The position numbers and the translations under genes were made by a program. The notes beneath the pieces were generated by a model, which did no database searches, had not been told where the DNA came from, and was given only the letters and a program-made list of their open reading frames with translations. Shown one piece after another: positions 1 through 64,000 of a DNA stretch of 64,000 bases. Positions within the stretch are counted from its first letter, which is position 1. Each line of letters starts with the position of its first letter. The stretch spans positions 124,001 through 188,000 of the forward strand of contig NZ_JAANBD010000028.1 of assembly GCF_011089885.1 (NCBI RefSeq). The letters run 5' to 3'. The DNA is from Thioalkalivibrio sp. XN279. Its GTDB lineage: Bacteria; Pseudomonadota; Gammaproteobacteria; Steroidobacterales; XN24.

Positions 1-70
1 TTGCCCGTGCCGGAGGGCTGCGACATATTGGAGAGGCTGCCAGGCGAAGAGATGCCTGTAGATTCGGGGC

Positions 71-976
71 TCATCCAGCCTTTCGACGAATGCTTCGGGC
101 GCGTAGACGTCGGCCAATGGATGCCACGAGCGGAATCTTGGTAAGTGCGGGGATGGCCCTGGCCAGCAAATCGATGCCGCGCGATGTTTCGATGATCGGA
201 CCCCTGAGGTCGCCGTAGTGCACACCCCGCCCGAATACCTTTCGGTGATCGACGCCTTGATCGAGGCCGGAATAAACGAAGCCCCGTTCATTAGCGCTCA
301 TTGGGCCGCTATGCGGATGACAATCACGGATGGCGTCGATTTCCAGTGAATACGCGATCGGCCCCGTCAAGCGTAACGTCCCCCCACCAGCCATACCAAG
401 ACGGAAAGGCGAGTAGCTATCGATGTTCTGGAGCACGCGGTCGATCACTGCGCGAAGATACGGGTGTCCGGGCACTGTGACGATTACCCATTGCGCGAAT
501 TCCCCGTTCGGCAAGTGAGCGACCTCGGGCAGAAACGATCTCAGGAAGGCGTTGGCACTAGGGGTTCTCGAACCCGCCATCATGTGTGGAAAATGTAACA
601 ATAAAAATCTGTCTTCGGGGCGAATCGCCGAGTCGAGGGGGCGGTCGCAGGTCGACTTAATGTCGAGATAGACACCGCCCTGTGCGTAGAGGGCCAGATA
701 GCGAAGCAGATCGGATCGTGCCGCATAATATTCCGGACGGATGCGACGATAACGCGAGAGGATCTCCGAGCCGTAGGTCTCTCCGATGAACGCTTCTGCC
801 CGAGGCGAATCCCAGAAGCTATAGATCCAATGCGGATTGGCCGCGCGCAAAGCATCGCGCACGGCGCGTACCGGTGCAGGGATGGCTGCCTCTCCTATCA
901 GGAAATGCTGATGCAGTATGCGCGGGATCGACCCACCCATGGGAACGTCCGGAAGACTGAAGTATTTTCTCCGCAT
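71..976 (-). CDS. GT32-type (Och1-like) glycosyltransferase
   Basis: Probable cytoplasmic sugar transferase of the Gly_transf_sug (GT32) type, 301 aa. The N-terminus has the family opening IPRILHQHFLIG (residues 18-29), and the nucleotide-sugar region is AARSDLLRYLALYAQGGVYL (residues 85-104), followed by D105-I-K. The usual DXD metal motif therefore reads DIK here; some bacterial members tolerate this, but activity should not be assumed. The C-terminal tail is Arg-rich. It is transcribed away from the pyruvyl transferase gene, with a dead IS3 fragment upstream. It fits the exopolysaccharide setting, but donor and acceptor cannot be read from the sequence. Confidence 0.8.
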   Translation of the reverse strand: MRRKYFSLPDVPMGGSIPRILHQHFLIGEAAIPAPVRAVRDALRAANPHWIYSFWDSPRAEAFIGETYGSEILSRYRRIRPEYYAARSDLLRYLALYAQGGVYLDIKSTCDRPLDSAIRPEDRFLLLHFPHMMAGSRTPSANAFLRSFLPEVAHLPNGEFAQWVIVTVPGHPYLRAVIDRVLQNIDSYSPFRLGMAGGGTLRLTGPIAYSLEIDAIRDCHPHSGPMSANERGFVYSGLDQGVDHRKVFGRGVHYGDLRGPIIETSRGIDLLARAIPALTKIPLVASIGRRLRARSIRRKAG

Positions 977-1119
977 GGTCTTGGCCTGCTACGGTGTCAC
1001 CTGAAACTAGGCCTCTAGAATTTCCTGGGGCCGTTTGCACTGACAATTTTCGAATAATGCACACTATGTCAGGTAGCCCAGCGGCGAATGTAGCGCAACT
1101 ACCAAATTTCAATTTTCCG

Positions 1120-1460
1120 CCTATCCCCCCGAGGCTCAGGAACTGGTTCACAATCAAGCAATCGAGCCAAGGATATACGTCAGACGACTCCATATGCCCT
1201 TGATCCAATGGATTCCATCGTCGCGCGAAGTCGAGTCTGATACCCTGCTCCCCGACCCATTGTTCGAAGGCTTTCCATTGTTCGAGGGCTTTCGCGAGAG
1301 GCTCGGAGCCGTGGTCCACTCTCACCGATGTCGGTTGGGGGCCGTGCCGAGCATCTGCGCCAAGACCGCTGGAACCTTATAGCCCGTGAGCCGGAAGCCG
1401 AATTCAATTGGCGGAATCCCGCGACTCAAGTCATATACTGCCCAGCATACGAAATGGCCC
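1120..1460 (-). pseudogene. Remnant of an IS3-family transposase (OrfB, rve core)
   Basis: Two minus-strand frames, broken near 1325, together resemble the catalytic core of the IS3 OrfB encoded at 3.7-4.4 kb. One frame gives LSRGIPPIEFGFRLTGYKV, the next gives VDHGSEPLAKALEQW then GIRLDFAR and GHMESS. These line up with the second Asp and the Glu of the DDE triad. No complete frame, start or inverted repeats remain. It is a fossil insertion between the two flanking surface-sugar genes. Confidence 0.8.
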
Positions 1461-1537
1461 ACCACCAAAGTTCGTTTGACGAGATCGGTTGACGGAAGGG
1501 TGGAGTGAAAGCCTAGACGTCTGCCAACGTTGCAAAA

Positions 1538-2710
1538 GTGATCATGGACGCGCACAAAAATACCCCCAACCAAAAGCGAGATCAACGATTGGGCCTTCTC
1601 GGTCGAGCAGTGATCATCACGCCTGCAGGAGCCGGTGGCCTTGGGGATCAGGCCATGTTGGATGTAGCCGCTCAAGAATTGATCCAACAAGGTTATAGCG
1701 TTTCGCTACTCCCAAATCCCACCTCCATTCGCGCGTCGGTTACGCAGCTTTCGATCAAGGGCGGGATCAAAGAAAAACTAAGGATCGTAGCCACGATGCT
1801 GCGGGCCCGCCGTGTCATCGTTATCGGCGCGGATATCATCGACGGCGGATACGGCGCCACGCAGATCCTTCGAAGATTGCGATTAGCCCGTCTCGCCAGC
1901 CTGTTTGGCGGTCGTACACGCGTGATCGGCAGCAGTTTTTCGGCCAATCCCAACCCCGATGTCATCGCCTTCATCAAAGAAGCTAATTGGCTTGAGATAT
2001 TCGCTCGAGAACCGTTGTCGCAACAGCGAATGGAGCAATTTCTTGGGCGTAAAGTGACCATGGTGGCCGACAGCGCATTCCTTCTCCGTCCGGAAATCTC
2101 CTGCGATGTGGCCAAAGCTGCCATGTCGTTCATGAGCGAGCAAAAGGCGAAAGGCCGTCGCATAATCTGCCTCAATGCAAGCGGCCTTGTCTTCACGAAA
2201 ATCGCTCCGGGTGCACTTGAAAGGTTCAGCACCACTATTGCGGATTGGATCGCCCGGACGCCCGATATTGTGCCAATCGTCCTCGCCCATGATCGGCGGC
2301 CTGGAAAGGCCGGCGACCTAGAGAGTTGTGATGTGCTTGCCGCTGCAGTTAAGGATAAAGCCCCCGAACGTTGCTATTACGTACGCGAGAATATTTCGGC
2401 ATGGGATGTGAAGGCGCTCGCCGCACAATTCGATATGGCTTTGGTTTGCAGAATGCACCTAGCCATCGCGTGCCTGGGGCAGAGCGTCCCGCCCCTTTCA
2501 CTAGTTTCGATGGGCAAATTCGAGGGGCTGATGTTGCACTTCGGGTTGCAAGGCCTCACGCTTGACCCGGCCACCGTCGCAGGCGATATGTCCACGCTGA
2601 CTGAAGCCCTAAACAACCTGTCCCGCCGTGCACCCGCGCTCCGGGATAAAATTCAGGATGCTTTAGCCGCCGTGCGTGCACTGAGCGAGAAAAATTACGA
2701 GCATTTGTGA
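1538..2710 (+). CDS. Polysaccharide pyruvyl transferase family protein
   Basis: 390 aa protein of the polysaccharide pyruvyl transferase family (PF04230, WcaK/CsaB-like). These enzymes move pyruvate from phosphoenolpyruvate onto a sugar as a ketal, giving acidic exopolysaccharide. Visible features are the N-terminal nucleotide-like loop ITPAGAGGLGDQAML (about residues 27-41) and the C-terminal family block FDMALVCRMHLAIACLGQ followed by PPLSLVSMGKFEGL. The start is GTG at 1538 or ATG two codons later; no strong ribosome site separates them. The next gene downstream is a broken FrhB-like gene, a pairing often seen in surface polysaccharide loci. Confidence 0.88.
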   Translation: MIMDAHKNTPNQKRDQRLGLLGRAVIITPAGAGGLGDQAMLDVAAQELIQQGYSVSLLPNPTSIRASVTQLSIKGGIKEKLRIVATMLRARRVIVIGADIIDGGYGATQILRRLRLARLASLFGGRTRVIGSSFSANPNPDVIAFIKEANWLEIFAREPLSQQRMEQFLGRKVTMVADSAFLLRPEISCDVAKAAMSFMSEQKAKGRRIICLNASGLVFTKIAPGALERFSTTIADWIARTPDIVPIVLAHDRRPGKAGDLESCDVLAAAVKDKAPERCYYVRENISAWDVKALAAQFDMALVCRMHLAIACLGQSVPPLSLVSMGKFEGLMLHFGLQGLTLDPATVAGDMSTLTEALNNLSRRAPALRDKIQDALAAVRALSEKNYEHL

Positions 2711-2784
2711 GGGCGCTAGATCTGAACTATTGCACTAGAGCACGCTAATAGAAGCACTTTGGGAAATCCGTTGAGAGTGATCCG

Positions 2785-3240
2785 TTGAGAAATCCAGGTG
2801 ACGGCGGGATTGCCAACGTCGTAAGAGCAGGTTTGTGTGTAGGCTGTGGTGCCTGCTGCGTTGTGCAGCCATCTTTGCGCATGAAACTCAACGAGATAGC
2901 GAGTTGGGTGCCGTCTGACACTCCCGGGCATGAATCTGACTCGGTTTGTCCGTTTTCCGATCACACACCAAACGAAGATAAGATCGCACAGGCGAAAGGC
3001 TTCGACATGTTCCCCCGTCATGAGAAAAGTCGAACTCCGCACATGACGTACAGACAAATGCCAAAACAAGTTATTACCCTGTTTCTTTCGACAGGGCTTT
3101 GGCACAAGTTAAGAAAGATCGAAAACGGTTTGTATTCGTCGGCGTCCCCTGCCATGTAAAAACACTTAATGCACTGATGCGACAGGATGCAGACGTAAAG
3201 AATTTAGCCGTAGCAACCGTCGCAATTTTCTGTGTGACGT
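2785..3240 (+). pseudogene. Decayed FrhB/FdhB-like iron-sulfur protein
   Basis: Remains of a coenzyme F420 hydrogenase/dehydrogenase beta-subunit-like protein. The first frame keeps the N-terminal cluster motif AGLCVGCGACC and the family phrase CPFSDHTPNED, then breaks. A second frame, from about 3094, gives FDRALAQVKKDRKRFVFVGV then PCHVKTL, the family's middle block, and runs into the left end of an IS3 element. More than a hundred codons appear deleted between the two blocks, and the C-terminus is missing. Intact relatives often sit beside pyruvyl transferases in polysaccharide loci, as here. Not functional. Confidence 0.75.
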
Positions 3241-3313
3241 CCCCCCAGTTTTCGACGCCATTTTAGAACTGGACTAAGCTGGCTTCTTGGGTCCTCCAAC
3301 CGGAGATGAGGAC

Positions 3314-3742
3314 ATGAAGAAGTCGCGGTTTACGGAAGAGCAGATCATGTACGCCCTGCGCCAGGCCGAGGGCGGCACGCCGGTGGCAGATTTGTGCCGG
3401 CAGCTGGGCGTCAGTGAGGCGAGCTTCTACATCTGGAAGAAGAAGTACGCCAAGCTGGACCTGACCGAGCTGCGAGAGTTGCGACAGCTGCGTGACGAGA
3501 ACGCCCGATTGAAGCACGTGGTGGCGGATCTGGAGCTGGACAAGCACATCCTGAGCGAGGTAGTGCGAAAAAGCTCTGAAGCCGGCCAGGCGCCGTGCGC
3601 TGGTCGGCTGGATCAAGGAACGCTACCAGGTGAGCACCCGCAGGGCCTGCCACCTGGCGTAGTTTTCTCGTTCGACGTACAGCCGCAGGAGCCAAGCCAA
3701 AGACCAGACGGCCTTGCGGCGACGGATCCGGGAGATCGCTGA
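3314..3742 (+). pseudogene. IS3 orfA, helix-turn-helix protein, frame altered
   Basis: The start MKKSRFTEEQIMYALRQAEG and the helix-turn-helix VADLCRQLGVSEASFYIWKK are those of IS3 OrfA, followed by a leucine-zipper-like stretch (LRELRQLRDENARLKHVVAD). In working relatives orfA stops just after VVRKK, at an A-rich slippery site used for programmed -1 frameshifting. Here the A run has five bases (CGAAAAAGC near 3568) and the frame runs on as nonsense to 3742. That suggests loss of one A, although the ancestral length is inferred rather than seen. Confidence 0.75.
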
Positions 3743-4433
3743 GGTCCGACCGCGGTTCGGCTTTCAGCGGCTCCATGTGATGCTCCGGCGGGAGGGCTGG
3801 CACGTGAACAAGAAGCGCGTGCGACGCTTGTATCGGCTTGAGGGACTGCAGCTGAGGATGCGGATCCGGCGACGCAAGCACATGTGCCTGCATCGAGGTC
3901 CGGTGCCGCAGCCCGCGGCCCCCGGAGAGCGCTGGAGCATGGATTTCGTGCATGATCAGTTGTTCGATGGCCGGCCGTTTCGCATGCTCACGGTGGTCGA
4001 TCAGTTGAGTCTCGAGAGTCCGCTGATTGAGGTGGATTTCTCGCTGACGGGACAGAGGGTTGCTGCGGCCCTCGAGCGGGTGCTCGGCATGGGCCCAACA
4101 CCCGTGTCACTGACGGTGGATCACGGGACCGAGTTCACCTCCAAGGCGCTGGAGGAATGGGTCTGGCAACGCGGCATTCAGCTCGACTTCACGCGGCCTG
4201 GAAAGCCCACAGATAACGGGCACATAGAGTCGTTTAACGGGCGTTTGCGGGACAAGTGTCTGAATGTGAATCAGATCCTGTCCATCGATGACGCGAAGGC
4301 CAAGATCGAGACGTGGCGGCTGGACTACAATCACCACCGGCCACACAGTTCACTCGGGCACCTGACACCGAGCGAATTCATCCAGAGTCGTCAGGAGAAA
4401 CGGGCCTTGGGGACGCCGGCAGTCCAGTTATAA
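3570..4433 (+). pseudogene. IS3 orfB, DDE transposase with an amber stop
   Basis: OrfB integrase core. The three catalytic regions are visible: WSMDFVHDQL (first Asp), LTVDHGTEFTS (second Asp) and NGHIESFNGRLRD (Glu), and the C-terminal block WRLDYNHHRPHSSLGHLTP is complete. An in-frame TAG at 3660-3662 lies in the N-terminal part, where relatives have a sense codon between HLA and FSRST. The part after the stop could only start at a weak TTG (3714), so an intact OrfAB fusion cannot be made. Confidence 0.8.
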
Positions 4434-4593
4434 GTGGCACCAAAACGGGACCAAGGACAGGCTGGTCAGTGAAGAGTCAGATGACTGCGGATCTGTTGAC
4501 TGTGATTTAGATGATGGAATCCGCGCTTCACACAAGCACGGCCGGCTCAGAGAGGTGCTCACCAGGTAAATCAATCTCCCTCGCGAGCTGACG

Positions 4594-5643
4594 TCATTCA
4601 GCCGAGGACATGGCTCGACCGGGTCGTGGCGACCTGGCCCGTCGGAACCTTTCGCGGAAATAGCCCAGGGCATAAGGCAGCTTCCGAAGGACCGCATAGA
4701 CGGCATACACAATTGCATCTACCAGGCGCTCTCCGCCTCGAAGCTGCGCCCGAATGATCCTAGCAACGAGAGTCACGGACCCCACGGCCGCCAAGCCCGA
4801 CAGCCACAAGAAGCGCGTGTCCCAGGTGGCGAGAATCGCGCCGGCAAGAGCTACGGTCGGAACAACCGCGACCCAGACAAAGACGCTCCGGATCTCCTTG
4901 CATTGCTGATTGCTCAAGGTATTCGCCAAGACATCGACTTGGATAGCGTCTCCGCGACCTCCCCACACAGCGCGCGTCCACCAATCGCGAAACCCGACCA
5001 GCCCCGAGTCGTGGTCCGCCATTGCAATGGGCAAGCGGACGATCCTGTATCCGGCCTGCCGAACACGGGCGCACAGGTCTGCCTCCTCGCCGGTCAGTAG
5101 CTCGGCGCGGAATCCACCGGCATCCTGGTAGGCTTGGAGACGGGCCAGGAAAATACCCCCGCTGGCCGACACATCGCCGGTCTGTACTGAACGCCATCGG
5201 GCCGCATTGAACCGGTTGTAAACCGATCGTTCCGGGTAGCGCTCCTTCAGCAGCCCACACACGATTCCGACATCGGGGTTTGAATCGAGAAACGCCACTG
5301 CGGCTTGAATCCATACTTGCTCGAGGCTGCAGTCGCCATCGAGGAATTGTATGTAGCGCACCGCCTCGAACTCCGCGAGAAGAGTCTCCACGCCTTCCCG
5401 CCGCGCGCGTGCTGCCGAAAACGGCACGCTACGATCCAACTCGAGAACATGGACACCAAGTCCACTCGCAATCCGCACGCTGTCGTCCGTGGAGCCCGAA
5501 TCCACATAGACGACCACTGTGGCTTGAGCTGGAAGAGACCCCAGGGCATCGGTCAGGTTGTCTGCCTCGTTTTGTCCGATCACGACGATCCCAACCGCAC
5601 TGGGATGACTCATCAATGGGCCATTCCCCCTAGACTCAGCCAA
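4594..5643 (-). CDS. GT2-family glycosyltransferase with C-terminal membrane segments
   Basis: 349 aa family 2 glycosyltransferase and the last gene of the lar operon. The GT-A fold shows VIGQNEADNL near residues 21-30, VDSGSTDDS (47-55) and the metal-binding LDGDCS (D102, D104). The acceptor block TGEEADLCARVRQAGYRIVR follows. About residues 255-305 hold two hydrophobic segments, so it is probably anchored at the inner face of the cytoplasmic membrane. Its start overlaps the larA stop by 8 bases, so translation is probably coupled; a second Met at residue 11 is possible. Its position suggests it acts on, or alongside, the product of the Lar/ATP-grasp genes. Confidence 0.85.
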   Translation of the reverse strand: MAESRGNGPLMSHPSAVGIVVIGQNEADNLTDALGSLPAQATVVVYVDSGSTDDSVRIASGLGVHVLELDRSVPFSAARARREGVETLLAEFEAVRYIQFLDGDCSLEQVWIQAAVAFLDSNPDVGIVCGLLKERYPERSVYNRFNAARWRSVQTGDVSASGGIFLARLQAYQDAGGFRAELLTGEEADLCARVRQAGYRIVRLPIAMADHDSGLVGFRDWWTRAVWGGRGDAIQVDVLANTLSNQQCKEIRSVFVWVAVVPTVALAGAILATWDTRFLWLSGLAAVGSVTLVARIIRAQLRGGERLVDAIVYAVYAVLRKLPYALGYFRERFRRARSPRPGRAMSSAE

Positions 5644-7012
5644 CGTTTCGTGACTCCGATGACGATTGGATCGGAAACAACATCGGCGCGCAACGATAAA
5701 CAGACACCTTCACGCGCTCGTGGGCGCCGACATGTTGCAACAGGTCGCCAACAACACGATCCCAGTCATACTCCACTGGCGCACCGTCGATCAGGGCGGG
5801 CCTGCGCTGGCTCGAGCTCTCGACGAAGGGCACGAACACGATGTGACCTGTGCGCCACTTCAGGCCCGGGTCACGCCGCAGCGCGTTGCGCCTCCGGTTC
5901 AGCCGCAGCCAACGCTTCAGCCGCGTACCGCCGGACAGGCGTTTCACGGCCTGCAGGAAGCGCTCCCGCAGGCTTGTCGCAAGTGGTACGCGTCCGAGCG
6001 GGCAATCACAAAGCGCGGTCACCAGCACACGACATGCTTGCGCCTTGGCGTGCTTGAAGCACCAGCGGCTCTTGCCAAGGACGCACAGCGCGGTGTCCAT
6101 CGGATAGGCATTCGCGATGACGATATCTGCCTCGGGGTCGGCAACCGTGCCGAAGGCCTGCCGCGCATCCGCAACTGCCGCGCGCAACGCACTCCTGAAG
6201 TCGCCACAATGCAGCGCCGCGACCTGCTTGTCCTGGTTGACCAGGCAGTTGATGCTGTAATGCAGCCCAACGAGCTCCGCGAGGTCTTCAAGGTCGCGAC
6301 GAAACGCCGTGTCGACCTCGCCTCCCCGCTGCACCAAGCCATGCCGACGGTGGATGCGCGAGATGGTCTCGAGTGCAAGAATCCCGATCAGGATCTTCGC
6401 ACCCCCGCTGAACGAAACCTCGTCATGCGGGTAAACACCACTGATCGCGATCCTCGAGTCGGCCTCGACGAGCGCCTTGTGTATTTTCACCGGGACGCCA
6501 CTGGGCAACTCGCCGCAGTATTGAAACTGCCTATACTCGCAACAGTCTGGGACAATGACCTCGACATCATAGGGGATCATGCCGAGCTTGCGATCGAGCA
6601 CCCGCCGGTCATCGAACTCGTGGGTACCGACTGCAACGAGTATCTTGATGTTTGACGGCTCGATCCCGATTTCGACGAGCGCGTCCAGGAGCGGGACCAG
6701 GAGTTGGTTCACGGGGGTCGGGCGGGAATGGTCATCGACCACAATCGCGATTTTGCATCGATCCAAAGGCTGATCATGCCCGCCTAGTATCGTACGAACA
6801 CCGCCAATATGCACCCGGATTTCCTCCTCGCTCAGCGCCCGGCGGGGCTGCATATCATGCACGGTGATATCCCAATGGGCGGGCAAGGCAAGGGTGACGA
6901 CCGAATCGGAGCACCAGGACCCGGTCTGGAGCGTGACGGACACTGACCTAGGGTTGTGTGGATGCGGCGACACCGGTTCCTTCATCCTTCCGATTTCATT
7001 CACAAGCCTCAT
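5636..7012 (-). CDS. larA: LarA-family nickel-pincer racemase/epimerase
   Basis: 458 aa LarA (DUF2088) homologue. The family interconverts stereoisomers of 2-hydroxy acids by hydride transfer to a covalently bound nickel-pincer nucleotide. The N-domain signature is VDDHSRPTP (92-100). The residues corresponding to the Ni/pincer ligands and catalytic histidines of Lactobacillus plantarum LarA are all present: H131 in VGTHE, H196 and K206 in YPHDEVSFSGGAK (the same 10-residue spacing), and H221 after ETISRI. Compared with the prototype it has about 30 extra N-terminal residues. The start at 7012 overlaps the upstream ATP-grasp stop by 4 bases (ATGA). The substrate is unknown: lactate, malate, another hydroxy acid or a sugar acid are all possible for this superfamily. 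Confidence 0.88.
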   Translation of the reverse strand: MRLVNEIGRMKEPVSPHPHNPRSVSVTLQTGSWCSDSVVTLALPAHWDITVHDMQPRRALSEEEIRVHIGGVRTILGGHDQPLDRCKIAIVVDDHSRPTPVNQLLVPLLDALVEIGIEPSNIKILVAVGTHEFDDRRVLDRKLGMIPYDVEVIVPDCCEYRQFQYCGELPSGVPVKIHKALVEADSRIAISGVYPHDEVSFSGGAKILIGILALETISRIHRRHGLVQRGGEVDTAFRRDLEDLAELVGLHYSINCLVNQDKQVAALHCGDFRSALRAAVADARQAFGTVADPEADIVIANAYPMDTALCVLGKSRWCFKHAKAQACRVLVTALCDCPLGRVPLATSLRERFLQAVKRLSGGTRLKRWLRLNRRRNALRRDPGLKWRTGHIVFVPFVESSSQRRPALIDGAPVEYDWDRVVGDLLQHVGAHERVKVSVYRCAPMLFPIQSSSESRNVG

Positions 7013-8199
7013 GATCCAGCCGCGAATTTTCGACGGATGGTCGCAGCGAAATCACGGACATAGTTTGCATACCCGACGACGAACGGCAACGGGTCGGTGA
7101 CGGAAAAAAGGCCAAAAGCACGCGATCTCCAGAGACCCGCAAGCTCGCGTGCTGCGGCCGACCACTGCCCGCGCCGGGCTCGCTCCACGGCGCCTCGCAA
7201 CTCGTTGCGCAAGTGCAGCCAGTAGACATCGTCTATCTGTTCCACGACCGCAACCTGCTCGGGCTCCACGCCCGTGAGGTCACGGTAGGCGAGCAAAGCG
7301 AAATTGATGCCACTCGCCGCGAACAGGCTGTTGTACCAAGGCAGCCTGGGGTTGATCTCGATGAGATAAAAGTGCCCGTCCGCACTGCTCTGCTTGAACT
7401 CCACCGAGGCGAAGCCCGTGTAGCCTACGGACTCAAGCAGGCGCGCAGTCTCCTCGACCAGCGGTGGATTCCAGCGGGTGCGCCCGAATGACATCGTTCC
7501 AAACCCCACGGGTTGCTGGTGAAGCTTCTGCACGGTGCAGAACTGCGTCGGCACATCCTTGCCGATGTAGACATTGCACTGGTAAATACCGCTCTCGGGA
7601 CCGGGGATGATCTCCTGCACCAGGGCGTAGGGCACAAGCTCGGGCCAAGTGTCCAGCACCTTCTCGAGGTCCGCTGGGGCGTGAGCAGTGAAATTCTTCC
7701 AGGGAAATGCGACGGTGTAGGAATCGCGCGGCTTGACCAGCGCGGGATAGCCGAATCGGTCCACGAGAGAACGGTCGTCGCTGAACTCGGCCAGGGGCAC
7801 CAAGGATGGCGCACGGATTCCGCAGCGCACCGCAAGGTCGTGGCTCCCGATCTTATCAGTCACCATGAACAGCGTGTCGTCATCCACGATATTGAGAATG
7901 CAGGATTCACTCAACCGGTCCCGGTTCCGCGCGATGAACTCGACAAAAGCATCACTGCTGGCGAACAACGGTACCGGTCCCCGGTCCGGCCTGGACAACG
8001 AGATGATCGCGTTAACGAGGCGAGCCTCGTATTCGCCCCCCTTGGGCACCACGATCGCCGATGCATACTTCGAATGGGCGGCCGGCTCAGAACGGTGGGC
8101 ACATATCACATTGACCAGGATGCCCGCACGCCCTAGCGCTCGCACCTGCCCGAGCCCGTTCACATCACCTCCAAGGACTATGGCGGGACGCAGAGTCAT
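7009..8199 (-). CDS. ATP-grasp ligase (COG3919-like)
   Basis: 396 aa protein with an ATP-grasp fold. It starts with a Rossmann-like segment (IVLGGDVNGLGQVRALGRAG, residues 7-26). It has the ATP-binding lysine region YPALVKPRDS (K156), LVQEIIPGPES (193-203) and the metal-binding ending FYLIEINPRLPWYN (E281, N283, R285). Relatives join a carboxylate to an amine or other nucleophile through an acyl phosphate. It lies between larC and larA with 4-base overlaps on both sides, so it is made together with them. One hypothesis is that it activates the acid whose configuration LarA sets, or attaches it to a sugar or amine. A decayed homologue lies at 14.2-15.0 kb. Confidence 0.85.
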   Translation of the reverse strand: MTLRPAIVLGGDVNGLGQVRALGRAGILVNVICAHRSEPAAHSKYASAIVVPKGGEYEARLVNAIISLSRPDRGPVPLFASSDAFVEFIARNRDRLSESCILNIVDDDTLFMVTDKIGSHDLAVRCGIRAPSLVPLAEFSDDRSLVDRFGYPALVKPRDSYTVAFPWKNFTAHAPADLEKVLDTWPELVPYALVQEIIPGPESGIYQCNVYIGKDVPTQFCTVQKLHQQPVGFGTMSFGRTRWNPPLVEETARLLESVGYTGFASVEFKQSSADGHFYLIEINPRLPWYNSLFAASGINFALLAYRDLTGVEPEQVAVVEQIDDVYWLHLRNELRGAVERARRGQWSAAARELAGLWRSRAFGLFSVTDPLPFVVGYANYVRDFAATIRRKFAAGS

Positions 8200-9401
8200 G
8201 CGCCGTTACCCTTGAGCGCAGCCGTGTATACCTCGAGCACCGCCACCCCGGCCGCCTCGGCCAGCTGGCGACAGGCCTCGAACTCGGGTGTCACCCGGGT
8301 CCGACCGGACGGCAGCTGGACCATCTTAACCGCCACGTTGCCAAACGGCGTGCCGACGATGCCCTGTGACCGCGCCAGTGTGATCCTGCTCACTGCGCTC
8401 ATCCGCACGCCGATGGTGCTCGTCGACTCGAGGAGCAGGTTCGCAATGTCCTCGACATACGAACGATCCACGAGTATCTCCAGCACATGCCCGGGGCGCC
8501 CTTTCTTCATGATGACCGGGTAGATCGTCACGTCCCGCGCACCGTGGTCCAGCAGGTGCGCAACTAGGTCAGCGCCGAGCAATTCGCCCGGCAGGTCATC
8601 GAGATTGCAGCGCAACTCCATGATAGTATCCGACCGCGACTCGTTGAACGCCCCGCCGCGGGTCTCGGCCAGGCGCAAGCGCAAGACATTAGGCCGCTCC
8701 GCGATATCACGGCACCCGCCGCCATAGGCGGACGCCATGACCGTGTGCGCCGGCCAATCGAACTCCACCCCGAGCTCGGCCAGGATCAGCGCGCCGGTGG
8801 GAGTGGTCCACTCTCCACCGATCTTACCCGTCACTGTCGGCATGCCGTGCAACAGCCGCTCCGTCGCGGGTGCCGGCACCGGAAGCCCACCGTGCGAAGC
8901 CTGCGTCATCCCGCTGCCCACACAGATCGGCGTGCTGAATGCCGCCCCGACACCCAGCCGCTCAATGCACAGCGCTGCAGCCACGATGTCCATGATGGAG
9001 TCCAGTGCGCCAATCTCGTGGAAATGAACCTCCTCGAGGGCGATGCCGTGGACCCCGGCCTCGACGGCGCCCAGCCGCTCGAACATCCGACTCGCACGAC
9101 CCTTTATTGCCTGATCGAGCGTCGACTGGTCGATCATCTCCAGGATCTCGGCCAGCGAACGGTGCTTATCTGCTCCACCCTCGTCCTCGAGAAAGTCTCC
9201 TCCCCAAAGCACTTCGAACCGCCTGCACAGGATGTGCGACCGGCGGGCATCCGAAAAACGGCAATTCACCCCGCGAAGCCCGAGGACTCCCGGCAACGAC
9301 AGGACCTCCTGCTCGCATCCGGTCAACGCCGAAGCTGCGGCGACAAACATGTCGCCGCTGATCCCGCTGTACGGCTCAACGAGCAGCGCGCGCACGCTCA
9401 T
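8196..9401 (-). CDS. larC: LarC, nickel insertion protein for the pincer cofactor
   Basis: LarC (DUF111) homologue, 401 aa from the chosen start. LarC is a CTP-dependent enzyme that inserts nickel into the pyridinium-3,5-bisthiocarboxylic acid mononucleotide. The diagnostic N-terminus is EPYSGISGDMF (9-19), and the C-terminal half has NLDDLPGELLGADLV followed by IMKKGRPGHVLEILV. The frame also extends upstream to 9482, but homology begins at the ATG at 9401, which overlaps the end of larB by 26 bases. In L. plantarum LarC needs a programmed frameshift; here it is one continuous frame. Its stop overlaps the ATP-grasp start (ATGA). Confidence 0.92.
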   Translation of the reverse strand: MSVRALLVEPYSGISGDMFVAAASALTGCEQEVLSLPGVLGLRGVNCRFSDARRSHILCRRFEVLWGGDFLEDEGGADKHRSLAEILEMIDQSTLDQAIKGRASRMFERLGAVEAGVHGIALEEVHFHEIGALDSIMDIVAAALCIERLGVGAAFSTPICVGSGMTQASHGGLPVPAPATERLLHGMPTVTGKIGGEWTTPTGALILAELGVEFDWPAHTVMASAYGGGCRDIAERPNVLRLRLAETRGGAFNESRSDTIMELRCNLDDLPGELLGADLVAHLLDHGARDVTIYPVIMKKGRPGHVLEILVDRSYVEDIANLLLESTSTIGVRMSAVSRITLARSQGIVGTPFGNVAVKMVQLPSGRTRVTPEFEACRQLAEAAGVAVLEVYTAALKGNGA

Positions 9402-10053
9402 CCGCTGCCAGTTGATGAAGAATGCGCGCCGCAGAGGCCGCTGCCCCGCAGCCGTTGTCGATGTTGGTGACGGTGACGCCACTCGCGCAACTCGCCAGCG
9501 CCGAGTGCAGGGCCGCCCGGCCGCCCTCCGCCACGCCGTAGCCCACGCTCGTCGGAACGGCGATCACGGGCTGGGGGAAAAGGCCGCCGACGACCGACGG
9601 CAGCGCGCCCTCGAAACCAGCGAAACAGATGATCACCTGGCAGCGCGCCAGTGACTCCTGGTGTGCAAGCAGGCGATGAATACCTGCCACCCCACAATCC
9701 CCGATTTCCTCGGCGGTGCCGCCAAGGAACTCAAACGTGACGATGCTCTCCCGCACCACCGGCAGATCGGAACTGCCGCCGTAAACAAAAGCCACCCTTC
9801 CAGGGATCGCCTGCGGCGCGCTGCGAATCATGCGGAAGGTCCTGGAGACTGGATCGTAGATTCCGTCGATCCCGGTGACTTGGCCAGGTTCACATCGCGT
9901 GACGAGCATGTTCGCTCCGCGAGCCTCGTGCAGCCGCGCGATCTCGACGAGCTGTGCGGGTGACTTGCCCGCACCGTAGATGATCTCAGGCAGTCCGATA
10001 CGCTCGGCACGGGCGAAATCGAGGTCGATATCGGCATGAAGCATGGCCTGCAT
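9376..10053 (-). CDS. larB: LarB, pyridinium carboxylase/hydrolase of the pincer pathway
   Basis: LarB homologue (225 aa), related to AIR carboxylase PurE at its C-terminus. LarB carboxylates nicotinic acid adenine dinucleotide and cleaves it to the dicarboxylated mononucleotide, the first step of pincer synthesis. Motifs: ARAERIGLPEIIYGAGKS near the N-terminus, VYGGSSDLPVVRES, FEGALPSVVGG, VIAVPTSVGYG and ASGVTVTNIDNGCGAA. An upstream extension of the frame to 10263 is antisense-like Arg/Gly-rich sequence overlapping larE. The ATG at 10053 overlaps the larE stop by one base (TGATG) and is preferred. Confidence 0.92.
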   Translation of the reverse strand: MQAMLHADIDLDFARAERIGLPEIIYGAGKSPAQLVEIARLHEARGANMLVTRCEPGQVTGIDGIYDPVSRTFRMIRSAPQAIPGRVAFVYGGSSDLPVVRESIVTFEFLGGTAEEIGDCGVAGIHRLLAHQESLARCQVIICFAGFEGALPSVVGGLFPQPVIAVPTSVGYGVAEGGRAALHSALASCASGVTVTNIDNGCGAAASAARILHQLAADERARAAR

Positions 10054-10877
10054 CAGTCGATTCCAATAGCGCGATTCAGCTTGCCTGACACCAGGCCCTC
10101 CGGGTCCATTTCCACCTCCGAAAACCCAAAATCGAGAAACGCCCGGCATAGGTCCGGCCACAGTTTCGCCAGATCGTGAATTCGAACCTGCGGGACTTCC
10201 ACGCGGGCGAGACTGCCGTGATGCCGGACCCTGCAGACCGCGAAGCCTCTCTCGAGCAGCCACCTCTCGGCGGCCTCTATCTGCGCGAGTTTGCCACGGG
10301 TCACCGACTCACCGTAAGGGATCCTCGAGCTCAAGCAGGGACTGGCGGGCTTGTCCCAGACCTCAAGACCATTCGCACGGGCCAGCTCGCGGACCAGCGA
10401 CTTGCCGATTCCGCACTCGAGCAGGGGATGACGGACGGAGTGATGGCGAGCCGCAGCCAGTCCTGGGCGATAGTCGCCCAGGTCGTCCAAGTTTGCGCCA
10501 CTGCAAATCCACCAGTGCCCAGCCATGGCGGACAAGCCGGCCGCAATGCTCGTGTAAAGAGATGTCTTGCAGTGGTAGCAGCGATCCGGGGGATTGCTCG
10601 CGTAGTTCCGATCATCGATCTCGCCGGGATTCACTAGCACCAACGGGATGTCGTGCCGAGAACAAAACCACCGCGCCACGGCGAGGTCGCGGCGCTTGAG
10701 ACTCGGCGAGTCCCCTGTCCAGGCCGCGCATCGGTCCCGACCCAGCACCTTGCGGGCCCAGAAGGCTACGAGTGCCGAGTCCACCCCCCCTGAAAAGGCT
10801 ACTGCAACCCTTGTTGCCCCGCCAAACCAGGCGTCAAGCTGTTGCATCACTTCAAGATGGACCTCAGGACGCGACAT
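10053..10877 (-). CDS. larE: LarE, ATP-dependent sulfur transferase of the pincer pathway
   Basis: 274 aa LarE, a PP-loop ATPase that converts the two carboxylates of the pincer precursor to thiocarboxylates. The PP-loop is FSGGVDSALVAF (residues 28-39). C181 in DKPASPCLSSRIPYG matches the sulfur-donating cysteine of L. plantarum LarE (C176). A further pair, C100 and C103 (DRCYHCK), is present. From memory of the family, a three-cysteine set occurs in LarE forms that carry a [4Fe-4S] cluster, so this protein may use a cluster rather than destroying its own cysteine; that is inference. It is the first gene of the operon. An inverted repeat CCGGAG-N9-CTCCGG (10889-10909) lies in its leader. Confidence 0.92.
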   Translation of the reverse strand: MSRPEVHLEVMQQLDAWFGGATRVAVAFSGGVDSALVAFWARKVLGRDRCAAWTGDSPSLKRRDLAVARWFCSRHDIPLVLVNPGEIDDRNYASNPPDRCYHCKTSLYTSIAAGLSAMAGHWWICSGANLDDLGDYRPGLAAARHHSVRHPLLECGIGKSLVRELARANGLEVWDKPASPCLSSRIPYGESVTRGKLAQIEAAERWLLERGFAVCRVRHHGSLARVEVPQVRIHDLAKLWPDLCRAFLDFGFSEVEMDPEGLVSGKLNRAIGID

Positions 10878-11053
10878 CGAATTCTCTGCCGGAGGGAGTC
10901 ATACTCCGGACGAAGATGACCGAACAGAGCGCCGCCTAACGCCAAGAATCCCAGTCAAATATGTAACCTGCATACAGTAATTTGAACGCGGAACCAAGAC
11001 ATTTGGCAAAATGGCCCGGTCCTGCGGCGACACTCCAAGGCTCTTCCGGGATG

Positions 11054-11272
11054 TCAAGCGTAACCCATGCCGACGAGGCCGAGAAGTGTGAGGGTCGTGG
11101 GACTTGGCACCGGGGTGACCGTCATGCTATTGATTTCAATTACTGTGGATTGGTTCAAATAGATGCCGCTCGTGTTCGTGGTCTCCATGAACAGCCTCAT
11201 TCCACCCATTGGGCTTCATAAATTCATTCTGGCAATTCCAACTGGTTGGTAAAATGTATAGGGCACTGTTTG
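11054..11272 (-). pseudogene. Decayed C-terminus of a PEP-CTERM protein
   Basis: The minus strand reads QTVPYTFYQPVGIARMNL, a TGA stop, then SPMGGMRLFMETTNTSGIYL and NQSTVIEI, and ends TPVPSPTTLTLLGLVGMGYA. The ending resembles a PEP-CTERM sorting signal (VPEPxTLxLLGLG then an Arg cluster). Here the motif is VPSP and the frame stops before any basic tail, so it is damaged. The window also encodes exosortase A, the enzyme for such signals. No signal peptide or full frame remains upstream. It is seen only by translating the non-coding stretch, and similarity of the body is a judgement by eye. Confidence 0.55.
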
Positions 11273-11589
11273 ACACACTCACCCTACTTTCCTTGTCGTC
11301 GGCATCCGGCCTACAAGGATCGAATGTTGCAAGAGACAAACCGCCCTGATTGAACGCTTCTCAAATAACACGCACTGGCCACCATAGAGAACTCACTAAT
11401 GCCATGATCAGTCTACGTCGAACTCTAGAGCAAGCTCGGATGAGAATTCGCCGGCCACAGACATCAATGGTATTTGCGACTCGCGGAGGGTGGCTTCATA
11501 TCGCCAAGTCCACCAGCCGTCACGGCACAGCCTAAACCAATCCGTGCCCACGAGGGGCGGTTCACAATCTAGTCATCTGGAACTGATGC
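11273..11589. other. Intergenic stretch, lower GC, no gene seen
   Basis: About 320 bases between the PEP-CTERM relic and the first glycosyltransferase-like gene. Short frames on both strands have no recognisable protein features. The start of the relic gene may lie here, but it is too decayed to trace. No tRNA or clear terminator was found. Confidence 0.4.
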
Positions 11590-12744
11590 ATGCATGGAAA
11601 ATACGCAACTTGGACGAAATTAATACCCGCTTACCTCTACCGTCAGGTAGTCCGGCAGAGGATCAAAAACCTCGTGGAGTGGCCAGTGGCGCCGTGCCCA
11701 GGAGAGGGATGCACAATAATAATTGGGATGTGTTCACGACTGCCAAACGTCCTGCTCGGAAATCTTCGACTTTTGGCCAAACTAAATTGGCCCGACTTGA
11801 CTAAAGTCATTGTGGTCGTTGATGGGCCTGCGGGATGCATCGACCCTGCCATCGAATCCCAAGCGACAGCAGTATTGTCGGGGACCCCGTTGAAGTTCTT
11901 TTATTACTCTGCGCGTCAATCTGCCATCGCCGAAAAACTATGTCTTCCCTATCTGTATTCGTGGCTATCTTGGAGTATTGGAATAAGCCATGCCACCACG
12001 CGCCATATCCTGTTACATGACTATGATGCGCTACTTCTCGATAATTCCATTACAAACCGCTTCTCACTATTCAAAGAATCCAAAGCGAAGGTGCAGGGAA
12101 TTTCATGGTACAACGTTAATGGGATTTGCAGGGACGACCGACTTGCAACCACGTTTGAAGCATTTGTGGATTTGGAATGGCTTCTGGGATTCCCTCCAAT
12201 AAAAATGTTCAATCAGATCGGTTACAAGAGCGGACACACACGAGACTACGATACGCTCCTAGAACTTCAACACAAACATCTTGAACCCGAGAAGCGCGCA
12301 ATCGTACCAATGAACGAAGAGTCCTTGGTGCACCCGACGCAGATGATTCATCAATACACCATGTTTCGGCGCGACCCACATAAAGCGATGCCCTGTGGCT
12401 CGTTACCGATGATTCCGTTTTTCGAATGGCTATCCGGCGCAGACTCTGCAATTCGCGCCGTTACCCAAAGAATTAATTCGTCAGCCAATCCCGCAGCGGT
12501 CGACTTTTTCGGTGATGGACGCATGCTCAATTTCAGCTTGCTCCACATTGACTCCGTCGACTGGAACTTAAAGCAAATGGTTAGGGTGTGCGCTCGCCTG
12601 AAGATTGCCCCGTACAAGCCCCTAATCGATTACGGGCATAGTTTATATCGCTTGGTTTCCGCACCAAACGACCGTATCTGGCGAGGCGACTTCACCGAAG
12701 AACAGCGACGCTGGATCAATGCCGTAATGCCCCGATCTGCATAA
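11590..12744 (+). CDS. Putative glycosyltransferase-like protein, unknown specificity
   Basis: 384 aa soluble protein of no family I recognise with certainty. It looks like a GT-A-type transferase: a beta strand and loop TIIIGMCSRLPN, then LTKVIVVVDGP (possible UDP-binding loop), and ATTRHILLHDYDALLLD with a DYD motif where GT-A enzymes hold metal. Base composition is clearly more AT-rich than the lar operon or the rfb genes, suggesting a separate origin. A GT4 gene follows 13 bases downstream on the same strand, so the two probably form one unit. Function is inferred mainly from neighbours. Confidence 0.6.
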   Translation: MHGKYATWTKLIPAYLYRQVVRQRIKNLVEWPVAPCPGEGCTIIIGMCSRLPNVLLGNLRLLAKLNWPDLTKVIVVVDGPAGCIDPAIESQATAVLSGTPLKFFYYSARQSAIAEKLCLPYLYSWLSWSIGISHATTRHILLHDYDALLLDNSITNRFSLFKESKAKVQGISWYNVNGICRDDRLATTFEAFVDLEWLLGFPPIKMFNQIGYKSGHTRDYDTLLELQHKHLEPEKRAIVPMNEESLVHPTQMIHQYTMFRRDPHKAMPCGSLPMIPFFEWLSGADSAIRAVTQRINSSANPAAVDFFGDGRMLNFSLLHIDSVDWNLKQMVRVCARLKIAPYKPLIDYGHSLYRLVSAPNDRIWRGDFTEEQRRWINAVMPRSA

Positions 12745-12757
12745 TTGATTTTGCCAC

Positions 12758-13927
12758 ATGAAGATTTTGTTCGTAACCTACCATATGCCTTTTCCACACG
12801 TAGCTGGAAGTATGCAACGCACAGCTTTGCTTATCGATGCTTTAAGGCGTAATCACCAGGTCGATATTTTCCTGCTTCGCGGTCGTGGGCAGGCTGAGTT
12901 TCTTGCAGACAACGGATACCATGTAGCAGGATTTTCACCTTTACCGGAATTCCCGCTTTGGAAGAAAGCACTTGATCGGATGTTTAAGCACATAGAATAT
13001 GAATACCGATCGAACCACAGAATCTTCAGCGCCCTAAAACAAGTCTTCGATGGAGGTGGATATGACCTCGTTATTGGACGCTATCTCAAGGCCAGCGAAG
13101 TTGCCGGGGTGTCATCGCTTGCCCCCTCTCTGATTGATCTTGACGATTTGGACACGTCAGTGTTGGCGAATCGCCTTTCGTCGCCAGGCACTCCTCGTTG
13201 GCAACGACCTTTAGTCCGCTGGAAACTTCGGCAGCTGCAGGTCGAGTTCGATAAGTGGGTGAACCGCTATACCAGGTGCTGGGTTTCTAGCGAAAACGAC
13301 TTGGCTCTGTTGAAACGCGATGGTGTAGACGTAGTCCCCAATATCGCGTGGCAGATGGATCCAAGGCCACCATATCAGCCATCGCCCGATACCAAGCAAC
13401 TCTTATGGGTTGGTTCGTTTAACCACCCTGTCAATCTGGCGGGCCTAAATCGTTTCATAGAGCAATGCTGGCCGGCAATTCATCAAGCCGAGCCAACAGC
13501 CGAGCTTTGTGTTGTCGGCTCGTCATTACCAAAAACACATCATAAAAAGTGGTCGAGAATCCCCGGCATCAACGTCTTGGGATTTGTCGAGAACCTCGAT
13601 AGACATTATATGGAATCAACGTGTTCGATCGTACCGCTTTGGGATGGGGCGGGCACAAAGATTAAAGTCATCGAAAGCCTTTCCTATGGTCGGACTGCCT
13701 TAGTCACTGCTCATTCTGCCCGGGGTTATGAGAACACACTTAAACACAATGAATCTTTATGGGTGGCAAATAATGAGCAAGATCTCATCGAGGGAGCCCT
13801 GTTATTGCTGAACGGGAGAGATTTGCGGCACATGCTTGAGAAGAACGGCAGGTCCATCGTTGAACAACTGCATAATATGTCAGCTTTCCAACGGCAGGTT
13901 GATGCTTCAATTGCTAGATTTCAATAA
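12758..13927 (+). CDS. GT4-family glycosyltransferase
   Basis: 389 aa two-domain GT-B glycosyltransferase. The N-terminus MKILFVTYHMPFPHVAGSMQ is typical of GT4 enzymes that bind an acceptor lipid sugar. The C-terminal donor domain holds KQLLWVGSFNHPVNLAGL, then INVLGFVENLDRHY, and the nucleotide-sugar region IVPLWDGAGTKIKVIESLSY with the family E. It resembles the sugar transferases found with exosortase A loci, but the exact subfamily is uncertain. AT-rich like the gene before it; no terminator follows before the decay zone at 14 kb. Confidence 0.82.
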   Translation: MKILFVTYHMPFPHVAGSMQRTALLIDALRRNHQVDIFLLRGRGQAEFLADNGYHVAGFSPLPEFPLWKKALDRMFKHIEYEYRSNHRIFSALKQVFDGGGYDLVIGRYLKASEVAGVSSLAPSLIDLDDLDTSVLANRLSSPGTPRWQRPLVRWKLRQLQVEFDKWVNRYTRCWVSSENDLALLKRDGVDVVPNIAWQMDPRPPYQPSPDTKQLLWVGSFNHPVNLAGLNRFIEQCWPAIHQAEPTAELCVVGSSLPKTHHKKWSRIPGINVLGFVENLDRHYMESTCSIVPLWDGAGTKIKVIESLSYGRTALVTAHSARGYENTLKHNESLWVANNEQDLIEGALLLLNGRDLRHMLEKNGRSIVEQLHNMSAFQRQVDASIARFQ

Positions 13928-14059
13928 ACTTTTTGACTTGACTGCAATTGCTCGCCAGCCCTCTTCGGACTCTTGACGTCAGGGGCGGTCTTGGTTGATT
14001 GGACAGCGTATCGGGGAAGATAAGTGAGCGTCATCGGTCGTCACGATTGAGGCCGCTTC

Positions 14060-14165
14060 CCTCAGCCCGCTGGTCTGGAAGTAAACCTCATCCTGGGCCC
14101 GGCTGCCAAGCGACTGGTGCGTCCGGCAGGTGTTGTAGAAGGCGAAGTATTTCTCAGGCGGGTCA
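14060..14165 (-). pseudogene. Fragment of an IS3-type transposase C-terminus
   Basis: The short minus-strand stretch PEKYFAFYNTCRTHQSLGSR continuing QDEVYFQTSG matches the end of IS3-family OrfB proteins (pattern F-YN-xRxHQxLGxxTPxEVYF). It lies directly against the C-terminal side of a decayed ATP-grasp gene, so insertion or rearrangement there probably truncated that gene. No catalytic residues remain. Confidence 0.7.
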
Positions 14166-14221
14166 GAGCTCGCCGTTTCGGAGGCCTGCCGGTAGTTGCC
14201 GCGCTCGAAGGTATATCGGTT

Positions 14222-14987
14222 TGACTGTGGGGACAGAGCCAGCGAGCCGTCACCGAAATGTTTGGGATACTGGCGCAGTTTGCGCTTGATGACATATGCA
14301 AGGCGCTCGCCAGCCGGCAATACGCAGCCCAAGTATCCCTACGGGGCGCTGTCGAGCCCCGACACGGATTCCTGAACGATGTTGTCCTCGGGGTTGGCGA
14401 CTTGCTTCAACTCTTCAAGCCGAGCGATCAACTCCGCTGGAGATTCCACGAACTTGGCCGTTCCGCGAATGGCGGAGCGTCCGGCATGCGCCCAGCGCGG
14501 CTTGAGGATTACGGGGTGGATCTCCCGATGGCGTTCACCCGACGCGACCAGGGCGACATTAGCGAATGCGGATACCGAAATTTCGCATGCCTGAGCAGCT
14601 TCGCACTGCGCCTGCTTCTACAGGATCGTCTCGAGCGACTGCAGGGGCGCCGTCAACGAATGAAAATCAAAGTCTCCCGATTCTGCCCGGCGAGCGATAT
14701 AGGGTTGCCAGTCGTCGGCAGAACCAAGCTGGACGGGCACGATTCCACCAGCCCGCAGCTTTTGGAGAACGGCATCCATCGCGCTTCCCCCCCGGGATCT
14801 GCTCACTCGCTTGTCACGGCAGCTCGATGTGCCGCGCCTAACGGCTGTGAAAGGTCGGTCCGGGTCTGGCGTCGATCCTGAGAACCCGCACACCGCATCG
14901 ACCGAAGCTGCGCGCATAGCTCAGACCGTTGACTGCGGCGCCGAGGATCACTCCCGGTGACAGAGTTCCCTCGGAGAGATAAGACAT
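14222..14987 (-). pseudogene. Decayed ATP-grasp ligase, second copy
   Basis: Reading one minus-strand frame through several stops gives a recognisable ATP-grasp protein related to the one at 7.0-8.2 kb. It begins at ATG 14987 with a VILGAAVNGLSYARSFGR block, then HSR-stop-ARHIELP-stop, a block ending QLGSADDWQPYIARR, TIL-stop-KQAQCEAAQACE, the ATP-binding PVILKPRWAHAGRSA, NIVQESVSGLDSAP-stop, and GYLGCVLPAGERLAYVIKRK then LRQYPKHFGDGSL. At least four in-frame stops make it dead. The C-terminal metal-binding block is lost at a junction with a transposase fragment. It shows the locus once had a second such ligase. Confidence 0.78.
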
Positions 14988-15047
14988 CAGTGAATCCGAC
15001 TGAGAATAAGAGAATGGTCAATCGTAGGCTTTCATTTGGGTATTCCG

Positions 15048-16562
15048 TTACGGCATTCGGTGTGGATGCACGCCCGGTCGTCGGGAAATCGAACCCCGAG
15101 TCTCTGCTTTAGGTCGCCCTTCATGCGCCACCGCATGTTGGTACCGCCCGGCGAGCGCACCGGCCACCAGCCAGAAAATCGGATTGCGGAAATCATTTGG
15201 TATCAGGTAGATAAGTGACAGCGCCATAATCATGGCAAGCGCGGCGGTGGCGGGCTCCACAGAGCCTGGACTGCGCCGCTCCAATCGCCAGATCATCAAG
15301 AGAGGCAGCGCCATGAGGCCGAACTGGGCGATGTACCCAAACCAGCCATAGGTACCGATCACAATCACCCAGGCCCCGTCGGTCACGCTCAAATCCGCAC
15401 CCGTCCTTTCATCATAAAGACGGTTGCGTCCCCACCCCCCCCATCCGACGAGGGGCTTCTCCTGCGCCCGCGCAAAGAGCGCATCTTCATGCCCAAACCG
15501 AAATTGCAGGGATTCGGCACGGCGAGGATCTATTTCGGCTGCGACATTCACAATGGTTTCTATAGGGAATAGGTCGGCGCCGCGCAACAAGGGAAACGTG
15601 AGGAAAGTCAACGCGACCAGCGCCGACACAAGCATCTGCTTGCGGACTTTAAACAACAAGACCACGGGCAAGAACAGCAAGGCCAGCATTTCCGCGGCCA
15701 AATTACGGGAAAGAAAGAGCGCCAGCCCGATCCACAATGTCGTGACGACCCATGGAAATCTGCCAAATCGCGTCTTTGCCGCCTCCCGCCATCGCTCGGA
15801 GGCCGCAACCATCGCCGTCGCCAGAAACAACCCGACGGCGAGGCCGTGCTCGAGGAACACGATGGGACGAAAGCCCCCGCCCCGTATGTGTTGTACCCAG
15901 CTGTGCTGAAAGAATCCATATATCCATATGTGAAGCCGGGGACTCATCCGAACCTCAAAAAGAACCAGGAACGCGTAGAGCGCACCGGATATCGCGAGCG
16001 CAGTGACCAGGTAGCGGTGCTGGTCCACAGCCGCCAGGAACCTCATGCCAAGCAAAAAAGGCACAAGTGCGATGAATAGATTGACCGACATCGACACGCC
16101 GTCATAGGGTCGTAATCCCGCGATGAACCGGGGACCCGCCATCACGCTATCGCCGTTCTGCAGAACTGTCAGGAAAGGAGAAAGTAGCACCGCGAGGAAA
16201 AAAATGAAGAAAACCCGAGTACCAGTTGCCCCGTTGGACAGGCCAGGCGCCTTCGATGAACGAGAATTTCCCTCAGGCCCTAGGGCGGAACGCTTCGCGC
16301 GGCCGTTAATGGTCGGCTTTTTTTGTGTCCGCTTTACAAGTGTGAAGCATAAAACAAGGGCCACGAGAGCCGTTACCGAGGCTTTGTCCAAGGGCGGCAC
16401 CATCGGAAGGTCAACTGCGACCCCTGATGGAAGCAGTAAGTAGCCGCCGAGAATAGAAAGTATGAGTGCCTTATATGGCGGTAGTGCCTTAAAAAAGGCC
16501 AACATGGCTAAAGGCCAAGCAAAGAGCACTAGGAATGCAAAGGAATTCGGCATTTGGCGCAA
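15048..16562 (-). CDS. O-antigen ligase/polymerase-like membrane protein (Wzy type)
   Basis: 504 aa polytopic inner-membrane protein with about ten hydrophobic segments and a long loop in the second half holding RFGHEDALFARAQEKPLVGW then GGWGRN, typical of O-antigen polymerase/ligase (Wzy_C-like) proteins. It would polymerise repeat units on undecaprenyl diphosphate at the outer face of the membrane. A hydrophilic stretch at about residues 80-112 (KRTQKKPTINGRAKRS) separates the first helices from the rest. The upstream side is the IS256 remnant. It is the only polymerase candidate seen in the window. Confidence 0.8.
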   Translation of the reverse strand: MRQMPNSFAFLVLFAWPLAMLAFFKALPPYKALILSILGGYLLLPSGVAVDLPMVPPLDKASVTALVALVLCFTLVKRTQKKPTINGRAKRSALGPEGNSRSSKAPGLSNGATGTRVFFIFFLAVLLSPFLTVLQNGDSVMAGPRFIAGLRPYDGVSMSVNLFIALVPFLLGMRFLAAVDQHRYLVTALAISGALYAFLVLFEVRMSPRLHIWIYGFFQHSWVQHIRGGGFRPIVFLEHGLAVGLFLATAMVAASERWREAAKTRFGRFPWVVTTLWIGLALFLSRNLAAEMLALLFLPVVLLFKVRKQMLVSALVALTFLTFPLLRGADLFPIETIVNVAAEIDPRRAESLQFRFGHEDALFARAQEKPLVGWGGWGRNRLYDERTGADLSVTDGAWVIVIGTYGWFGYIAQFGLMALPLLMIWRLERRSPGSVEPATAALAMIMALSLIYLIPNDFRNPIFWLVAGALAGRYQHAVAHEGRPKAETRGSISRRPGVHPHRMP

Positions 16563-16698
16563 CGATGGCTACGTGGGGCGACCGAACACAGGATACCCAA
16601 GTTGGCACCGGAGACAACCGGAGCGTGTCACAGATTCGCCGATGTGTCGGCAGTTCCGGGAGCTAAAGAAATTCTGCTTGTGAGCCGTTGTTCCAATG

Positions 16699-17236
16699 TT
16701 AACTGCTCATCACGAACCGGCTGCCAAACTGGACGGCCAGATGGGCTTTGGCAGCACGCCATTCTTTCGGTGGCCTTTCCCACTTGGCGATGATGTTCCT
16801 GAGCGCCAGGAAGATCAGCTTGGTGGCGGCCTCATCGCTCGGGAAGTGTCTCTTGTTGCGCACAGCCTTGCGAACCTGGCTATGCAGCGATTCGATCGCC
16901 TTGCTGGTGTAGAGGATTTTCCTGGCCTCCGAGAGGGCGAAAAACGGGATCACCTGCGGCCAGCGACGCCGCCATCTAGCGACGTTGGCGGCCTTGTAGA
17001 TCGTTCATCACGCGAGGCCAGAATTTGGCGCCCTCGGTCTGCTCCAGCCATAGGCCGAGCACGTCCTTCTCGCGGTCGCCGAGGATACCGATGGCCAGAT
17101 AAACCGCCTTGTTGCGAACCAGACCCTCGTCGCGGACCTTCACCCTGAGCGCATCGAAGTAGACCACCGCGTAGGTCGACTGCAGCGGCCGGTTCTCCAA
17201 ACGGTCAGCCAGTTGTACGGTCGAAAAGGGGGCCAC
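16699..17236 (-). pseudogene. IS256-family transposase remnant
   Basis: Two minus-strand pieces of one transposase. The upstream piece has STYAVVYFDALRVKVRDEG (first catalytic Asp region) and IGILGDREKDVLGLWLEQTE. The downstream piece has the C-terminal ALSEARKILYTSKAIESLHS and KLIFLALRNI. The junction near 16975 skips the segment holding the second Asp, an internal deletion of roughly two hundred codons. The N-terminus is also missing. It lies between the polymerase and the beta-helix gene. Confidence 0.85.
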
Positions 17237-17348
17237 TCCACAGCAACTGGAAATATTTTAACGGAAGGATACCTTCGCTTCCCAAACGCGACGAAGCGCT
17301 GGAAGCGACCATGAATACCCTCACATCGACGCGCTGCATTTCAACATA

Positions 17349-19142
17349 TTAATTTGAAACACCGAATCCCTCGCGCACGTAAGAGTTAAAGGCATTAGCC
17401 GTAAAACGAGTTTGCCAATTTGAGCGCGACTGACCCAATGCTCGGAGAACGAATGCTCCCGCATCTCCAGAAAGACCTAACGAACTCATATAGGTCTCTA
17501 CTGTCCGCCCAGCATCAGGATATGCCTGTTGAGCAAAAGTAGCTCCGACCTCACCACTCTTAGTAATCCAGCCTGCTAACGTGTCGCCCGGCGTAAACAG
17601 CCCCGAGCTTGAAGTACTGTAATAATTATTACCGGAGTAAGAAAAGCCGGACAATCGCGCATCACCCTCAACCCAACCTTGGTAAAAAATTATGTCGGTC
17701 GCTCCCGAAACGAACTGAAATTCATTATCCCTGACGACTAGATTTGCCACATCGGTAAGAGCTGAACTAATGAAGACCCCATAAGTAGGCTGGTTGGTTG
17801 CGCTACGAAAACCGTACATTATGTTCTCCGCAATCTCGATGTTCCGGGCGATATAGGTCTGCTCAGTGCCCGCAATGTACACACCGAGAAACTCCCCGAT
17901 TCCCCGAGGATCAGTCCATACATTTCCGACAATTTGCCCGCCGTCGATATTAATCATCTGGATCAGATTCGATCCGTTAGTGTTCGGCGTGCCCTGAGTA
18001 AATACATTTCTGACAATCTCAGCCGACTGAATCGAGTTGCCACTTCCACCTCGCCCGCCCACTATGAGGCGATCAACTTGGAGGAATAGATTATTTTCTA
18101 TACGGCCGCCAGCGCGGAAATCTGCTGATTCTCTTTCTCCGCGAAAGAAAATATTACCGCGCAAAACTAAGTTTGGAAGACGGCTTGGGCCAGTGTAATC
18201 GCCAGGATTTAGATACAAGAACCTCCCGAACCTACTCTGGTCCGGGTAAGTGCGTTGGAACGGCTCAGAGAATACATTTTCTTCGAATAACAGCTTATCT
18301 GTAGCGGCAGCATAAAATTGCCCATCGTGCGCTTGCCCACCAATGAATATTGATCGCCTAATGACGATATTCTGTAAGCTACCGCCTTGTATGATATTGA
18401 CTTGGTTATCAACCTTTATGTCCTCTACGAGAATATGGCTCGATGTGCCGCGAATATCTATGGCGCGGTCAGCCACAAGCCAGTCATTGGCGAAAAAATG
18501 CAAGCCAGAAATAATAATGAAGCTGGTATCGTCGTTGTCAAAGGAAACGCCTGAGTCGTTTCGCAGCCGGGGCCTTTTACCCGAGCCATAAGAAGCTATG
18601 ATATGACGCTCTTCGCTCGAACGCCCAGCGGGCGCACGCCCGCCATCACCCGTTGACCAACGCTCATTAGTCCATTCATCACCACGTTTTAACAGCAGGA
18701 CATCGGGATACCCTGCACGCATCTCTGAGTTTGCGGCGAGAATTGTCTTAAAGGGCTTTATCTGTTTGTTAGGCTGAAACATCCCGTTTTGGTCAAAAGA
18801 CAAATCGGAAACGCCATAGACTAACCCCGTAGCGTCATCCCCAAGGCTCTCGGAAACAAACACCACGCGTGCGTCCTCGTAACCCGAGGCAATCACCGCT
18901 TGGAAGTCGGTCCAGCCGTTTTCATCGAGCGGGAGCCCAGTAAAATCGTGGATCAGCCGGTGGGGCTCGTTATCGATGGCGGTCAGGGCAGGGGCCTTCG
19001 GAGGCGACTGTGCCAACACGCCGCCACAGGCTAGAGTCAAGGCTGTTGTCACCATGCCAATATGAAACAGCCTCAAAGGGTGAGTGAGATAGAAAGACCA
19101 GCGAGATTTGCTTGTTTCATTGGCAGGGCGGCTGAAGGACAT
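17349..19142 (-). CDS. Secreted right-handed beta-helix protein
   Basis: 597 aa predicted exported protein. The N-terminus has a basic segment and a hydrophobic core ending near GVLAQSPP, a signal peptide. The rest has many short repeats such as SHILVEDIKV, LQNIVIRRSIFI, PNLVLRGNIFF, ARNIEIAENIMY and VANLVVRDNEF, the pattern of parallel beta-helix pectate-lyase-like folds. Such proteins in polysaccharide loci are often lyases, epimerases or surface binders; no catalytic set can be assigned by eye. The start at 19142 is preferred over one 11 codons upstream because AGGAG lies 8 bases before it. AT-rich relative to the core locus. Confidence 0.75.
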   Translation of the reverse strand: MSFSRPANETSKSRWSFYLTHPLRLFHIGMVTTALTLACGGVLAQSPPKAPALTAIDNEPHRLIHDFTGLPLDENGWTDFQAVIASGYEDARVVFVSESLGDDATGLVYGVSDLSFDQNGMFQPNKQIKPFKTILAANSEMRAGYPDVLLLKRGDEWTNERWSTGDGGRAPAGRSSEERHIIASYGSGKRPRLRNDSGVSFDNDDTSFIIISGLHFFANDWLVADRAIDIRGTSSHILVEDIKVDNQVNIIQGGSLQNIVIRRSIFIGGQAHDGQFYAAATDKLLFEENVFSEPFQRTYPDQSRFGRFLYLNPGDYTGPSRLPNLVLRGNIFFRGERESADFRAGGRIENNLFLQVDRLIVGGRGGSGNSIQSAEIVRNVFTQGTPNTNGSNLIQMINIDGGQIVGNVWTDPRGIGEFLGVYIAGTEQTYIARNIEIAENIMYGFRSATNQPTYGVFISSALTDVANLVVRDNEFQFVSGATDIIFYQGWVEGDARLSGFSYSGNNYYSTSSSGLFTPGDTLAGWITKSGEVGATFAQQAYPDAGRTVETYMSSLGLSGDAGAFVLRALGQSRSNWQTRFTANAFNSYVREGFGVSN

Positions 19143-19378
19143 TAGAGGAACTCCTAGATAACACGATTCGGCCAATAACTTGGATCATATGATCGATCTT
19201 AGGGTCCCACAATAGCGGTAACACTAGATTGTAAAATGTGGAGCAGGTCACAATGTCGGACTCGCCTGATCAGGCCCGCCGTTACTTAGAGGGACTCCAG
19301 CCGTTTTGCAGCCACCGCTCTTGGCTCAAGTGGAATGACCCAGTAATTTCCAAGTCTAATCTTGCGGGAGAGACACCA

Positions 19379-20400
19379 ATGAGCGTTGTGATGTACGAAG
19401 AGATCAAGCGTTGGACGGCGCGGCGCAAGTCGGCGCTAGTGCTGGAAATCGTCCAGGGGAAGACGACCATCGCCGAGGCGGGCCGGCAGTTCGATCTGAC
19501 GCCCTGAGAGATCGAAAGCTGGGCCGAAGAAGGCAAGCGCGGCATGGAGAAAGAGCTCAAGCCGCGGCTGGAGGATTTGCGTGAGCAGTACGAGCGCTAG
19601 CTCAAGGATCTGCAGGAAGCGTATGGCGAAGCAATATTGGAGCTGCGCGCACGAGAAAAATTGGCGTCCCCTGCTGGGCAAGGACGAGAGCTGATCCTCT
19701 CGATCCAGCAGGGATTGCAGGCAGAGGGCTTTACGGTCTCCGTTAGCCAGCTGTGTCGCTGGTTCGGTGCGCCTCGTCCGACGTTGTATTACCGGCCGAC
19801 CAAGGCGCTGCCAAAGGTGCGGCCTGAGTTGGCTGGCCGCACACGGCCACGCATCGAGGCGTCGCCGTCGATGGCGACGGCGCCCAACCAGCGCTGGGCC
19901 ACGGTTTTGCGTCGGGTCTGGGGCGGCCGGGACGGCTGGCTGATGCTGACACTGGTGATCGACCGCCATAGCCGGGAGCTGCTTGGCTGGCAGCTTTCCA
20001 AAAGCGGCAAGGCCACGACAGCGGCCGGCCTTGGGGCAAGCGCTTTTATCGGTCGCCACGGCAGCCGGGGACGCGTCCAGACGCAGTTCCTGCTGCGCTC
20101 TGGTAAATGGCGTGGTCTTCACCAGCCAGCATTGCACGCGGCTGGTCCGCAGCTATGGATTGAAACAGTAGTTCATTACGCCGCATCGCTCGCAGCAGAA
20201 CGGCCTGGTCGAGCGCGTCATCCGGATGTTGGAGGAGCAATGCGTGCATCGTCACCGCTTTGACACCCAGCAGCATGCAATGCGGGTCATAGCTGACTGG
20301 ATCCAGTTGTATAACCACCGGCGCCCTCACCAGGCACTCGGAATGAAAACCCCCTGCTCAAGCGTATGGTCTAGCAGCGTAACCTGCGCAGAAACCGCTG
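19379..20400 (+). pseudogene. IS3-family element remains (orfA and orfB broken)
   Basis: The frame begins MSVVMYEEIKRWTARRKSAL, hits TGA at 19505-19507 after GRQFDLTP, and a second stop (TAG 19598-19600) after LREQYER. The orfB part reads LQAEGFTVSVSQLCRWFGAP and RWATVLRRVWGG, then shifts frame near 20100 (VNGVVFTSQHCTRLVRSYGL in another frame), and ends with ADWIQLYNHRRPHQALGMKT. Two stops and at least one frameshift make it dead. Different from the IS3 element at 3.2 kb. Terminal repeats not located with confidence. Confidence 0.85.
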
Positions 20401-20503
20401 GGCCATTCAGTACGGCCAATCTCATCAAATTTTCTCAGAGCAGAATCCATGTCAACACGGCGTTATTTAAATCCCTCAAATCTGCTGTTTGGATATCCCT
20501 AAA

Positions 20504-21076
20504 CTAAGCACCAAAACGGCGAACTATCTTCCCAGGAATCCCGACCACGGTACAGCCATCTGGGACATCGTCCAACACCACAGCGTTTGCACCGATTCTT
20601 ACATGATCTCCGATCTTGATACCGCCGAGTATTTTTGCACCAGCACCAACGTCAACATGGCCACCTATAGTAGGCACGCCATCTTTCTTTCCGCCACACC
20701 CTAAAGTTACTTGCTGGAATATCAGGCAGTTGACGCCAATTACACAATTGGGATGGACAACGACCCCATTCGGATGAGTGAGCCGTAGACCACCGCCAAT
20801 ACGGGTGTTTGCTGGAATGTCCGCCCCGGTGACGGCAGACCAAAATCGGTGCCTTAATGTAGCGAAACGTTTGAAAACCGCCGCCAAAATCCCCCTTTTT
20901 TTTGCATAACGTTGATAACTACGGATTGATGCAATCAAGCGTTTGTCTGGCTCCCAATAGCGTCCGGCTCTCTCACGACTCCAGTCCGGTTGGGTAGCGG
21001 AAACCTGCCGACGGACTGCAGCAACCTCAGGGGACACTGATCCTATAGATAAATCTTGATCTTTGTTCCGGTTCAT
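20504..21076 (-). CDS. Serine O-acetyltransferase-like (left-handed beta-helix)
   Basis: 190 aa hexapeptide-repeat acetyltransferase of the CysE type. The C-terminal half carries the left-handed beta-helix with RIGGGLRLTHPNGVVVHPNC, IFQQVTLGCGGKKDGVPTIG and GGIKIGDHVRIGANAVVLDD, including the His-containing acetyl-CoA loop. Members beside exopolysaccharide genes usually acetylate sugars or serve precursor supply rather than cysteine synthesis. The N-terminal 75 residues are helical and Arg-rich. It stands alone, with the dead IS3 element downstream and about 220 bases without a gene upstream. Confidence 0.82.
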   Translation of the reverse strand: MNRNKDQDLSIGSVSPEVAAVRRQVSATQPDWSRERAGRYWEPDKRLIASIRSYQRYAKKRGILAAVFKRFATLRHRFWSAVTGADIPANTRIGGGLRLTHPNGVVVHPNCVIGVNCLIFQQVTLGCGGKKDGVPTIGGHVDVGAGAKILGGIKIGDHVRIGANAVVLDDVPDGCTVVGIPGKIVRRFGA

Positions 21077-21299
21077 CTAAATTAATCTCATGGGACTTCC
21101 CGCGGTATGGTCAGGTGGCCCCGAAATGTGATGAGTGACGCCTCTTGGAATTCTTCAACGGATCAAGTAAATATCACGAGGATACTTTTTCGAGTACGCG
21201 TTAAGAAGCGAACAGAGCTGACTCTTAGCGCGCACGGTTGTTGCATGTTTTCCAAAAAGCCAAGCTAGGATACCGATTTTCCAGCGAAAGACGTTCTAA

Positions 21300-21896
21300 A
21301 TGCTCAGCCATATCCTCAAATTTCCATACCGCGTCTGGAACCGAGTCATCTGGGCCTATCGGGGCCGTTTCCAAAGTGACCATCACGTATTTGTCCGCAA
21401 CGGTCCTTACCCGGTCGAGACTCGCCCCGAGATTAAATTTTTCCGCTTTGCGCACTTCGCGGACGTTCCGGCATTTGTGCGAGAGGCAATTGTAGAGAAT
21501 CAAGGACACGGGGCACTCGAAACCGACGCTCGGGAATTGAAAGATCACTCGCTCATGTGGGTCGCGATGTTCGACGATACCGTAGCTGGCGTATTGCATT
21601 CACGTCGAGGAAAGCATTTTCTCAACTGGTTCGTGCCGCTCCGGGACGAAGATATTGTCTTTTTCCGCGTCCGCACTTACCCACAATTCCGTGGACGGGG
21701 CATCTGTCCGTCGATGTACCGCTACATCATGCACCAGGAACTTCCTGACGACGCCCGAGCATTCGCCGATTGTGCGATCTACAATAAGTCATCGCGACGA
21801 AGCTTGGAAAAAGCCGGCTTCCAGACAATCGCCATCGCTAAACCTATCACGCGCGAATGGGCCCTAAAGGGAAAGACCGATTCCAGAGTTCGCTGA
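21300..21896 (+). CDS. GNAT-family acetyltransferase
   Basis: 198 aa protein with the acetyl-CoA-binding motif VRTYPQFRGRGICPSMYRYI (R-G-R-G-I-C loop followed by a helix) and the later IYNKSSRRSLEKAGFQTIA block typical of GNAT N-acetyltransferases. The substrate is not evident; context suggests an amino sugar or nucleotide sugar. Its 3' end overlaps the convergent SDR gene by 33 bases. Several Met codons near the N-terminus make the start uncertain. Confidence 0.78.
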   Translation: MLSHILKFPYRVWNRVIWAYRGRFQSDHHVFVRNGPYPVETRPEIKFFRFAHFADVPAFVREAIVENQGHGALETDARELKDHSLMWVAMFDDTVAGVLHSRRGKHFLNWFVPLRDEDIVFFRVRTYPQFRGRGICPSMYRYIMHQELPDDARAFADCAIYNKSSRRSLEKAGFQTIAIAKPITREWALKGKTDSRVR

Positions 21897-22874
21897 ACGC
21901 TGCAATCCATTATCCCAAGAGCGTTTTGTAGTCCAGTTGATCTCTTGGATGGCTACAGCATTCCCAAACCGCATGGGCTTGCACCTTGCATGGAGCCGGC
22001 TCGACACCAGCAGCCCGGGCAACTTCGCACTACCTCGAAAGAACACCCTGTTGAACAGCGACGCTGTCCCCGCCATGACGCGCAATAAGGCCCAGGGCAC
22101 CGGAACAATGCGAGCGCCCTGCCCCGCTTCCTCCCGGAACTGCTTCAAATAAGCCCAGTGTGTCGGCAGATCGTCGTCCACAAGATTCAGCGTAAGCCCA
22201 TCTGGTGAGCCACCATGGTCCACGGCCAGCGCTACAGCCTCGGCGCAATTCTCGACATAGCACAGTGGAACCGTACTGAAGGGGGCGGTGCAAACCCACC
22301 AGCGATCATTGACAGGAAACCCCACCCGCCCATTCCAAAGATTGTCCCGCCCGAAAATAACCCCGGGCCGCAGCACGACCAGGGACCATTCATTCGCCGC
22401 AGCAGCACGCCGCACGAGTTGTTCCTGTAGTAACTTGGTCCGGCAATACTCGTCGCGGACTTCCGGATCCTGCGCTAACGGGGAGTCCTCCGCGATCCGG
22501 CTCCTCGCCGGCCGGCGCAGGTATTCGTAGACGGAAAAGGAACTGATGAGGACGATTCTATTAACTCGCGCCTCGTGCATTCGATCGATGAGGTTTTCCG
22601 TGGCTATCACGGTCCCGCCCAACTGATCGTAGAAGTCCCCGCTCTTGGCGGCCGCCAGGTGCGCCACGCAGTCCATGCCGATGCACAGATTTTGCAAACT
22701 CTCGCGCGACCTGAGATCGCCGCGATAAACCTCAATCGAAGACTGCTCCAACCAATCCTCGGGCACGGATGACCCGGGCCGGACCATGGCACGCACCGTG
22801 TGACCGCGCGCAACCAGGGCGCTGACGACGTAGCGCCCCAGGAACCCCCCTGCTCCCGTCACCAGCACCTTCAC
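21864..22874 (-). CDS. NAD-dependent epimerase/dehydratase (extended SDR)
   Basis: 336 aa extended short-chain dehydrogenase. Rossmann motif VTGAGGFLG (5-13), strand HLAAAKSG, active-site region LISSFSVYEYL and the catalytic pair in EYCRTKLL (YxxxK). It likely modifies a nucleotide sugar or lipid-linked sugar; which one cannot be told. Its start overlaps the stop of the Gfo/Idh/MocA gene by 4 bases (ATGA), so the two are translated together and may act in sequence on the same sugar. Confidence 0.85.
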   Translation of the reverse strand: MKVLVTGAGGFLGRYVVSALVARGHTVRAMVRPGSSVPEDWLEQSSIEVYRGDLRSRESLQNLCIGMDCVAHLAAAKSGDFYDQLGGTVIATENLIDRMHEARVNRIVLISSFSVYEYLRRPARSRIAEDSPLAQDPEVRDEYCRTKLLQEQLVRRAAAANEWSLVVLRPGVIFGRDNLWNGRVGFPVNDRWWVCTAPFSTVPLCYVENCAEAVALAVDHGGSPDGLTLNLVDDDLPTHWAYLKQFREEAGQGARIVPVPWALLRVMAGTASLFNRVFFRGSAKLPGLLVSSRLHARCKPMRFGNAVAIQEINWTTKRSWDNGLQRSANSGIGLSL

Positions 22875-23986
22875 AGCCTATTCTCCTCAGCCAGTAGCCG
22901 GTCGATCAGTCGACTCGTCCGGTCCATCTGCTGGTATGTAACCGGCAGCTCATTGCCACTGCGCAAGGACTGGTACGTCTCCGCCAGGAACGCCTGCAAG
23001 CCCTCGTATGCGGTGCGGTTGCGGATCTTTTTCCAGATGCTGCCGAAACCCGCACCGACGAGACTACCGGCGTTCGCCATGGCATTCATCAGCGGAGACA
23101 GGTGCTGGCCGCCCGGGCGTTGTTTCACCAGCATGACCGTGGGATGGAATAATTCTGCGCTCGCCACTCCTTGTGAGCCTCGCAGGGTTATGGAGAAGCC
23201 ATCGGGCCACTGGTGAGCGGAGAACCTGATCCGGCCGTGGGCCGGACCCGAGAGCACGAGCGCGTCTAGGGCATCGTATTTGAAAAGATCCCCACCACCA
23301 TGATTCCGCCACGCCGCGGCAATCTCCATCGCATCACGCTCATCCACCGGCAGGAAGTTAAGCAAAAGGTAGGCGAGGTGAGAAATGAACTCATGCACCA
23401 CGCCCGCCGGCAGGCAGTGGCTCGGATGCGGGAGGTTCTGGTCGGCGTAGCGCCCCCCGCCGCGGATGCCAAGGACCATCCGGACTTCGACTTCCTCGAG
23501 TGTTCCGATCTCACCCTGCGCGACAATGGCCTCGAGCCTGCGAATCGGCGCGTTGAATCGGTAATTATGGTTCTCGACCAGCCTGAGACTTCTGGACTGT
23601 GCCAGGTCCCACAGGTCGTTGAAGCCCTCGTTGGACAGGGCAATAGGTTTTTCGACGATGACGTGACATCCCCGCTCCAGGCAGTCCCGCACGATCCGAT
23701 CGTGCGTGGCGGGTGGCGTAAGGACGTGCACCACATCAACCTCGTCCTGCTCGAGCATAGCGCGGTAGTCCGTGTGCCATCCGGCCACCCCAAACCGCCC
23801 GGCAGTGTACTCGGCCAACGCTGGCGAGAGATCACAGATTCCCTGCAACCGGACATCCCCAGCCTGTTGCAGTCCAAGCAGATGCTGTTCGGCGATCTTG
23901 CCGCCCCCGATCAGGGCCACGCGAGGTCGGGGCAATGGCCTGAAGTTGCCGGTGGAATCACCCAAGCCAATCTCCTGTTCAACCAT
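22871..23986 (-). CDS. Gfo/Idh/MocA-family oxidoreductase
   Basis: 371 aa NAD(P)-dependent sugar oxidoreductase. The N-terminal dinucleotide site is VALIGGGKIAEQHL, and the catalytic lysine region is HVIVEKPIALSNEGF. The C-terminal half is the usual alpha/beta substrate domain (VHEFISHLAYLLLNFLPV). It may act as a UDP-sugar 3-dehydrogenase or similar in making an amino or keto sugar, together with the adjacent SDR and the DegT aminotransferase upstream in the operon. Its start overlaps the upstream GNAT-like gene by 8 bases. Confidence 0.88.
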   Translation of the reverse strand: MVEQEIGLGDSTGNFRPLPRPRVALIGGGKIAEQHLLGLQQAGDVRLQGICDLSPALAEYTAGRFGVAGWHTDYRAMLEQDEVDVVHVLTPPATHDRIVRDCLERGCHVIVEKPIALSNEGFNDLWDLAQSRSLRLVENHNYRFNAPIRRLEAIVAQGEIGTLEEVEVRMVLGIRGGGRYADQNLPHPSHCLPAGVVHEFISHLAYLLLNFLPVDERDAMEIAAAWRNHGGGDLFKYDALDALVLSGPAHGRIRFSAHQWPDGFSITLRGSQGVASAELFHPTVMLVKQRPGGQHLSPLMNAMANAGSLVGAGFGSIWKKIRNRTAYEGLQAFLAETYQSLRSGNELPVTYQQMDRTSRLIDRLLAEENRL

Positions 23987-25052
23987 AGCGGCGTCGGCGC
24001 TCCTGCTCTTTCAGCCAGCGGCCGGGCGCCTGGAGCAGCGGCCGCAGCGCGGATTGCCGTGCCCATGCCTCTGAGCGCGTGCGCAGTTCATGAATACTGT
24101 TGATGATCGAAGGCCGCGTTGCGATCCCTTCTGCCACGGGAATCGATCCGGACATGAAATTTTCCTTGTATGGCGCCATGCCCTTACCTAGGTCTATATG
24201 GGCGAGGCCATCCTCGCACGCATGCTGGATCATGTGCACCAGCAGGATCAGCCCCGGGGCATATTGGCGGAACTCGTCATCATAGGCGGGGAACCAGGAA
24301 TGCCACACGGTGCGGGAGCGCATGGCAAAGTGCACGGCAGCCAGCCTGTCACCAACGTATAGAGCGGACAGCGTGCCGCCAAACTCTTGGCTGTCCTGTT
24401 CATGGATACGCTTTATCAGCTCAACCGTCCAGGGCAGCGCGAAAAAGTCTACTACACCTGTTGCCTGGCACTGCTCACGTTTCCAGCGCACCATGGCGTC
24501 GAACACGGTCGGTTCACGCGTATTGGAGACGTAACGGATCGGCCCACGCTCCCTCTCCAGCTTGCGCATGCGCCGAAGCGTGTCCTGAAGGTGCTTGCGC
24601 TGGCTCTTCGTCCTGTCCGCCTCGTAGGCCTCGTACCCGTCGATAGTCTCGATGATCGGCGAGGGGTCGACCTGCCGTATATAGGGCTTCCACTCCCCCT
24701 GCCCGGCCACCAGGTGATCGAATTCCCAACGCACCAGGCCAGAACCGCGCAATAAATCCAGCACCGTCCATTCCGCATCTCGCTCGACAACCACGCCGTG
24801 ATGGTCCGACAGTTTCAGTCCCGCAGGGCGACCGACACCTCCACGGCCATAATGAAAAGGGAAGAAGCCCACAACGCGGCCATAGTCCTCGAGCAGACAG
24901 ATTCTCAGGTCGTCGCGGACGGCCGCGAGGGCCTGCGCAAACTCTGGACGGAAGTATGGACTCGCAAAGATCGTGCCTGTCGCCTGGATCGCGCTCCAAC
25001 GTGATGCCAGTGCGTTATCCAGCTCCCGTGTGAGGATAACCGTGTACTTCAT
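23979..25052 (-). CDS. GNAT/CelD-like acyltransferase of an exopolysaccharide locus
   Basis: Protein of the GNAT_6/CelD (COG5653) type, 357 aa from the chosen start. Recognisable blocks are TRELDNALASRWSAIQATGT at the N-terminus, the Lys/Arg-rich linker DRTKSQRKHLQDTLRRMRKL, GGTLSALYVGDRLAAVHFAM, and the C-terminal HIDLGKGMAPYKENFMSGSI. These proteins are common in cellulose and exosortase-linked loci and are thought to acylate polysaccharide or lipid-linked sugars. The frame runs upstream to 25193 through the end of the FemAB gene, but homology starts at ATG 25052, leaving a 19-base gap. Confidence 0.8.
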   Translation of the reverse strand: MKYTVILTRELDNALASRWSAIQATGTIFASPYFRPEFAQALAAVRDDLRICLLEDYGRVVGFFPFHYGRGGVGRPAGLKLSDHHGVVVERDAEWTVLDLLRGSGLVRWEFDHLVAGQGEWKPYIRQVDPSPIIETIDGYEAYEADRTKSQRKHLQDTLRRMRKLERERGPIRYVSNTREPTVFDAMVRWKREQCQATGVVDFFALPWTVELIKRIHEQDSQEFGGTLSALYVGDRLAAVHFAMRSRTVWHSWFPAYDDEFRQYAPGLILLVHMIQHACEDGLAHIDLGKGMAPYKENFMSGSIPVAEGIATRPSIINSIHELRTRSEAWARQSALRPLLQAPGRWLKEQERRRRYG

Positions 25053-25071
25053 CGGGTAGAAACCCAGCGGC

Positions 25072-26178
25072 TCACCATGGCATTGTCTCGTGTAGCCCAA
25101 GACGCCGCCCTGCCCTAATGACGAGGTTGCGTAAAGTCGGCATGGACCATGCGACCTGGGTAGCGGTGGAACGTACAGACGCCAAGGGGCCATAGTACTT
25201 CCACATGGTGACAGGCCAGCGGAAATGCTCCGGTGCTATGCGGGTCTTGAAGCGAGTCAGGCCACCGGTGCTCGTTTCGGAAATTCCCAGCAGGTCATAG
25301 AACCGGCAGCCGTGGTCGCGCGCCCACTGCATGGCCTTAAAATGCAGCAGGTACCCGGCCATGAGCTTGCGGACATCGTCGCTCCGATCGACGCCGCCCC
25401 ATCCGTACAACATATGCTCACCGACGACAGTGTTGAAAAGCGCGGCGACCGGACGGTTGTCATGATACGCAACGAACTGCTGCACGCGCCCAGACGGTCC
25501 GAACACATCCAGCAGGTACTCGAAGTACGCCCGATCGAACATCCCGAATCCCTTGTGCGCCGCGCTCATCGAATACAGAGCATAGAACTCGTCCAATGAG
25601 TCCCGGCTGCCAGTTCTTACTTCGACCCCCAAGCGTCGGGCGAGGCGAATATTGTATCGTCCCTTCGGTTTCATCCGGGCCAGCACATCTTGATCAGAGC
25701 CGGAGACCTCGATCCGCGAAGTCAAGTGCTCGCCCCACCAGTCTGTCCGTGACTCGAAGCCTTTGGCAACCAGCACTTCTCGAGCAGCATGCTGCTGCGC
25801 AAAGGTCTCGACACGGAGTATCGAGATCCGATGCTCACGAGCAAAACCGTCGAGTTGGTCCATCACCTGGGCCAGCAGGCCGGCATCGTCGTTCAGGCTC
25901 AACGGGCCGCGCTGCACGATGCCGATACGGCCTATCGGCGTGCTTCGCCACATTACCTGCGCGCCGCCGACGACCTCTCCACCCTGCTTCAGGATGACCC
26001 GGTCGGAATCGTAACCGTATGCAGACCGCAGCTGCCCGTACAGGCTGGATTGTTCGTGGTGACCGAAGGGATGCCGGCCAAGAAATGCGTCCCACGCGGC
26101 TTCCCGTCCGCCCTTGGGTCGCGACAGGTCGACATCGCGAGAGGGAGCTTTGTTGGCCGCTGCCGTCGTCATTGACAC
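25072..26178 (-). CDS. FemAB-like protein of the PEP-CTERM/exosortase system
   Basis: 368 aa FemAB/MurM-like tandem-GNAT protein, the type regularly found with exosortase A. Blocks: GHHEQSSLYGQLRSAYGYDS near the N-terminus, MKPKGRYNIRLARRLGVEVR at the domain linker, YALYSMSAAHKGFGMFDRAY, and the C-terminal RFYDLLGISETSTGGLTRFK. FemAB relatives use aminoacyl-tRNA to add amino acids to peptidoglycan; the function of the exosortase-linked branch is not established, although an amino-acid or acyl decoration of the polysaccharide is plausible. It precedes the GNAT/CelD-like gene in the same leftward unit. Confidence 0.85.
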   Translation of the reverse strand: MSMTTAAANKAPSRDVDLSRPKGGREAAWDAFLGRHPFGHHEQSSLYGQLRSAYGYDSDRVILKQGGEVVGGAQVMWRSTPIGRIGIVQRGPLSLNDDAGLLAQVMDQLDGFAREHRISILRVETFAQQHAAREVLVAKGFESRTDWWGEHLTSRIEVSGSDQDVLARMKPKGRYNIRLARRLGVEVRTGSRDSLDEFYALYSMSAAHKGFGMFDRAYFEYLLDVFGPSGRVQQFVAYHDNRPVAALFNTVVGEHMLYGWGGVDRSDDVRKLMAGYLLHFKAMQWARDHGCRFYDLLGISETSTGGLTRFKTRIAPEHFRWPVTMWKYYGPLASVRSTATQVAWSMPTLRNLVIRAGRRLGLHETMPW

Positions 26179-26217
26179 AGGCTAATCGATGATCGCATCG
26201 GGTGGTCTGGAATCCGG

Positions 26218-27342
26218 TCACAATACTTGAAGCCGGCGCTCCAGCGCGGCCTCGTCCATCGCCTGGTGGACCGGGAAGCACACCAGGCGCTCCCAGAGGC
26301 GCATCGCAGGGCCGTCCTCGGCCACGACGCTTTCCGGCATTGTCGGCCACGAGTGAATGTCCACGCCCTTGCGGTGACCCCGCTCGAACCAGCGACGGCT
26401 TTCCTCGGCTGATTGCGACAGCGCAGGATAAACCAGCGGCATGGACCCAGGCTCGAGCTGCGGGAAAAGCGGCTTGAGCCCTTGCGTCTCGCCCCATTTC
26501 TCCCATCTGCGGTAGATGCGCTGCCGCACGATTCTCACTTCGTCGATATTTTGTTTCTCCAGCAAGTGCTGTGTCGCCTGGCTCATGCCGTAGTCGAATC
26601 GCAGAGCCGGCTCGCGGAAAGTATCCGGGATGTGGTAACCGGGCGGCGGCCCCGCACGGCGTTGCTGCTCACGCCACCGGCGTAGGTGACGGACCAGTGT
26701 TCGCGCGACGGGAAGCCGCTCGGCGGCTTGCCGAAGCGACATCTTCAGGTGGCGACCAGACTTGCCAGGCAATCTCAGCCCGGAGAGGTCTACCGAACAG
26801 GTGCCCCCCAGGTAAAGCCAGGCGCCGTTCTCCAACGGGAAAGACTTGCGCGGCGCACTGATCCCGGCCTCGCCGAAAGTACCCAGCAATCGCCCCGAAT
26901 ACTCGGCACCATGACCATGGGCATTGTCCTCGATCAGCATGAGGCCGTGAGTTTCTGTAAAAGCAATACAGCGCTCCATCGGCTGCGGCTGTCCAAAATA
27001 GTGCAGTACCAGCAGAGCCCGCGTGCCGCCGGTGATCAGGTGCGGAAGCTGATCCCATTCCGGCACGAGACCCAGCCCCACCGGATAATAGACCGGCGTC
27101 ACACCGAGCTGGTCCATGGGTTCGACCAGCGATTCGCAAAGGAAGTCGGGCACGAGGACTTCATCGCCATGCGTGAATCCGAGCGCTTTGAGGCCATATT
27201 TTAGGGCTGTCCTGGCGTAGGCGAATGGATACGGACTGGCGATGCTGGTCGCCAGCAGTTCACCACCCGGCCGTATACCCGACCTGCCCGGATGACGGTC
27301 GAACCGGATGTCGAGTTCGCTCGGATCGCCTAATCCACGCAT
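26218..27342 (-). CDS. DegT/DnrJ/EryC1/StrS-family aminotransferase
   Basis: About 374 aa PLP-dependent sugar aminotransferase-like protein. N-terminal KYGLKALGFTHGDEVLVPDF (cofactor phosphate region), then ALLVLHYFGQPQPMERCIAF, MLIEDNAHGHGAEYSG (the PLP-ring Asp/His region), and APRKSFPLENGAWLYLGG with a lysine at the usual Schiff-base place. It would convert a keto sugar to an amino sugar, matching the oxidoreductase and acetyltransferases nearby. The open frame extends to 27462 inside the GT2 gene. ATG 27342 (MRGLGDPSELD) is preferred and overlaps the GT2 end by 13 bases. Confidence 0.82.
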   Translation of the reverse strand: MRGLGDPSELDIRFDRHPGRSGIRPGGELLATSIASPYPFAYARTALKYGLKALGFTHGDEVLVPDFLCESLVEPMDQLGVTPVYYPVGLGLVPEWDQLPHLITGGTRALLVLHYFGQPQPMERCIAFTETHGLMLIEDNAHGHGAEYSGRLLGTFGEAGISAPRKSFPLENGAWLYLGGTCSVDLSGLRLPGKSGRHLKMSLRQAAERLPVARTLVRHLRRWREQQRRAGPPPGYHIPDTFREPALRFDYGMSQATQHLLEKQNIDEVRIVRQRIYRRWEKWGETQGLKPLFPQLEPGSMPLVYPALSQSAEESRRWFERGHRKGVDIHSWPTMPESVVAEDGPAMRLWERLVCFPVHQAMDEAALERRLQVL

Positions 27343-28286
27343 CGACCGCGATCCTCCGGCTGCGCCGGCTGTTTGAGTATTGGCGCACGCCATCTCAGTC
27401 CGAGATTTGGATAAGGACGTCCGCGAAGCCGCTCGATCAGGGCGCGCAGGCTCATCGCACACAGCTCGCCAAGCTCCGCAGCAACCGCGGGCACCCGGCC
27501 ATGATGCTTTACGAGGTAATAAAATCGACTCTCGAAAAAATGCTTGGCGATGGCTCCCTGGACCAGGCTTTCACCAGTAACTCCGGCCGACGCGCCAGCG
27601 ACGTGTCGGCACGTCGCCTCGCCCACCGTCCAGATCTCCCAATCGGCCTCGGCGGCACGTTTACACAAGTCCGTTTCTTCGAAATAGAGGAAAAAACGCG
27701 GATCGAATCCGCGGAGCTCATCGATCATCGGGCGGCGGATCAACATGATGGAGCCGCAGATCCAGTTAGTGCGCATCGGCGATTCACCCGGCTCCACGGA
27801 TCTCATTCTCGGGCCAGCAAGCCTCGGCAGAATGGGTTTGAGCATGATGCTCACGGGGGTGAGCATGGCTCCTGACAGCTGCAAGCGTCCGGACCCCTCC
27901 ACGACCGCCGGCCCGCATAAACCGGCCTTCTCGTGGGCGTCCATGAACCTGACCAACGTGTCGAGCGCCTCCACCTCGACGACCGCATCTGGGTTCATCA
28001 CCAGCAGATACGGCGTATTCGCCCGCTCGAAGCCGAGGTTGCAACCACGTCCGTAGCCGAGATTCCCTCCGCTGTGGACCAGCGTCGCCCATGGATGATT
28101 GCGCGCCACCTGCTCCGGCGTGCCATCGCTGCTGGCATTGTCCACTACGATCGCTTCGAGCATGCCGGCTTCGTAGCCAAGCCGCAACGCCCTTAAAGCC
28201 GCGTCAATGGTATCGGATGACTCGTAGGTCACGATGACCGCAGTCACCCTGGGGGCTGCTTCGCTCAACGACCCAGCCTCCGCCAA
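27330..28286 (-). CDS. GT2-family glycosyltransferase (rhamnosyltransferase-like)
   Basis: 318 aa soluble family 2 glycosyltransferase. Motifs: VTAVIVTYESSDTIDAALRA, EAIVVDNASSDGTPE, SGGNLGYGRGCNLG and LLVMNPDAVVEV (metal/donor loop), and the acceptor-side block GFDPRFFLYFEETDLCKRAA. The pattern NPD with F-EE-DLC is that of dTDP-rhamnosyl- and galactosyltransferases. With rfbBACD in the window, rhamnose transfer is plausible but not proven. It overlaps the upstream deacetylase by 22 bases. Confidence 0.87.
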   Translation of the reverse strand: MAEAGSLSEAAPRVTAVIVTYESSDTIDAALRALRLGYEAGMLEAIVVDNASSDGTPEQVARNHPWATLVHSGGNLGYGRGCNLGFERANTPYLLVMNPDAVVEVEALDTLVRFMDAHEKAGLCGPAVVEGSGRLQLSGAMLTPVSIMLKPILPRLAGPRMRSVEPGESPMRTNWICGSIMLIRRPMIDELRGFDPRFFLYFEETDLCKRAAEADWEIWTVGEATCRHVAGASAGVTGESLVQGAIAKHFFESRFYYLVKHHGRVPAVAAELGELCAMSLRALIERLRGRPYPNLGLRWRAPILKQPAQPEDRGRCVD

Positions 28287-29311
28287 GCGCCACGGTTGGC
28301 AGGATCGAGGGACATCTGGAATCGCGACAAATCCGCCTGGGCCGCAATGCGGGGCAAATACAAGGGATCATGGGCAGCGGTAACGAAAGGACCGCCAGCA
28401 CCGCTGCCAAACGCGGCCTCGATCCCGAGTTCGGGCAAGAGGGCACGGAGTGCGCCCGAATTGCGCCCGTAACAAAAGGAAAAATAGCGTGGCGCGCTGC
28501 CGGTCATCTCTTCGATACGCCCCTTGCAGACGGCAAGCTCGTCACGCGCCGCGTCGAGAGATACCGTCGTCAGGTCCGTGTGCTCGACGGTGTGGCCGCC
28601 CAGGCTGAAAGGGGCCGTGCCAGTCAGCTCATTGACCTCGTCCCAGGTCAGCGTGAGGCGCGGCGGCACAGCAGAGGGTCTCAGCTGATTCAGTAGATCT
28701 CTCAGCTTGCGGCGCCGCTCATCCGGACCAGCCACAAGCAGGTCCTCGCATACTGCCTGGTAGGCCTGCTCGCGACTTGCGGGATCCTCGAGCGAATACT
28801 CTCGCGTCACCCTCTCTCCCCAGTGGAGCAAGACGACGCTGCGGTGCTGAAACGCCGTGTAGGCCTGGTCCACCCACTGTGTTTCACCGCGGTCGATGTA
28901 GCCGGTCGGCAGGAACAGCGTGGCTGGCAGGCCGAATCGTTGCAGGATGGGTGCCGCCACCGTGAGGTTGTCCCGGTAGCCGTCGTCGAAGGTGATTACG
29001 ATCGTCCCCTCCTCGACGTCACCGCCGTCCCTGAGGATTTCCACGAGCCGCGCCAGGGAGATGACCTTCCGGTGCTCGGCAAGCCACTTCATTTGTTGCT
29101 CGAAGACGTCGGCAGCGACATGATTACTCGGATCGATCCAGGCAGCCTCCTCGCGATCGGCCACACTGTGATACATGAGAACGATCGCCCCGGCCTGCCC
29201 ACGAGAACGACCGGTCATGGCCATGACCCCGGTGCGCCAGGCAATGTGCTGCAGGCCGGGCCCAAAACGACGCCGGAGCATTGACTTTATACCCATCTTA
29301 TGGCGCTCCAT
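28265..29311 (-). CDS. Polysaccharide deacetylase (NodB domain)
   Basis: 348 aa NodB-fold (CE4) protein. The metal-site motifs are present: VITFDDGYRDN with D109/D110, SLGGHTVEHTDLTT (HxxxH) and FSFCYGRNSGALR, with an early LMYHSVAD block. It would remove acetyl groups from N-acetylhexosamine units in the polysaccharide or from a lipid-linked precursor. It lacks a clear signal peptide, although the N-terminus is basic (KSMLRRRFGPGL). First gene of a leftward unit whose promoter must lie in the 180 bases shared with the divergent GT4 gene. Confidence 0.87.
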   Translation of the reverse strand: MERHKMGIKSMLRRRFGPGLQHIAWRTGVMAMTGRSRGQAGAIVLMYHSVADREEAAWIDPSNHVAADVFEQQMKWLAEHRKVISLARLVEILRDGGDVEEGTIVITFDDGYRDNLTVAAPILQRFGLPATLFLPTGYIDRGETQWVDQAYTAFQHRSVVLLHWGERVTREYSLEDPASREQAYQAVCEDLLVAGPDERRRKLRDLLNQLRPSAVPPRLTLTWDEVNELTGTAPFSLGGHTVEHTDLTTVSLDAARDELAVCKGRIEEMTGSAPRYFSFCYGRNSGALRALLPELGIEAAFGSGAGGPFVTAAHDPLYLPRIAAQADLSRFQMSLDPANRGAWRRLGR

Positions 29312-29491
29312 CGAGAGTTACGGTGGATACGCATGGAAAGTCGGAGGTTCATCGCAAACATGTGAACTGGGTGCTATCTCTTGCGATCCTGCTAGGCGAA
29401 GTTACCTAGTGTAGTTTGTTGAGGCTTTCTCGACGATACATATGTCACAATCCTGCCCATTTTCTGCTTTGCGATAAGGTCGCAACCCCCC

Positions 29492-30796
29492 ATGCCGGAC
29501 GATCCAGTGAGCGAGAAAGCACCGGAAGAACTTCGCCTTGCCTATCTTTGCGGCGAGTACCCTCGGGCGACCGATGGGTTCATCCAGCGCGAGGTCGCCA
29601 CTTTGCGAGGTGACGGCATCCACGTCCGCACGATCTCAGTGCGGCGGCCGCCGACACGCGAACGCGCGCTCGGCCCGGCCCAAAACGAAGCCGAGAGCAC
29701 CCTCTACCTGTTGCCGGCGAGTCCCTGGCGCTTACTGGTGGCGCACGGGCGTAGCCTGTTCTCTTCGCCCCTGCGCTATGTGCGGTCTCTGGCGCTGGCG
29801 CTGGTGGTGCGACCACCGGGGCTGCGCGCCATCGTCTACCAGTGCTTTTACTTTGCCGAGGCCGGACTCGTCGCCGAAATCATGCGGCGGGAGCGCCTCC
29901 AGCACCTGCACAACCATGCCCCGGATGCCAGCGGCTTTGTCGCCATGATCGCCGCCGAAATGGCGGGTTTCACGTACAGCATGACTCTGCACGGCTTCGG
30001 CATCCTTTCGGAACCCACGCGCTGGCGCCTGCGTGAGAAGATTGAGCGCGCGCTGTTCACGATATGCATCAGCTGGCAGGCGCGCAGCCAAGCTATGATT
30101 TCCTGCGACACGGATGTGTGGAGCAGGCTGCATGTCGTGCATTGCGGCGTGGAGCCGGGTCCGGATCCGAGGCCGGCAAGCGCCACCAGCGGTTCGGGCG
30201 CTCGCCTCATCTTCGTCGGGCGCCTGGACCCAGTCAAAGGATTGCCTATTCTACTGGAGGCGTTCGCCCGATTGGTGGCAACCCGTCCCGACAGCCGGCT
30301 CGACATCGTCGGCGACGGCCCCCAACGCGAGGAACTGGAGAGCAGCGTCGCGCGCGACGGCCTCGGTGATCGCGTGACCTTCCACGGCTACCTAGAGCCG
30401 TCGGCCGTGCGCGACCTCCTCGTCAGGGCCGATGTGTTCGTAATGTCCAGCCTCTCAGAAGGGATCCCCGTGGTGTTGATGGAAGCCATGATCGCCGGGG
30501 TGCCCGTAGTAGCCCCACGCATCACCGGTATCCCGGAACTGGTCCAAGATGAGCGCACGGGGCTGTTGTTCACGCCGGGCAACCCTGCTGAGATGGCACA
30601 GGCAATGCTGCGGCTGCTAAGCGACACTGCTTTGCGGCAAACCCTGGTTGCGCAGGGCTGGGAGTTCGTTGCGGAAGAGTTCAACCTCACCAGAGAGACG
30701 CAGCGGCTCGAGGCCGTCATCCGGGCACGTCTCTCCGGCGCGGAGGCGCCGATAAGGCCAGCCGCCGCCGCGCCAGAGCGGAGTCGAAAAACTTAA
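29492..30796 (+). CDS. GT4-family glycosyltransferase
   Basis: 434 aa GT-B glycosyltransferase. The N-terminal domain opens LRLAYLCGEYPRATDGFIQR. The donor domain has ARLIFVGRLDPVKGLPILLE, LDIVGDGPQREELE, RVTFHGYLEPSAVRDLL and the nucleotide-sugar signature SLSEGIPVVLMEAMIAGVPV. It resembles colanic-acid-type WcaL/Exo transferases. It is transcribed divergently from the deacetylase and ends about 30 bases before the convergent kinase-like gene. Confidence 0.9.
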   Translation: MPDDPVSEKAPEELRLAYLCGEYPRATDGFIQREVATLRGDGIHVRTISVRRPPTRERALGPAQNEAESTLYLLPASPWRLLVAHGRSLFSSPLRYVRSLALALVVRPPGLRAIVYQCFYFAEAGLVAEIMRRERLQHLHNHAPDASGFVAMIAAEMAGFTYSMTLHGFGILSEPTRWRLREKIERALFTICISWQARSQAMISCDTDVWSRLHVVHCGVEPGPDPRPASATSGSGARLIFVGRLDPVKGLPILLEAFARLVATRPDSRLDIVGDGPQREELESSVARDGLGDRVTFHGYLEPSAVRDLLVRADVFVMSSLSEGIPVVLMEAMIAGVPVVAPRITGIPELVQDERTGLLFTPGNPAEMAQAMLRLLSDTALRQTLVAQGWEFVAEEFNLTRETQRLEAVIRARLSGAEAPIRPAAAAPERSRKT

Positions 30797-30825
30797 AGCC
30801 CGCGTTCACGCGAGACTTGGCAGGC

Positions 30826-31620
30826 TCACCAAGGTAACGTCACCCTGGAGTCGATCCCGTTATGCTCCCGCTGCCTCTGCATAATTGCATCCAACCATGA
30901 TCGGGCCGAAGCGAGAGTAGCAGAATTTGGTGCAAGGGCCTCAGCGATTCGACTTGCAAATTGTTCAGTCCTTATTACGTTTGGCTGACAAGCAAATACG
31001 TGGCTTGCAAGCAAATGGCCAAGCATCGCTCCGTAGGCTTCGGAGGGAAGCACTCGGAATCGCCAACGCCTGGCACATTCCAGATCGAGACGGTAAAGTT
31101 CGCCGGAGGCCGTTACGCCGAAGTTGTTCAGCTTATTGTCGACATCCAACGTACCGCTACGCACCATCCGTAGAGTATTGGAGATCACTTCCTCCTCAAG
31201 CCAGCGGACAGCGTCCTCGTCGGCCCGCTTAACGCTGCATTTCAAGTAGTCCAGCGCGTCGGTAACACGCCCCAGATCCTGTACGGCGATCAACTCATAC
31301 GGGCCGCTGTTTCCCCATCCTGCTCGGTATGCGAAAGGCTCGGGGACGCGCACTCCGGAGACATGCAGGTAGCGATGCACCCGCCACTCACGCCGGGTAT
31401 TGCTCATCCAAGCCAAGCGCTTCAAGCGATCTGGGCCGCCATTCAGTATCCAGGTCTTGACAATGACCGATTGGCCTGCAACGAAAGGCAATCGCAGGAT
31501 CACGCCGCGGCCGCCACCGCGTTGGTGCACTACAGTAGCGTCGCTCCGGAGTTCCCCCCTATCCAGGTAATTCCGGACCACCGCCTCCAGGCGCGCCAGT
31601 TCCGTGCGCGTCACCGCCAT
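30826..31620 (-). CDS. Lipopolysaccharide-kinase-like protein (Kdo/WaaP fold)
   Basis: 264 aa protein of the Kdo kinase/WaaP-like fold. The N-lobe has a Gly-rich loop (HQRGGGRGVILRLPFVAGQS) and the ATP lysine in VIVKTWIL. The catalytic loop reads TLDVDNKLNNFGV (D-x-K-x-x-N-type pattern), and the metal Asp is in LYRLDLECARR. It would phosphorylate a sugar of the lipopolysaccharide core or exopolysaccharide, or another lipid-linked glycan. It overlaps the upstream deacetylase by 10 bases. Confidence 0.72.
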   Translation of the reverse strand: MAVTRTELARLEAVVRNYLDRGELRSDATVVHQRGGGRGVILRLPFVAGQSVIVKTWILNGGPDRLKRLAWMSNTRREWRVHRYLHVSGVRVPEPFAYRAGWGNSGPYELIAVQDLGRVTDALDYLKCSVKRADEDAVRWLEEEVISNTLRMVRSGTLDVDNKLNNFGVTASGELYRLDLECARRWRFRVLPSEAYGAMLGHLLASHVFACQPNVIRTEQFASRIAEALAPNSATLASARSWLDAIMQRQREHNGIDSRVTLPW

Positions 31621-32705
31621 GTCGAGCGCAGGCCAGAGTTTTCGGTGCGAAAGCCGAGCAGCGAGTGCGCACCATCCGGGCCAAAAACGCGTCGCATCGC
31701 GATAGGGCGGCGCTTGAGTCGGAAAGCGTCTTCGCCGGGGCGATTGAGCCCCTCAATGGTGCTGCAGGCGTACCTGTATCCGGCGGCACGGGCCGCGGCA
31801 ATGACGCGTGGATCGGAATCGCCGTTCGGATAACAGAATCCGTTCACGTCGTGACCCAGCCAGTCTGACAGCGCGACACGGGACGCCCGAAGTTCATGAG
31901 CCAACGCGGTGTCGTCGAGCAACGGCAGGATCGAGTGGCTGACGCCATGCGATGCGACCTCGTGGCCGCGTCGGTCGAGTTCGACGAGTTGTTCTCGAGT
32001 CATGGCCCGAAAACGTGTCGCATCGAACTCGCCCTCGACACGCGACCGGGCCATCTCCACACATCGGTCTCTTTCGGTCACCGGTACCAGCTTGAGTGCG
32101 CTCATCCACGAGGCGAGATCTGCACCGCACTTTGCTTTGCGTGAATCCTGACCCCAACTGCTGCTCAGATCCTCGAGCAGACGCATCCTGGCACCGTAAT
32201 CCAGCCGGGTCCATGCATCCGCTGCCACGTCGAACCAGAAGGGGAACCCTCTTCCCACAAAGTCAGTGGCGACGAAAAAGGTCCCGCGCAATCCGTTCGA
32301 CTCGAGCACGGGGGCGGCATGCTCAAAGTTGTCGGCGTAGCCGTCGTCGAACGTGACGGAGACCAGCGGCTTTACCGAGGCTTCGCCACCGGCCAGGCGC
32401 TCCAGCGCCTCGGCGACCGGGACTACCTCGGCGCTGCGGGACAGCCACGCCACCTGCTGCTGGAAGGCTTCTAGTGGCATTACCAGCGACTCGAGCGGAT
32501 AATCAGCACAGTCACTCCGCGGCAGTACCCGATGGTACATCAGGATGGTCAGGCCTGCTCGCATTCTCCACTCATAATATGAGAGCACGCCAAAAGCTAG
32601 GCATCCCAGGTCAACCAGGCTGCGGAGGCGATGCTTGATGGCTCGGGGAGACATAGGGGCTCGTTTTAGCTCGTTATCATCGCGGCCGGGCAAGCTTAAC
32701 GGCAC
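31611..32705 (-). CDS. Polysaccharide deacetylase (NodB domain), second copy
   Basis: 364 aa CE4-type protein, distinct in sequence from the one at 28.3 kb. Metal-site motifs: LVSVTFDDGYADNFEHA, EVASHGVSHSILP (HxxxH) and GFCYPNGDSDPRV, plus the early LTILMYHRVLPR. The N-terminus is basic with one weak hydrophobic stretch (LGCLAFGVLSYYEW). It resembles the deacetylases that accompany exosortase A loci. It is divergent from the ABC exporter gene, with about 90 bases between the starts. Confidence 0.87.
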   Translation of the reverse strand: MPLSLPGRDDNELKRAPMSPRAIKHRLRSLVDLGCLAFGVLSYYEWRMRAGLTILMYHRVLPRSDCADYPLESLVMPLEAFQQQVAWLSRSAEVVPVAEALERLAGGEASVKPLVSVTFDDGYADNFEHAAPVLESNGLRGTFFVATDFVGRGFPFWFDVAADAWTRLDYGARMRLLEDLSSSWGQDSRKAKCGADLASWMSALKLVPVTERDRCVEMARSRVEGEFDATRFRAMTREQLVELDRRGHEVASHGVSHSILPLLDDTALAHELRASRVALSDWLGHDVNGFCYPNGDSDPRVIAAARAAGYRYACSTIEGLNRPGEDAFRLKRRPIAMRRVFGPDGAHSLLGFRTENSGLRSTWR

Positions 32706-32792
32706 CGATGAGGATTTCGTTGCGCAAGCTCACAGTTTGGTGGGGCGAATATCGGTTAAGTTGGTAGTTTAGCGGCTCGAGCGAATGGAGTA

Positions 32793-34610
32793 ATGCGCGA
32801 AATTTACCGGAAAATCTACCAGGTACTGGATCCGCACGAGCGGCGCCGATCCGTCCTGCTGCTGGGTCTCTTCCTGGTGCGCGGATTCACCGAGATGGTC
32901 GGGGTGGCTTCGGTAATACCTTTCATGGCGGTCGCCAGCAACCCCGACATCATCGAGTCCAATCAATACTTGGCCATGGTGTACTTATGGTTAGGCTTCG
33001 AAAGCCACGACTCGTTTCTGATCTTTCTCGGCATTGTAATGTTCTTCCTCGTCGTCGGCAGCCAGCTGTTCGGTGCCTTCACGGAGTGGTTCCTACACCG
33101 TTTCAACCAGATGTGCGACTATCGCATGAGCGTGCGGCTGTTGGGGAATTACTACGCACGTCCCTACAGCTGGTTCCTTAACCGCCACAGCGCAGATCTT
33201 GGACGCACGGTCGTGTCCGAGGTACAGCACATGGTGGCGCATGCGATCCTTCCGGCGACGCGCCTGCTATCCCGGCTGTTTCTCGTGATGTTCCTGCTCG
33301 GGCTGGTGATCGCGGCCAACCCAACCATCGCCATGACGGCCGTAACGACGCTTGGCGGCAGTTACGTGCTGATCTATTTCACGGTTCGACGCCATCTCGT
33401 ACGGCTCGGCCGCGTGGCCTGGCAGACAAATGAGGAGCGCTACCGGGCCTCCCAGGAAGGCCTTGCGGGCATCAAGGACGTCAAAGTGTCCGGGCTCGAA
33501 GCCGCATACCTCGCGCGCTACCGCACCCCTGCCCTGCTTTACGCCCGCAACCACGCCAACCAGCGCATCATTGGCATGGTGCCCAAGTACCTGCTCGAGG
33601 CTATAGCTTTCGGCGGGATCCTGGCCATTGTCGTGGTGCTGTTGACGGTGCAGGCCGAGGGGCTGGGGACGGCACTCCCACTGATCGCCGTTTACGCCTT
33701 CGCCGGTTACCGGCTGATGCCGTCCATGCAAATGATTTACCACGACCTGACAAAAATGAAGTTCGGTACGCGCAGCCTTGATCGGATCCATGATGAGCTT
33801 GTTACGAGCAAGCAAGCCGAGATACCCAAGGACAGTTCTGCCGACAACGTACAGGGACCAAGCCTGCCACTGCGGGAGAAACTCGAACTTGTCGAACTGG
33901 GTTTCAACTATGAAGGCGCCGAGCGGCGCGCCCTCGCGGACGTCAGCCTGGTGATCCGGGCCAACACGACGGTCGGCTTCGTCGGCGCCACTGGTGCCGG
34001 CAAGACGACTATTGTGGACATAATTCTCGGTCTGCTCGAGCCGCAGGAAGGACAGGTCTTGGTCGATGGGGCGGCCATCACCGGGTCCAACCGTCGTGCC
34101 TGGCAGCGCTCTCTAGGCTACGTGCCACAGCAAATCTTCCTGGTAGACGACAGCGTGGCTGCGAACATCGCCTTCGGCCAGAAAGCAGCCGAAATCGACA
34201 TGGACGCCGTAGAGCACGCCGCGCGGGCTGCTGAACTCCACGAGTTCGTCGCGACCCAGTTGCCCGACGGTTACCAGACACGCGTGGGCGAGCGCGGCGT
34301 GCGGCTCTCCGGGGGCCAGCGCCAGCGCATCGGCATCGCCCGGGCGCTTTACCGCGACCCCAGCGTACTGGTGCTCGACGAGGCCACCAGCGCGCTGGAC
34401 AACATCACCGAGCAGGCCGTCATGTCGGCTGTGCACAACCTGGGGGGGAGCAAAACGGTCATCATGATCGCGCATCGTCTCAGCACGGTGCGCAACTGCG
34501 ATACCATCTTCCTGCTGGAGCAGGGACGGCTGGTCGATTCCGGGACGTACGAGGAGCTGTCCGAGCGCAGCGACCGGTTCCGTGCGATGGCCCAGGCCGC
34601 GGCCAGCTAG
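32793..34610 (+). CDS. MsbA-like ABC exporter (fused permease and ATPase)
   Basis: 605 aa half-transporter. About six membrane segments lie in residues 20-320. The ATPase has Walker A GATGAGKTT (about 398-406), Q-loop LGYVPQQIFLVDD, signature LSGGQRQRIGIARAL (about 504), Walker B SVLVLDEATSALD and switch IMIAHRLSTV. It works as a homodimer in the cytoplasmic membrane, flipping a lipid-linked glycan, lipid or peptide. As no Wzx-type flippase was seen in the window, it is a candidate for moving the repeat unit or a lipid partner. Start chosen at the first Met of the frame. Confidence 0.9.
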   Translation: MREIYRKIYQVLDPHERRRSVLLLGLFLVRGFTEMVGVASVIPFMAVASNPDIIESNQYLAMVYLWLGFESHDSFLIFLGIVMFFLVVGSQLFGAFTEWFLHRFNQMCDYRMSVRLLGNYYARPYSWFLNRHSADLGRTVVSEVQHMVAHAILPATRLLSRLFLVMFLLGLVIAANPTIAMTAVTTLGGSYVLIYFTVRRHLVRLGRVAWQTNEERYRASQEGLAGIKDVKVSGLEAAYLARYRTPALLYARNHANQRIIGMVPKYLLEAIAFGGILAIVVVLLTVQAEGLGTALPLIAVYAFAGYRLMPSMQMIYHDLTKMKFGTRSLDRIHDELVTSKQAEIPKDSSADNVQGPSLPLREKLELVELGFNYEGAERRALADVSLVIRANTTVGFVGATGAGKTTIVDIILGLLEPQEGQVLVDGAAITGSNRRAWQRSLGYVPQQIFLVDDSVAANIAFGQKAAEIDMDAVEHAARAAELHEFVATQLPDGYQTRVGERGVRLSGGQRQRIGIARALYRDPSVLVLDEATSALDNITEQAVMSAVHNLGGSKTVIMIAHRLSTVRNCDTIFLLEQGRLVDSGTYEELSERSDRFRAMAQAAAS

Positions 34611-34629
34611 CGGGACTGCACCTCCTCGG

Positions 34630-36168
34630 TCAATCCGGCTGCCAGCGCAACTCCGCGCCGGCCGCGCTGAGAAAGGCATAGAGCCGCTCGCGCGCCCCTT
34701 CGCAGCCAGCCTCGCACTCAGCTGAGACTGCAACAACCACACCGTCGTTACGGCCCCTGAAAAAAGCCTGTGCCTCGACCAGCTTCGCGCCGAGCCGTGT
34801 GGCCACCGGTCTCCCGGCCACTTCGTACCAGGCCCAGATGACGCGCTCCCGGCCGGCGATATAGCCGCGGTATTCGTTCACTCTCACGATCTCGCTGCCG
34901 ACGCTGGCGTTCACAAGGCGATGGTCCACCGGTCTCCATCCACGGCCGAACAAGGCCTCGCGATTGCGGAACAAGTGGCGGGTGCGGTCCTGTTCCGGAT
35001 ACACGGCCCGAAAAACTTCGACGGTGCTGCCGTCAAAAAGATAAATCGCTGCCCCTTCACGCGCATTGCGGAATTGCGGCTGCCAGGCGCCCTGCTCGGC
35101 CGCCTTGCGTGCAACGCCTGCGATCTGCTCGGGCAACGGCAACCGATCAATGGTGTAGCCCGCCGTGACCTCGCTGGCGAACAGGCGCGGGATAGCGAGA
35201 AGCAACGCGCCGACGGCGGCGGCCCGCAACATGCGCGTGCCGGAGAAGTCGCGTGCGCGGGGAGGAGGCGCCTGGGCTGTCTCTTCCAGCTGCGCCCGCC
35301 GGCTCTCGCGTATTTCCCGCTTCTCCAGGAGAGTCGCGAAAAACAGCACGGGTGTGAAGAACAGAATAAACAATACCCAGCCGTATGAAAGATGGTCGTT
35401 GATGAGCCAGTGCTGCAATTGTGTGGCCTGGCCAATCAGAATGATCGTCCAGATTCGCATCCAGTTCGCGAACAGGGCCGCCGCCATGGCTGCCGCAACC
35501 AGTAGCAGGCGGTGCGACCAGTGCTGCAGGTACATTGCACTGAAGTACACCGTGAGCACAGTACCCGACACCAGGAAGCTCAACCCGCTGCAGCCACTGG
35601 CGATCTCGAAAGTGCCGGCCGGGATGTGGACGAAATTACCCTCTATCAGGAATGGTGTGCCACTAAAGCTCATCAAAAATCCGACCGCTCGAGTAGCGAT
35701 TTCCTGCAGCATGGGATTGAACATCCAGAACGGCAGCAAGGCCGAATAAATGAACAGCGCCGGCAACAACAGGACACGCGCCGCGCCGAAACCGAACACC
35801 AGCGCTGTCGCGGCCAGGAACAACAAGGGCAACAGCATGGCGCGGGTGGCGCCGATGTAAAGCAGCTCCATGGCCGACATGGCGAGCACGAGCAGCACGA
35901 GCGGCGCCAGGGCGCGCCAGTCGGGACCGATCTTCGCGGGGGGGTTCCGGCGCCAGAAAACCCAGCCCATCCAGATGGACAGCCCGAGTGCCAGGTAGCC
36001 GTGGGAATAGACCCCCTGGCCGAAGAAGGAATACCAGACGCTACCCACCCAGGCGAGGATCGACGACATCCCGACCACCGCCCCTGCCAGGAGGATGGCT
36101 ATCGGCAGCAGGACTTTTGGCTCGATTCTTGGCGTCAGCACGTGCATCCCTTCAACAGCTCGCGGCAA
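34630..36168 (-). CDS. xrtA: Exosortase A fused to an EpsI domain
   Basis: 512 aa. Residues 1-280 are a polytopic exosortase with about eight membrane segments and the catalytic trio: C193 in FEIASGCSGLSFL, R238 in FANWMRIW and H259 in INDHLSYGW. Exosortases recognise PEP-CTERM tails, cleave them, and are linked to exopolysaccharide-dependent display at the surface. From about residue 315 an EpsI (DUF3485) domain follows, with one membrane anchor (MLRAAAVGALLLAIPRLFAS) and a periplasmic part. The start may instead be Met8. Divergent from rfbB, convergent with the ABC exporter. Confidence 0.92.
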   Translation of the reverse strand: MPRAVEGMHVLTPRIEPKVLLPIAILLAGAVVGMSSILAWVGSVWYSFFGQGVYSHGYLALGLSIWMGWVFWRRNPPAKIGPDWRALAPLVLLVLAMSAMELLYIGATRAMLLPLLFLAATALVFGFGAARVLLLPALFIYSALLPFWMFNPMLQEIATRAVGFLMSFSGTPFLIEGNFVHIPAGTFEIASGCSGLSFLVSGTVLTVYFSAMYLQHWSHRLLLVAAAMAAALFANWMRIWTIILIGQATQLQHWLINDHLSYGWVLFILFFTPVLFFATLLEKREIRESRRAQLEETAQAPPPRARDFSGTRMLRAAAVGALLLAIPRLFASEVTAGYTIDRLPLPEQIAGVARKAAEQGAWQPQFRNAREGAAIYLFDGSTVEVFRAVYPEQDRTRHLFRNREALFGRGWRPVDHRLVNASVGSEIVRVNEYRGYIAGRERVIWAWYEVAGRPVATRLGAKLVEAQAFFRGRNDGVVVAVSAECEAGCEGARERLYAFLSAAGAELRWQPD

Positions 36169-36318
36169 GAAAGCATCTTACTGGCTTCACCGCCAAAAAA
36201 TGCGAACGTAGTCTCATTAAATCCTTCCTAACTTCCTCAAACTTCGAAATTAATTGCTGATGCTGTATCCTTGCCGGCCCCAGCCTGGATGGGGTGGCAC
36301 ACAGCCTAAAGAGGGTAA

Positions 36319-37389
36319 ATGGATACCATTCTCGTTACTGGTGGCGCCGGCTTCATCGGCTCCAACGTCGTGCGGCATTTCCTCGACGCCGCCGATACCC
36401 GTATCGTCAACCTGGACAAGCTCACTTACGCCGGCAATCCCGAGAGCCTGGCGGACGTCGCGGACTCGCCACGCTATGCCTTCGAGCAGGTCGATATCTG
36501 CGACGGCCCGGCTCTGGCGCAACTCTTCGCCCACTACCAGCCCGACGCGGTCATGCACCTCGCCGCCGAAAGCCACGTGGACCGCTCCATCGACGGCCCG
36601 GGGGCCTTCGTGGACACCAACGTGGTCGGCACCGGCGAACTGCTCGGCGCCGCCCTCGCCCACTGGCGCGGCATACCTGCGGGGCGACGCGAAGCATTCA
36701 GATTCCTGCATGTCTCAACCGACGAGGTCTACGGCGACTTGGGTCCGAACGGCACGCCGTTCACCGAGACGACGCCCTACGCCCCGAGCTCACCCTACGC
36801 CGCCACCAAAGCCGCCTCGGATCACCTGGTGCGGGCCTGGCACCGGACCTACGGCCTGCCCGTGCTGGTCACGAACTGTTCGAACAACTACGGCCCCAAC
36901 CAGTTCCCCGAGAAGCTTATCCCGCACATGATCCTCAATGCCCTCGCCGGCCGCCCGCTGCCCGTCTACGGCGACGGCCGACAGGTGCGTGACTGGCTCT
37001 ACGTCGAGGATCACGCCCGTGCGCTGTGGACGGTCCTGCGCCACGGCCGGGTCGGCGAGACCTACAACATTGGCGGCTGCAACGAGGTCGAGAACATCGA
37101 CGTGGTGCACCGGATTTGCGCCCTGGTCGCGGAGCACGCCCCGGAGGCGGCTAAGGGCCGCCCGCTCGAGGAGCTCATCACTTTCGTCACGGACCGCCCC
37201 GGCCACGACACCCGCTACGCCATCGACGCCAGGAAGATCCAGCGCGAGCTGGGCTGGGCGCCGCAGGAGACCTTCCAGACCGGCCTCGCCCGCACGGTGC
37301 GGTGGTACCTGGAGAACCGCGACTGGTGGCAGCGCGTGCTCGACGGCAGCTACCGGCTGGAACGTATCGGGGCGGGAGACGCCGCATGA
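36319..37389 (+). CDS. rfbB: dTDP-glucose 4,6-dehydratase
   Basis: 356 aa extended SDR carrying out the second step of dTDP-L-rhamnose synthesis (dTDP-glucose to the 4-keto-6-deoxy sugar). Rossmann motif [26 protein letters not shown], active-site [10 protein letters not shown] and the YxxxK in [13 protein letters not shown], then [17 protein letters not shown], which is diagnostic for RfbB. The ribosome site AGAGGG sits a few bases before the ATG. First gene of rfbBACD plus the phosphotransferase, each joined by 4-base start/stop overlaps. Confidence 0.96.
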
Positions 37390-38264
37390 GCCGCAAGGGC
37401 ATCATCCTCGCCGGCGGCTCCGGCACGCGCCTGCACCCGGTCACGCTCGGGGTCTGCAAGCAGCTGTTGCCGATCTACGACAAGCCGATGATCTATTACC
37501 CGCTCAGCACCCTGATGCTGGCGGGGATTCGCGAGGTGCTCGTCATCTCGACCCCCCAGGACAGCCCGCGCTTCGCCCAGATCCTCGGCGACGGCAACCA
37601 ATGGGGCATGGACATTCAGCACGCAGTGCAGCCGAGCCCGGACGGCCTCGCCCAGGCTTTCATCATCGGCGCCGACTTTGCGGGGTCTGACCCCGTGACG
37701 CTGATTCTCGGCGACAACCTGTTCTTCGGCCCCGGCCTGACCGGCCAGCTCAGGGCCGCCGCCGCCCAGGCCGAGGGTGCGACCGTGTTTGCCTATGGCG
37801 TTTCCAACCCGAGTGCTTTCGGCGTGGTGGAGTTTGATGCGGGGGGCCGGGCCATTTCCATCGAGGAGAAGCCCGCCAGGCCGAAGAGCCGGTTCGCGGT
37901 CACTGGACTATATTTCTATGACAATGCGGTGGTGGACATCGCACGTGAACTGAAGCCCTCGCCGCGCGGCGAGCTGGAGATCACGGATCTCAACAACGTG
38001 TATCTCGCGCGCGGCCGGCTGGAGGTGCAGCGCATGCAGCGCGGCATGGCCTGGCTGGACACCGGCACCCACGATTCCCTGATCGAGGCGGCACACTTCA
38101 TCCAGACGCTGGAGAAACGCCAGGGCCTGAAGGTCGGCTGCCCTGAAGAAGTGGCCTGGCGGCAGGGCTGGATCAGCGACGAGAAGCTCAAGGACCTGGC
38201 GCGGCCGCTGGAGAAGAGCGGATACGGGGATTACCTGAACCGGCTGCTGGAGTTCGAGCGGTGA
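37386..38264 (+). CDS. rfbA: Glucose-1-phosphate thymidylyltransferase
   Basis: 292 aa enzyme that makes dTDP-glucose, the first step of the rhamnose pathway. Signature [40 protein letters not shown], metal Asp in [10 protein letters not shown], and [23 protein letters not shown] 37386 overlaps the rfbB stop by 4 bases; the frame continues upstream but homology starts here. A perfect 13-base copy of the window's REP palindrome lies in the coding sequence (37682-37694), where it encodes GSDP in FAGSDPVTL. Confidence 0.96.
37682..37694. repeat. REP-like palindrome inside rfbA
   Basis: GGGGTCTGACCCC, identical in core to the intergenic copies at 52-58 kb. It is in frame within rfbA. It could be chance in a GC-rich gene or a fixed repeat insertion; a comparison with other rfbA genes at this position would decide. 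Confidence 0.5.
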
Positions 38265-38800
38265 AGATCACCGAGACCCGGCTGCCCGGTGTGCTCATCT
38301 TCGAGCCGAAGGTGCACGGCGACGCGCGCGGGTTCTTTGTCGAGACCTTCCGCCAGGAGGCCTGTCGCGCCGCCGGCATCGAGCTCGATTTCGTGCAGGA
38401 CAATCACTCGCGGTCGCGCCGCGGGGTGCTGCGCGGCCTGCACGCCCAGGCCGTCCGGCCCCAGGGCAAGCTGGTGCGCTGTTCCCGCGGCGAGGTGTTC
38501 GACGTCGCCGTGGATATCGACCCCACGTCGGCCACTTTCGGCCAGTGGGTCGGCGTCACGCTGTCGGACGAGAACCACAAGCAGATGTGGATTCCGCCCG
38601 GCTACGCCCACGGTTTCGTAGTCCTCTCCGAGATCGCCGACTTCGAGTACAAGTGCACCGATTACTACGCGCCCGAGCACGAGTTCGGGGTGCGCTGGGA
38701 CGATCCGGAGATCGGCATCGAGTGGCCTTTGAAAGACCCGCTCTTGTCCGCGAAGGATGCCGCCCTGCCCTCCCTGCGGGCGCTGGCGGCCGCTCGATGA
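38261..38800 (+). CDS. rfbC: dTDP-4-dehydrorhamnose 3,5-epimerase
   Basis: 179 aa cupin epimerase, third step of dTDP-L-rhamnose synthesis. Motifs: [40 protein letters not shown] with the catalytic His, and [16 protein letters not shown]. It begins with GTG at 38261, overlapping the rfbA stop by 4 bases (GTGA). Normal family length. Same operon as rfbB, rfbA and rfbD. Confidence 0.96.
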
Positions 38801-39726
38801 GCACCCGCCCGATGAGCATCGTCGTGCTCGGCAGCAGCGGCCAGCTGGCCCGTCACCTCGCCAAATCCCTGGCGTTGACCGCCCCCGCTGTGACGTTCTG
38901 GGGGCGGGACACCGCGGACCTCACCGAGCCGGCACGAGTCGAGGCTGCGCTGCTCGAGGCAGCGCCGCAGACGATTATCAACGCCGCGGCCTACACCGCC
39001 GTCGACAAGGCGGAATCCGAGCCCGCGCTGGCGTGGGGCGTCAACGCCGAGGCACCGGCGGCGGCGGCCCGCGCGGCCGCGCAGCTCGGCGCCGCGCTGG
39101 TGCATGTCTCGACCGATTACGTGTTCGACGGCGAGGCCGAGGCGCCCTACGCCGAGGATGCGCCGACGCGGCCGCTGGGCGTGTACGGCGCCACCAAGCT
39201 CGCCGGCGAGCTCGCGGTGCGCACACTGTGCCCGCGGCATTGGATTCTGCGCACCAGCTGGGTGTTCAGCGAGCACGGCCACAACTTCGTCAAGACCATG
39301 CTGAAACTGGCTGGCGAGCGATCCAACCTCCGCATCGTGGACGACCAGTTTGGCCGGCCCACCTACGCCGGCCACGTCGCCGAGTTGATCGCGCGCCTGG
39401 TCGCGACCAGCGACCCGGCCGGGGACAGCCCGCAGCTGCCGTACGGGACCTGGCATGCCACCGGGGGCGAAATCACGACCTGGAAACGATTCGCGGTGGA
39501 GATTTTTGCCACGGCGGTCGAGGCCGGCCTGCTCGACCGCCCCCCCGAGGTCGATGGCATCACGACCGCGGACTACCCCACTCCGGCAAGGCGCCCCACG
39601 CGCGCCGTGCTCGCGCCGAGTGAAGAGCTGCTTGCGCTGGATAACGCGCCCGACTTCGACTGGCATGCCGGGCTCGCCCGCGCGCTGTCCGTCCTGGCGG
39701 AAAAAACAAAGGCAAGGACGCCATGA
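38797..39726 (+). CDS. rfbD: dTDP-4-dehydrorhamnose reductase
   Basis: 309 aa SDR-type reductase giving dTDP-L-rhamnose. N-terminal VLGSSGQLARHLAKSL, PQTIINAAAYTAVDKAE, HVSTDYVFDGEAEAPYAED and the catalytic YGATKLAGELAV. The open frame starts further upstream in rfbC, but homology begins at ATG 38797, which overlaps the rfbC stop (ATGA). The next gene, the phosphotransferase, is also overlapped by 4 bases, so precursor supply and chain initiation are co-expressed. Confidence 0.95.
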   Translation: MSTRPMSIVVLGSSGQLARHLAKSLALTAPAVTFWGRDTADLTEPARVEAALLEAAPQTIINAAAYTAVDKAESEPALAWGVNAEAPAAAARAAAQLGAALVHVSTDYVFDGEAEAPYAEDAPTRPLGVYGATKLAGELAVRTLCPRHWILRTSWVFSEHGHNFVKTMLKLAGERSNLRIVDDQFGRPTYAGHVAELIARLVATSDPAGDSPQLPYGTWHATGGEITTWKRFAVEIFATAVEAGLLDRPPEVDGITTADYPTPARRPTRAVLAPSEELLALDNAPDFDWHAGLARALSVLAEKTKARTP

Positions 39727-41129
39727 CCGAGCCGGTGATGTTCAACAAGGATCTCCGCCTGGCCGCGATCGCGGCGGTGCAACGCGTGTTGCCGGCGATT
39801 CTCGTCGTGCTGGTACTTTATTGGCTGACCAGTTACTACGGCCAGGTGTTCGACCACTACTATCGCGCCCTGGCCGTGGCGGCCGGCGGTCTCAGCCTTC
39901 TCTTGCTCCGAGTCAAGCGCAACGGCCGGCCGCTCATGCTCACACCGCTGCCGACGATTGTCATGAAGCTCGCCGGGCGCTGGGCAGGGATTCTTGCCGT
40001 GCTCCTGGTCGCCGGGCTACTGTCGGGCTTCAGCGACTTTTACCCCCCTGAATTGCTGTGTGCCTGGGCCTTGCTCTCGCCCCTCTTGTTCATACCCGCT
40101 ACCCTGGCGTTGCACGTTGTGAAACGCCGCCGCGTCAGCGCCGAGGAAAATGCCCGCTCCGCGGTGTGCCTGGGCTTCACCGCGCATAGCAACCATCTTG
40201 CTGAGCAGCTCACCACGCATCCGGCGCTCGGTACCCGGTTTCTCGGCTTCTTCGATGATCGCAGCCCTGACAGGCTCGAATTCAATGGAAATATCACGCT
40301 TCTCGGCGGTCTCAAGGACCTGGCGCGCTACGTGCGCGAGCACAAGGTCGACGTGATCTTCATCGCGTTGCCGATCCGTCATCTCGACCGGGTGATGAAG
40401 CTGATCGACGACCTGCATGACACCACCGCGTCGATCTACTACCTGCCGGACGTGTTCGTGTTCGACCTGATCCAGTCACGCCCCGGCGAGATCATGGGCA
40501 CGCCGGTGATCTCCCTGTGCGAAACGCCCTTCCATGGCTCGCGCGGCGTGCTGAAGCGGGTGACCGATATTGTGCTCACGCTGCTGGCCATGATCCCGGC
40601 GCTGCCGGTAATGGCCGTGCTGGCGCTTCTTGTGCGCTTCACCTCGAAAGGGCCGGTGATATTCAAGCAGCGCCGCTACGGACTGGACGGCCACGAGATC
40701 GTGGTGTGGAAGTTCCGTTCCATGCGCGTGCTGGAGGACGGCGAGGAAGTGGTGCAGGTATCCCGCGAGGATCCGCGCGTCACACCGATCGGCCGCATCC
40801 TGCGCAGCTATTCGCTGGACGAGCTGCCCCAGCTGTTCAACGTCCTGCAGGGGCGCATGAGCCTCGTGGGCCCGCGCCCGCACGCGGTCAGCCACAACGA
40901 GCAGTACCGCAAGCTCATCAAGGGCTACATGCTGCGCCACAAGGTGCTGCCCGGGATCACCGGGCTGGCGCAGGTGAGCGGTTGCCGCGGCGAGGTTGAG
41001 AAACTGGAGGACATGGAACGGCGCGTCAGCTACGACCTGGAGTACCTGCGTCGCTGGTCGCCGCTGCTGGACCTGAAGATCCTGTTCCTCACCGTCGCCC
41101 GCGTGTTCAAGGACAGCAAGGCGTACTGA
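39723..41129 (+). CDS. Undecaprenyl-phosphate sugar phosphotransferase (WcaJ type)
   Basis: 468 aa polyprenyl-phosphate hexose-1-phosphate transferase that starts repeat units, usually with glucose or galactose phosphate. About four N-terminal membrane helices, a CoA-binding-like central domain (LGTRFLGFFDDRSPDRLEF), a further membrane hairpin near ILTLLAMIPALPVMAVLALL, and the catalytic C-terminal domain with VIFKQRRYGLDGHEIVVWKF, SLDELPQLFNVLQGRMSLVG then PRPHAV, and ITGLAQVSGCRGE. It is longer than minimal PglC-type enzymes and matches the WcaJ architecture. Here it seems to take the place of the usual exosortase-locus sugar transferase. Confidence 0.92.
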   Translation: MTEPVMFNKDLRLAAIAAVQRVLPAILVVLVLYWLTSYYGQVFDHYYRALAVAAGGLSLLLLRVKRNGRPLMLTPLPTIVMKLAGRWAGILAVLLVAGLLSGFSDFYPPELLCAWALLSPLLFIPATLALHVVKRRRVSAEENARSAVCLGFTAHSNHLAEQLTTHPALGTRFLGFFDDRSPDRLEFNGNITLLGGLKDLARYVREHKVDVIFIALPIRHLDRVMKLIDDLHDTTASIYYLPDVFVFDLIQSRPGEIMGTPVISLCETPFHGSRGVLKRVTDIVLTLLAMIPALPVMAVLALLVRFTSKGPVIFKQRRYGLDGHEIVVWKFRSMRVLEDGEEVVQVSREDPRVTPIGRILRSYSLDELPQLFNVLQGRMSLVGPRPHAVSHNEQYRKLIKGYMLRHKVLPGITGLAQVSGCRGEVEKLEDMERRVSYDLEYLRRWSPLLDLKILFLTVARVFKDSKAY

Positions 41130-41133
41130 CCGA

Positions 41134-41159
41134 TCGCGCCTCTTGCTGCAGTGGCGCGA
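41134..41159. terminator. Possible terminator hairpin between convergent genes
   Basis: TCGCGCC and GGCGCGA form a 7-bp stem around a 12-base loop in the 36 bases between the phosphotransferase stop and the beta-barrel stop. No T run follows on either strand, so intrinsic termination would be weak. Confidence 0.35.
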
Positions 41160-41165
41160 CTGTCC

Positions 41166-42596
41166 TCAGAAACGGGCCTGGACCGAGAGGGACACCCGGT
41201 TCACGTCATAATCTTCCGCGCCGGCCGAGTCCCGCCTGAAGTGCGAGGCTGACAGCACGCCCGACAGGGTGCGAGTGATCTCGCGAGACAGGCTGGCCGT
41301 CAGCTCCCAAAAGTCATCCTCGCCTGCCGGGTCGGCGAAGTCGCGCCGCTCCCACTCCGTGCGCAGGCCGGCACGCATGCGGGCCGCCAGCTGCCAGTCG
41401 TAATCCAGGCCGACGCCGTAGTTGCGCTCGGTGTCGCCTGACTGGTCCTGGTAATCGCGCTCCTCGCCGAAGACGCGGGCTGCGATCGTGGAACGAACCA
41501 GCTCGTAACTTGCCCGCGCTGAAAATCGTTTGCGCAGGAACACGCGCGTGTCGAGTTGAGGCGTACCCCCGGGGCCGAAGTCTGGTTGGAACCCACCGTC
41601 TTCACCGAGCACGCCGCTTGCCGTGGTCGGCTCTTCGGTGTATTCGACCCCAAGCTCGCCGCGCGAACCGCGCCGCGTCCAACGCAACTCGTAGGCGCTG
41701 CCGTAAAAACGGTCGCCGACCCGGGCTTCCAGCGTCTCCCGCTCGCTGGGCTGCCATTCCACGCCCACGAACCAGAAGGACTCGTCCAGCCCACCGGCTG
41801 TGCGGTCCGTCACGACGTCGGACTCCTGGCCCGCCGTGGCAGTGAGGCGCGTGCGCAGCCCGACCGGCACGCCGATGTCCAGCGCCGCGCGATCATAGGC
41901 AAAGTCCGGCGCTGCGTCGTACTCCGTGGTCGCCGTGCTGCCGCTGAGCCGCCAGCTGAAGCCGCGGCGTTCACGGGGAGAACCTAGCGACGCGGAAGCC
42001 GAGTTCGTTTCGGAATCCTCCAGGTTGAAGACGTTCTCGTCGAAATTGCTGTAGCGCACGCCTTGGTGCTGGAGCCGCAGCAGGCTCTCGCCCCACTCGC
42101 CCCAGCGCCCGACATGGTAAGGGCTGACCGAGTACACGAACGTGTCAGCGCGGTTTCCCGTGTTGAACAAATTGCTGTTCACCAGGCTCCGCGCCGGGTC
42201 GATGTTCTGCTGGTCGAAGCGCAGGAAGCCGTCGAGGAACAGCTGGCGCTCCAAGAGCTCGAAGGTGCCTCGACCCAGTGCCTGGTGGTAGATATCGTCG
42301 AGGTCGTCGTTGTCGGCGAACCACAGTCCCTGCGCATCATAGTCAAGGCGCGCATCGACGCGCGGACTTGCGCCGACCACGCTGAAACCTGGCTTCAGCT
42401 CCAAGATCGTCTCGGACTCCTCAAGGCCCGACGGCGCAAGGTCGACATTGTCCAGCCAGGTGAGGCCCAGGCTGGCGCGCGGCTCGAACTTCCAGTCGGC
42501 TGCCGTGGCTGGCGGCGCGGCGCACAGCGCGGCAACCGACAAGGCGAGCAAGCGGGCCTTAGCCCGGCGGCGGTGCTGCGTTCGCCCCGTACCCAT
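41166..42596 (-). CDS. Outer-membrane beta-barrel of the PEP-CTERM exopolysaccharide system
   Basis: 476 aa exported protein of the type found with exosortase A loci (TIGR03016-like). Signal peptide LLALSVAALCAAPPATAA, then many alternating amphipathic strands (for example PRVDARLDYDAQGLWFAD and YELRWTRRGSRGELGVEY), ending VNRVSLSVQARF with the C-terminal Phe typical of barrel assembly. It probably forms the outer-membrane part of polysaccharide export. The start is set at ATG 42596 because GGAGG lies 8 bases upstream; other Met codons occur upstream at 42602, 42611 and 42620. Its start lies inside the end of the tyrosine-kinase gene. Confidence 0.82.
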   Translation of the reverse strand: MGTGRTQHRRRAKARLLALSVAALCAAPPATAADWKFEPRASLGLTWLDNVDLAPSGLEESETILELKPGFSVVGASPRVDARLDYDAQGLWFADNDDLDDIYHQALGRGTFELLERQLFLDGFLRFDQQNIDPARSLVNSNLFNTGNRADTFVYSVSPYHVGRWGEWGESLLRLQHQGVRYSNFDENVFNLEDSETNSASASLGSPRERRGFSWRLSGSTATTEYDAAPDFAYDRAALDIGVPVGLRTRLTATAGQESDVVTDRTAGGLDESFWFVGVEWQPSERETLEARVGDRFYGSAYELRWTRRGSRGELGVEYTEEPTTASGVLGEDGGFQPDFGPGGTPQLDTRVFLRKRFSARASYELVRSTIAARVFGEERDYQDQSGDTERNYGVGLDYDWQLAARMRAGLRTEWERRDFADPAGEDDFWELTASLSREITRTLSGVLSASHFRRDSAGAEDYDVNRVSLSVQARF

Positions 42597-43647
42597 AGCC
42601 ATATCCTCCATAGTAAGCACTCCTGGCGGCCACGCGACTCTTGTTCAGTATGGCGTTGACTGCCCTGTTCTCGTCTATCAACGACAACGCGGAACGCACG
42701 TCGTCGCGCGCGGTCAAGTTCTCCGCGACCACCAGGACGACCTGGCCGACGTTGGCGGCAATCGCCTGCGCCTCGGTGGCGGCCAGCATCGGCGGCGAGT
42801 CGAACAGGATGATCCGGTCCGGGTACCGCGACGCGAGCTCGTTGCACAAGGCGCGCATGCGGTCGCTCGAGAGCAGTTCCGTCGCCTGGGCATGCCAGCG
42901 ACCTGCGGGGAGGATCGACAGGCGCGGGATATCAGTGCGCACCAGCACGTCCTCCACTTGCGGAGGCTTGTCCCCGAGTACATCCAGCAGGCCGGGCTCC
43001 TTGTCGATGCCGAAAAGGCGGCTGATGTGAGGCTTGGGCACGTCGCCGTCGATGAGCAGGACCGTGCGGTCCCGTTCCGTCGCCAGGCTGAGCGCGAGAT
43101 TGATGCAGGTGTGGGTCTTGCCTTCTCCGGAGACCGCGCTGGTGACCAGGATCAGGTTGCCCTTCTCCACCTGGGTCGCACCCAGGCCGAACGCATGCGC
43201 GATCAGGGGCCGCTTGATACGGCGGTACTCGTCCGCCATGCGACGCTCGTATTCGTCGGGTGCGAGAAAACCCTCTTCCCGCAGGCGCAGACGATCCACC
43301 GCGACGATTTTCGTTCCGGGGCGCGGGGGGCCTGGCTCCTCTCCTGCATGCTGCGTGGCGTGATCCTGAACCTCAGCCGGCGTTGCAGGCGCGGTTGCGC
43401 TTGGCGGTGCGCTGGCAGCTGGAGCCGCGGTGGCGGTTGGCGTTGGCGGTCCGTCTTGCTGCGCAACGCCTGGATCGCCTTGTGCAACAGGGGGCACGGT
43501 GGCCGCGGGATGTGCCGCGGGTATGGTCTCCGCGGATGCTTCTGCATCCAGGGCCGCCTGGCGCTCACGAATGTCCAGCTGGCCCAGCGGGACCATCGGC
43601 TTTTCCTGTTGCTTCAGGCGCTTGAGTGCCTTCTCTACGAAACTCAT
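42559..43647 (-). CDS. Exosortase-system tyrosine autokinase (CpsD/Wzc C-domain type)
   Basis: 362 aa cytoplasmic BY-kinase that, with the Wzz-like protein, controls chain length and export. N-terminal MSFVEKALKRLKQQEKPMVP, an Ala/Pro-rich linker (about 50-100), Walker A VTSAVSGEGKTHTCINLALS, a Walker A'-like VLLIDGDVPKPHISRLFG, and RIILFDSPPMLAATEA. The C-terminal tail YYGGYGYGYG is the tyrosine cluster that is autophosphorylated. ATG 43647 overlaps the Wzz stop by 4 bases; the frame extends slightly upstream but the family begins at MSF. The tail's codons contain the ribosome site and start of the next gene. Confidence 0.9.
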   Translation of the reverse strand: MSFVEKALKRLKQQEKPMVPLGQLDIRERQAALDAEASAETIPAAHPAATVPPVAQGDPGVAQQDGPPTPTATAAPAASAPPSATAPATPAEVQDHATQHAGEEPGPPRPGTKIVAVDRLRLREEGFLAPDEYERRMADEYRRIKRPLIAHAFGLGATQVEKGNLILVTSAVSGEGKTHTCINLALSLATERDRTVLLIDGDVPKPHISRLFGIDKEPGLLDVLGDKPPQVEDVLVRTDIPRLSILPAGRWHAQATELLSSDRMRALCNELASRYPDRIILFDSPPMLAATEAQAIAANVGQVVLVVAENLTARDDVRSALSLIDENRAVNAILNKSRVAARSAYYGGYGYGYGANAAPPPG

Positions 43648-45194
43648 CCTTTCAGCCCCTGCACCACGTCGAGCGCCCATGGCATCGCCAGAATCACCAC
43701 GCCGAACACTGCTGCCAGGGCCACGATCCCAACCGCGAACACGGCTTCGGCCCCGCGCCGACGGCGCCGTGCTCGTGCGGTCCAGGCCATGGACACCGCG
43801 CCGAGCACTGGCAACTGCAATTCCTGGTAGATGGCATCAGCCGAGATATAGACCGGTTTTGTCATGTGTAACAGGTAGGCCGCAGCGCCGCCCGCGCCGA
43901 GCGCGGCGGCCAGCACGACCACAAGCAGAAAGAATCGGTTTGGCGCAACGGGGGCGCTGGGCGCCAGCGGCGGCTCGATGATGCGAAACTCGAGCTGGCG
44001 ACCCTGGCGCTTGCGGTCGATGTCGAAGCTCAGCTGCTCGCGCCGCTGCAACAGGCCCTCGTACTGGTTTTGCAGCACGGTATGGTCGCGGATCAGGCCG
44101 GCATAATCGGCCTCCAATTGGGGCGCGACGTCGATCTTCTGCTGCAGTTCTTCGATGCGCTGCGCCAGGTCACGCTCCCGCGCCGCCAGCTCTGCGACCT
44201 CGATCTCGGCCTGCGTGAGCGCAATGCGGACATTTTCGATCACGGCTCCCCCGGCCCCGGCGCCGATCAACGGCCCGAGCTCGTCGCGCCGCTGCTCGAG
44301 CCGGCCGCGCAGTGCCTGCACGGTTTCCTGTGCCGAGATGACCGCGGGGTGCGCGTCGGTGTAGATGAGCCGCAACTCGTCCACCCGCTTCTCCGCCTCC
44401 AGCACTTGGCTCTCCAGCTCCACCAGGCTGGCCGCCCCGCCGTCACCGCCGCCCTCGGCTTGGCTCGCGACCTGTGCGGCCAGTGCAGCACGCTTGTCAC
44501 GCGCGATGCGCAGGCTGGTGCGTACTTCCCGCAGCTCTTCCTGCAGCGTCGCGAGGCGGGTGAAGAAGCCGCCGCCGTCACCCGGGGCCAGCCCGGCGTT
44601 GCGGCGGCGGAAGTCCGCCACGCGGTTTTCCGCCTGTTCGAGGCGCCGCCGGTAATCCGTCATCTGGTTGTCGAGGAAAGCGAGCGCCTGCAGGTCGTCA
44701 CGCAGGTCCCCTTCCACGGAACGCTCCTGGAAGCTGTTCAGCAGCACCTGCACCACGCGTTCCGCCGCCCTACGGTCCGGGTCGCGATACTTGATCTCGT
44801 ACAGGTTCGCCTCGAAGCCCCGCGCCCCACCCGGTCGCACTTCGATCTGGCTCTGTAGCTCGATAATCAGGTTCTCGAAGCCTTCCGGCGTGTCCACACG
44901 CAGGTCCAGGTCCGTCTCGCGCGCCACCTGTTCCAGGTTGGGCGTTGACAGGAGCTGCCGGCGGACGTAATTGACCTTGGTCTGGGCATCGTCAATCCCG
45001 GAGCCCTGGCGCATGTTGAGCAATGGATCCTCGGTGTCGACGAACACCTGGGCGCGCGCCTCATACAGGTCGGGCATGCTGAGCACCACGCCGATCCCGA
45101 CCACGCCAACGCCCCAAGCAATGACCATGGCCACCCAGCGAAAGCGCCAGGCGCCGCGCAGCTCCGTCAATAATTGTCGCAGCAAGTCATCCAC
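43644..45194 (-). CDS. Wzz/GumC-like chain-length determinant
   Basis: 516 aa inner-membrane polysaccharide co-polymerase of the exosortase A locus type. One N-terminal membrane segment (WVAMVIAWGVGVVGIGVVLS), a long periplasmic part with coiled-coil heptads (about residues 160-400, e.g. LEAEKRVDELRLIYTDAHPA), the family's Pro-rich EPPLAPSAPVAPNRFFLLV before the second membrane segment, and a further C-terminal one. It starts with GTG, overlapping the Wza-like stop by one base (TAGTG). It works with the tyrosine kinase downstream and the export lipoprotein upstream. Confidence 0.9.
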   Translation of the reverse strand: MDDLLRQLLTELRGAWRFRWVAMVIAWGVGVVGIGVVLSMPDLYEARAQVFVDTEDPLLNMRQGSGIDDAQTKVNYVRRQLLSTPNLEQVARETDLDLRVDTPEGFENLIIELQSQIEVRPGGARGFEANLYEIKYRDPDRRAAERVVQVLLNSFQERSVEGDLRDDLQALAFLDNQMTDYRRRLEQAENRVADFRRRNAGLAPGDGGGFFTRLATLQEELREVRTSLRIARDKRAALAAQVASQAEGGGDGGAASLVELESQVLEAEKRVDELRLIYTDAHPAVISAQETVQALRGRLEQRRDELGPLIGAGAGGAVIENVRIALTQAEIEVAELAARERDLAQRIEELQQKIDVAPQLEADYAGLIRDHTVLQNQYEGLLQRREQLSFDIDRKRQGRQLEFRIIEPPLAPSAPVAPNRFFLLVVVLAAALGAGGAAAYLLHMTKPVYISADAIYQELQLPVLGAVSMAWTARARRRRRGAEAVFAVGIVALAAVFGVVILAMPWALDVVQGLKG

Positions 45195-45835
45195 TAGAAA
45201 CGGGCCTCCGGAATGATCACCACGTCGCCCGGCTGGATGCGCACGTTCTGCCGCATGTCGCCCAGGTTCAGGAGGTCGTCCAGGCGCACATTGATTTCAG
45301 TGGTGCCTTCGCCGGTGCGGCGCACCAGCTTGGCCCGATTCCCCGCCGCGAACTCACCGAGACCACCCACCTGGATCATGACGTCGAGCAAGGTCATGCC
45401 GTCCCGGTATGCAAGCGCCTGGGGGTTGGCCGCCTGGCCGACGACCCGGACCTGCTGCGCGAAGCTCGGCGCGGCGGTCTGCACGATCACGTTCACCGTC
45501 GGCTGGCGGATGAATCGCGACAACACCTCTTCCATGTCGCGCGCCAGCTGGGTGGGCGTCTTGCCCGCCGCCATCATGTCCTCGATCAACGGGGTCGAGA
45601 CCTTGCCGTCGGGACGCACGGGGATGGTGGTGGACAGGTCCGGGTGCTGCCAGACAAAAATATTCAGCACGGCCCCCGGCGCAATGATGTAATCGGTCTC
45701 GGCCGCGGACATCGACGATTCGGGCAGGACCGGAGCGGGCCCGGAAGAAGCGCACCCGCCGGCGAGTGCGCCCATGGTCAATATCGCGGCGGCCGCAACC
45801 AGGCGTCGTATCCCTGCAATGCTCATGGTTTTCAC
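45194..45835 (-). CDS. Wza-like polysaccharide export lipoprotein
   Basis: 213 aa outer-membrane export protein. Signal peptide with lipobox LAGGC (Cys28), then a polysaccharide export domain (YIIAPGAVLNIFVWQHPDLS, VSTPLIEDMMAAGKTPTQLA) and a SLBB domain (VRVVGQAANPQALAYRDGMT, NVRIQPGDVVIIPEARF). Short relative to Wza (about 380 aa), which is normal for the exosortase-linked branch. The start overlaps the prsT stop by 4 bases. It probably forms the channel with the beta-barrel protein. Confidence 0.92.
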   Translation of the reverse strand: MKTMSIAGIRRLVAAAAILTMGALAGGCASSGPAPVLPESSMSAAETDYIIAPGAVLNIFVWQHPDLSTTIPVRPDGKVSTPLIEDMMAAGKTPTQLARDMEEVLSRFIRQPTVNVIVQTAAPSFAQQVRVVGQAANPQALAYRDGMTLLDVMIQVGGLGEFAAGNRAKLVRRTGEGTTEINVRLDDLLNLGDMRQNVRIQPGDVVIIPEARF

Positions 45836-48630
45836 CTCTCTCCCTCGAGACGGTCCAGGAGTTTCTGGGCCTGCTCGTGATGGTTCATGGCGCCCGGCTC
45901 CGCGAGCACGGCCCGCGCCGCCCGTATGGCGCCGGAGACATCTCCCGTCTCGGCCAGCAGGACGGCGAGATGGTACTGGATTTCACCCACCCGCGGCGCC
46001 GCCTCCGCGGCCTCGCGCACCAGTTCCAGCGCACGCGCGGTGTCACCCTTCTGGTACAGGATCCAGCCCAGGGTATCGGCGATCATGGGATTGTCGGGGG
46101 CCGCTGTGTAAGCGCGCTGTGCAAAGTCCTCTGCGCGCCCGTCCCCGACCTCGTTGTAGAGCCAGGCCAGGTTGTTCATGTACATGGCATTGTCCGGGGA
46201 TTCGGCCAGCAGCTGCTCATACTGGGGGATGGCCTTGCGATATTCCGCGGCGTTGACGTAATGCGCTGCCAGCACCAGCCGGACCGCCGTATCCCCGGGG
46301 TTCTGCGCAAGCCATGTCAGCATGGGCGCCTCCGGTTCCGCAGCCCCCTGTCCGAGACGGGCGCGGAACTGCCCCACCACCGCCCGGTTGCCCCCGCCCT
46401 GCTCGCCGGCGGCTTCATACGCCGCCTGGGCGGCGGCATATTCGCCACGTGCCACCAGGATGTCACCGCGCAACAGGCTCACGCGCGCGTCACCTGGTTC
46501 GGCCGCCTGTTCCAAGCGGGCGAGACTCCGGGCCGCGTCGTCGAATCGGCCCAATTGGCGCTCGAGGTCCGTGATATGGAGCAGCGCCTGGTAGTTGCCG
46601 GGATCCAGCGCGAGCGCAGACACCAGGGTCTCCCTGGCCGCCTCAGGCTGATTGGTCGCCCGCTCCGCTCGCGCCCGGTTGACCAGGAAGAGCGGCGACG
46701 TCGGGGCCAGCTGGTGTGCCCGCGCGAATTCCCCTAGCGCTTCGCGTGCTTCGCCGGCGCGCAGCAGAACTACGCCGAGGGCATTGGCTGCCTCGGCTGA
46801 ATCCGGGTCGGCTGCGACCGCCTCGCGCGCGACCTCGATCGCACCTGTCCAGTCCTGGTTGGAACCTAGATAGCTGGCCAAGAGCACCCTGACGTTCGCG
46901 TCCTCAGGATCCGCGGCGCGGGCCTGTTGCAGCCGCGCGACGGCTGCCTCGCGGTCGCCGGCAGCCCAGTCAAGCTGAGCCAGTGCACTGAGCGCCGCCG
47001 TGTTACCGGGGTTGTTCTCAACGATCGCTGTGAAATGATCTCGCGCAGCCGCAAGGTCCCCGCGCACAGCCGCGATCCTGCCAAGGTTGAAATGGGCGGC
47101 CACGTGGCCCGGGTCCAGCCGCAGTGCGTCTTCCATCCAGGCCACGGCTTCGTCGACACGATTGGCATAGAGGAACAACCCGCCGAGCGTGGCACGCAGC
47201 GACGCATCATCGGGATTTTCCTCTGCCAGTCGGCCTGCTATCTCGCGCGCCTCCGCCGTGCGCCCCTCCTGCAATTGCGCCGCGATGGTGATCAGGTCCA
47301 CGCGCTGGCGCGCGGCCGCGTCCGTGCCCTTGATCATGCCCAGTTCGGCCAGCGCCTCGTCCACCCTGCCGACGGCGATCAGGCTCACCGCCAGCATCGA
47401 GCGCACTTCATCGTTGTCGGGCTCGGTTTCGAGCTGGCGGCGGAAAATCTCCACCGCAGCCTCCGGGTCGCCGGCACGCACGCTGGCCACGCCGGCGAGC
47501 GTGCCGACGCCTTGCTCGATCGCCTCGTCGGTCAACGGGCCCAGGGCTTCCAATGCCCGCTCCGGCGACTGCAGGCCGAGCCTCACCTGGGCCAGCAACC
47601 TGCGGGCATTCAGGTCGGCAGGATTGGCCACCACGGCCCGCTCCAGGTTGCTCTCCGCCTGGAGTTCCTGCCCCAGGGCCATGTGCGCCATGGCGGCCAG
47701 CAGCAGGCCCTGCGCCGACCCCGGCTGCGCCGCCAGCACGGCCTGCGCATGCGCCAGCGCCTGTTGCGGGTTGCCCGCCTGCAGCTCAACCCGCCCCATG
47801 AGGTAGTTTGTTGCGGGATGCTGGGGTGCCTGGGTGTGGATTTCTTGCGCCAGCGCCCGTGCCGTGTCGAGATCGCCGTTCGCCAGCAACGCTTCGACGC
47901 GTCCACTGCGGTAAAGAAGTTGCTGCCGACCCGAGGTGTCGACCACGGTTTCCTCCGCCCTGGCAAACGCCTTCACGGCGGTGTCGATGTCTCCGGTGCG
48001 CATGGAGCCGAACGCCAGCACGCCCCAGTATTCAGTCGACTCTTCTGCCTCCGGTGGCAATGCGGCCAGCATGGCCAGCGCCGTGTCTACGTCCCCGCGC
48101 GCCGCCACGATTCGTGCCCGGGCAATCTCCGCCAGCAAGCGCATTTCCGGGTCTTGTTCAGCCGTCTGCAGCGCCGCGTCCGCCCCATCGAGATCCCCGG
48201 TGCGCAGCAACGCCAGCGCATGCCAGTACGCCAGCTCCGGTGATCCCCCCGTCTCCTGCGGATCGGTGATCCGGATCGCTTCTTCCGCCGCACCCAGGCG
48301 CACGAGAGCCTCAGCGTAGCTTGCGCGAATAGGATCGAGCTCAGCGCCCAGGTCGAGCGCCCGGCGATATTCCTTGGCAGCCGCATCCATGTCACCCGTC
48401 TGCAGTGCCGCCTCGGCCAACAGCAGGCGCGCATCCACATTTGAGGGATCGTCCTGCAGTACATTGCGCATGTGAATGGCGGCCGCCGCCGCCTGGCCTT
48501 GCGCCAGTTCCGTGCGAGCCTGCTCGATGCGCTCCGCATCGGTCATCTGCGCCCCGCACCCCGTGAGCCAGCCGAGCCCGATCAGTAAGCCAGCAACGCT
48601 GATAATTCGCTTAGTCTGTTGCTTCAGCAT
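45832..48630 (-). CDS. prsT: PEP-CTERM system TPR lipoprotein PrsT
   Basis: 932 aa lipoprotein. Signal peptide with lipobox WLTGC (Cys25), then almost entirely tetratricopeptide repeats about 34 residues apart (for example NVDARLLLAEAALQTGDMDA, HVAAHFNLGRIAAVRGDLAA, ALLHITDLERQLGRFDDAAR, MYMNNLAWLYNEVGDGRAED). This length and architecture match PrsT of exosortase A loci, a periplasmic or outer-membrane scaffold probably helping assembly of the export machinery. First gene of the export block; a 120-base gap separates it from prsR. Confidence 0.9.
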   Translation of the reverse strand: MLKQQTKRIISVAGLLIGLGWLTGCGAQMTDAERIEQARTELAQGQAAAAAIHMRNVLQDDPSNVDARLLLAEAALQTGDMDAAAKEYRRALDLGAELDPIRASYAEALVRLGAAEEAIRITDPQETGGSPELAYWHALALLRTGDLDGADAALQTAEQDPEMRLLAEIARARIVAARGDVDTALAMLAALPPEAEESTEYWGVLAFGSMRTGDIDTAVKAFARAEETVVDTSGRQQLLYRSGRVEALLANGDLDTARALAQEIHTQAPQHPATNYLMGRVELQAGNPQQALAHAQAVLAAQPGSAQGLLLAAMAHMALGQELQAESNLERAVVANPADLNARRLLAQVRLGLQSPERALEALGPLTDEAIEQGVGTLAGVASVRAGDPEAAVEIFRRQLETEPDNDEVRSMLAVSLIAVGRVDEALAELGMIKGTDAAARQRVDLITIAAQLQEGRTAEAREIAGRLAEENPDDASLRATLGGLFLYANRVDEAVAWMEDALRLDPGHVAAHFNLGRIAAVRGDLAAARDHFTAIVENNPGNTAALSALAQLDWAAGDREAAVARLQQARAADPEDANVRVLLASYLGSNQDWTGAIEVAREAVAADPDSAEAANALGVVLLRAGEAREALGEFARAHQLAPTSPLFLVNRARAERATNQPEAARETLVSALALDPGNYQALLHITDLERQLGRFDDAARSLARLEQAAEPGDARVSLLRGDILVARGEYAAAQAAYEAAGEQGGGNRAVVGQFRARLGQGAAEPEAPMLTWLAQNPGDTAVRLVLAAHYVNAAEYRKAIPQYEQLLAESPDNAMYMNNLAWLYNEVGDGRAEDFAQRAYTAAPDNPMIADTLGWILYQKGDTARALELVREAAEAAPRVGEIQYHLAVLLAETGDVSGAIRAARAVLAEPGAMNHHEQAQKLLDRLEGER

Positions 48631-48750
48631 GTTCCTCGATTCCTCGCCTGTTCACTGCGTCCATGTTGCCTCTGCCGGTAACCGTTTTTCTCTGCGGTTG
48701 CCGTCTCTGCCAAGACATTATCAGCTTTCTGCCTGAGAATTCGCCCCGGT

Positions 48751-50103
48751 TCATGCACTTACCCCGTGCCGGCTCATCAGGTCGTACACCGTCGGCCGCG
48801 ACACCCCGAGCAGGCTCGCCGCCCGCGTCAGGTTGCCGTCCGCCGCCGCCAGCGCCTGCAGCAGCGCGCGCTTCTCGGCCTCGTCGCGCACCTCGCGCAG
48901 CGTCATGGTCGGCAGCGCGCCGCCGCCCGGCAGCCCAAGGTCGTCGGCGCTGATCATCGGCCCGTCTGAAATCGCCACCGCGCCCTTGATGCGGTTCTCC
49001 AGCTCGCGCACGTTGCCCGGCCACCCGTAGGCCTCGATCGCCGCCATCGCCTCTTCCGACAGCCCACGCAGCTTCTTGTTCATGCTGGCAGCGAACTGTT
49101 GCAAAAAATGCTGCGCCAGCACGATGCGGCAGCCCTCCCGTTCCCTGAGCGGCGGGATGCGGATCGTGACTTCGCTGATGCGGTAATACAGGTCCTCGCG
49201 GAAGCGGCCCTCGGCGATGAGGTGCTGCAGGTCCTGGTTGGTGGCGCACACCACGCGCACGTCCACCGGGATTTCCTTGCGCCCGCCGACACGCTCCACG
49301 GTGCGCTCCTGCAGGAAGCGCAGCAGCTTGGCCTGCAGCGGCGCGGGCATGTCGCCGATCTCGTCCAGGAGCAGCGTGCCCTTGTCGGCCAGCTCGACCT
49401 TGCCGATGGTCTGCTTGTGCGCGCCGGTGAAGGCGCCCTTCTCGTGACCGAACAGCTCGCTCTCGAGCAGGTTCTCGGGGATCGCGGCGCAGTTGATGGC
49501 GACGAAGCGGCCGGCCTTGCGCGGGCTCAGGCCGTGCAGCGCCTTGGCGAACACTTCCTTGCCGGTGCCCGACTCGCCCAGCAGCAGCGTGGTCACGTCC
49601 ACCGGCGCGATCTTCTCGATCTTGCGGCACACGTCCTGCATGGGCGCGCTCACCGCGATCACGCCCTCCAGCGGCGAGGCCGAATGTTCGCTCGCGAGGC
49701 GACGGTTCTCGGCCTCGAGCTCGTAGAGCGTGAAGGCGCGGTTGACCAAGAGCTGCAGCACGTCGACGTCGACCGGCTTCTGGTAGAAATCGTAGGCGCC
49801 GAAGCCGACGGCCTTGAGGGCGTTGTCGCGGTTCTCGTTGCCGGTCACCACGATGACCTTGGTCTGCGGCGCGGTCTGCAGGATTTCCTGCAGGGTCTTG
49901 AAGCCCTCGCTCACGCCCTCGGCATCGGGCGGCAGGCCGAGGTCCTGCAGCACCACGGCGGGCTCATGCCGGCGCAGCTCGCCCAGCGCGCTCTCGCGAT
50001 CCTCGGCGATCAGGACGTCGTAGCCGTCGAAGCACCACTTGAGCTGCTTCTGCAGCCCGCGGTCGTCCTCGACGACGAGCAGCTTGCGGGCTTCTTCAGC
50101 CAC
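48751..50103 (-). CDS. prsR: Sigma-54 response regulator PrsR
   Basis: 450 aa NtrC-type activator. Receiver domain ([10 protein letters not shown], phosphoacceptor D54 in [17 protein letters not shown]), AAA+ domain with Walker [19 protein letters not shown], the sigma-54 contact GAFTGA (in [11 protein letters not shown]) and LLLDEIGDM, and a C-terminal Fis-type helix-turn-helix [20 protein letters not shown]. Together with PrsK it is known to drive PEP-CTERM genes from sigma-54 promoters. It starts with GTG overlapping the prsK stop by one base, with GGAGAGG upstream. A sigma-54 promoter at 63.7 kb is a likely target. Confidence 0.93.
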
Positions 50104-52256
50104 TAGACCTCTCCTCCTTGTTCATCTGTGCTTTTCTGCGTCCCGGCACGATTTGTCTTTTCCACGTCCGGCGCCCGGTACTCGCCCGTCGTCCCGGTGC
50201 CGAACTCCACCAGCCGCCCCGGGAAGCGCATCTCGAAGCGCGTGCCCTCGCCCGGCACGCTGCGTACCCGCACCTCGCCGCCGGCCGACTCCACGAACTG
50301 TCGCGCCTGGTAGGCGCCGATACCCATGCCTTTGCTGCCCTTGGTGGAGTCGAAGGGCTTGAAGAAACGCTCGCGCAGGAACTCTTCGTCCATGCCGCTG
50401 CCGTTGTCCTCCACCGCCAGCACCAGTGCGCCGTCCTGTAGCACGGCTTCCACAGTGATGCGCCCGTCTGCGGGCGTCGCATCCTGGGCGTTGGTGACCA
50501 GGTGTCCCAGCACGGCAGCAAGCCGCTCACGATCGACGCGCAGGCGCAGGTTGGCATCTTTGCAGTCTGCCACCGGCGCCGGCGCCCGGTCTGTGTGCCG
50601 GGACACAGACTCCAGCACCAGTCTGTGCACGTCCACGCGCTCCACCTGGGGCGCGCCCTGGCCGCGCTTGAGCTGCTCGAGCAGTCGCTGCATGCGCTCG
50701 ACCGAGTTCGCCACGGTGTCCAGCGCGTCGTCGATGAAGGCCGGGTCGTCGCGGTACTTGGTGGCGTTGCGCACCACCAGGGACTGCTGGGCGATGACGT
50801 TCTTCAGGTCGTGCATGATGAAGGCGGCGAAGCGGTTGTAGGCGTCGAACTGGCGGCTCTCCGACAGCAGCCGGTCGGCCTCGGCCTGCGCCAGCACCGC
50901 CGCAATCTGCATGCCCGCGATGCGGAACAGGTCGATGTCCTCATAGCTGAGGCGTCCGACCAGTCGTGGCGAAGCGAGCAACGCCAGGCCCCACAACCGC
51001 TCCTGGTGCAGTAATGGCACCACGAGTCCGCTCGGCCCAAGCGCCTCCAGCCATTCGAGCATGAACAATCCCGGGTGCGACTCCGGGTCCCGCAACGCCT
51101 GGCCAAGATCCACGATCCAGCGCCGTTCCTCCAGGAAAGCAATAAGCGGGTCATCCTCGGCGATTCTTTGCGGAGCCTCCGCGAGGGCAATCTCGGCCAC
51201 GCGAATAAAGCCGCTGTCCTGGCGCTCCTTGTCGCGCACCCAGAGCGCACCGCCCTCTGCGCCGGCCAGCTGGACCATGGCATCGAGGCCGCGCAGCTCG
51301 AGGCGCTCACCACGATGGCCCTCACTCAGTCTCTGGGTGAGGCGGATCCACTCGCGCCGATAGTCGTACTTGGTACGGTAGAAATGCTTGGCTATGAACA
51401 CGCGCAACTTCGCACGCGCCGCCGCGGAGAACACGATCCAGCCGAGCAGCACCGCGGCGCCGAAAAAGAACGTGGCCTGGAGCACTGCGCCCCACTCGCC
51501 GCCGGCCATGCGCAATCCGTAGCCGGCCATCGCCATGATTACGAGGTAGACGCCGATGCCGACCAGGCTCGTGGTGTAGAAGGCGACGTGGCGGGAAATC
51601 CAGACGTCGACCGACAGCGCCCGGCTCCGTGCCGCGGCGAGCAGCAGCAGGGGCGCGGCGAGGAACACGATATAGCCCCGCGCGACCCACAAGTCGGTAT
51701 GGAGGCCGCGGAAGAGCAGGCCGTGCGAGTAGAGAAAGAGGTCGTAAGCAAGCAGGCCGCCGAGACCGAGGATGAGCGGCAGCACGGTGCGGCGTGGCTC
51801 GAGGCGCAGGGCGCGGTAGAACTGCTCGAGCAGCACCAGGCCGGCGATGGCGGTGACCAGGCCGGTGGTGATCAGCGACCGCAGGACCTGCGAAGTCGGC
51901 TCCGCAGATGTCGGCGCGAAGATCGTGAACAACCCGTAGGCGAAGACGAAGCCCGCGGGGGCGAGGCTCATGAAGTGGCGCGTCAGGCCCGCGACGCCCT
52001 GCCCGGCCGGGGTGAGGCGGGCGAGGAAGGCGAGCCAGGCGGTGTTGCGCAGGACTTCGAGCGTGCCGAGGAGCTGCCAGTGGCCCGGTGAATCGCCCGG
52101 CAGCGCCGCGGCGGTGGCCCACGCGGCGCTCAGGCCGGCGGCGGCAACGAGTAGCCCGCCCTGCAAACGGCCGCGCCAGCTCGTGAGCATGAGCAGCGCC
52201 AGCACGGCAAAGGCGATGGCGGCCAGTCCGTAGCCCAGGGTTCCGATCAGCGTCAT
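50103..52256 (-). CDS. prsK: PEP-CTERM system histidine kinase PrsK
   Basis: 717 aa membrane sensor kinase. The first ~285 residues hold about eight to nine hydrophobic segments, followed by a GAF-like domain (about 310-460: MVQLAGAEGGALWVRDKERQ, LVVPLLHQERLWGLALLASP). The phosphoaccepting His is H482 in FAAFIMHDLKNVIAQQSLVV. The ATPase domain has LGHLVTNAQDATPADG (N box), VEDNGSGMDEEFL (G1) and SKGMGIGAYQARQFVE. The signal is unknown. It is co-translated with prsR. A REP palindrome lies about 120 bases upstream of its start. Confidence 0.92.
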   Translation of the reverse strand: MTLIGTLGYGLAAIAFAVLALLMLTSWRGRLQGGLLVAAAGLSAAWATAAALPGDSPGHWQLLGTLEVLRNTAWLAFLARLTPAGQGVAGLTRHFMSLAPAGFVFAYGLFTIFAPTSAEPTSQVLRSLITTGLVTAIAGLVLLEQFYRALRLEPRRTVLPLILGLGGLLAYDLFLYSHGLLFRGLHTDLWVARGYIVFLAAPLLLLAAARSRALSVDVWISRHVAFYTTSLVGIGVYLVIMAMAGYGLRMAGGEWGAVLQATFFFGAAVLLGWIVFSAAARAKLRVFIAKHFYRTKYDYRREWIRLTQRLSEGHRGERLELRGLDAMVQLAGAEGGALWVRDKERQDSGFIRVAEIALAEAPQRIAEDDPLIAFLEERRWIVDLGQALRDPESHPGLFMLEWLEALGPSGLVVPLLHQERLWGLALLASPRLVGRLSYEDIDLFRIAGMQIAAVLAQAEADRLLSESRQFDAYNRFAAFIMHDLKNVIAQQSLVVRNATKYRDDPAFIDDALDTVANSVERMQRLLEQLKRGQGAPQVERVDVHRLVLESVSRHTDRAPAPVADCKDANLRLRVDRERLAAVLGHLVTNAQDATPADGRITVEAVLQDGALVLAVEDNGSGMDEEFLRERFFKPFDSTKGSKGMGIGAYQARQFVESAGGEVRVRSVPGEGTRFEMRFPGRLVEFGTGTTGEYRAPDVEKTNRAGTQKSTDEQGGEV

Positions 52257-52373
52257 GCGTGCGGAGTCCTCACGGTGAGTCCGTCATTGTGGCCGAGTTT
52301 GCGCGGGTGACTGTGACTCGCGTCGCATTATCGCAAGAATTCCCGACGCTCGGTGTCGGCTTCGTTTACATAA

Positions 52374-52388
52374 GGGGGTCTGACCCCC
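52374..52388. repeat. REP-like palindrome 1
   Basis: GGGGGTCTGACCCCC followed by GTAAG, about 120 bases upstream of prsK. With the copy at 52725-52738, in opposite orientation, it flanks the transposase remnant. Confidence 0.8.
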
Positions 52389-52494
52389 GTAAGTATCTGA
52401 ATCACAGAGAAACTGGGGCTGGGCATCGTCGCGCCCGCCCCCTACGGTATGCCCTCCAGATTCCCGCTCCGCGAGAGGCCCCGAGGTCCCCGCC

Positions 52495-52689
52495 ATGCCC
52501 CGCACTCGCCGCCGCACCATCCACGGCCAGGTCTGGCACATCACCCAACGCTGCCACCAGCGCGCGTTCGGCGTGGAGGCGCAGCTGCTGTGGCGCAACC
52601 GGGAGATCGCGCAGGCTGGAGAGGTGTGGTGCCTGAGGGACGCGGTTGCGTCGTACCGCGCACCCCTTGAAATCCCGCAAAGGGACTAG
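52495..52689 (+). pseudogene. Internally deleted REP-associated (Y1) transposase, RAYT
   Basis: The 64-codon frame begins MPRTRRRTIHGQVWHITQRC then HQRAFG, the characteristic N-terminus of REP-associated tyrosine transposases. It then jumps to WRNREIAQAGEVWCLRDAVA then SYRAP, which looks like the C-terminal part of the same family. The HUH motif and catalytic Tyr region between them are absent, so about 150 codons have been lost. REP palindromes in opposite orientation lie on both sides, the arrangement expected of an RAYT and its repeats. No activity is possible from this copy. Confidence 0.65.
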
Positions 52690-52724
52690 AATTACTGTCA
52701 ACAGCAGACCTAACAAGAGGTTAC

Positions 52725-52738
52725 GGGGGTCAGACCCC
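52725..52738. repeat. REP-like palindrome 2
   Basis: TTACGGGGGTCAGACCCCGTTAG, core 52725-52738. It is the inverted counterpart of palindrome 1 and ends 8 bases before the cbpA start codon, so a hairpin here would cover the place where a ribosome binds. Confidence 0.8.
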
Positions 52739-52746
52739 GTTAGGAC

Positions 52747-53754
52747 ATGGATTTCAAGGACTATTACGCCATCCTCGGGGTGAAGCGCGACGCCAGCGCG
52801 GACGAGATCAAGCGCGCTTACCGCAAGCTGGCGCGCAAGTACCACCCCGACGTCAGCAAGGAGCCAGACGCCGAGGCGCGCTTCAAGGAGGTCGGCGAGG
52901 CTTACGAGGTGCTGAAGGATCCCGAGAAGCGCGCGGCCTACGACCAGCTCGGCGCCGACTGGAAGGCCGGCCAGGAATTCCGTCCGCCGCCTGGCGACGG
53001 CGGGTTCTACTATCGCCGGGGCGGACCGGCCGGCGGCGCCGGCATGGGGGGCGCGGGCGAAGAGTTCGGCGGCTTCTCGGACTTCTTCGAAACCCTGTTC
53101 GGCCGCGGCGGCATGGCCGGCCGGGGCGGCGAGTTTCGTAGCGGCCCCGCGGGCGCCGGCCCCGGCGCCCGCCCGGGCGCTCAGGAGTTCCATTTCCGCC
53201 AGGCCGGACCCATGCGTGGCGAAGACCAGCATGCCCGGGTGCAGATCTCGCTCGAAGACGCCTATCACGGCGCCAGCCGCACGCTCGAACTGCGCGCACC
53301 TTCCGGAGGCAAGCGCAGCATCCGCGTCGCCATCCCGAAGGGCGTCACCGCCGGCCAGCGCATCCGCCTCGCCGGCCAGGGCATGCCGGGCGCCAACGGC
53401 GGTGCGGCCGGCGACCTGTTCCTAGAAGTGGCGTTCACGCCGCACCGGCTGTTCGAGCCGGACGGGCGCAACATCCTGCTGACGCTGCCGGTCACGCCGT
53501 GGGAGGCAGCGCTGGGCGAGACGGTCAGCGTGCCGACCCTGGGCGGCAAAGTGGAGCTGAAGATTCCGGCGGGATCGCAGTCGGGTCGGCGGCTGCGACT
53601 GAAGGGCCGCGGGCTGCCGGGCACCCCGCCTGGCGACCAGATCGTGACCCTGCGCATCGACACGCCGCCGGCCGACTCATCGTTCGCACGCACGCTCTAC
53701 GAGGAGATGGCCAGCAAGCTGCCGTTCAATCCGCGGCACGACCTGGAGAGCTGA
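52747..53754 (+). CDS. cbpA: DnaJ-like co-chaperone CbpA
   Basis: 335 aa class II Hsp40. J domain (residues 4-68) with the HPD motif at 33-35 (KYHPDVS), a Gly/Phe-rich region (about 80-150, [20 protein letters not shown]), and two C-terminal beta-sandwich substrate domains ([40 protein letters not shown]). No zinc finger, unlike DnaJ. It stimulates DnaK and can bind curved DNA. The ribosome site is poor and next to REP palindrome 2. cbpM follows 13 bases downstream. Confidence 0.94.
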
Positions 53755-53767
53755 GGGAGGCCGAGCC

Positions 53768-54058
53768 ATGACACGCCAGGAACTCGAACTCATCATGGGC
53801 CAGCTGCTCGACGACACGCTCGAGCTCGAGCTCGAGGAATTGTGCCGCATGTGCCACGCCGACGAAGAGTTCGTGGTGGCGCTGGTGGCCGAGGGCGTGA
53901 TCGAGCCGCACGGCGCGAGCCGCACCGAGTGGCGCTTCACCGGCCGCAGCGTGCGCCGCACCCAGGTGGCGCTGCGGCTGCATCGCGACCTCGACATCAA
54001 CCTGCCCGGGGTGGCGCTGGCACTGGACCTGCTCGAGGAGATCCAGCGCCAGCGCTGA
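53768..54058 (+). CDS. cbpM: CbpA modulator CbpM (MerR-like fold)
   Basis: 96 aa protein that inhibits CbpA by binding its J domain. Helix-rich N-terminus TLELELEELCRMCHADEEFV, then LVAEGVIEPHGASRTEWRFT and VRRTQVALRLHRDLDINLPG, then VALALDLLEEI, which is the CbpM pattern. GGGAGG stands before the ATG. Paired with cbpA in its usual order. Confidence 0.9.
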   Translation: MTRQELELIMGQLLDDTLELELEELCRMCHADEEFVVALVAEGVIEPHGASRTEWRFTGRSVRRTQVALRLHRDLDINLPGVALALDLLEEIQRQR

Positions 54059-54121
54059 CGGAACCGGCCCTGCGCAGGGACGATCAGGACGGCAGGCGGC
54101 GTGACCTTACCTGCCCGAGAA

Positions 54122-54946
54122 TCACCTGGAAGCAAGCCAGCGCACACCTTCTTCGAGCGTGATCGCGAGCGCCTCGTTGCGGGTCACGGCTGCCATGAAC
54201 TCCGTTTGTCGCAGGATGTCGTACCCATATGTCCTGTCCCTCATCTTCTCTTCAAGGAACAACAACAATTGAGGCAGGTCCTGCCGGTTGTGATGCAGCC
54301 ATTGCCACAACGCCTCTGAGAGCACATGCAACCCGGCCAATCCGCCGTGCTGATATGGACTCAGCAACGGTTCAATGACCGCGATCTCTTCCGGGCATGC
54401 GGCCAGCTGGCGGCCAATCTCTTCACGACACGCTTCCCTCTCGGGCACGTTCTCGGCGAACTGCCCAAGAACAAGCTGTTCGGACCTGGCGCAGCAGGCA
54501 ATGAAGCTCGTCATGGTCAATCCGGCATGAAACGACGCGTAATGACGGTATTCATCCTGCAGGCGCTCTTCGAGCGACGCCTCGAAGTCCTCCATCTCGG
54601 CACAAAATACACACTCGATTTTCCGTACCAGTCCGGCCGCACGAAGTGCCTGCGCAAACGACCGGCCCCCGGCCAGGCTGCCGTCGTCCCTGATCACGAA
54701 CCTGATATGCTCGCGCTCCGCCAACGCGAGCTCAGAATCCGTCGGCTCCAGGCCGTCGACAGCTTCAAGGCGATCCAGGACATCCGGTTCACGTGCCCAC
54801 GATGCCAGGGCCTGGGCGTCGCGCGTGAGAATCGTCTCCAGGCATTCGGGCGACGAGATGACCTCCTTCACGACAGCGATCGAGGCTGTCGCCTCATAGA
54901 GCGATCGGTCATACCAGCGTTCCATCATAGGATGGGGTTTGTTCAT
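54122..54946 (-). CDS. Conserved-looking hypothetical protein, helical, Cys-containing
   Basis: 274 aa protein not recognised. It is predicted soluble and mostly helical, with acidic character. Features seen are a central cluster with His and Cys (CVFCAEMEDFEASLEERL, YRHYASFHAGLTMTSFIACC) and later LLSPYQHGGLAGLHVLSEAL. No signal peptide or membrane segment. The codon use and GC content match neighbouring housekeeping genes, so the frame is probably real. It converges with cbpM. The Glu/His/Cys cluster could bind a metal or haem, but this is speculation. Confidence 0.6.
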   Translation of the reverse strand: MNKPHPMMERWYDRSLYEATASIAVVKEVISSPECLETILTRDAQALASWAREPDVLDRLEAVDGLEPTDSELALAEREHIRFVIRDDGSLAGGRSFAQALRAAGLVRKIECVFCAEMEDFEASLEERLQDEYRHYASFHAGLTMTSFIACCARSEQLVLGQFAENVPEREACREEIGRQLAACPEEIAVIEPLLSPYQHGGLAGLHVLSEALWQWLHHNRQDLPQLLLFLEEKMRDRTYGYDILRQTEFMAAVTRNEALAITLEEGVRWLASR

Positions 54947-55138
54947 TAGTGTTTCCTCTGATAAGGCTCATGTGCGCCGGGCAACTGCGCCGCGGCAAGT
55001 CCACGGGCACACATGTTGAAGGTTGCCAAGGCCCCTGACAGGCCGATAAACGGCACTTTTTGCAGGATTACCGGGGTATTGCCGGCATCGGGGGCAACGG
55101 CGCCACCCCGGGGCGGGATCAAGGCGCCTGTCGGTCCG

Positions 55139-55891
55139 TCACACCGCCGGCGAAGGCAGTCGCCCGTGAACCAGGAAGGTCTCGCGCGGGAACTCGCGCG
55201 TGGTACCGGTAGCGACGTTGAAAAAGACGACGCGGTCGGCGCCTGTCCGGCAGGCCCACTCATCCCGGCCGAGGATCCTGTCGCGGGGGATTAGGGCCTC
55301 AGGTGAGAACAGCCCGATATTGAGGCCCTTGACCGGGTCCCTGGCGGACAGGTACTCGAATGCTGCGACGCCGGCTGTCCGCATGGCGCGCCCGAGTGCC
55401 TGGGTTTCGCGATAATCCGCGGGATCGCGCAGCACCTTCTCGTAGGCCGAGAACGGTGGGTGCTGCATGCGGAGGCCATGCGACGTGTCGTAACCCGCCT
55501 GGAAGATCGTGTGCTGGGTGACAAGCTCGCTGCGCGGCGGTTGCACCATCCCCGACCAGAACCAGAAACGATAGAAAGCCGCCTCGGCCAGGACGGTGCG
55601 CTCCTCGCGGGAGCCGTAGAAAATGGACGGCTGAAAACGCGTGCCGAAGCGCGAGCCGTGCCGCAGGGGCGGATATCGGAACGGGGTATGCAAGAGGTAC
55701 GGCATGCCTTCCGTGCCCGGGCGCGGTGGCGGCTTAGATCGCTCGAGCAGTTCTTCCAGCACGGCCTGTTCGGCCGCAGAGTCGACAATGCTGTTGGTCG
55801 CCACCTGCTCCTGGCTCTCCACCAGGCGCCGCAAAGTGCCCTGGAGACGCGAGACCGGCGCCGGAAGGCAAGCCTCCCAGATTCGGCTCAC
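55139..55891 (-). CDS. RES-domain toxin
   Basis: 250 aa RES-family protein. The family destroys NAD+ (phosphorolysis) and stops growth. The domain covers about residues 75-235, with RYPPLRHGSRFGTRFQPSIF then YGSREERTVLAEAAFYRFWF, including the conserved R, Y and E residues, and the later QHPPFSAYEKVLRDPADYRE and FNVATGTTREFPRETFLVHG. The start overlaps the antitoxin stop by 4 bases. The first ~70 residues precede the family's usual start. Confidence 0.82.
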   Translation of the reverse strand: MSRIWEACLPAPVSRLQGTLRRLVESQEQVATNSIVDSAAEQAVLEELLERSKPPPRPGTEGMPYLLHTPFRYPPLRHGSRFGTRFQPSIFYGSREERTVLAEAAFYRFWFWSGMVQPPRSELVTQHTIFQAGYDTSHGLRMQHPPFSAYEKVLRDPADYRETQALGRAMRTAGVAAFEYLSARDPVKGLNIGLFSPEALIPRDRILGRDEWACRTGADRVVFFNVATGTTREFPRETFLVHGRLPSPAV

Positions 55892-56247
55892 GACTTGCCG
55901 CGTGCCGCGTCGAGGTACTCGGCGACCATCACCAGTCCCTGAACTTCCTTGACCTGTTCACGCGGTTTGCCGCCGGTGTGCAGGTTCGGCGTCGCCATCC
56001 AGTGCCGCATCGCCGCCGGCTCCCCGCCGGTCAAAACGAACAGGCTGCGGTAACAGCGGATAAGAAGAGCTGCGAGTTCGCCGGGCTTGGACCCTGGATC
56101 GATCGGGCGCACGAGCGATGAGCGCGCCCGCCCGATCACGGCGCCAAGCTCAGCCTGGCTCAGCCCGAGGGCTTCGCCGGCGTTGCGCACGGCCTTGGCC
56201 AGCACGACGCCGGCTGCCGGTTTGACGGCTTGTATGGTTGCGCCCAT
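55888..56247 (-). CDS. Xre/MbcA/ParS-type antitoxin partner of RES toxin
   Basis: 119 aa antitoxin. N-terminal Xre-like helix-turn-helix (VLAKAVRNAGEALGLSQAEL, GAVIGRARSSLVR) followed by the toxin-binding DUF2384 part (ELAALLIRCYRSLFVLTGGE then PAAMRHWMATPNLHTGGKP). It would neutralise the RES protein and repress its own promoter. The frame extends to 56283, but ATG 56247 is preceded by GGAG at 8-11 bases and matches where homology begins. The upstream 80 bases are AT-rich, a likely promoter/operator. Confidence 0.83.
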   Translation of the reverse strand: MGATIQAVKPAAGVVLAKAVRNAGEALGLSQAELGAVIGRARSSLVRPIDPGSKPGELAALLIRCYRSLFVLTGGEPAAMRHWMATPNLHTGGKPREQVKEVQGLVMVAEYLDAARGKS

Positions 56248-56358
56248 TCGAATGGTCTCCGGTAGATCCTTTCCTGACCACAAAATGTAGCATATGAGAC
56301 TATTTTATTTAATATGCTCTATTTCGGCACAATGATCGGATATCCGTTTGCCGTTAAC

Positions 56359-56372
56359 GGGGTCTGACCCCC
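56359..56372. repeat. REP-like palindrome 3
   Basis: ACGGGGTCTGACCCCCGTAAG, core 56359-56372, 12 bases beyond the stop of the MATE gene. It could help protect or terminate that transcript. Confidence 0.8.
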
Positions 56373-56383
56373 GTAAGTGTTTG

Positions 56384-57739
56384 TTAAACCTTGATTCCGG
56401 CCCAGCCGCGCCGCATCCAGAACCAGGTGAACACCCCCGCCATGCCGGCGCGGTAGCCGACCTGCAGGCACCAGATCACGGCCAGTCCGAACCCGAGCAC
56501 CGGGCCGACCAGGTAGGCGAGCGGCAGGAACAGCCCCCACTGCGCGAGCACCGCCACCTTCATCACGCGCTTGTTGTCGCCGGCGCCGAGCAGGTTGTGC
56601 ATCATCACCATGCCCAGCCCCTCCACCGCCATACCGAGACCGACCAGGCGCATCGGGAACGTCGCCACGGCCATGGTCTCAGGATCGTGGATGAAGATGC
56701 CGAGCAGCAGCTCCGGCCAGATCGCGCCGGGCAGGCCCAGCAGCGCCAGGCCGATCATGCCGATGCGTGCGACCTCCCAGCCCCAGCGCGCCGCGTCCTC
56801 CGGATCGTTGCGACCGAGCGCCTGGCTCACCAGCGTGGACGCCGCGAGGCCGAGGCCGAGCCCCGGCAGCAAGGCCACGAGCGTGAGGTTCAGGATCACG
56901 GTCGCGGCCGCCATGTCGCGCGTGCCGACCTGGCCGATGATCCAGAACGTCAGCACGAAGCCGGTGGAGAAGAACAGCTGCTGGATGCCGGTCGGGAGTG
57001 AGAGGCGCAGCAGGGTGGCGACATGGGCGCGGCTCGGCGCGCGTTGCAGGAAGCTGGCTTCGCGCGCGTGGCGGAAGCCGAGGAAGATGTAGATGCTGAA
57101 GCCCACGACGGTGGACAGCGCCGAGGCGATGCCGGCGCCCTGCACGCCCAGCGCCGGCGCGCCGAGGTTGCCGAAAATCAGCACCCAGTTGAGGAAGATG
57201 TTGCTGGCGTGCATGACGATGAGCGTGCTCATGTACAGCCGCGGCAGGTCGATGCCGTTCCAGTAGCCGCGGAAAGCGAAATTCGCGCCCATGAAGAACA
57301 TGGCGAGCACGCGGGCCTGGAGGTACGGCACGCCCTGAGCGATCACCTCGGGGTCGCTGTTGAGATACGGGTAGATCGCCGGGATGGCCCAGTAGAGGAT
57401 CGCGGCGAGCGGCGGCGCGACGCACAACAGCACCAGCAAGCCGCCGTTGAGCGCGACCGCCGTCTGGTCGTACGCGCCCTCGCCCTTACGGCGCGCCGCG
57501 ATGGTCTGCACGCCGGTGGACAGTCCGAGCAGCAGGGCCATGAACATGAAGTTGGCGAAACCGCCGAGGCCGACCGCGCCCAGGGCGGCATCGCCGAGCG
57601 TGCCGACCATGGCGGTGTCGACCAGGTTCATGATGTTCTGCGACACCATGCCGCCAATGATCGGCAGCGCCAGCAGCAGGATCCGCCTCCCCCGTGGCGT
57701 CCCCAGGGGGTCTGACCCCCGTAACCCTATGTTCTGCAA
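56384..57739 (-). CDS. MATE-family multidrug/polyspecific exporter
   Basis: 451 aa MATE transporter with about twelve membrane helices in two halves. First helix RILLLALPIIGGMVSQNIMN then LVDTAMVGTLGDAAL; the second half has LRLSLPTGIQQLFFSTGFV and LPGLGLGLAASTLVSQALGR. It exports cationic compounds using Na+ or H+. The annotated N-terminus MQNIGLRGSDPLGTPRG is encoded by a REP palindrome (57706-57720), so the repeat either lies in the coding start or the true start is a non-ATG codon after it. The gene is bracketed by REP copies at both ends. Confidence 0.88.
   Translation of the reverse strand: MQNIGLRGSDPLGTPRGRRILLLALPIIGGMVSQNIMNLVDTAMVGTLGDAALGAVGLGGFANFMFMALLLGLSTGVQTIAARRKGEGAYDQTAVALNGGLLVLLCVAPPLAAILYWAIPAIYPYLNSDPEVIAQGVPYLQARVLAMFFMGANFAFRGYWNGIDLPRLYMSTLIVMHASNIFLNWVLIFGNLGAPALGVQGAGIASALSTVVGFSIYIFLGFRHAREASFLQRAPSRAHVATLLRLSLPTGIQQLFFSTGFVLTFWIIGQVGTRDMAAATVILNLTLVALLPGLGLGLAASTLVSQALGRNDPEDAARWGWEVARIGMIGLALLGLPGAIWPELLLGIFIHDPETMAVATFPMRLVGLGMAVEGLGMVMMHNLLGAGDNKRVMKVAVLAQWGLFLPLAYLVGPVLGFGLAVIWCLQVGYRAGMAGVFTWFWMRRGWAGIKV
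57706..57720. repeat. REP-like palindrome 4 at the MATE gene start
   Basis: GGGGGTCTGACCCCC followed by GTAAC, lying within the first codons of the MATE frame (encoding GSDP on the minus strand). Confidence 0.8.
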
Positions 57740-57870
57740 TTATTTTCTCGTTTTGAGGACTGACGATCGGGCCCTGCGTGGCCCAGCGTCGTTAAAGATT
57801 TAGCCAGTAAGGCGAAGTGTGTCAGGAATCGTCGGCCCTGGCACCGCTGGAGCTTCCCCGCGGCAGTAAC

Positions 57871-57884
57871 GGGGTCTGACCCCC
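57871..57884. repeat. REP-like palindrome 5
   Basis: ACGGGGTCTGACCCCCG. With palindrome 6 in opposite orientation it encloses about 210 bases with no credible gene. Confidence 0.8.
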
Positions 57885-58024
57885 GAAAGATATTGATTTT
57901 ATTGGGGAGAGCAAATTAACCGCGCACCGCAGGAACTTTTTCAGCAGCGCTGAATCTATTTTCCGCGTACGGAGCGAATCCCCAAACGTTCCCCAAAATG
58001 CGTGTTCCCCCCACGCGACCCCTA

Positions 58025-58065
58025 CGGCCCCGGCGTCCAGGATGGACGACCGGGGCCGAATTTTT
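58025..58065 (+). terminator. Strong hairpin followed by a T run
   Basis: CGGCCCCGGCGTCC pairs with GGACGACCGGGGCCG (one bulged A) across a five-base loop, then AATTTTTC. It looks like an intrinsic terminator on the plus strand, but no plus-strand gene ends upstream within the REP-bounded segment. It may end an unannotated small transcript or be part of the repeat unit itself. Confidence 0.6.
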
Positions 58066-58093
58066 CTGGGCCCACCATAGATCAGTACCTTAC

Positions 58094-58107
58094 GGGGGTC
58101 AGACCCC
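58094..58107. repeat. REP-like palindrome 6
   Basis: TTACGGGGGTCAGACCCCGTTCG, inverted relative to palindrome 5; it precedes the Fur-like site and bfd. Confidence 0.8.
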
Positions 58108-58132
58108 GTTCGGGGCGCATAAGTATTGTCCG

Positions 58133-58153
58133 TATTGACAATCATTCGCATTA
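58133..58153. promoter_or_regulatory. Fur-box-like site ahead of bfd
   Basis: TATTGACAATCATTCGCATT resembles the Fur operator (on the minus strand AATGCGAATGATTGTCAATA). It lies 40-60 bases before the bfd start. Iron-repressed control is usual for bfd. Called by eye, not scored. Confidence 0.55.
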
Positions 58154-58192
58154 GCAGTCATAGTTCACCCCAGCTCGAGGAGGTGAACCAAC

Positions 58193-58408
58193 ATGTACGT
58201 CTGCATCTGCAAGCGCATCACCGACAGCCAGATCCATGAAGCCATCGGGCGCGGCGCGCGCAAGCTCGAGGACCTGAGCCGCGAACTCGGCGTCGCCACC
58301 GGCTGCGGCCAGTGCGCCTGCTTCGCCACCGAGCTGCTCGACGGCGCCCCGGCCGCTTCGGGCGCCAACAGGGCCTTCTGCGAGCCCGTCCACCCCGACG
58401 CCGCCTGA
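58193..58408 (+). CDS. bfd: Bacterioferritin-associated [2Fe-2S] ferredoxin
   Basis: 71 aa Bfd-like protein. The four cluster cysteines follow the family pattern: C4 and C6 ([11 protein letters not shown]), then two in TGCGQCACF separated by two residues, with an additional Cys after them. Bfd reduces the bacterioferritin core so that iron is released when it is scarce. GGAGGTG precedes the ATG at a good distance. bfr lies 118 bases downstream with a REP palindrome between, which may make the ratio of the two proteins differ. Confidence 0.9.
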
Positions 58409-58423
58409 CGCGTTGCAACAAAC

Positions 58424-58436
58424 GGGGTCAGACCCC
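58424..58436. repeat. REP-like palindrome 7 between bfd and bfr
   Basis: ACGGGGTCAGACCCCGATC, 15 bases past the bfd stop and about 90 before the bfr start. Confidence 0.8.
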
Positions 58437-58525
58437 GATCGCTCCTCCCCCAAAATTTGGGGCCGGCCGCCGCCGGTGCGTATAATCCTGCGTCCTGCAC
58501 GCACCCAACCCGAGGAGACTCCGGC

Positions 58526-58993
58526 ATGAAGGGCGACCCCAAGGTCATCGAGCATCTCAACAAGGTCCTGAAGAACGAACTCACCGCGATCAACCAGTAC
58601 TTCCTGCATTCCCGCATGCTGAAGGACTGGGGCCTCGAGAAACTCGCCGAGAAAGAGTTCGAGGAATCCGTCGACGAGATGAAGCATGCCGACGAGCTGA
58701 CGCAGCGCATCCTGTTCCTCGAGGGCCTGCCCAACCTGCAGGACCTCGGCAAGCTGATGATCGGCGAGAACGTCAAGGAAATCCTGACGGCCGACCTCGG
58801 CATGGAAAACAAGGCCATCCCCGACCTGCGCGACGCCATCGCCTATTGCGAGTCGGTCGGCGACTACGTCAGCCGCCAGCTGTTCCGCGAAATCCTCTCC
58901 TCCGAGGAAGAGCACGTCGACTGGCTGGAGACCCAGCTCAGCCTGCTTGAGAAGATGGGCCTGGAGAATTACGTCCAGTCCGCCGCTTCCTGA
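58526..58993 (+). CDS. bfr: Bacterioferritin
   Basis: 155 aa haem-containing iron storage protein. N-terminus [20 protein letters not shown] then [11 protein letters not shown] with a ferroxidase Glu, M52 in [12 protein letters not shown] (the haem-ligand methionine in Escherichia coli numbering), then [20 protein letters not shown] and [20 protein letters not shown] with further ferroxidase residues. Start at 58526 is chosen because GAGGAGA precedes it and all family members begin MKGD; the open frame is longer upstream. It stores iron as a 24-mer shell. Confidence 0.95.
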
Positions 58994-59072
58994 CGGCCTC
59001 GTCCAGGCGGGCCGAATCCAGATACGCAAGACCCCCGAACTTTCATACAATTAACTTGTCACTGAAATTGCC

Positions 59073-59097
59073 GGCCGGTGTGCAGCGCACGCCGGCC
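59073..59097 (+). terminator. Hairpin after bfr, probable terminator
   Basis: GGCCGGTGTGC pairs with GCACGCCGGCC (one mismatch) around a three-base loop, followed by CGCTTCTTCT. Lies 80 bases after bfr and 28 before the RND adaptor start, so it could end the bfd-bfr transcript. Confidence 0.5.
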
Positions 59098-59124
59098 CGC
59101 TTCTTCTAATCCGGGGTCAAGGCC

Positions 59125-60204
59125 TTGCAAAAAACAATCACCACGCTCGTCGTGCTGGCCGCAGCGGCGCTGGCTGCATACATCTGGTTTGCCGGCGGTG
59201 ACGACGGCGCGCCCGCCCGCCAGGGCATGAACCCGGAAGACCGCCCGCCCGTGGCGGTCGTCACCACCGTCGCCAAGTCCCGCGCGCTGGTGGACGAGGT
59301 CGAAGCGCTGGGCACGACCCGTGCCCGCGAGGCCGTGGAGATCACTTCGCGCATTTCCAGCGTCATTACCGCGATCAACTTCCGCGAAGGCGAGACGGTC
59401 GAGGCCGGCACCATCCTGGTCGAACTGGACAACGCCGAGGAGCGTGCCGCCCTGGCCGAGGCCGAGGCGCGCGTCATCGACAGCCGCGCCCAGTTTCGCC
59501 GCGCGCGCGAGCTGCTCGCCTCGAAGACCGTGTCCGAGTCCCAGGTCACCCAGCTCGAGGCGACCATGAACGCCGACGAGGCGCGCCTGCGCGCGGCCCA
59601 GGCCCGCCTCGAGCAGACGCTCATCCGCGCGCCCTTCGCCGGCCGCGTCGGCCTGCGCCAGGTGAGCCCCGGCAGCCTGGTGAACCCGACCATCGCGATC
59701 ACCACCCTGGACGACGTCTCCAGCGTGCGCCTCGACTTCACCGTGCCCGAGACCTTCCTCGGCGTGCTCGCCACCGGCCAGCGCATCGCGGCGCGCAGCG
59801 TGGCCTTCGAGGACCGACTGTTCCAGGGCGAAGTGCGCACCATTAACACCCGCGTCGATCCCGTGACGCGCGCCGTCACCATCCGCGCCGACCTGCCCAA
59901 CGACGACGGGCTGCTCAAGCCCGGCATGTTCCTCACCGTGCGCCTCGCGGGCCAGTCGCGCGAGCGCGTGGTGATTCCCGAAGCTGCGCTGGTGCCCGAG
60001 GGCGACCGCCAGAATGTCTACCTGGTGCGCGACGGGCGCGCCTGGCGCACCGAGGTGTCGGTGGGCAGGCGCCTGCCGGGCGAGGTGGAGATCCTCGACG
60101 GGGTGCGCGCCGGCGACGAGATCGTCGTCGAGGGCACGCAGAAAGTGGCCAACGGCGGCCGCGTCACCAGCGCCGAGCCGATCGCCGTGCTCGGTCGCTC
60201 CTGA
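59125..60204 (+). CDS. RND efflux periplasmic adaptor protein
   Basis: 359 aa membrane fusion protein. N-terminal membrane/signal segment (TITTLVVLAAAALAAYIWFA), lipoyl/barrel-sandwich halves (EITSRISSVITAINFREGET and TLIRAPFAGRVGLRQVSPGS), a short alpha-hairpin (about 108-150), and beta-barrel and membrane-proximal domains. TTG at 59125 is the only early start in frame. The RND pump gene begins 26 bases downstream. No outer-membrane factor gene follows, so the pair must use a TolC-like protein encoded elsewhere. Confidence 0.92.
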   Translation: MQKTITTLVVLAAAALAAYIWFAGGDDGAPARQGMNPEDRPPVAVVTTVAKSRALVDEVEALGTTRAREAVEITSRISSVITAINFREGETVEAGTILVELDNAEERAALAEAEARVIDSRAQFRRARELLASKTVSESQVTQLEATMNADEARLRAAQARLEQTLIRAPFAGRVGLRQVSPGSLVNPTIAITTLDDVSSVRLDFTVPETFLGVLATGQRIAARSVAFEDRLFQGEVRTINTRVDPVTRAVTIRADLPNDDGLLKPGMFLTVRLAGQSRERVVIPEAALVPEGDRQNVYLVRDGRAWRTEVSVGRRLPGEVEILDGVRAGDEIVVEGTQKVANGGRVTSAEPIAVLGRS

Positions 60205-60230
60205 CGCCGCGCCGACCCGGGACCGCCACC

Positions 60231-63200
60231 ATGAAAATCTCCGAGATCTCCGTCCGTCGCCCGGTGTTCGCGATGGTGCTGTCGATGATGCTGGTGCTCG
60301 TCGGCCTGGCTTCAGCGCTCAACCTCGCCGTGCGCGAATACCCCGACATCGACCCGCCGATCGTCTCTATCGACACCAGCTACCGCGGCGCCTCGGCCGA
60401 CATCATCGAGACGCGCGTCACCCAGGTGATCGAGGACCAGGTCGCCGGCCTCGAGGGCATCGTCAAGCTCACCTCGCGCAGCCAGGACGAGCGCTCCTCG
60501 GTCGACCTCGAGTTCTCGCTCGACCGTAACGTGGACGAGGCCGCCAACGACGTGCGCGACCGCATCGGCCGCGTGCTGTCACAGCTGCCGCCGGAAGCCG
60601 ACCCGCCGCGCATCGCCAAGTCCGACAGCGACACCCAGCCGGTGATGTGGCTGACCTTCACCAGCGACCGCCACACCACCCTCGAGCTCACCGACATCGC
60701 CGAGCGCATGGTGGTGGATCGCATGTCCGTGGTGGAAGGCGTGGCGCGCGTGCGCCTCGGCGGCGCGCGCCGCTTCGCCATGCGCGTCTGGCTGGACCGC
60801 GAGGCCATGGCGGCGCGCGGCGTCACCTCCGAAGACATCACTGCCGCCCTGCGCCGCGAGAACGTGGAGCTGCCCGCCGGACGCCTCGAGTCCACGCAAC
60901 GGGAGTTCACGCTGCGCACTCGCACCGGGCTGGTGACGCCGGAAGATTTCGGCGCGCTGGTGATCCGCCGCGGCAACGACGGCAACTTCGTGCGCCTGTC
61001 GGACATCGCCGAGGTGCGCATCGGCGCCGAGGACGAGCGCAGCGTGGCCCGCGCCAACCAGGTGCCGGCCATCAGCCTGGGCATCGAGCAGCAGTCCAAG
61101 GCCAACACCGTCGAGGTCTCGCGCGGTATCCGCGCCGCCATCGACGAGATCACGCCCTCGCTGCCGGAAGGCGTCGAGATCGGCATCAACTTCGACCGCG
61201 CCACCTTCATCGAGGCCTCCATGATGGAGGTGGTGAAAGCGCTGGGCTTCGCACTCACGCTGGTGCTCTTGGTCATCTACCTGTTCCTCGGCAATGTGCG
61301 CGCGACGCTGGTGCCGGCCGTCACCATTCCTATCTGCGTCATCGCCACGTTCTCGGTCATGGCGCTGTTCGGCTACTCCATCAACGTGCTCATCCTGCTC
61401 GGCCTGGTGCTGGCCATCGGCCTGGTGGTGGACGACGCCATCGTGGTGCTGGAGAACATCTGGCGCCGCGTCGAGGAGGGCGAGCCGCCGCTCCTGGCCG
61501 CGGTCGAGGGCAGCAAGGAAATCGGCTTCGCCGTCATCGCCACCACGCTGGTGCTGGTCTCGGTGTTCCTTCCCATCTCTTTCATCCAGGGCAACGTCGG
61601 CCGCCTGTTCCGCGAGTTCGGCGTCGCGGTCGCGGCGGCGGTCGGCATCTCCAGCCTGGTGGCACTGACGCTGATTCCCATGCTCAGCTCGAAGCTGTTC
61701 AAGCACGGCGAACAGCGCAGTCGCATGACCAGCTTGATCGAGCGCGGCTTCAAGCGCTTCGGCGCGGTCTACAAGCGGCTGTTGTGGCGCATCGTGCCGC
61801 GGCCCTGGGCCGTACTGGCGGTGGCGCTGTTCGTCACCGTCGCCGCCGTCGGCCTGTTCCGCATGTTGCCGACCGAGTACGCCCCGCGCGAAGACCGCGG
61901 CATTTTCTTCACCCTCATCACCGCCCCGCCCGGCGCCAGCCTTGAGTACACCGAGTCCTACGCCACGCGCATGGAAGAGATCCTCATGCGCTACGTGGAT
62001 AGCGGCGAAGCGCGGCGGGTATTGCTGCGCGTGCCGGGCGGCTGGGGCAGCGGCGGCGGCGTGGACAGCGCGCGCGCCATCGTGCTGCTGGAAGACTGGG
62101 CCAAGCGCGAGCGCTCGGTGGAAGAAATTGCGGCGCAGGTACGCGAGGAGCTGAGCGTGCTGCCCGGCGTGCAGGCGCGCGTGATCACGCCCGCCGGCCT
62201 CGGCGTGCGTGGCGCCGACCGCCCGGTGCAAATGGTGCTCGGCGGGGCCGAGTACGCCCAGCTCGCCGCCTGGCGCGACGAACTGATGGCGGCGGCCGAG
62301 GGCTATGCCGGCATCCGCGGGCTCGATTCCAACTACGAGGAACGCCAGCCGCAGATGCGCGTGGTCATCGACCGCAACCGCGCCGCCGAGCTCGGCGTGT
62401 CGCTGGAGAACATCGGCCGCACGCTCGAGACCATGCTCGGCTCGCGTGCGGTGACGACGTTCATCGATCGCGGCCGCGAGTACCGCGTCATCCTGCAGGG
62501 CCAGGCCGAGGGCCGCGCCACGCCGAATGACCTTTCCAACATTTACGTCCGTTCCGAGACCAGCGGCCAGCTGGTGCCGCTGGGCAACCTGGTGACGCTG
62601 GACGAGCGCGCCGGCCCGGCCGAGCTGCGGCGCTTCGACCGCCTGCGTTCCATCACCGTCTCCGGCGGGCTCGAGCCCGGCACCTCGCTGGGCGAGGCGC
62701 TGGACTCCTTCGAGGAGCTGGCGCGCGAGATCCTGCCGCCCGACATCCGCATCAGCTGGGACGGCGAGTCGCGCGAGTTCAAGGAGTCCGGCAACTCGCT
62801 CTACATCACCTTCATCATGGCGCTGGTGGTCGTGTTCCTGGTGCTGGCGGCGCAGTTCGAGAGCTTCCGCCACCCGCTGGTGATCATGTTCACCGTGCCG
62901 CTCGCCATCACCGGGGCGCTATTGGGCCTGTGGGCCTACGGCGGCTCGATCAACGTCTACAGCCAGATCGGGCTCATCATGCTGGTCGGGCTGGCGGCCA
63001 AGAACGGCGTGCTCATCGTCGAGTTCGCCAACCAGCTGCGCGACCGCGGCCGCGAGTTCAACGAGGCGATTATCGAGGCTTCGGCCATTCGGCTGAGGCC
63101 GGTGCTGATGACCAGCGCGTGTACCGCGATCGGGGCCCTGCCGCTGTTACTGGCGTCGGGTGCCGGCTCGGAGAGCCGCCAGGCGGTGGGCATCGTGGTG

Positions 63201-63347
63201 GTGTACGGCATGGCGCTGACCACCGTGCTGACCCTGTTCGTGGTGCCGGCGGCCTATGCGGTGATCGCCCGCAACACCAAGTCGCCCGGGCATGTGGGGA
63301 AGAAGCTGGAGAAGTTGAGGGCTGGGGAAATCGTAGAATCGACTTGA
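60231..63347 (+). CDS. RND-family efflux pump (HAE1/MexB-like)
   Basis: 1038 aa proton-driven inner-membrane transporter. First helix SVRRPVFAMVLSMMLVLVGL, twelve membrane segments with two large periplasmic loops, and the proton-relay pair DD in GLVVDDAIVVLENIWRRVEE. The second half repeats the fold (VFLVLAAQFESFRHPLVIMF, then GLAAKNGVLIVEFANQLRDR with the relay Lys). Length and residues match multidrug RND pumps rather than heavy-metal CusA types. Co-expressed with the adaptor; no local regulator gene was seen. Confidence 0.95.
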   Translation: MKISEISVRRPVFAMVLSMMLVLVGLASALNLAVREYPDIDPPIVSIDTSYRGASADIIETRVTQVIEDQVAGLEGIVKLTSRSQDERSSVDLEFSLDRNVDEAANDVRDRIGRVLSQLPPEADPPRIAKSDSDTQPVMWLTFTSDRHTTLELTDIAERMVVDRMSVVEGVARVRLGGARRFAMRVWLDREAMAARGVTSEDITAALRRENVELPAGRLESTQREFTLRTRTGLVTPEDFGALVIRRGNDGNFVRLSDIAEVRIGAEDERSVARANQVPAISLGIEQQSKANTVEVSRGIRAAIDEITPSLPEGVEIGINFDRATFIEASMMEVVKALGFALTLVLLVIYLFLGNVRATLVPAVTIPICVIATFSVMALFGYSINVLILLGLVLAIGLVVDDAIVVLENIWRRVEEGEPPLLAAVEGSKEIGFAVIATTLVLVSVFLPISFIQGNVGRLFREFGVAVAAAVGISSLVALTLIPMLSSKLFKHGEQRSRMTSLIERGFKRFGAVYKRLLWRIVPRPWAVLAVALFVTVAAVGLFRMLPTEYAPREDRGIFFTLITAPPGASLEYTESYATRMEEILMRYVDSGEARRVLLRVPGGWGSGGGVDSARAIVLLEDWAKRERSVEEIAAQVREELSVLPGVQARVITPAGLGVRGADRPVQMVLGGAEYAQLAAWRDELMAAAEGYAGIRGLDSNYEERQPQMRVVIDRNRAAELGVSLENIGRTLETMLGSRAVTTFIDRGREYRVILQGQAEGRATPNDLSNIYVRSETSGQLVPLGNLVTLDERAGPAELRRFDRLRSITVSGGLEPGTSLGEALDSFEELAREILPPDIRISWDGESREFKESGNSLYITFIMALVVVFLVLAAQFESFRHPLVIMFTVPLAITGALLGLWAYGGSINVYSQIGLIMLVGLAAKNGVLIVEFANQLRDRGREFNEAIIEASAIRLRPVLMTSACTAIGALPLLLASGAGSESRQAVGIVVVYGMALTTVLTLFVVPAAYAVIARNTKSPGHVGKKLEKLRAGEIVEST

Positions 63348-63583
63348 GCGACACTTGGTGCCGGAAATCGAATCGGCTCGCCATCCGGCGCCGTAGGCAG
63401 GACGTTTCCCGACCCATCGTCGCGCACTAGGGCGCGATATTGACGCGAACTACCGTGTGCCGGCCCGCCGGAGTCGTCGGTACAATTTACAGCCGCCGAA
63501 CCCCTGCGCGATATGAGCAAATGTCCTGGCCCACTACCCTGATATCGTTAGACTTAGTTATACCCTGCTCGCGCGATTCTACG
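63348..63583. other. Intergenic region upstream of the sigma-54 promoter
   Basis: After the RND stop the sequence is non-coding as far as I can see. Short frames on both strands lack any domain. No REP palindrome, tRNA or clear terminator was found here. Base composition is lower in GC than the RND genes, as expected of a regulatory zone. Confidence 0.4.
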
Positions 63584-63598
63584 GCGAAGGTGCTTCGC
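63584..63598. promoter_or_regulatory. Inverted repeat, possible activator site
   Basis: GCGAAGGTGCTTCGC, a perfect 6-bp inverted repeat with a 3-base centre, lies about 100 bases upstream of the sigma-54 promoter. That is the normal place for an enhancer-type activator such as PrsR, but the PrsR site is not known to me, so the link is a guess. Confidence 0.35.
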
Positions 63599-63696
63599 AC
63601 ACTGATGGGATTTGACCGTGCTCTGGTGTCGAAAAGGCTTACAGGACGCATACTGATGAGCGAATGTCACTCAATCTTTTCAATGCCTTACAACTC

Positions 63697-63712
63697 TGGC
63701 ACGCTTCCTGCA
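63697..63712 (+). promoter_or_regulatory. Sigma-54 promoter
   Basis: TGGCACGCTTCCTGCA matches the -24/-12 consensus (TGGCACG-N4-TTGCA) at all but one position, with the required ten bases between the GG and GC. It stands about 83 bases before the start of the secreted protein gene, and a sigma-54 activator (PrsR) is encoded in the window. Confidence 0.8.
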
Positions 63713-63794
63713 TGAGTATTAAGTGAGCCCCTAATGGGCGATAGGCCTGTTTAAGACGGGTGCAAAAGATAGGTAGCGAGGAGTAGTTGTCATG

Positions 63795-64000
63795 TGCAAG
63801 TTATTGATTGGTATAGCAGGCTTAGCCCTTTTAGGAGGTGCGTCGACCGCTTCCGCAGCCTTGATCGCTGAGACTGGGCTGGCTGACACCCTCGTGGAGG
63901 GGACCAATATCAGCCCTGACGAAGCATCCGAGAAAACATATCTCGCCGAGCTCCTGGGCGTCGATGTGTCGGAACTTGAGTACTTTAAGTACGACGGCGG
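63795..64000 (+). CDS. Secreted protein, N-terminal part (probable PEP-CTERM substrate)
   Basis: The window ends inside this gene. The 68 visible codons encode a signal peptide (MCKLLIGIAGLALLGGASTA then SAALIA) and an acidic mature start (LADTLVEGTNISPDEASEKT, LLGVDVSELEYFKYDGG). GAGGAG lies 8 bases before the ATG. The sigma-54 promoter upstream and the presence of prsK/prsR/xrtA make a small PEP-CTERM protein the best guess, but its C-terminus, where the sorting signal would be, is outside the window. Confidence 0.7.

Follow-up and report, generated by a model that had tools for sequence, protein, structure and literature searches.

The window analysed here, a stretch of 64,000 nucleotides from Thioalkalivibrio sp. 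XN279, contains one minus-strand run of six genes (4594-10877) in the order larE, larB, larC, an ATP-grasp gene, larA and a GT2 glycosyltransferase gene, set in an exosortase/polysaccharide locus. We consider it probable that this is a biosynthetic Lar operon serving a secreted or surface polysaccharide, in which LarA would set C2 of an acid that the ATP-grasp enzyme joins to an amine. Gene context gives good support to a tie between LarA and glycan synthesis, because the association recurs in the sister species and in three further phyla and no comparable glycosyltransferase enrichment surrounds control LarAs. No earlier description of a glycan-linked biosynthetic Lar operon was found in the literature searched, the Lar genes themselves being known.

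The lar operon and its surroundings

The three genes for synthesis of the nickel-pincer nucleotide (NPN) all score above curated cut-offs: larE (10053..10877) codes for the ATP-dependent sacrificial sulfur transferase (TIGR00268, 270 bits against a cut-off of 150), larB (9376..10053, likely start ATG 10053) for the carboxylase/hydrolase (NF033503, 231 against 175) and larC (8196..9401, likely start ATG 9401) for the nickel insertase (TIGR00299 and NF052512 both passed, 176 against 90). They are followed by the ATP-grasp ligase gene (7009..8199), by the larA homolog (5636..7012), which passes the Pfam Lar_N cut-off (103 bits against 23.3) with no other Lar_N match anywhere in the genome at E 0.001, and lastly by the GT2 gene (4594..5643), whose product passes Glycos_transf_2 (PF00535, 46 bits against 23.3). 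Because LarE, LarB, LarC and LarA match curated models, chance or mis-annotation of the lar genes was ruled out. The preliminary description had placed these six genes on one strand, where all were found, joined by overlaps of 1 to 26 bases. The latter holds for the first four junctions (larE/larB 1 base, larB/larC 26, larC/ATP-grasp and ATP-grasp/larA 4 each); larA and the GT2 gene overlap, by 8 bases, only if the latter starts at TTG 5643, while the start at ATG 5613 leaves a gap of 22 bases.

In lar operons for lactate utilisation, a lactate permease or LarR adjoins the genes. Neither was found, in agreement with the earlier reading, among the window proteins scanned (the longer ORFs, each against Pfam and/or NCBIfam), and the run further differs from the lar operon of Lactiplantibacillus plantarum by its ATP-grasp and GT2 genes. 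The exosortase/exopolysaccharide setting proposed before was also borne out by profiles. The XrtA-type EPS core (34630..52256) comprises an exosortase, Rml genes, a WcaJ-type transferase, export functions, PrsT, PrsR and PrsK, and PrsT, PrsK, PrsR, the XrtA-type chain-length protein and the export protein are all over cut-off; for the exosortase (34630-36168), the scores exceed the cut-offs of the general exosortase model (128 against 105.6 bits) and of the EpsI model but not that of the XrtA type (151 against 208 bits). Sugar-modification genes (21864..27462, minus strand), common to XN8 and with names taken mostly from matches under curated cut-offs, code for SDR, Gfo/Idh, GNAT, FemAB-like and DegT-like aminotransferase proteins and are perhaps for an amino sugar. 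A membrane protein (15048..16562, minus strand) with no Pfam or NCBIfam match was labelled putative Wzy-like from its position and identity in XN8. It is separated from larE by two plus-strand genes of GC 0.49 (11590..13927; an unassigned protein and a GT4), and XN8 has no genes there.

The whole run is kept in this sister species, Thioalkalivibrio sp. XN8, at 55-79% identity (larE 71%; GT2 61%, its position unchanged). Neighbouring genes there overlap by up to 20 bases or are 0-9 bases apart, and the run follows directly on the gene for the putative polymerase (64% identity), a same-strand gene whose end lies 4 bases ahead of larE. A third genome of the genus (G370) retains PrsR, PrsT and a diverged exosortase; neither larA nor the putative polymerase was found in it, and the locus is too diverged to serve as an empty-site comparison. 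IS3-type elements are located near 3287-4433 in the window. That these elements inserted the lar genes recently and by chance is disfavoured because the GC of the lar block is ordinary (0.61-0.65, against 0.62 for the whole window) and the whole run is kept in XN8.

The LarA homolog and the ATP-grasp enzyme

The Lar_N match, fold, residues and trees together suggest that the larA homolog codes for an epimerase/racemase of 2-hydroxy acids that depends on NPN and belongs to a distinct branch. All 19 Foldseek matches of its predicted two-domain fold at E <= 0.001 belong to the LarA family; the model is poor at residues 336-360 and in some stretches of the C-terminal domain. The lactate racemase system of L. 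plantarum (PDB 5HUQ, 6C1W) is alike in fold, cofactor-making genes and cofactor/catalytic residues, with about 20% identity between the two LarAs by structural alignment. The three His and the Lys of the nickel pincer, already pointed out in the preliminary description, are present as H131, H196, H221 and K206 and align with L. plantarum H108, H174, H200 and K184; R97 aligns with R75, and D94 and K314 are likewise retained. Judged by alignment, the window LarA retains each NPN-binding/catalytic residue tested (the equivalents of R75, H108, H174, K184 and H200). The pocket is different, since the F-F pair of lactate racemase (F175/F176) is D197/E198 in both the window and XN8 LarAs, a hint of a polar substrate, and Y294 and Q295 are replaced by C and V in the window LarA. 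According to PMC11770544, D-gluconate 2-epimerase (GntE) has E, V, A and H at LarA1 positions 175, 176, 358 and 359; the window LarA has D and E at the first two, and its C-terminal domain, where the last two would fall, has diverged.

The score of LarA is below the equivalog cut-offs for lactate racemase (NF033504, 114 against 460 bits) and for the malate racemases LarAH5 (152 against 462) and LarAH6 (147 against 500). The latter families (Mar1, Mar2) provide its best-scoring NCBIfam profiles, yet at about one third of the cut-off. None of the five LarAs tested (window, L018, L024, L026 and L048), which represent the glycan-linked and Poribacteria-type branches, passes a curated racemase cut-off. 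Firm clustering with lactate racemases, together with a lack of recurrence beside polysaccharide genes, had been named earlier as evidence against a glycan role. In the trees LarA branches outside that clade, with moderate support and on a long branch, but constraining the window and XN8 LarAs to join the lactate racemases was not rejected (p-AU 0.065). The window LarA groups with a clade linked to ComA and ComB at moderate support (93/89, 96/89 and 86/87; branches long), and Mar2, itself a long branch, groups with the lactate racemases, away from the window branch. The second tree included 10 of 15 extra Nitrospirota LarAs, and the third dropped the rows Mar2, SAR, L147, L148 and L149. The single-histidine LarA-like enzymes LarASp and LarABw also form a distant LarA branch with a suggested carbohydrate link, but their second catalytic His is Asn where the window LarA retains His (H196), and the neighbours reported for them in the accessible part of PMC12393405 are genes for sugar transport and central sugar metabolism rather than for glycan export.

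The ATP-grasp protein gave only weak sequence matches to Pfam and NCBIfam profiles. Its structural model matches PurK, PylC, biotin carboxylases and an L-amino-acid ligase in Foldseek, and it contains E281-x-N283, the E-x-N motif that has a role in ATP-grasp carboxylate-amine ligases. From this predicted fold and the motif we assign it as a carboxylate-amine ligase.

LarA relatives beside glycan genes in other bacteria

The recurrence of LarA beside polysaccharide genes that the preliminary description had suggested looking for extends beyond the sister species to three further phyla. Five loci from Nitrospirota, Desulfobacteraceae and Zixiibacteriota have a cluster of ComA, ComB, ATP-grasp, LarA and a second ATP-grasp, with other genes lying between some of these, accompanied by glycosyltransferase, FemAB, acyltransferase, Wzy_C or Wzx genes. 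The first ATP-grasp of these clusters is homologous to that of the window (24% over 378 amino acids, E 5e-22); a PDB sequence search with the one from Nitrospira gave no match. ComA and ComB, known from the coenzyme M pathway, produce (R)-3-sulfolactate, a 2-hydroxy acid, and in this sister LarA clade they lie inside a cluster of LarA, ATP-grasp and glycosyltransferase genes. However, ComA is missing from the window genome and from XN8 (PF02679 had no match in G000, the window genome, and G369 and G370 have no ComA), so the substrate clue from the sister clade may not transfer, and a direct ComA/ComB supply of sulfolactate to the window LarA was rejected. The Chromatiales MAG G035 has ComA-ComB-ATP-grasp inside a polysaccharide locus and, on a separate contig, LarA-LarA-ATP-grasp-LarC-LarE-LarB. 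In genome G889 (87% complete) ComA-ComB-ATP-grasp is present with no LarA match, and the Zixiibacteriota genome carrying the cluster had no LarC match.

A different arrangement, GT4-GT4-GT2-LarA-PMT, with GT2 ahead of LarA, was found in all 11 Nitrospirota loci L136-L146, which are close relatives and not independent events. No ATP-grasp of either type appears within the visible neighbourhood of the GT2-linked Nitrospirota LarAs (L135-L146), so that glycan-linked LarAs do not always come with an ATP-grasp. The more distant L147-L149 have none of the glycosyltransferase partners.

Glycos_transf_2 accounts for 8 of the 83 neighbours of seven glycan-type LarAs, a hand-picked set (window, L017, L019, L021, L024, L135 and L140) in which L135 and L140 were chosen after an initial look at their neighbours and which excluded L018, L020, L022, L023, L136-L139 and L141-L149 (L147-L149 among them). 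Around ten control LarAs (110 neighbours, 147 families) there is no comparable glycosyltransferase enrichment, with no such family among the 25 commonest; both tallies cover the 25 commonest families, so that a family occurring just once or twice around the controls could be hidden. The controls, also hand-picked, were the five LarA loci (5 of 5) outside the branches of the window and G035 plus five of the 71 Poribacteria-type loci (L025-L095). The genome-contig scan behind these comparisons covers the best 80 of 100 confirmed relatives, which represent 79 distinct loci, many of them truncated by contig ends, and its narrow peptide patterns missed other members.

Proposed role and alternative readings

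In the most likely reading, LarA fixes the configuration at C2 of a small 2-hydroxy acid and the ATP-grasp ligase attaches this acid to an amine of the glycan. LarE, LarB and LarC would make the nickel-pincer nucleotide, which LarA would hold via K206 and H221, inverting C2 by hydride transfer to the cofactor with H131/H196 as the acid/base pair. The ATP-grasp enzyme would then turn the acid into an acyl phosphate and couple it to the amine, most likely one that the repeat unit carries on an amino sugar or on the side chain of an amino acid. Building and export of the chain would fall to the GT2 enzyme and the putative polymerase together with the genes of the exosortase locus. The earlier proposal, a hydroxy or sugar acid inverted for a surface glycan, thus stands by gene context as far as the glycan link is concerned; the catalytic activity and reaction, the acid, its attachment through an amide bond and the product of the operon are what we infer.

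Alternatively, the substrate of LarA could be a polyhydroxylated sugar acid, derived from an aldonate or a uronate, that is turned into a rare glycan sugar, with the ATP-grasp serving a different building block. D197 and E198 in the window and XN8 proteins, against F-F in lactate racemases and E-V in gluconate 2-epimerases, would fit, as would the sugar-nucleotide genes surrounding LarA and the Nitrospirota LarAs with no ATP-grasp in view. Against it stand the 4-base overlap of larA with the ATP-grasp gene and the repeated presence of ATP-grasps next to LarA in the ComAB clade, whose acid is probably sulfolactate, and we regard this explanation as unlikely. Less probable still is that LarA is a common racemase for lactate or malate, part of central metabolism and located in the EPS locus by chance. 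All catalytic and cofactor residues are retained, the top profiles are those of malate racemases and a joint grouping with the lactate racemases is not rejected, but the scores are far under the cut-offs, Y294 and Q295 are replaced, in XN8 the operon is kept together with GT2 and the putative polymerase, and the glycan neighbours recur in other phyla. The smallest chance goes to racemisation, by the window LarA itself, of 3-sulfolactate obtained by a route other than ComA/ComB: the closest clade, moderately supported, is ComAB-linked, but against this stand the absence of ComA from G000, G369 and G370, a partial PF04029 match in G000, located at a distance from the lar genes and shared by relatives that have no larA, and the pocket residues, H-D-E versus Q-H-T.

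At the level of titles and abstract openings, the literature searched gave no link of LarA to exopolysaccharide, glycosyltransferases or sulfolactate, nor of sulfolactate to polysaccharide, and there is no polysaccharide or glycosyltransferase wording in the main texts of PMC7583248 and PMC11770544. The sulfolactate racemase described in the accessible part of PMC12421959 is a dehydrogenase pair, SlcC/ComC, and not a LarA.

A wider, tentative possibility, which we hold to be doubtful, is an undescribed glycan-dedicated branch of nickel-pincer enzymes, in which LarAs would set the stereochemistry of hydroxyacyl decorations added by ATP-grasp ligases and one sub-branch, with a shifted second catalytic His (Q-H for H), would be a single-enzyme 3-sulfolactate racemase leading to a sulfonated polysaccharide. 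The nickel-pincer enzymes known so far are of few kinds, racemases and epimerases that act on soluble hydroxy acids. If true, a polysaccharide-building branch would give the cofactor a biosynthetic role and help to explain why environmental bacteria, the Nitrospirota for example, have it. It would also predict new polysaccharide substituents, chiral hydroxy acids and possibly sulfolactate, for which the ComAB-linked clusters point to a concrete candidate substrate.

Gene content and conservation of the lar locus

The window (bases 124001-188000 of contig 28, from a 3.13 Mb genome in 29 contigs that is 99.9% complete) carries on the minus strand larE (10053-10877), larB (9376-10053) and larC (8196-9401), all above their NCBIfam cut-offs, followed by an ATP-grasp gene (7009-8199), larA (5636-7012, above the Pfam Lar_N cut-off and the sole Lar_N match in the whole genome) and a GT2 gene (4594-5613 or 5643). 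The preliminary description had all six joined by overlaps of 1 to 26 bases. This holds for larE/larB (1), larB/larC (26), larC/ATP-grasp (4) and ATP-grasp/larA (4), but at the last junction larA and GT2 are 22 bases apart from the ATG start, overlapping by 8 bases if an upstream TTG is used. IS3-type transposase genes (3287-4433) lie next to the GT2 end, with apparently decayed integrase fragments (819-1690) farther out.

Profile scans of the window proteins bore out the exosortase-type polysaccharide setting proposed for the run. The locus includes glycosyltransferases, deacetylases and FemAB-like, Gfo/Idh, SDR and aminotransferase genes, a large part of them identified from matches below curated cut-offs, together with rhamnose genes, a WcaJ-type transferase, export proteins, PrsT, PrsR and PrsK. 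The exosortase fits the general exosortase model and does not reach the XrtA model.

LarA-type genes are rare among near relatives. At E 1e-10 four of the 369 genomes sampled from the class gave a match, at E 1e-5 two of 147 relatives did, and within the phylum 5 of 398; these samples share genomes and all count the window's own. The sister species Thioalkalivibrio sp. XN8 keeps the complete run (identity 71% for LarE, 79% LarB, 55% LarC, 63% ATP-grasp, 68% LarA and 61% GT2). The protein at 15048-16562, a putative polymerase without match to any Pfam or NCBIfam model, is 64% identical in XN8, where its gene stops 4 bases ahead of larE on the same strand, giving seven genes in one run; in the window two low-GC genes of the opposite strand separate them. 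In a third genome of the genus, searches recovered PrsR (82%), PrsT and a divergent exosortase, yet neither larA nor this type of putative polymerase, so that the lar run seems to be part of a variable, glycan-specific section of the locus.

Relationships of the window LarA

The three histidines and the lysine of the nickel pincer reported in the preliminary description are all present (H131, H196, H221 and K206), as are the other cofactor-binding or catalytic residues tested (R97, K314 and D94). The predicted model (mean pLDDT 79, with residues 336-360 modelled poorly and much of the C-terminal domain weakly) matched only LarA family structures at E up to 0.001. With 152 bits against the LarAH5 malate racemase model (cut-off 462), 147 against LarAH6 (500) and 114 against lactate racemase (460), the protein is, judged by sequence, outside these curated LarA kinds. 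The pocket residues F175, F176, Y294 and Q295 of Lactiplantibacillus plantarum LarA are replaced by D, E, C and V; positions 175 and 176 matter for specificity (PMC11770544).

In three trees, which contain long branches, the window and XN8 LarAs formed their own branch (support 100/100), joining the clade linked to ComA and ComB genes with support of 93/89, 96/89 and 86/87. Lactate racemases grouped separately in all three. A tree constrained to unite the window and XN8 proteins with them differed by 5.0 log units, too little for rejection (p-AU 0.065).

LarA beside polysaccharide genes in other phyla

Scanning genome contigs for the best 80 of 100 confirmed relatives gave 79 loci. Eight of them (L017-L024, L017 being that of XN8) have at least one ATP-grasp gene of the window type or of a second type, that of the Chromatiales MAG G035; the remaining 71, many of them truncated by contig ends, yielded neither. 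The order ComA, ComB, ATP-grasp, LarA, second ATP-grasp, interrupted at some points by one to three extra genes, appears in Zixiibacteriota (L019), Desulfobacteraceae (L021) and Nitrospirota (L022-L024), surrounded by glycosyltransferase, FemAB, acyltransferase, Wzy_C, AMP-binding-like or Wzx genes. Together with XN8, these loci show the recurrence beside polysaccharide genes that the preliminary description had proposed to look for. Pfam assigned ComA of L019, L021 and L024 and ComB of L019, L021 and L023, the others being close homologs; ComB of L024 is encoded in the locus sequence. G035 carries these genes in two places, ComA-ComB-ATP-grasp within a polysaccharide locus and LarA-LarA-ATP-grasp-LarC-LarE-LarB (L018) on a separate contig. 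A search for ComA in the genome of L020 found none, and genome G889 has ComA-ComB-ATP-grasp and no LarA match. Among 245 Nitrospirota genomes 16 have ComA, including all three with a LarA of this clade. LarC is present in seven of the eight genomes behind L017-L024 and was not found in the Zixiibacteriota one.

The eight LarAs of the ComAB-linked clade (seven genomes) have Q at the position of H174, followed by H or, once, N. The tandem pair of L018 (contig 85, 424-3064) has Q-H in one copy and Q-N in the other, which may retain a single catalytic histidine. A partial ComB-like match (PF04029) at 668587-669045 of the window's contig 28 is unlinked to the lar genes and present in larA-free relatives too.

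Other Nitrospirota LarAs (15 of 18 matches) fall in different branches. The order GT4, GT4, GT2, LarA, PMT is kept in all 11 loci L136-L146, which are closely related to one another. A 4-base overlap joins GT2 to LarA in L140 and also in L135, where an ABC-2 type exporter gene is close by. Neither ATP-grasp type nor ComAB was found within the locus view of L135-L149, nor were the glycosyltransferase partners in L147-L149. These last three were not among the seven hand-picked glycan-type LarAs whose surroundings (83 ORFs within ~7 kb) we scanned with Pfam; that scan gave Glycos_transf_2 (8), Glyco_transf_4 (8), FemAB (4) and ComA (3). When the 110 ORFs around ten control LarAs, half of them from the lactate racemase group and half Poribacteria-type, were scanned in this way, PhyH, LarC, transport components and Gfo/Idh came first, with no glycosyltransferase family among the 25 commonest of 147, a list that may hide families with one or two members. 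Poribacteria, Caldilineaceae and Latescibacteria have many loci with LarA-type genes (L025-L095), frequently tandem pairs; these are perhaps catabolic, since PhyH and Gfo/Idh rank high in the mixed controls, to which five of these loci contributed.

A possible route for the hydroxy acid

LarE, LarB and LarC, families that build the pincer cofactor (PMC7583248), would supply it to LarA, which would invert C2 of a small hydroxy acid. The ATP-grasp protein would then join the acid to an amine; its predicted structure (mean pLDDT 82) resembles carboxylate-amine ligases and related members of the ATP-grasp family. The acceptor may be an amino sugar, with which the neighbouring aminotransferase, Gfo/Idh and GNAT genes are consistent. 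GT2 and the putative polymerase would build the acid-bearing unit into the chain. This order is the most likely scheme, with every step downstream of LarA putative.

Sulfolactate is a 2-hydroxy acid, the substrate class of LarA enzymes, and ComA with ComB converts phosphoenolpyruvate and sulfite to (R)-sulfolactate (PMC5695019). In a literature search that covered listings and parts of some main texts, no paper linked LarA with ComA/ComB or with glycan loci. The sulfolactate racemase system described in PMC12421959 is a pair of dehydrogenases. The acid of the ComAB-linked clade is probably sulfolactate, and the clusters of Zixiibacteriota, Desulfobacteraceae and Nitrospirota suggest sulfolactate-bearing polysaccharides.
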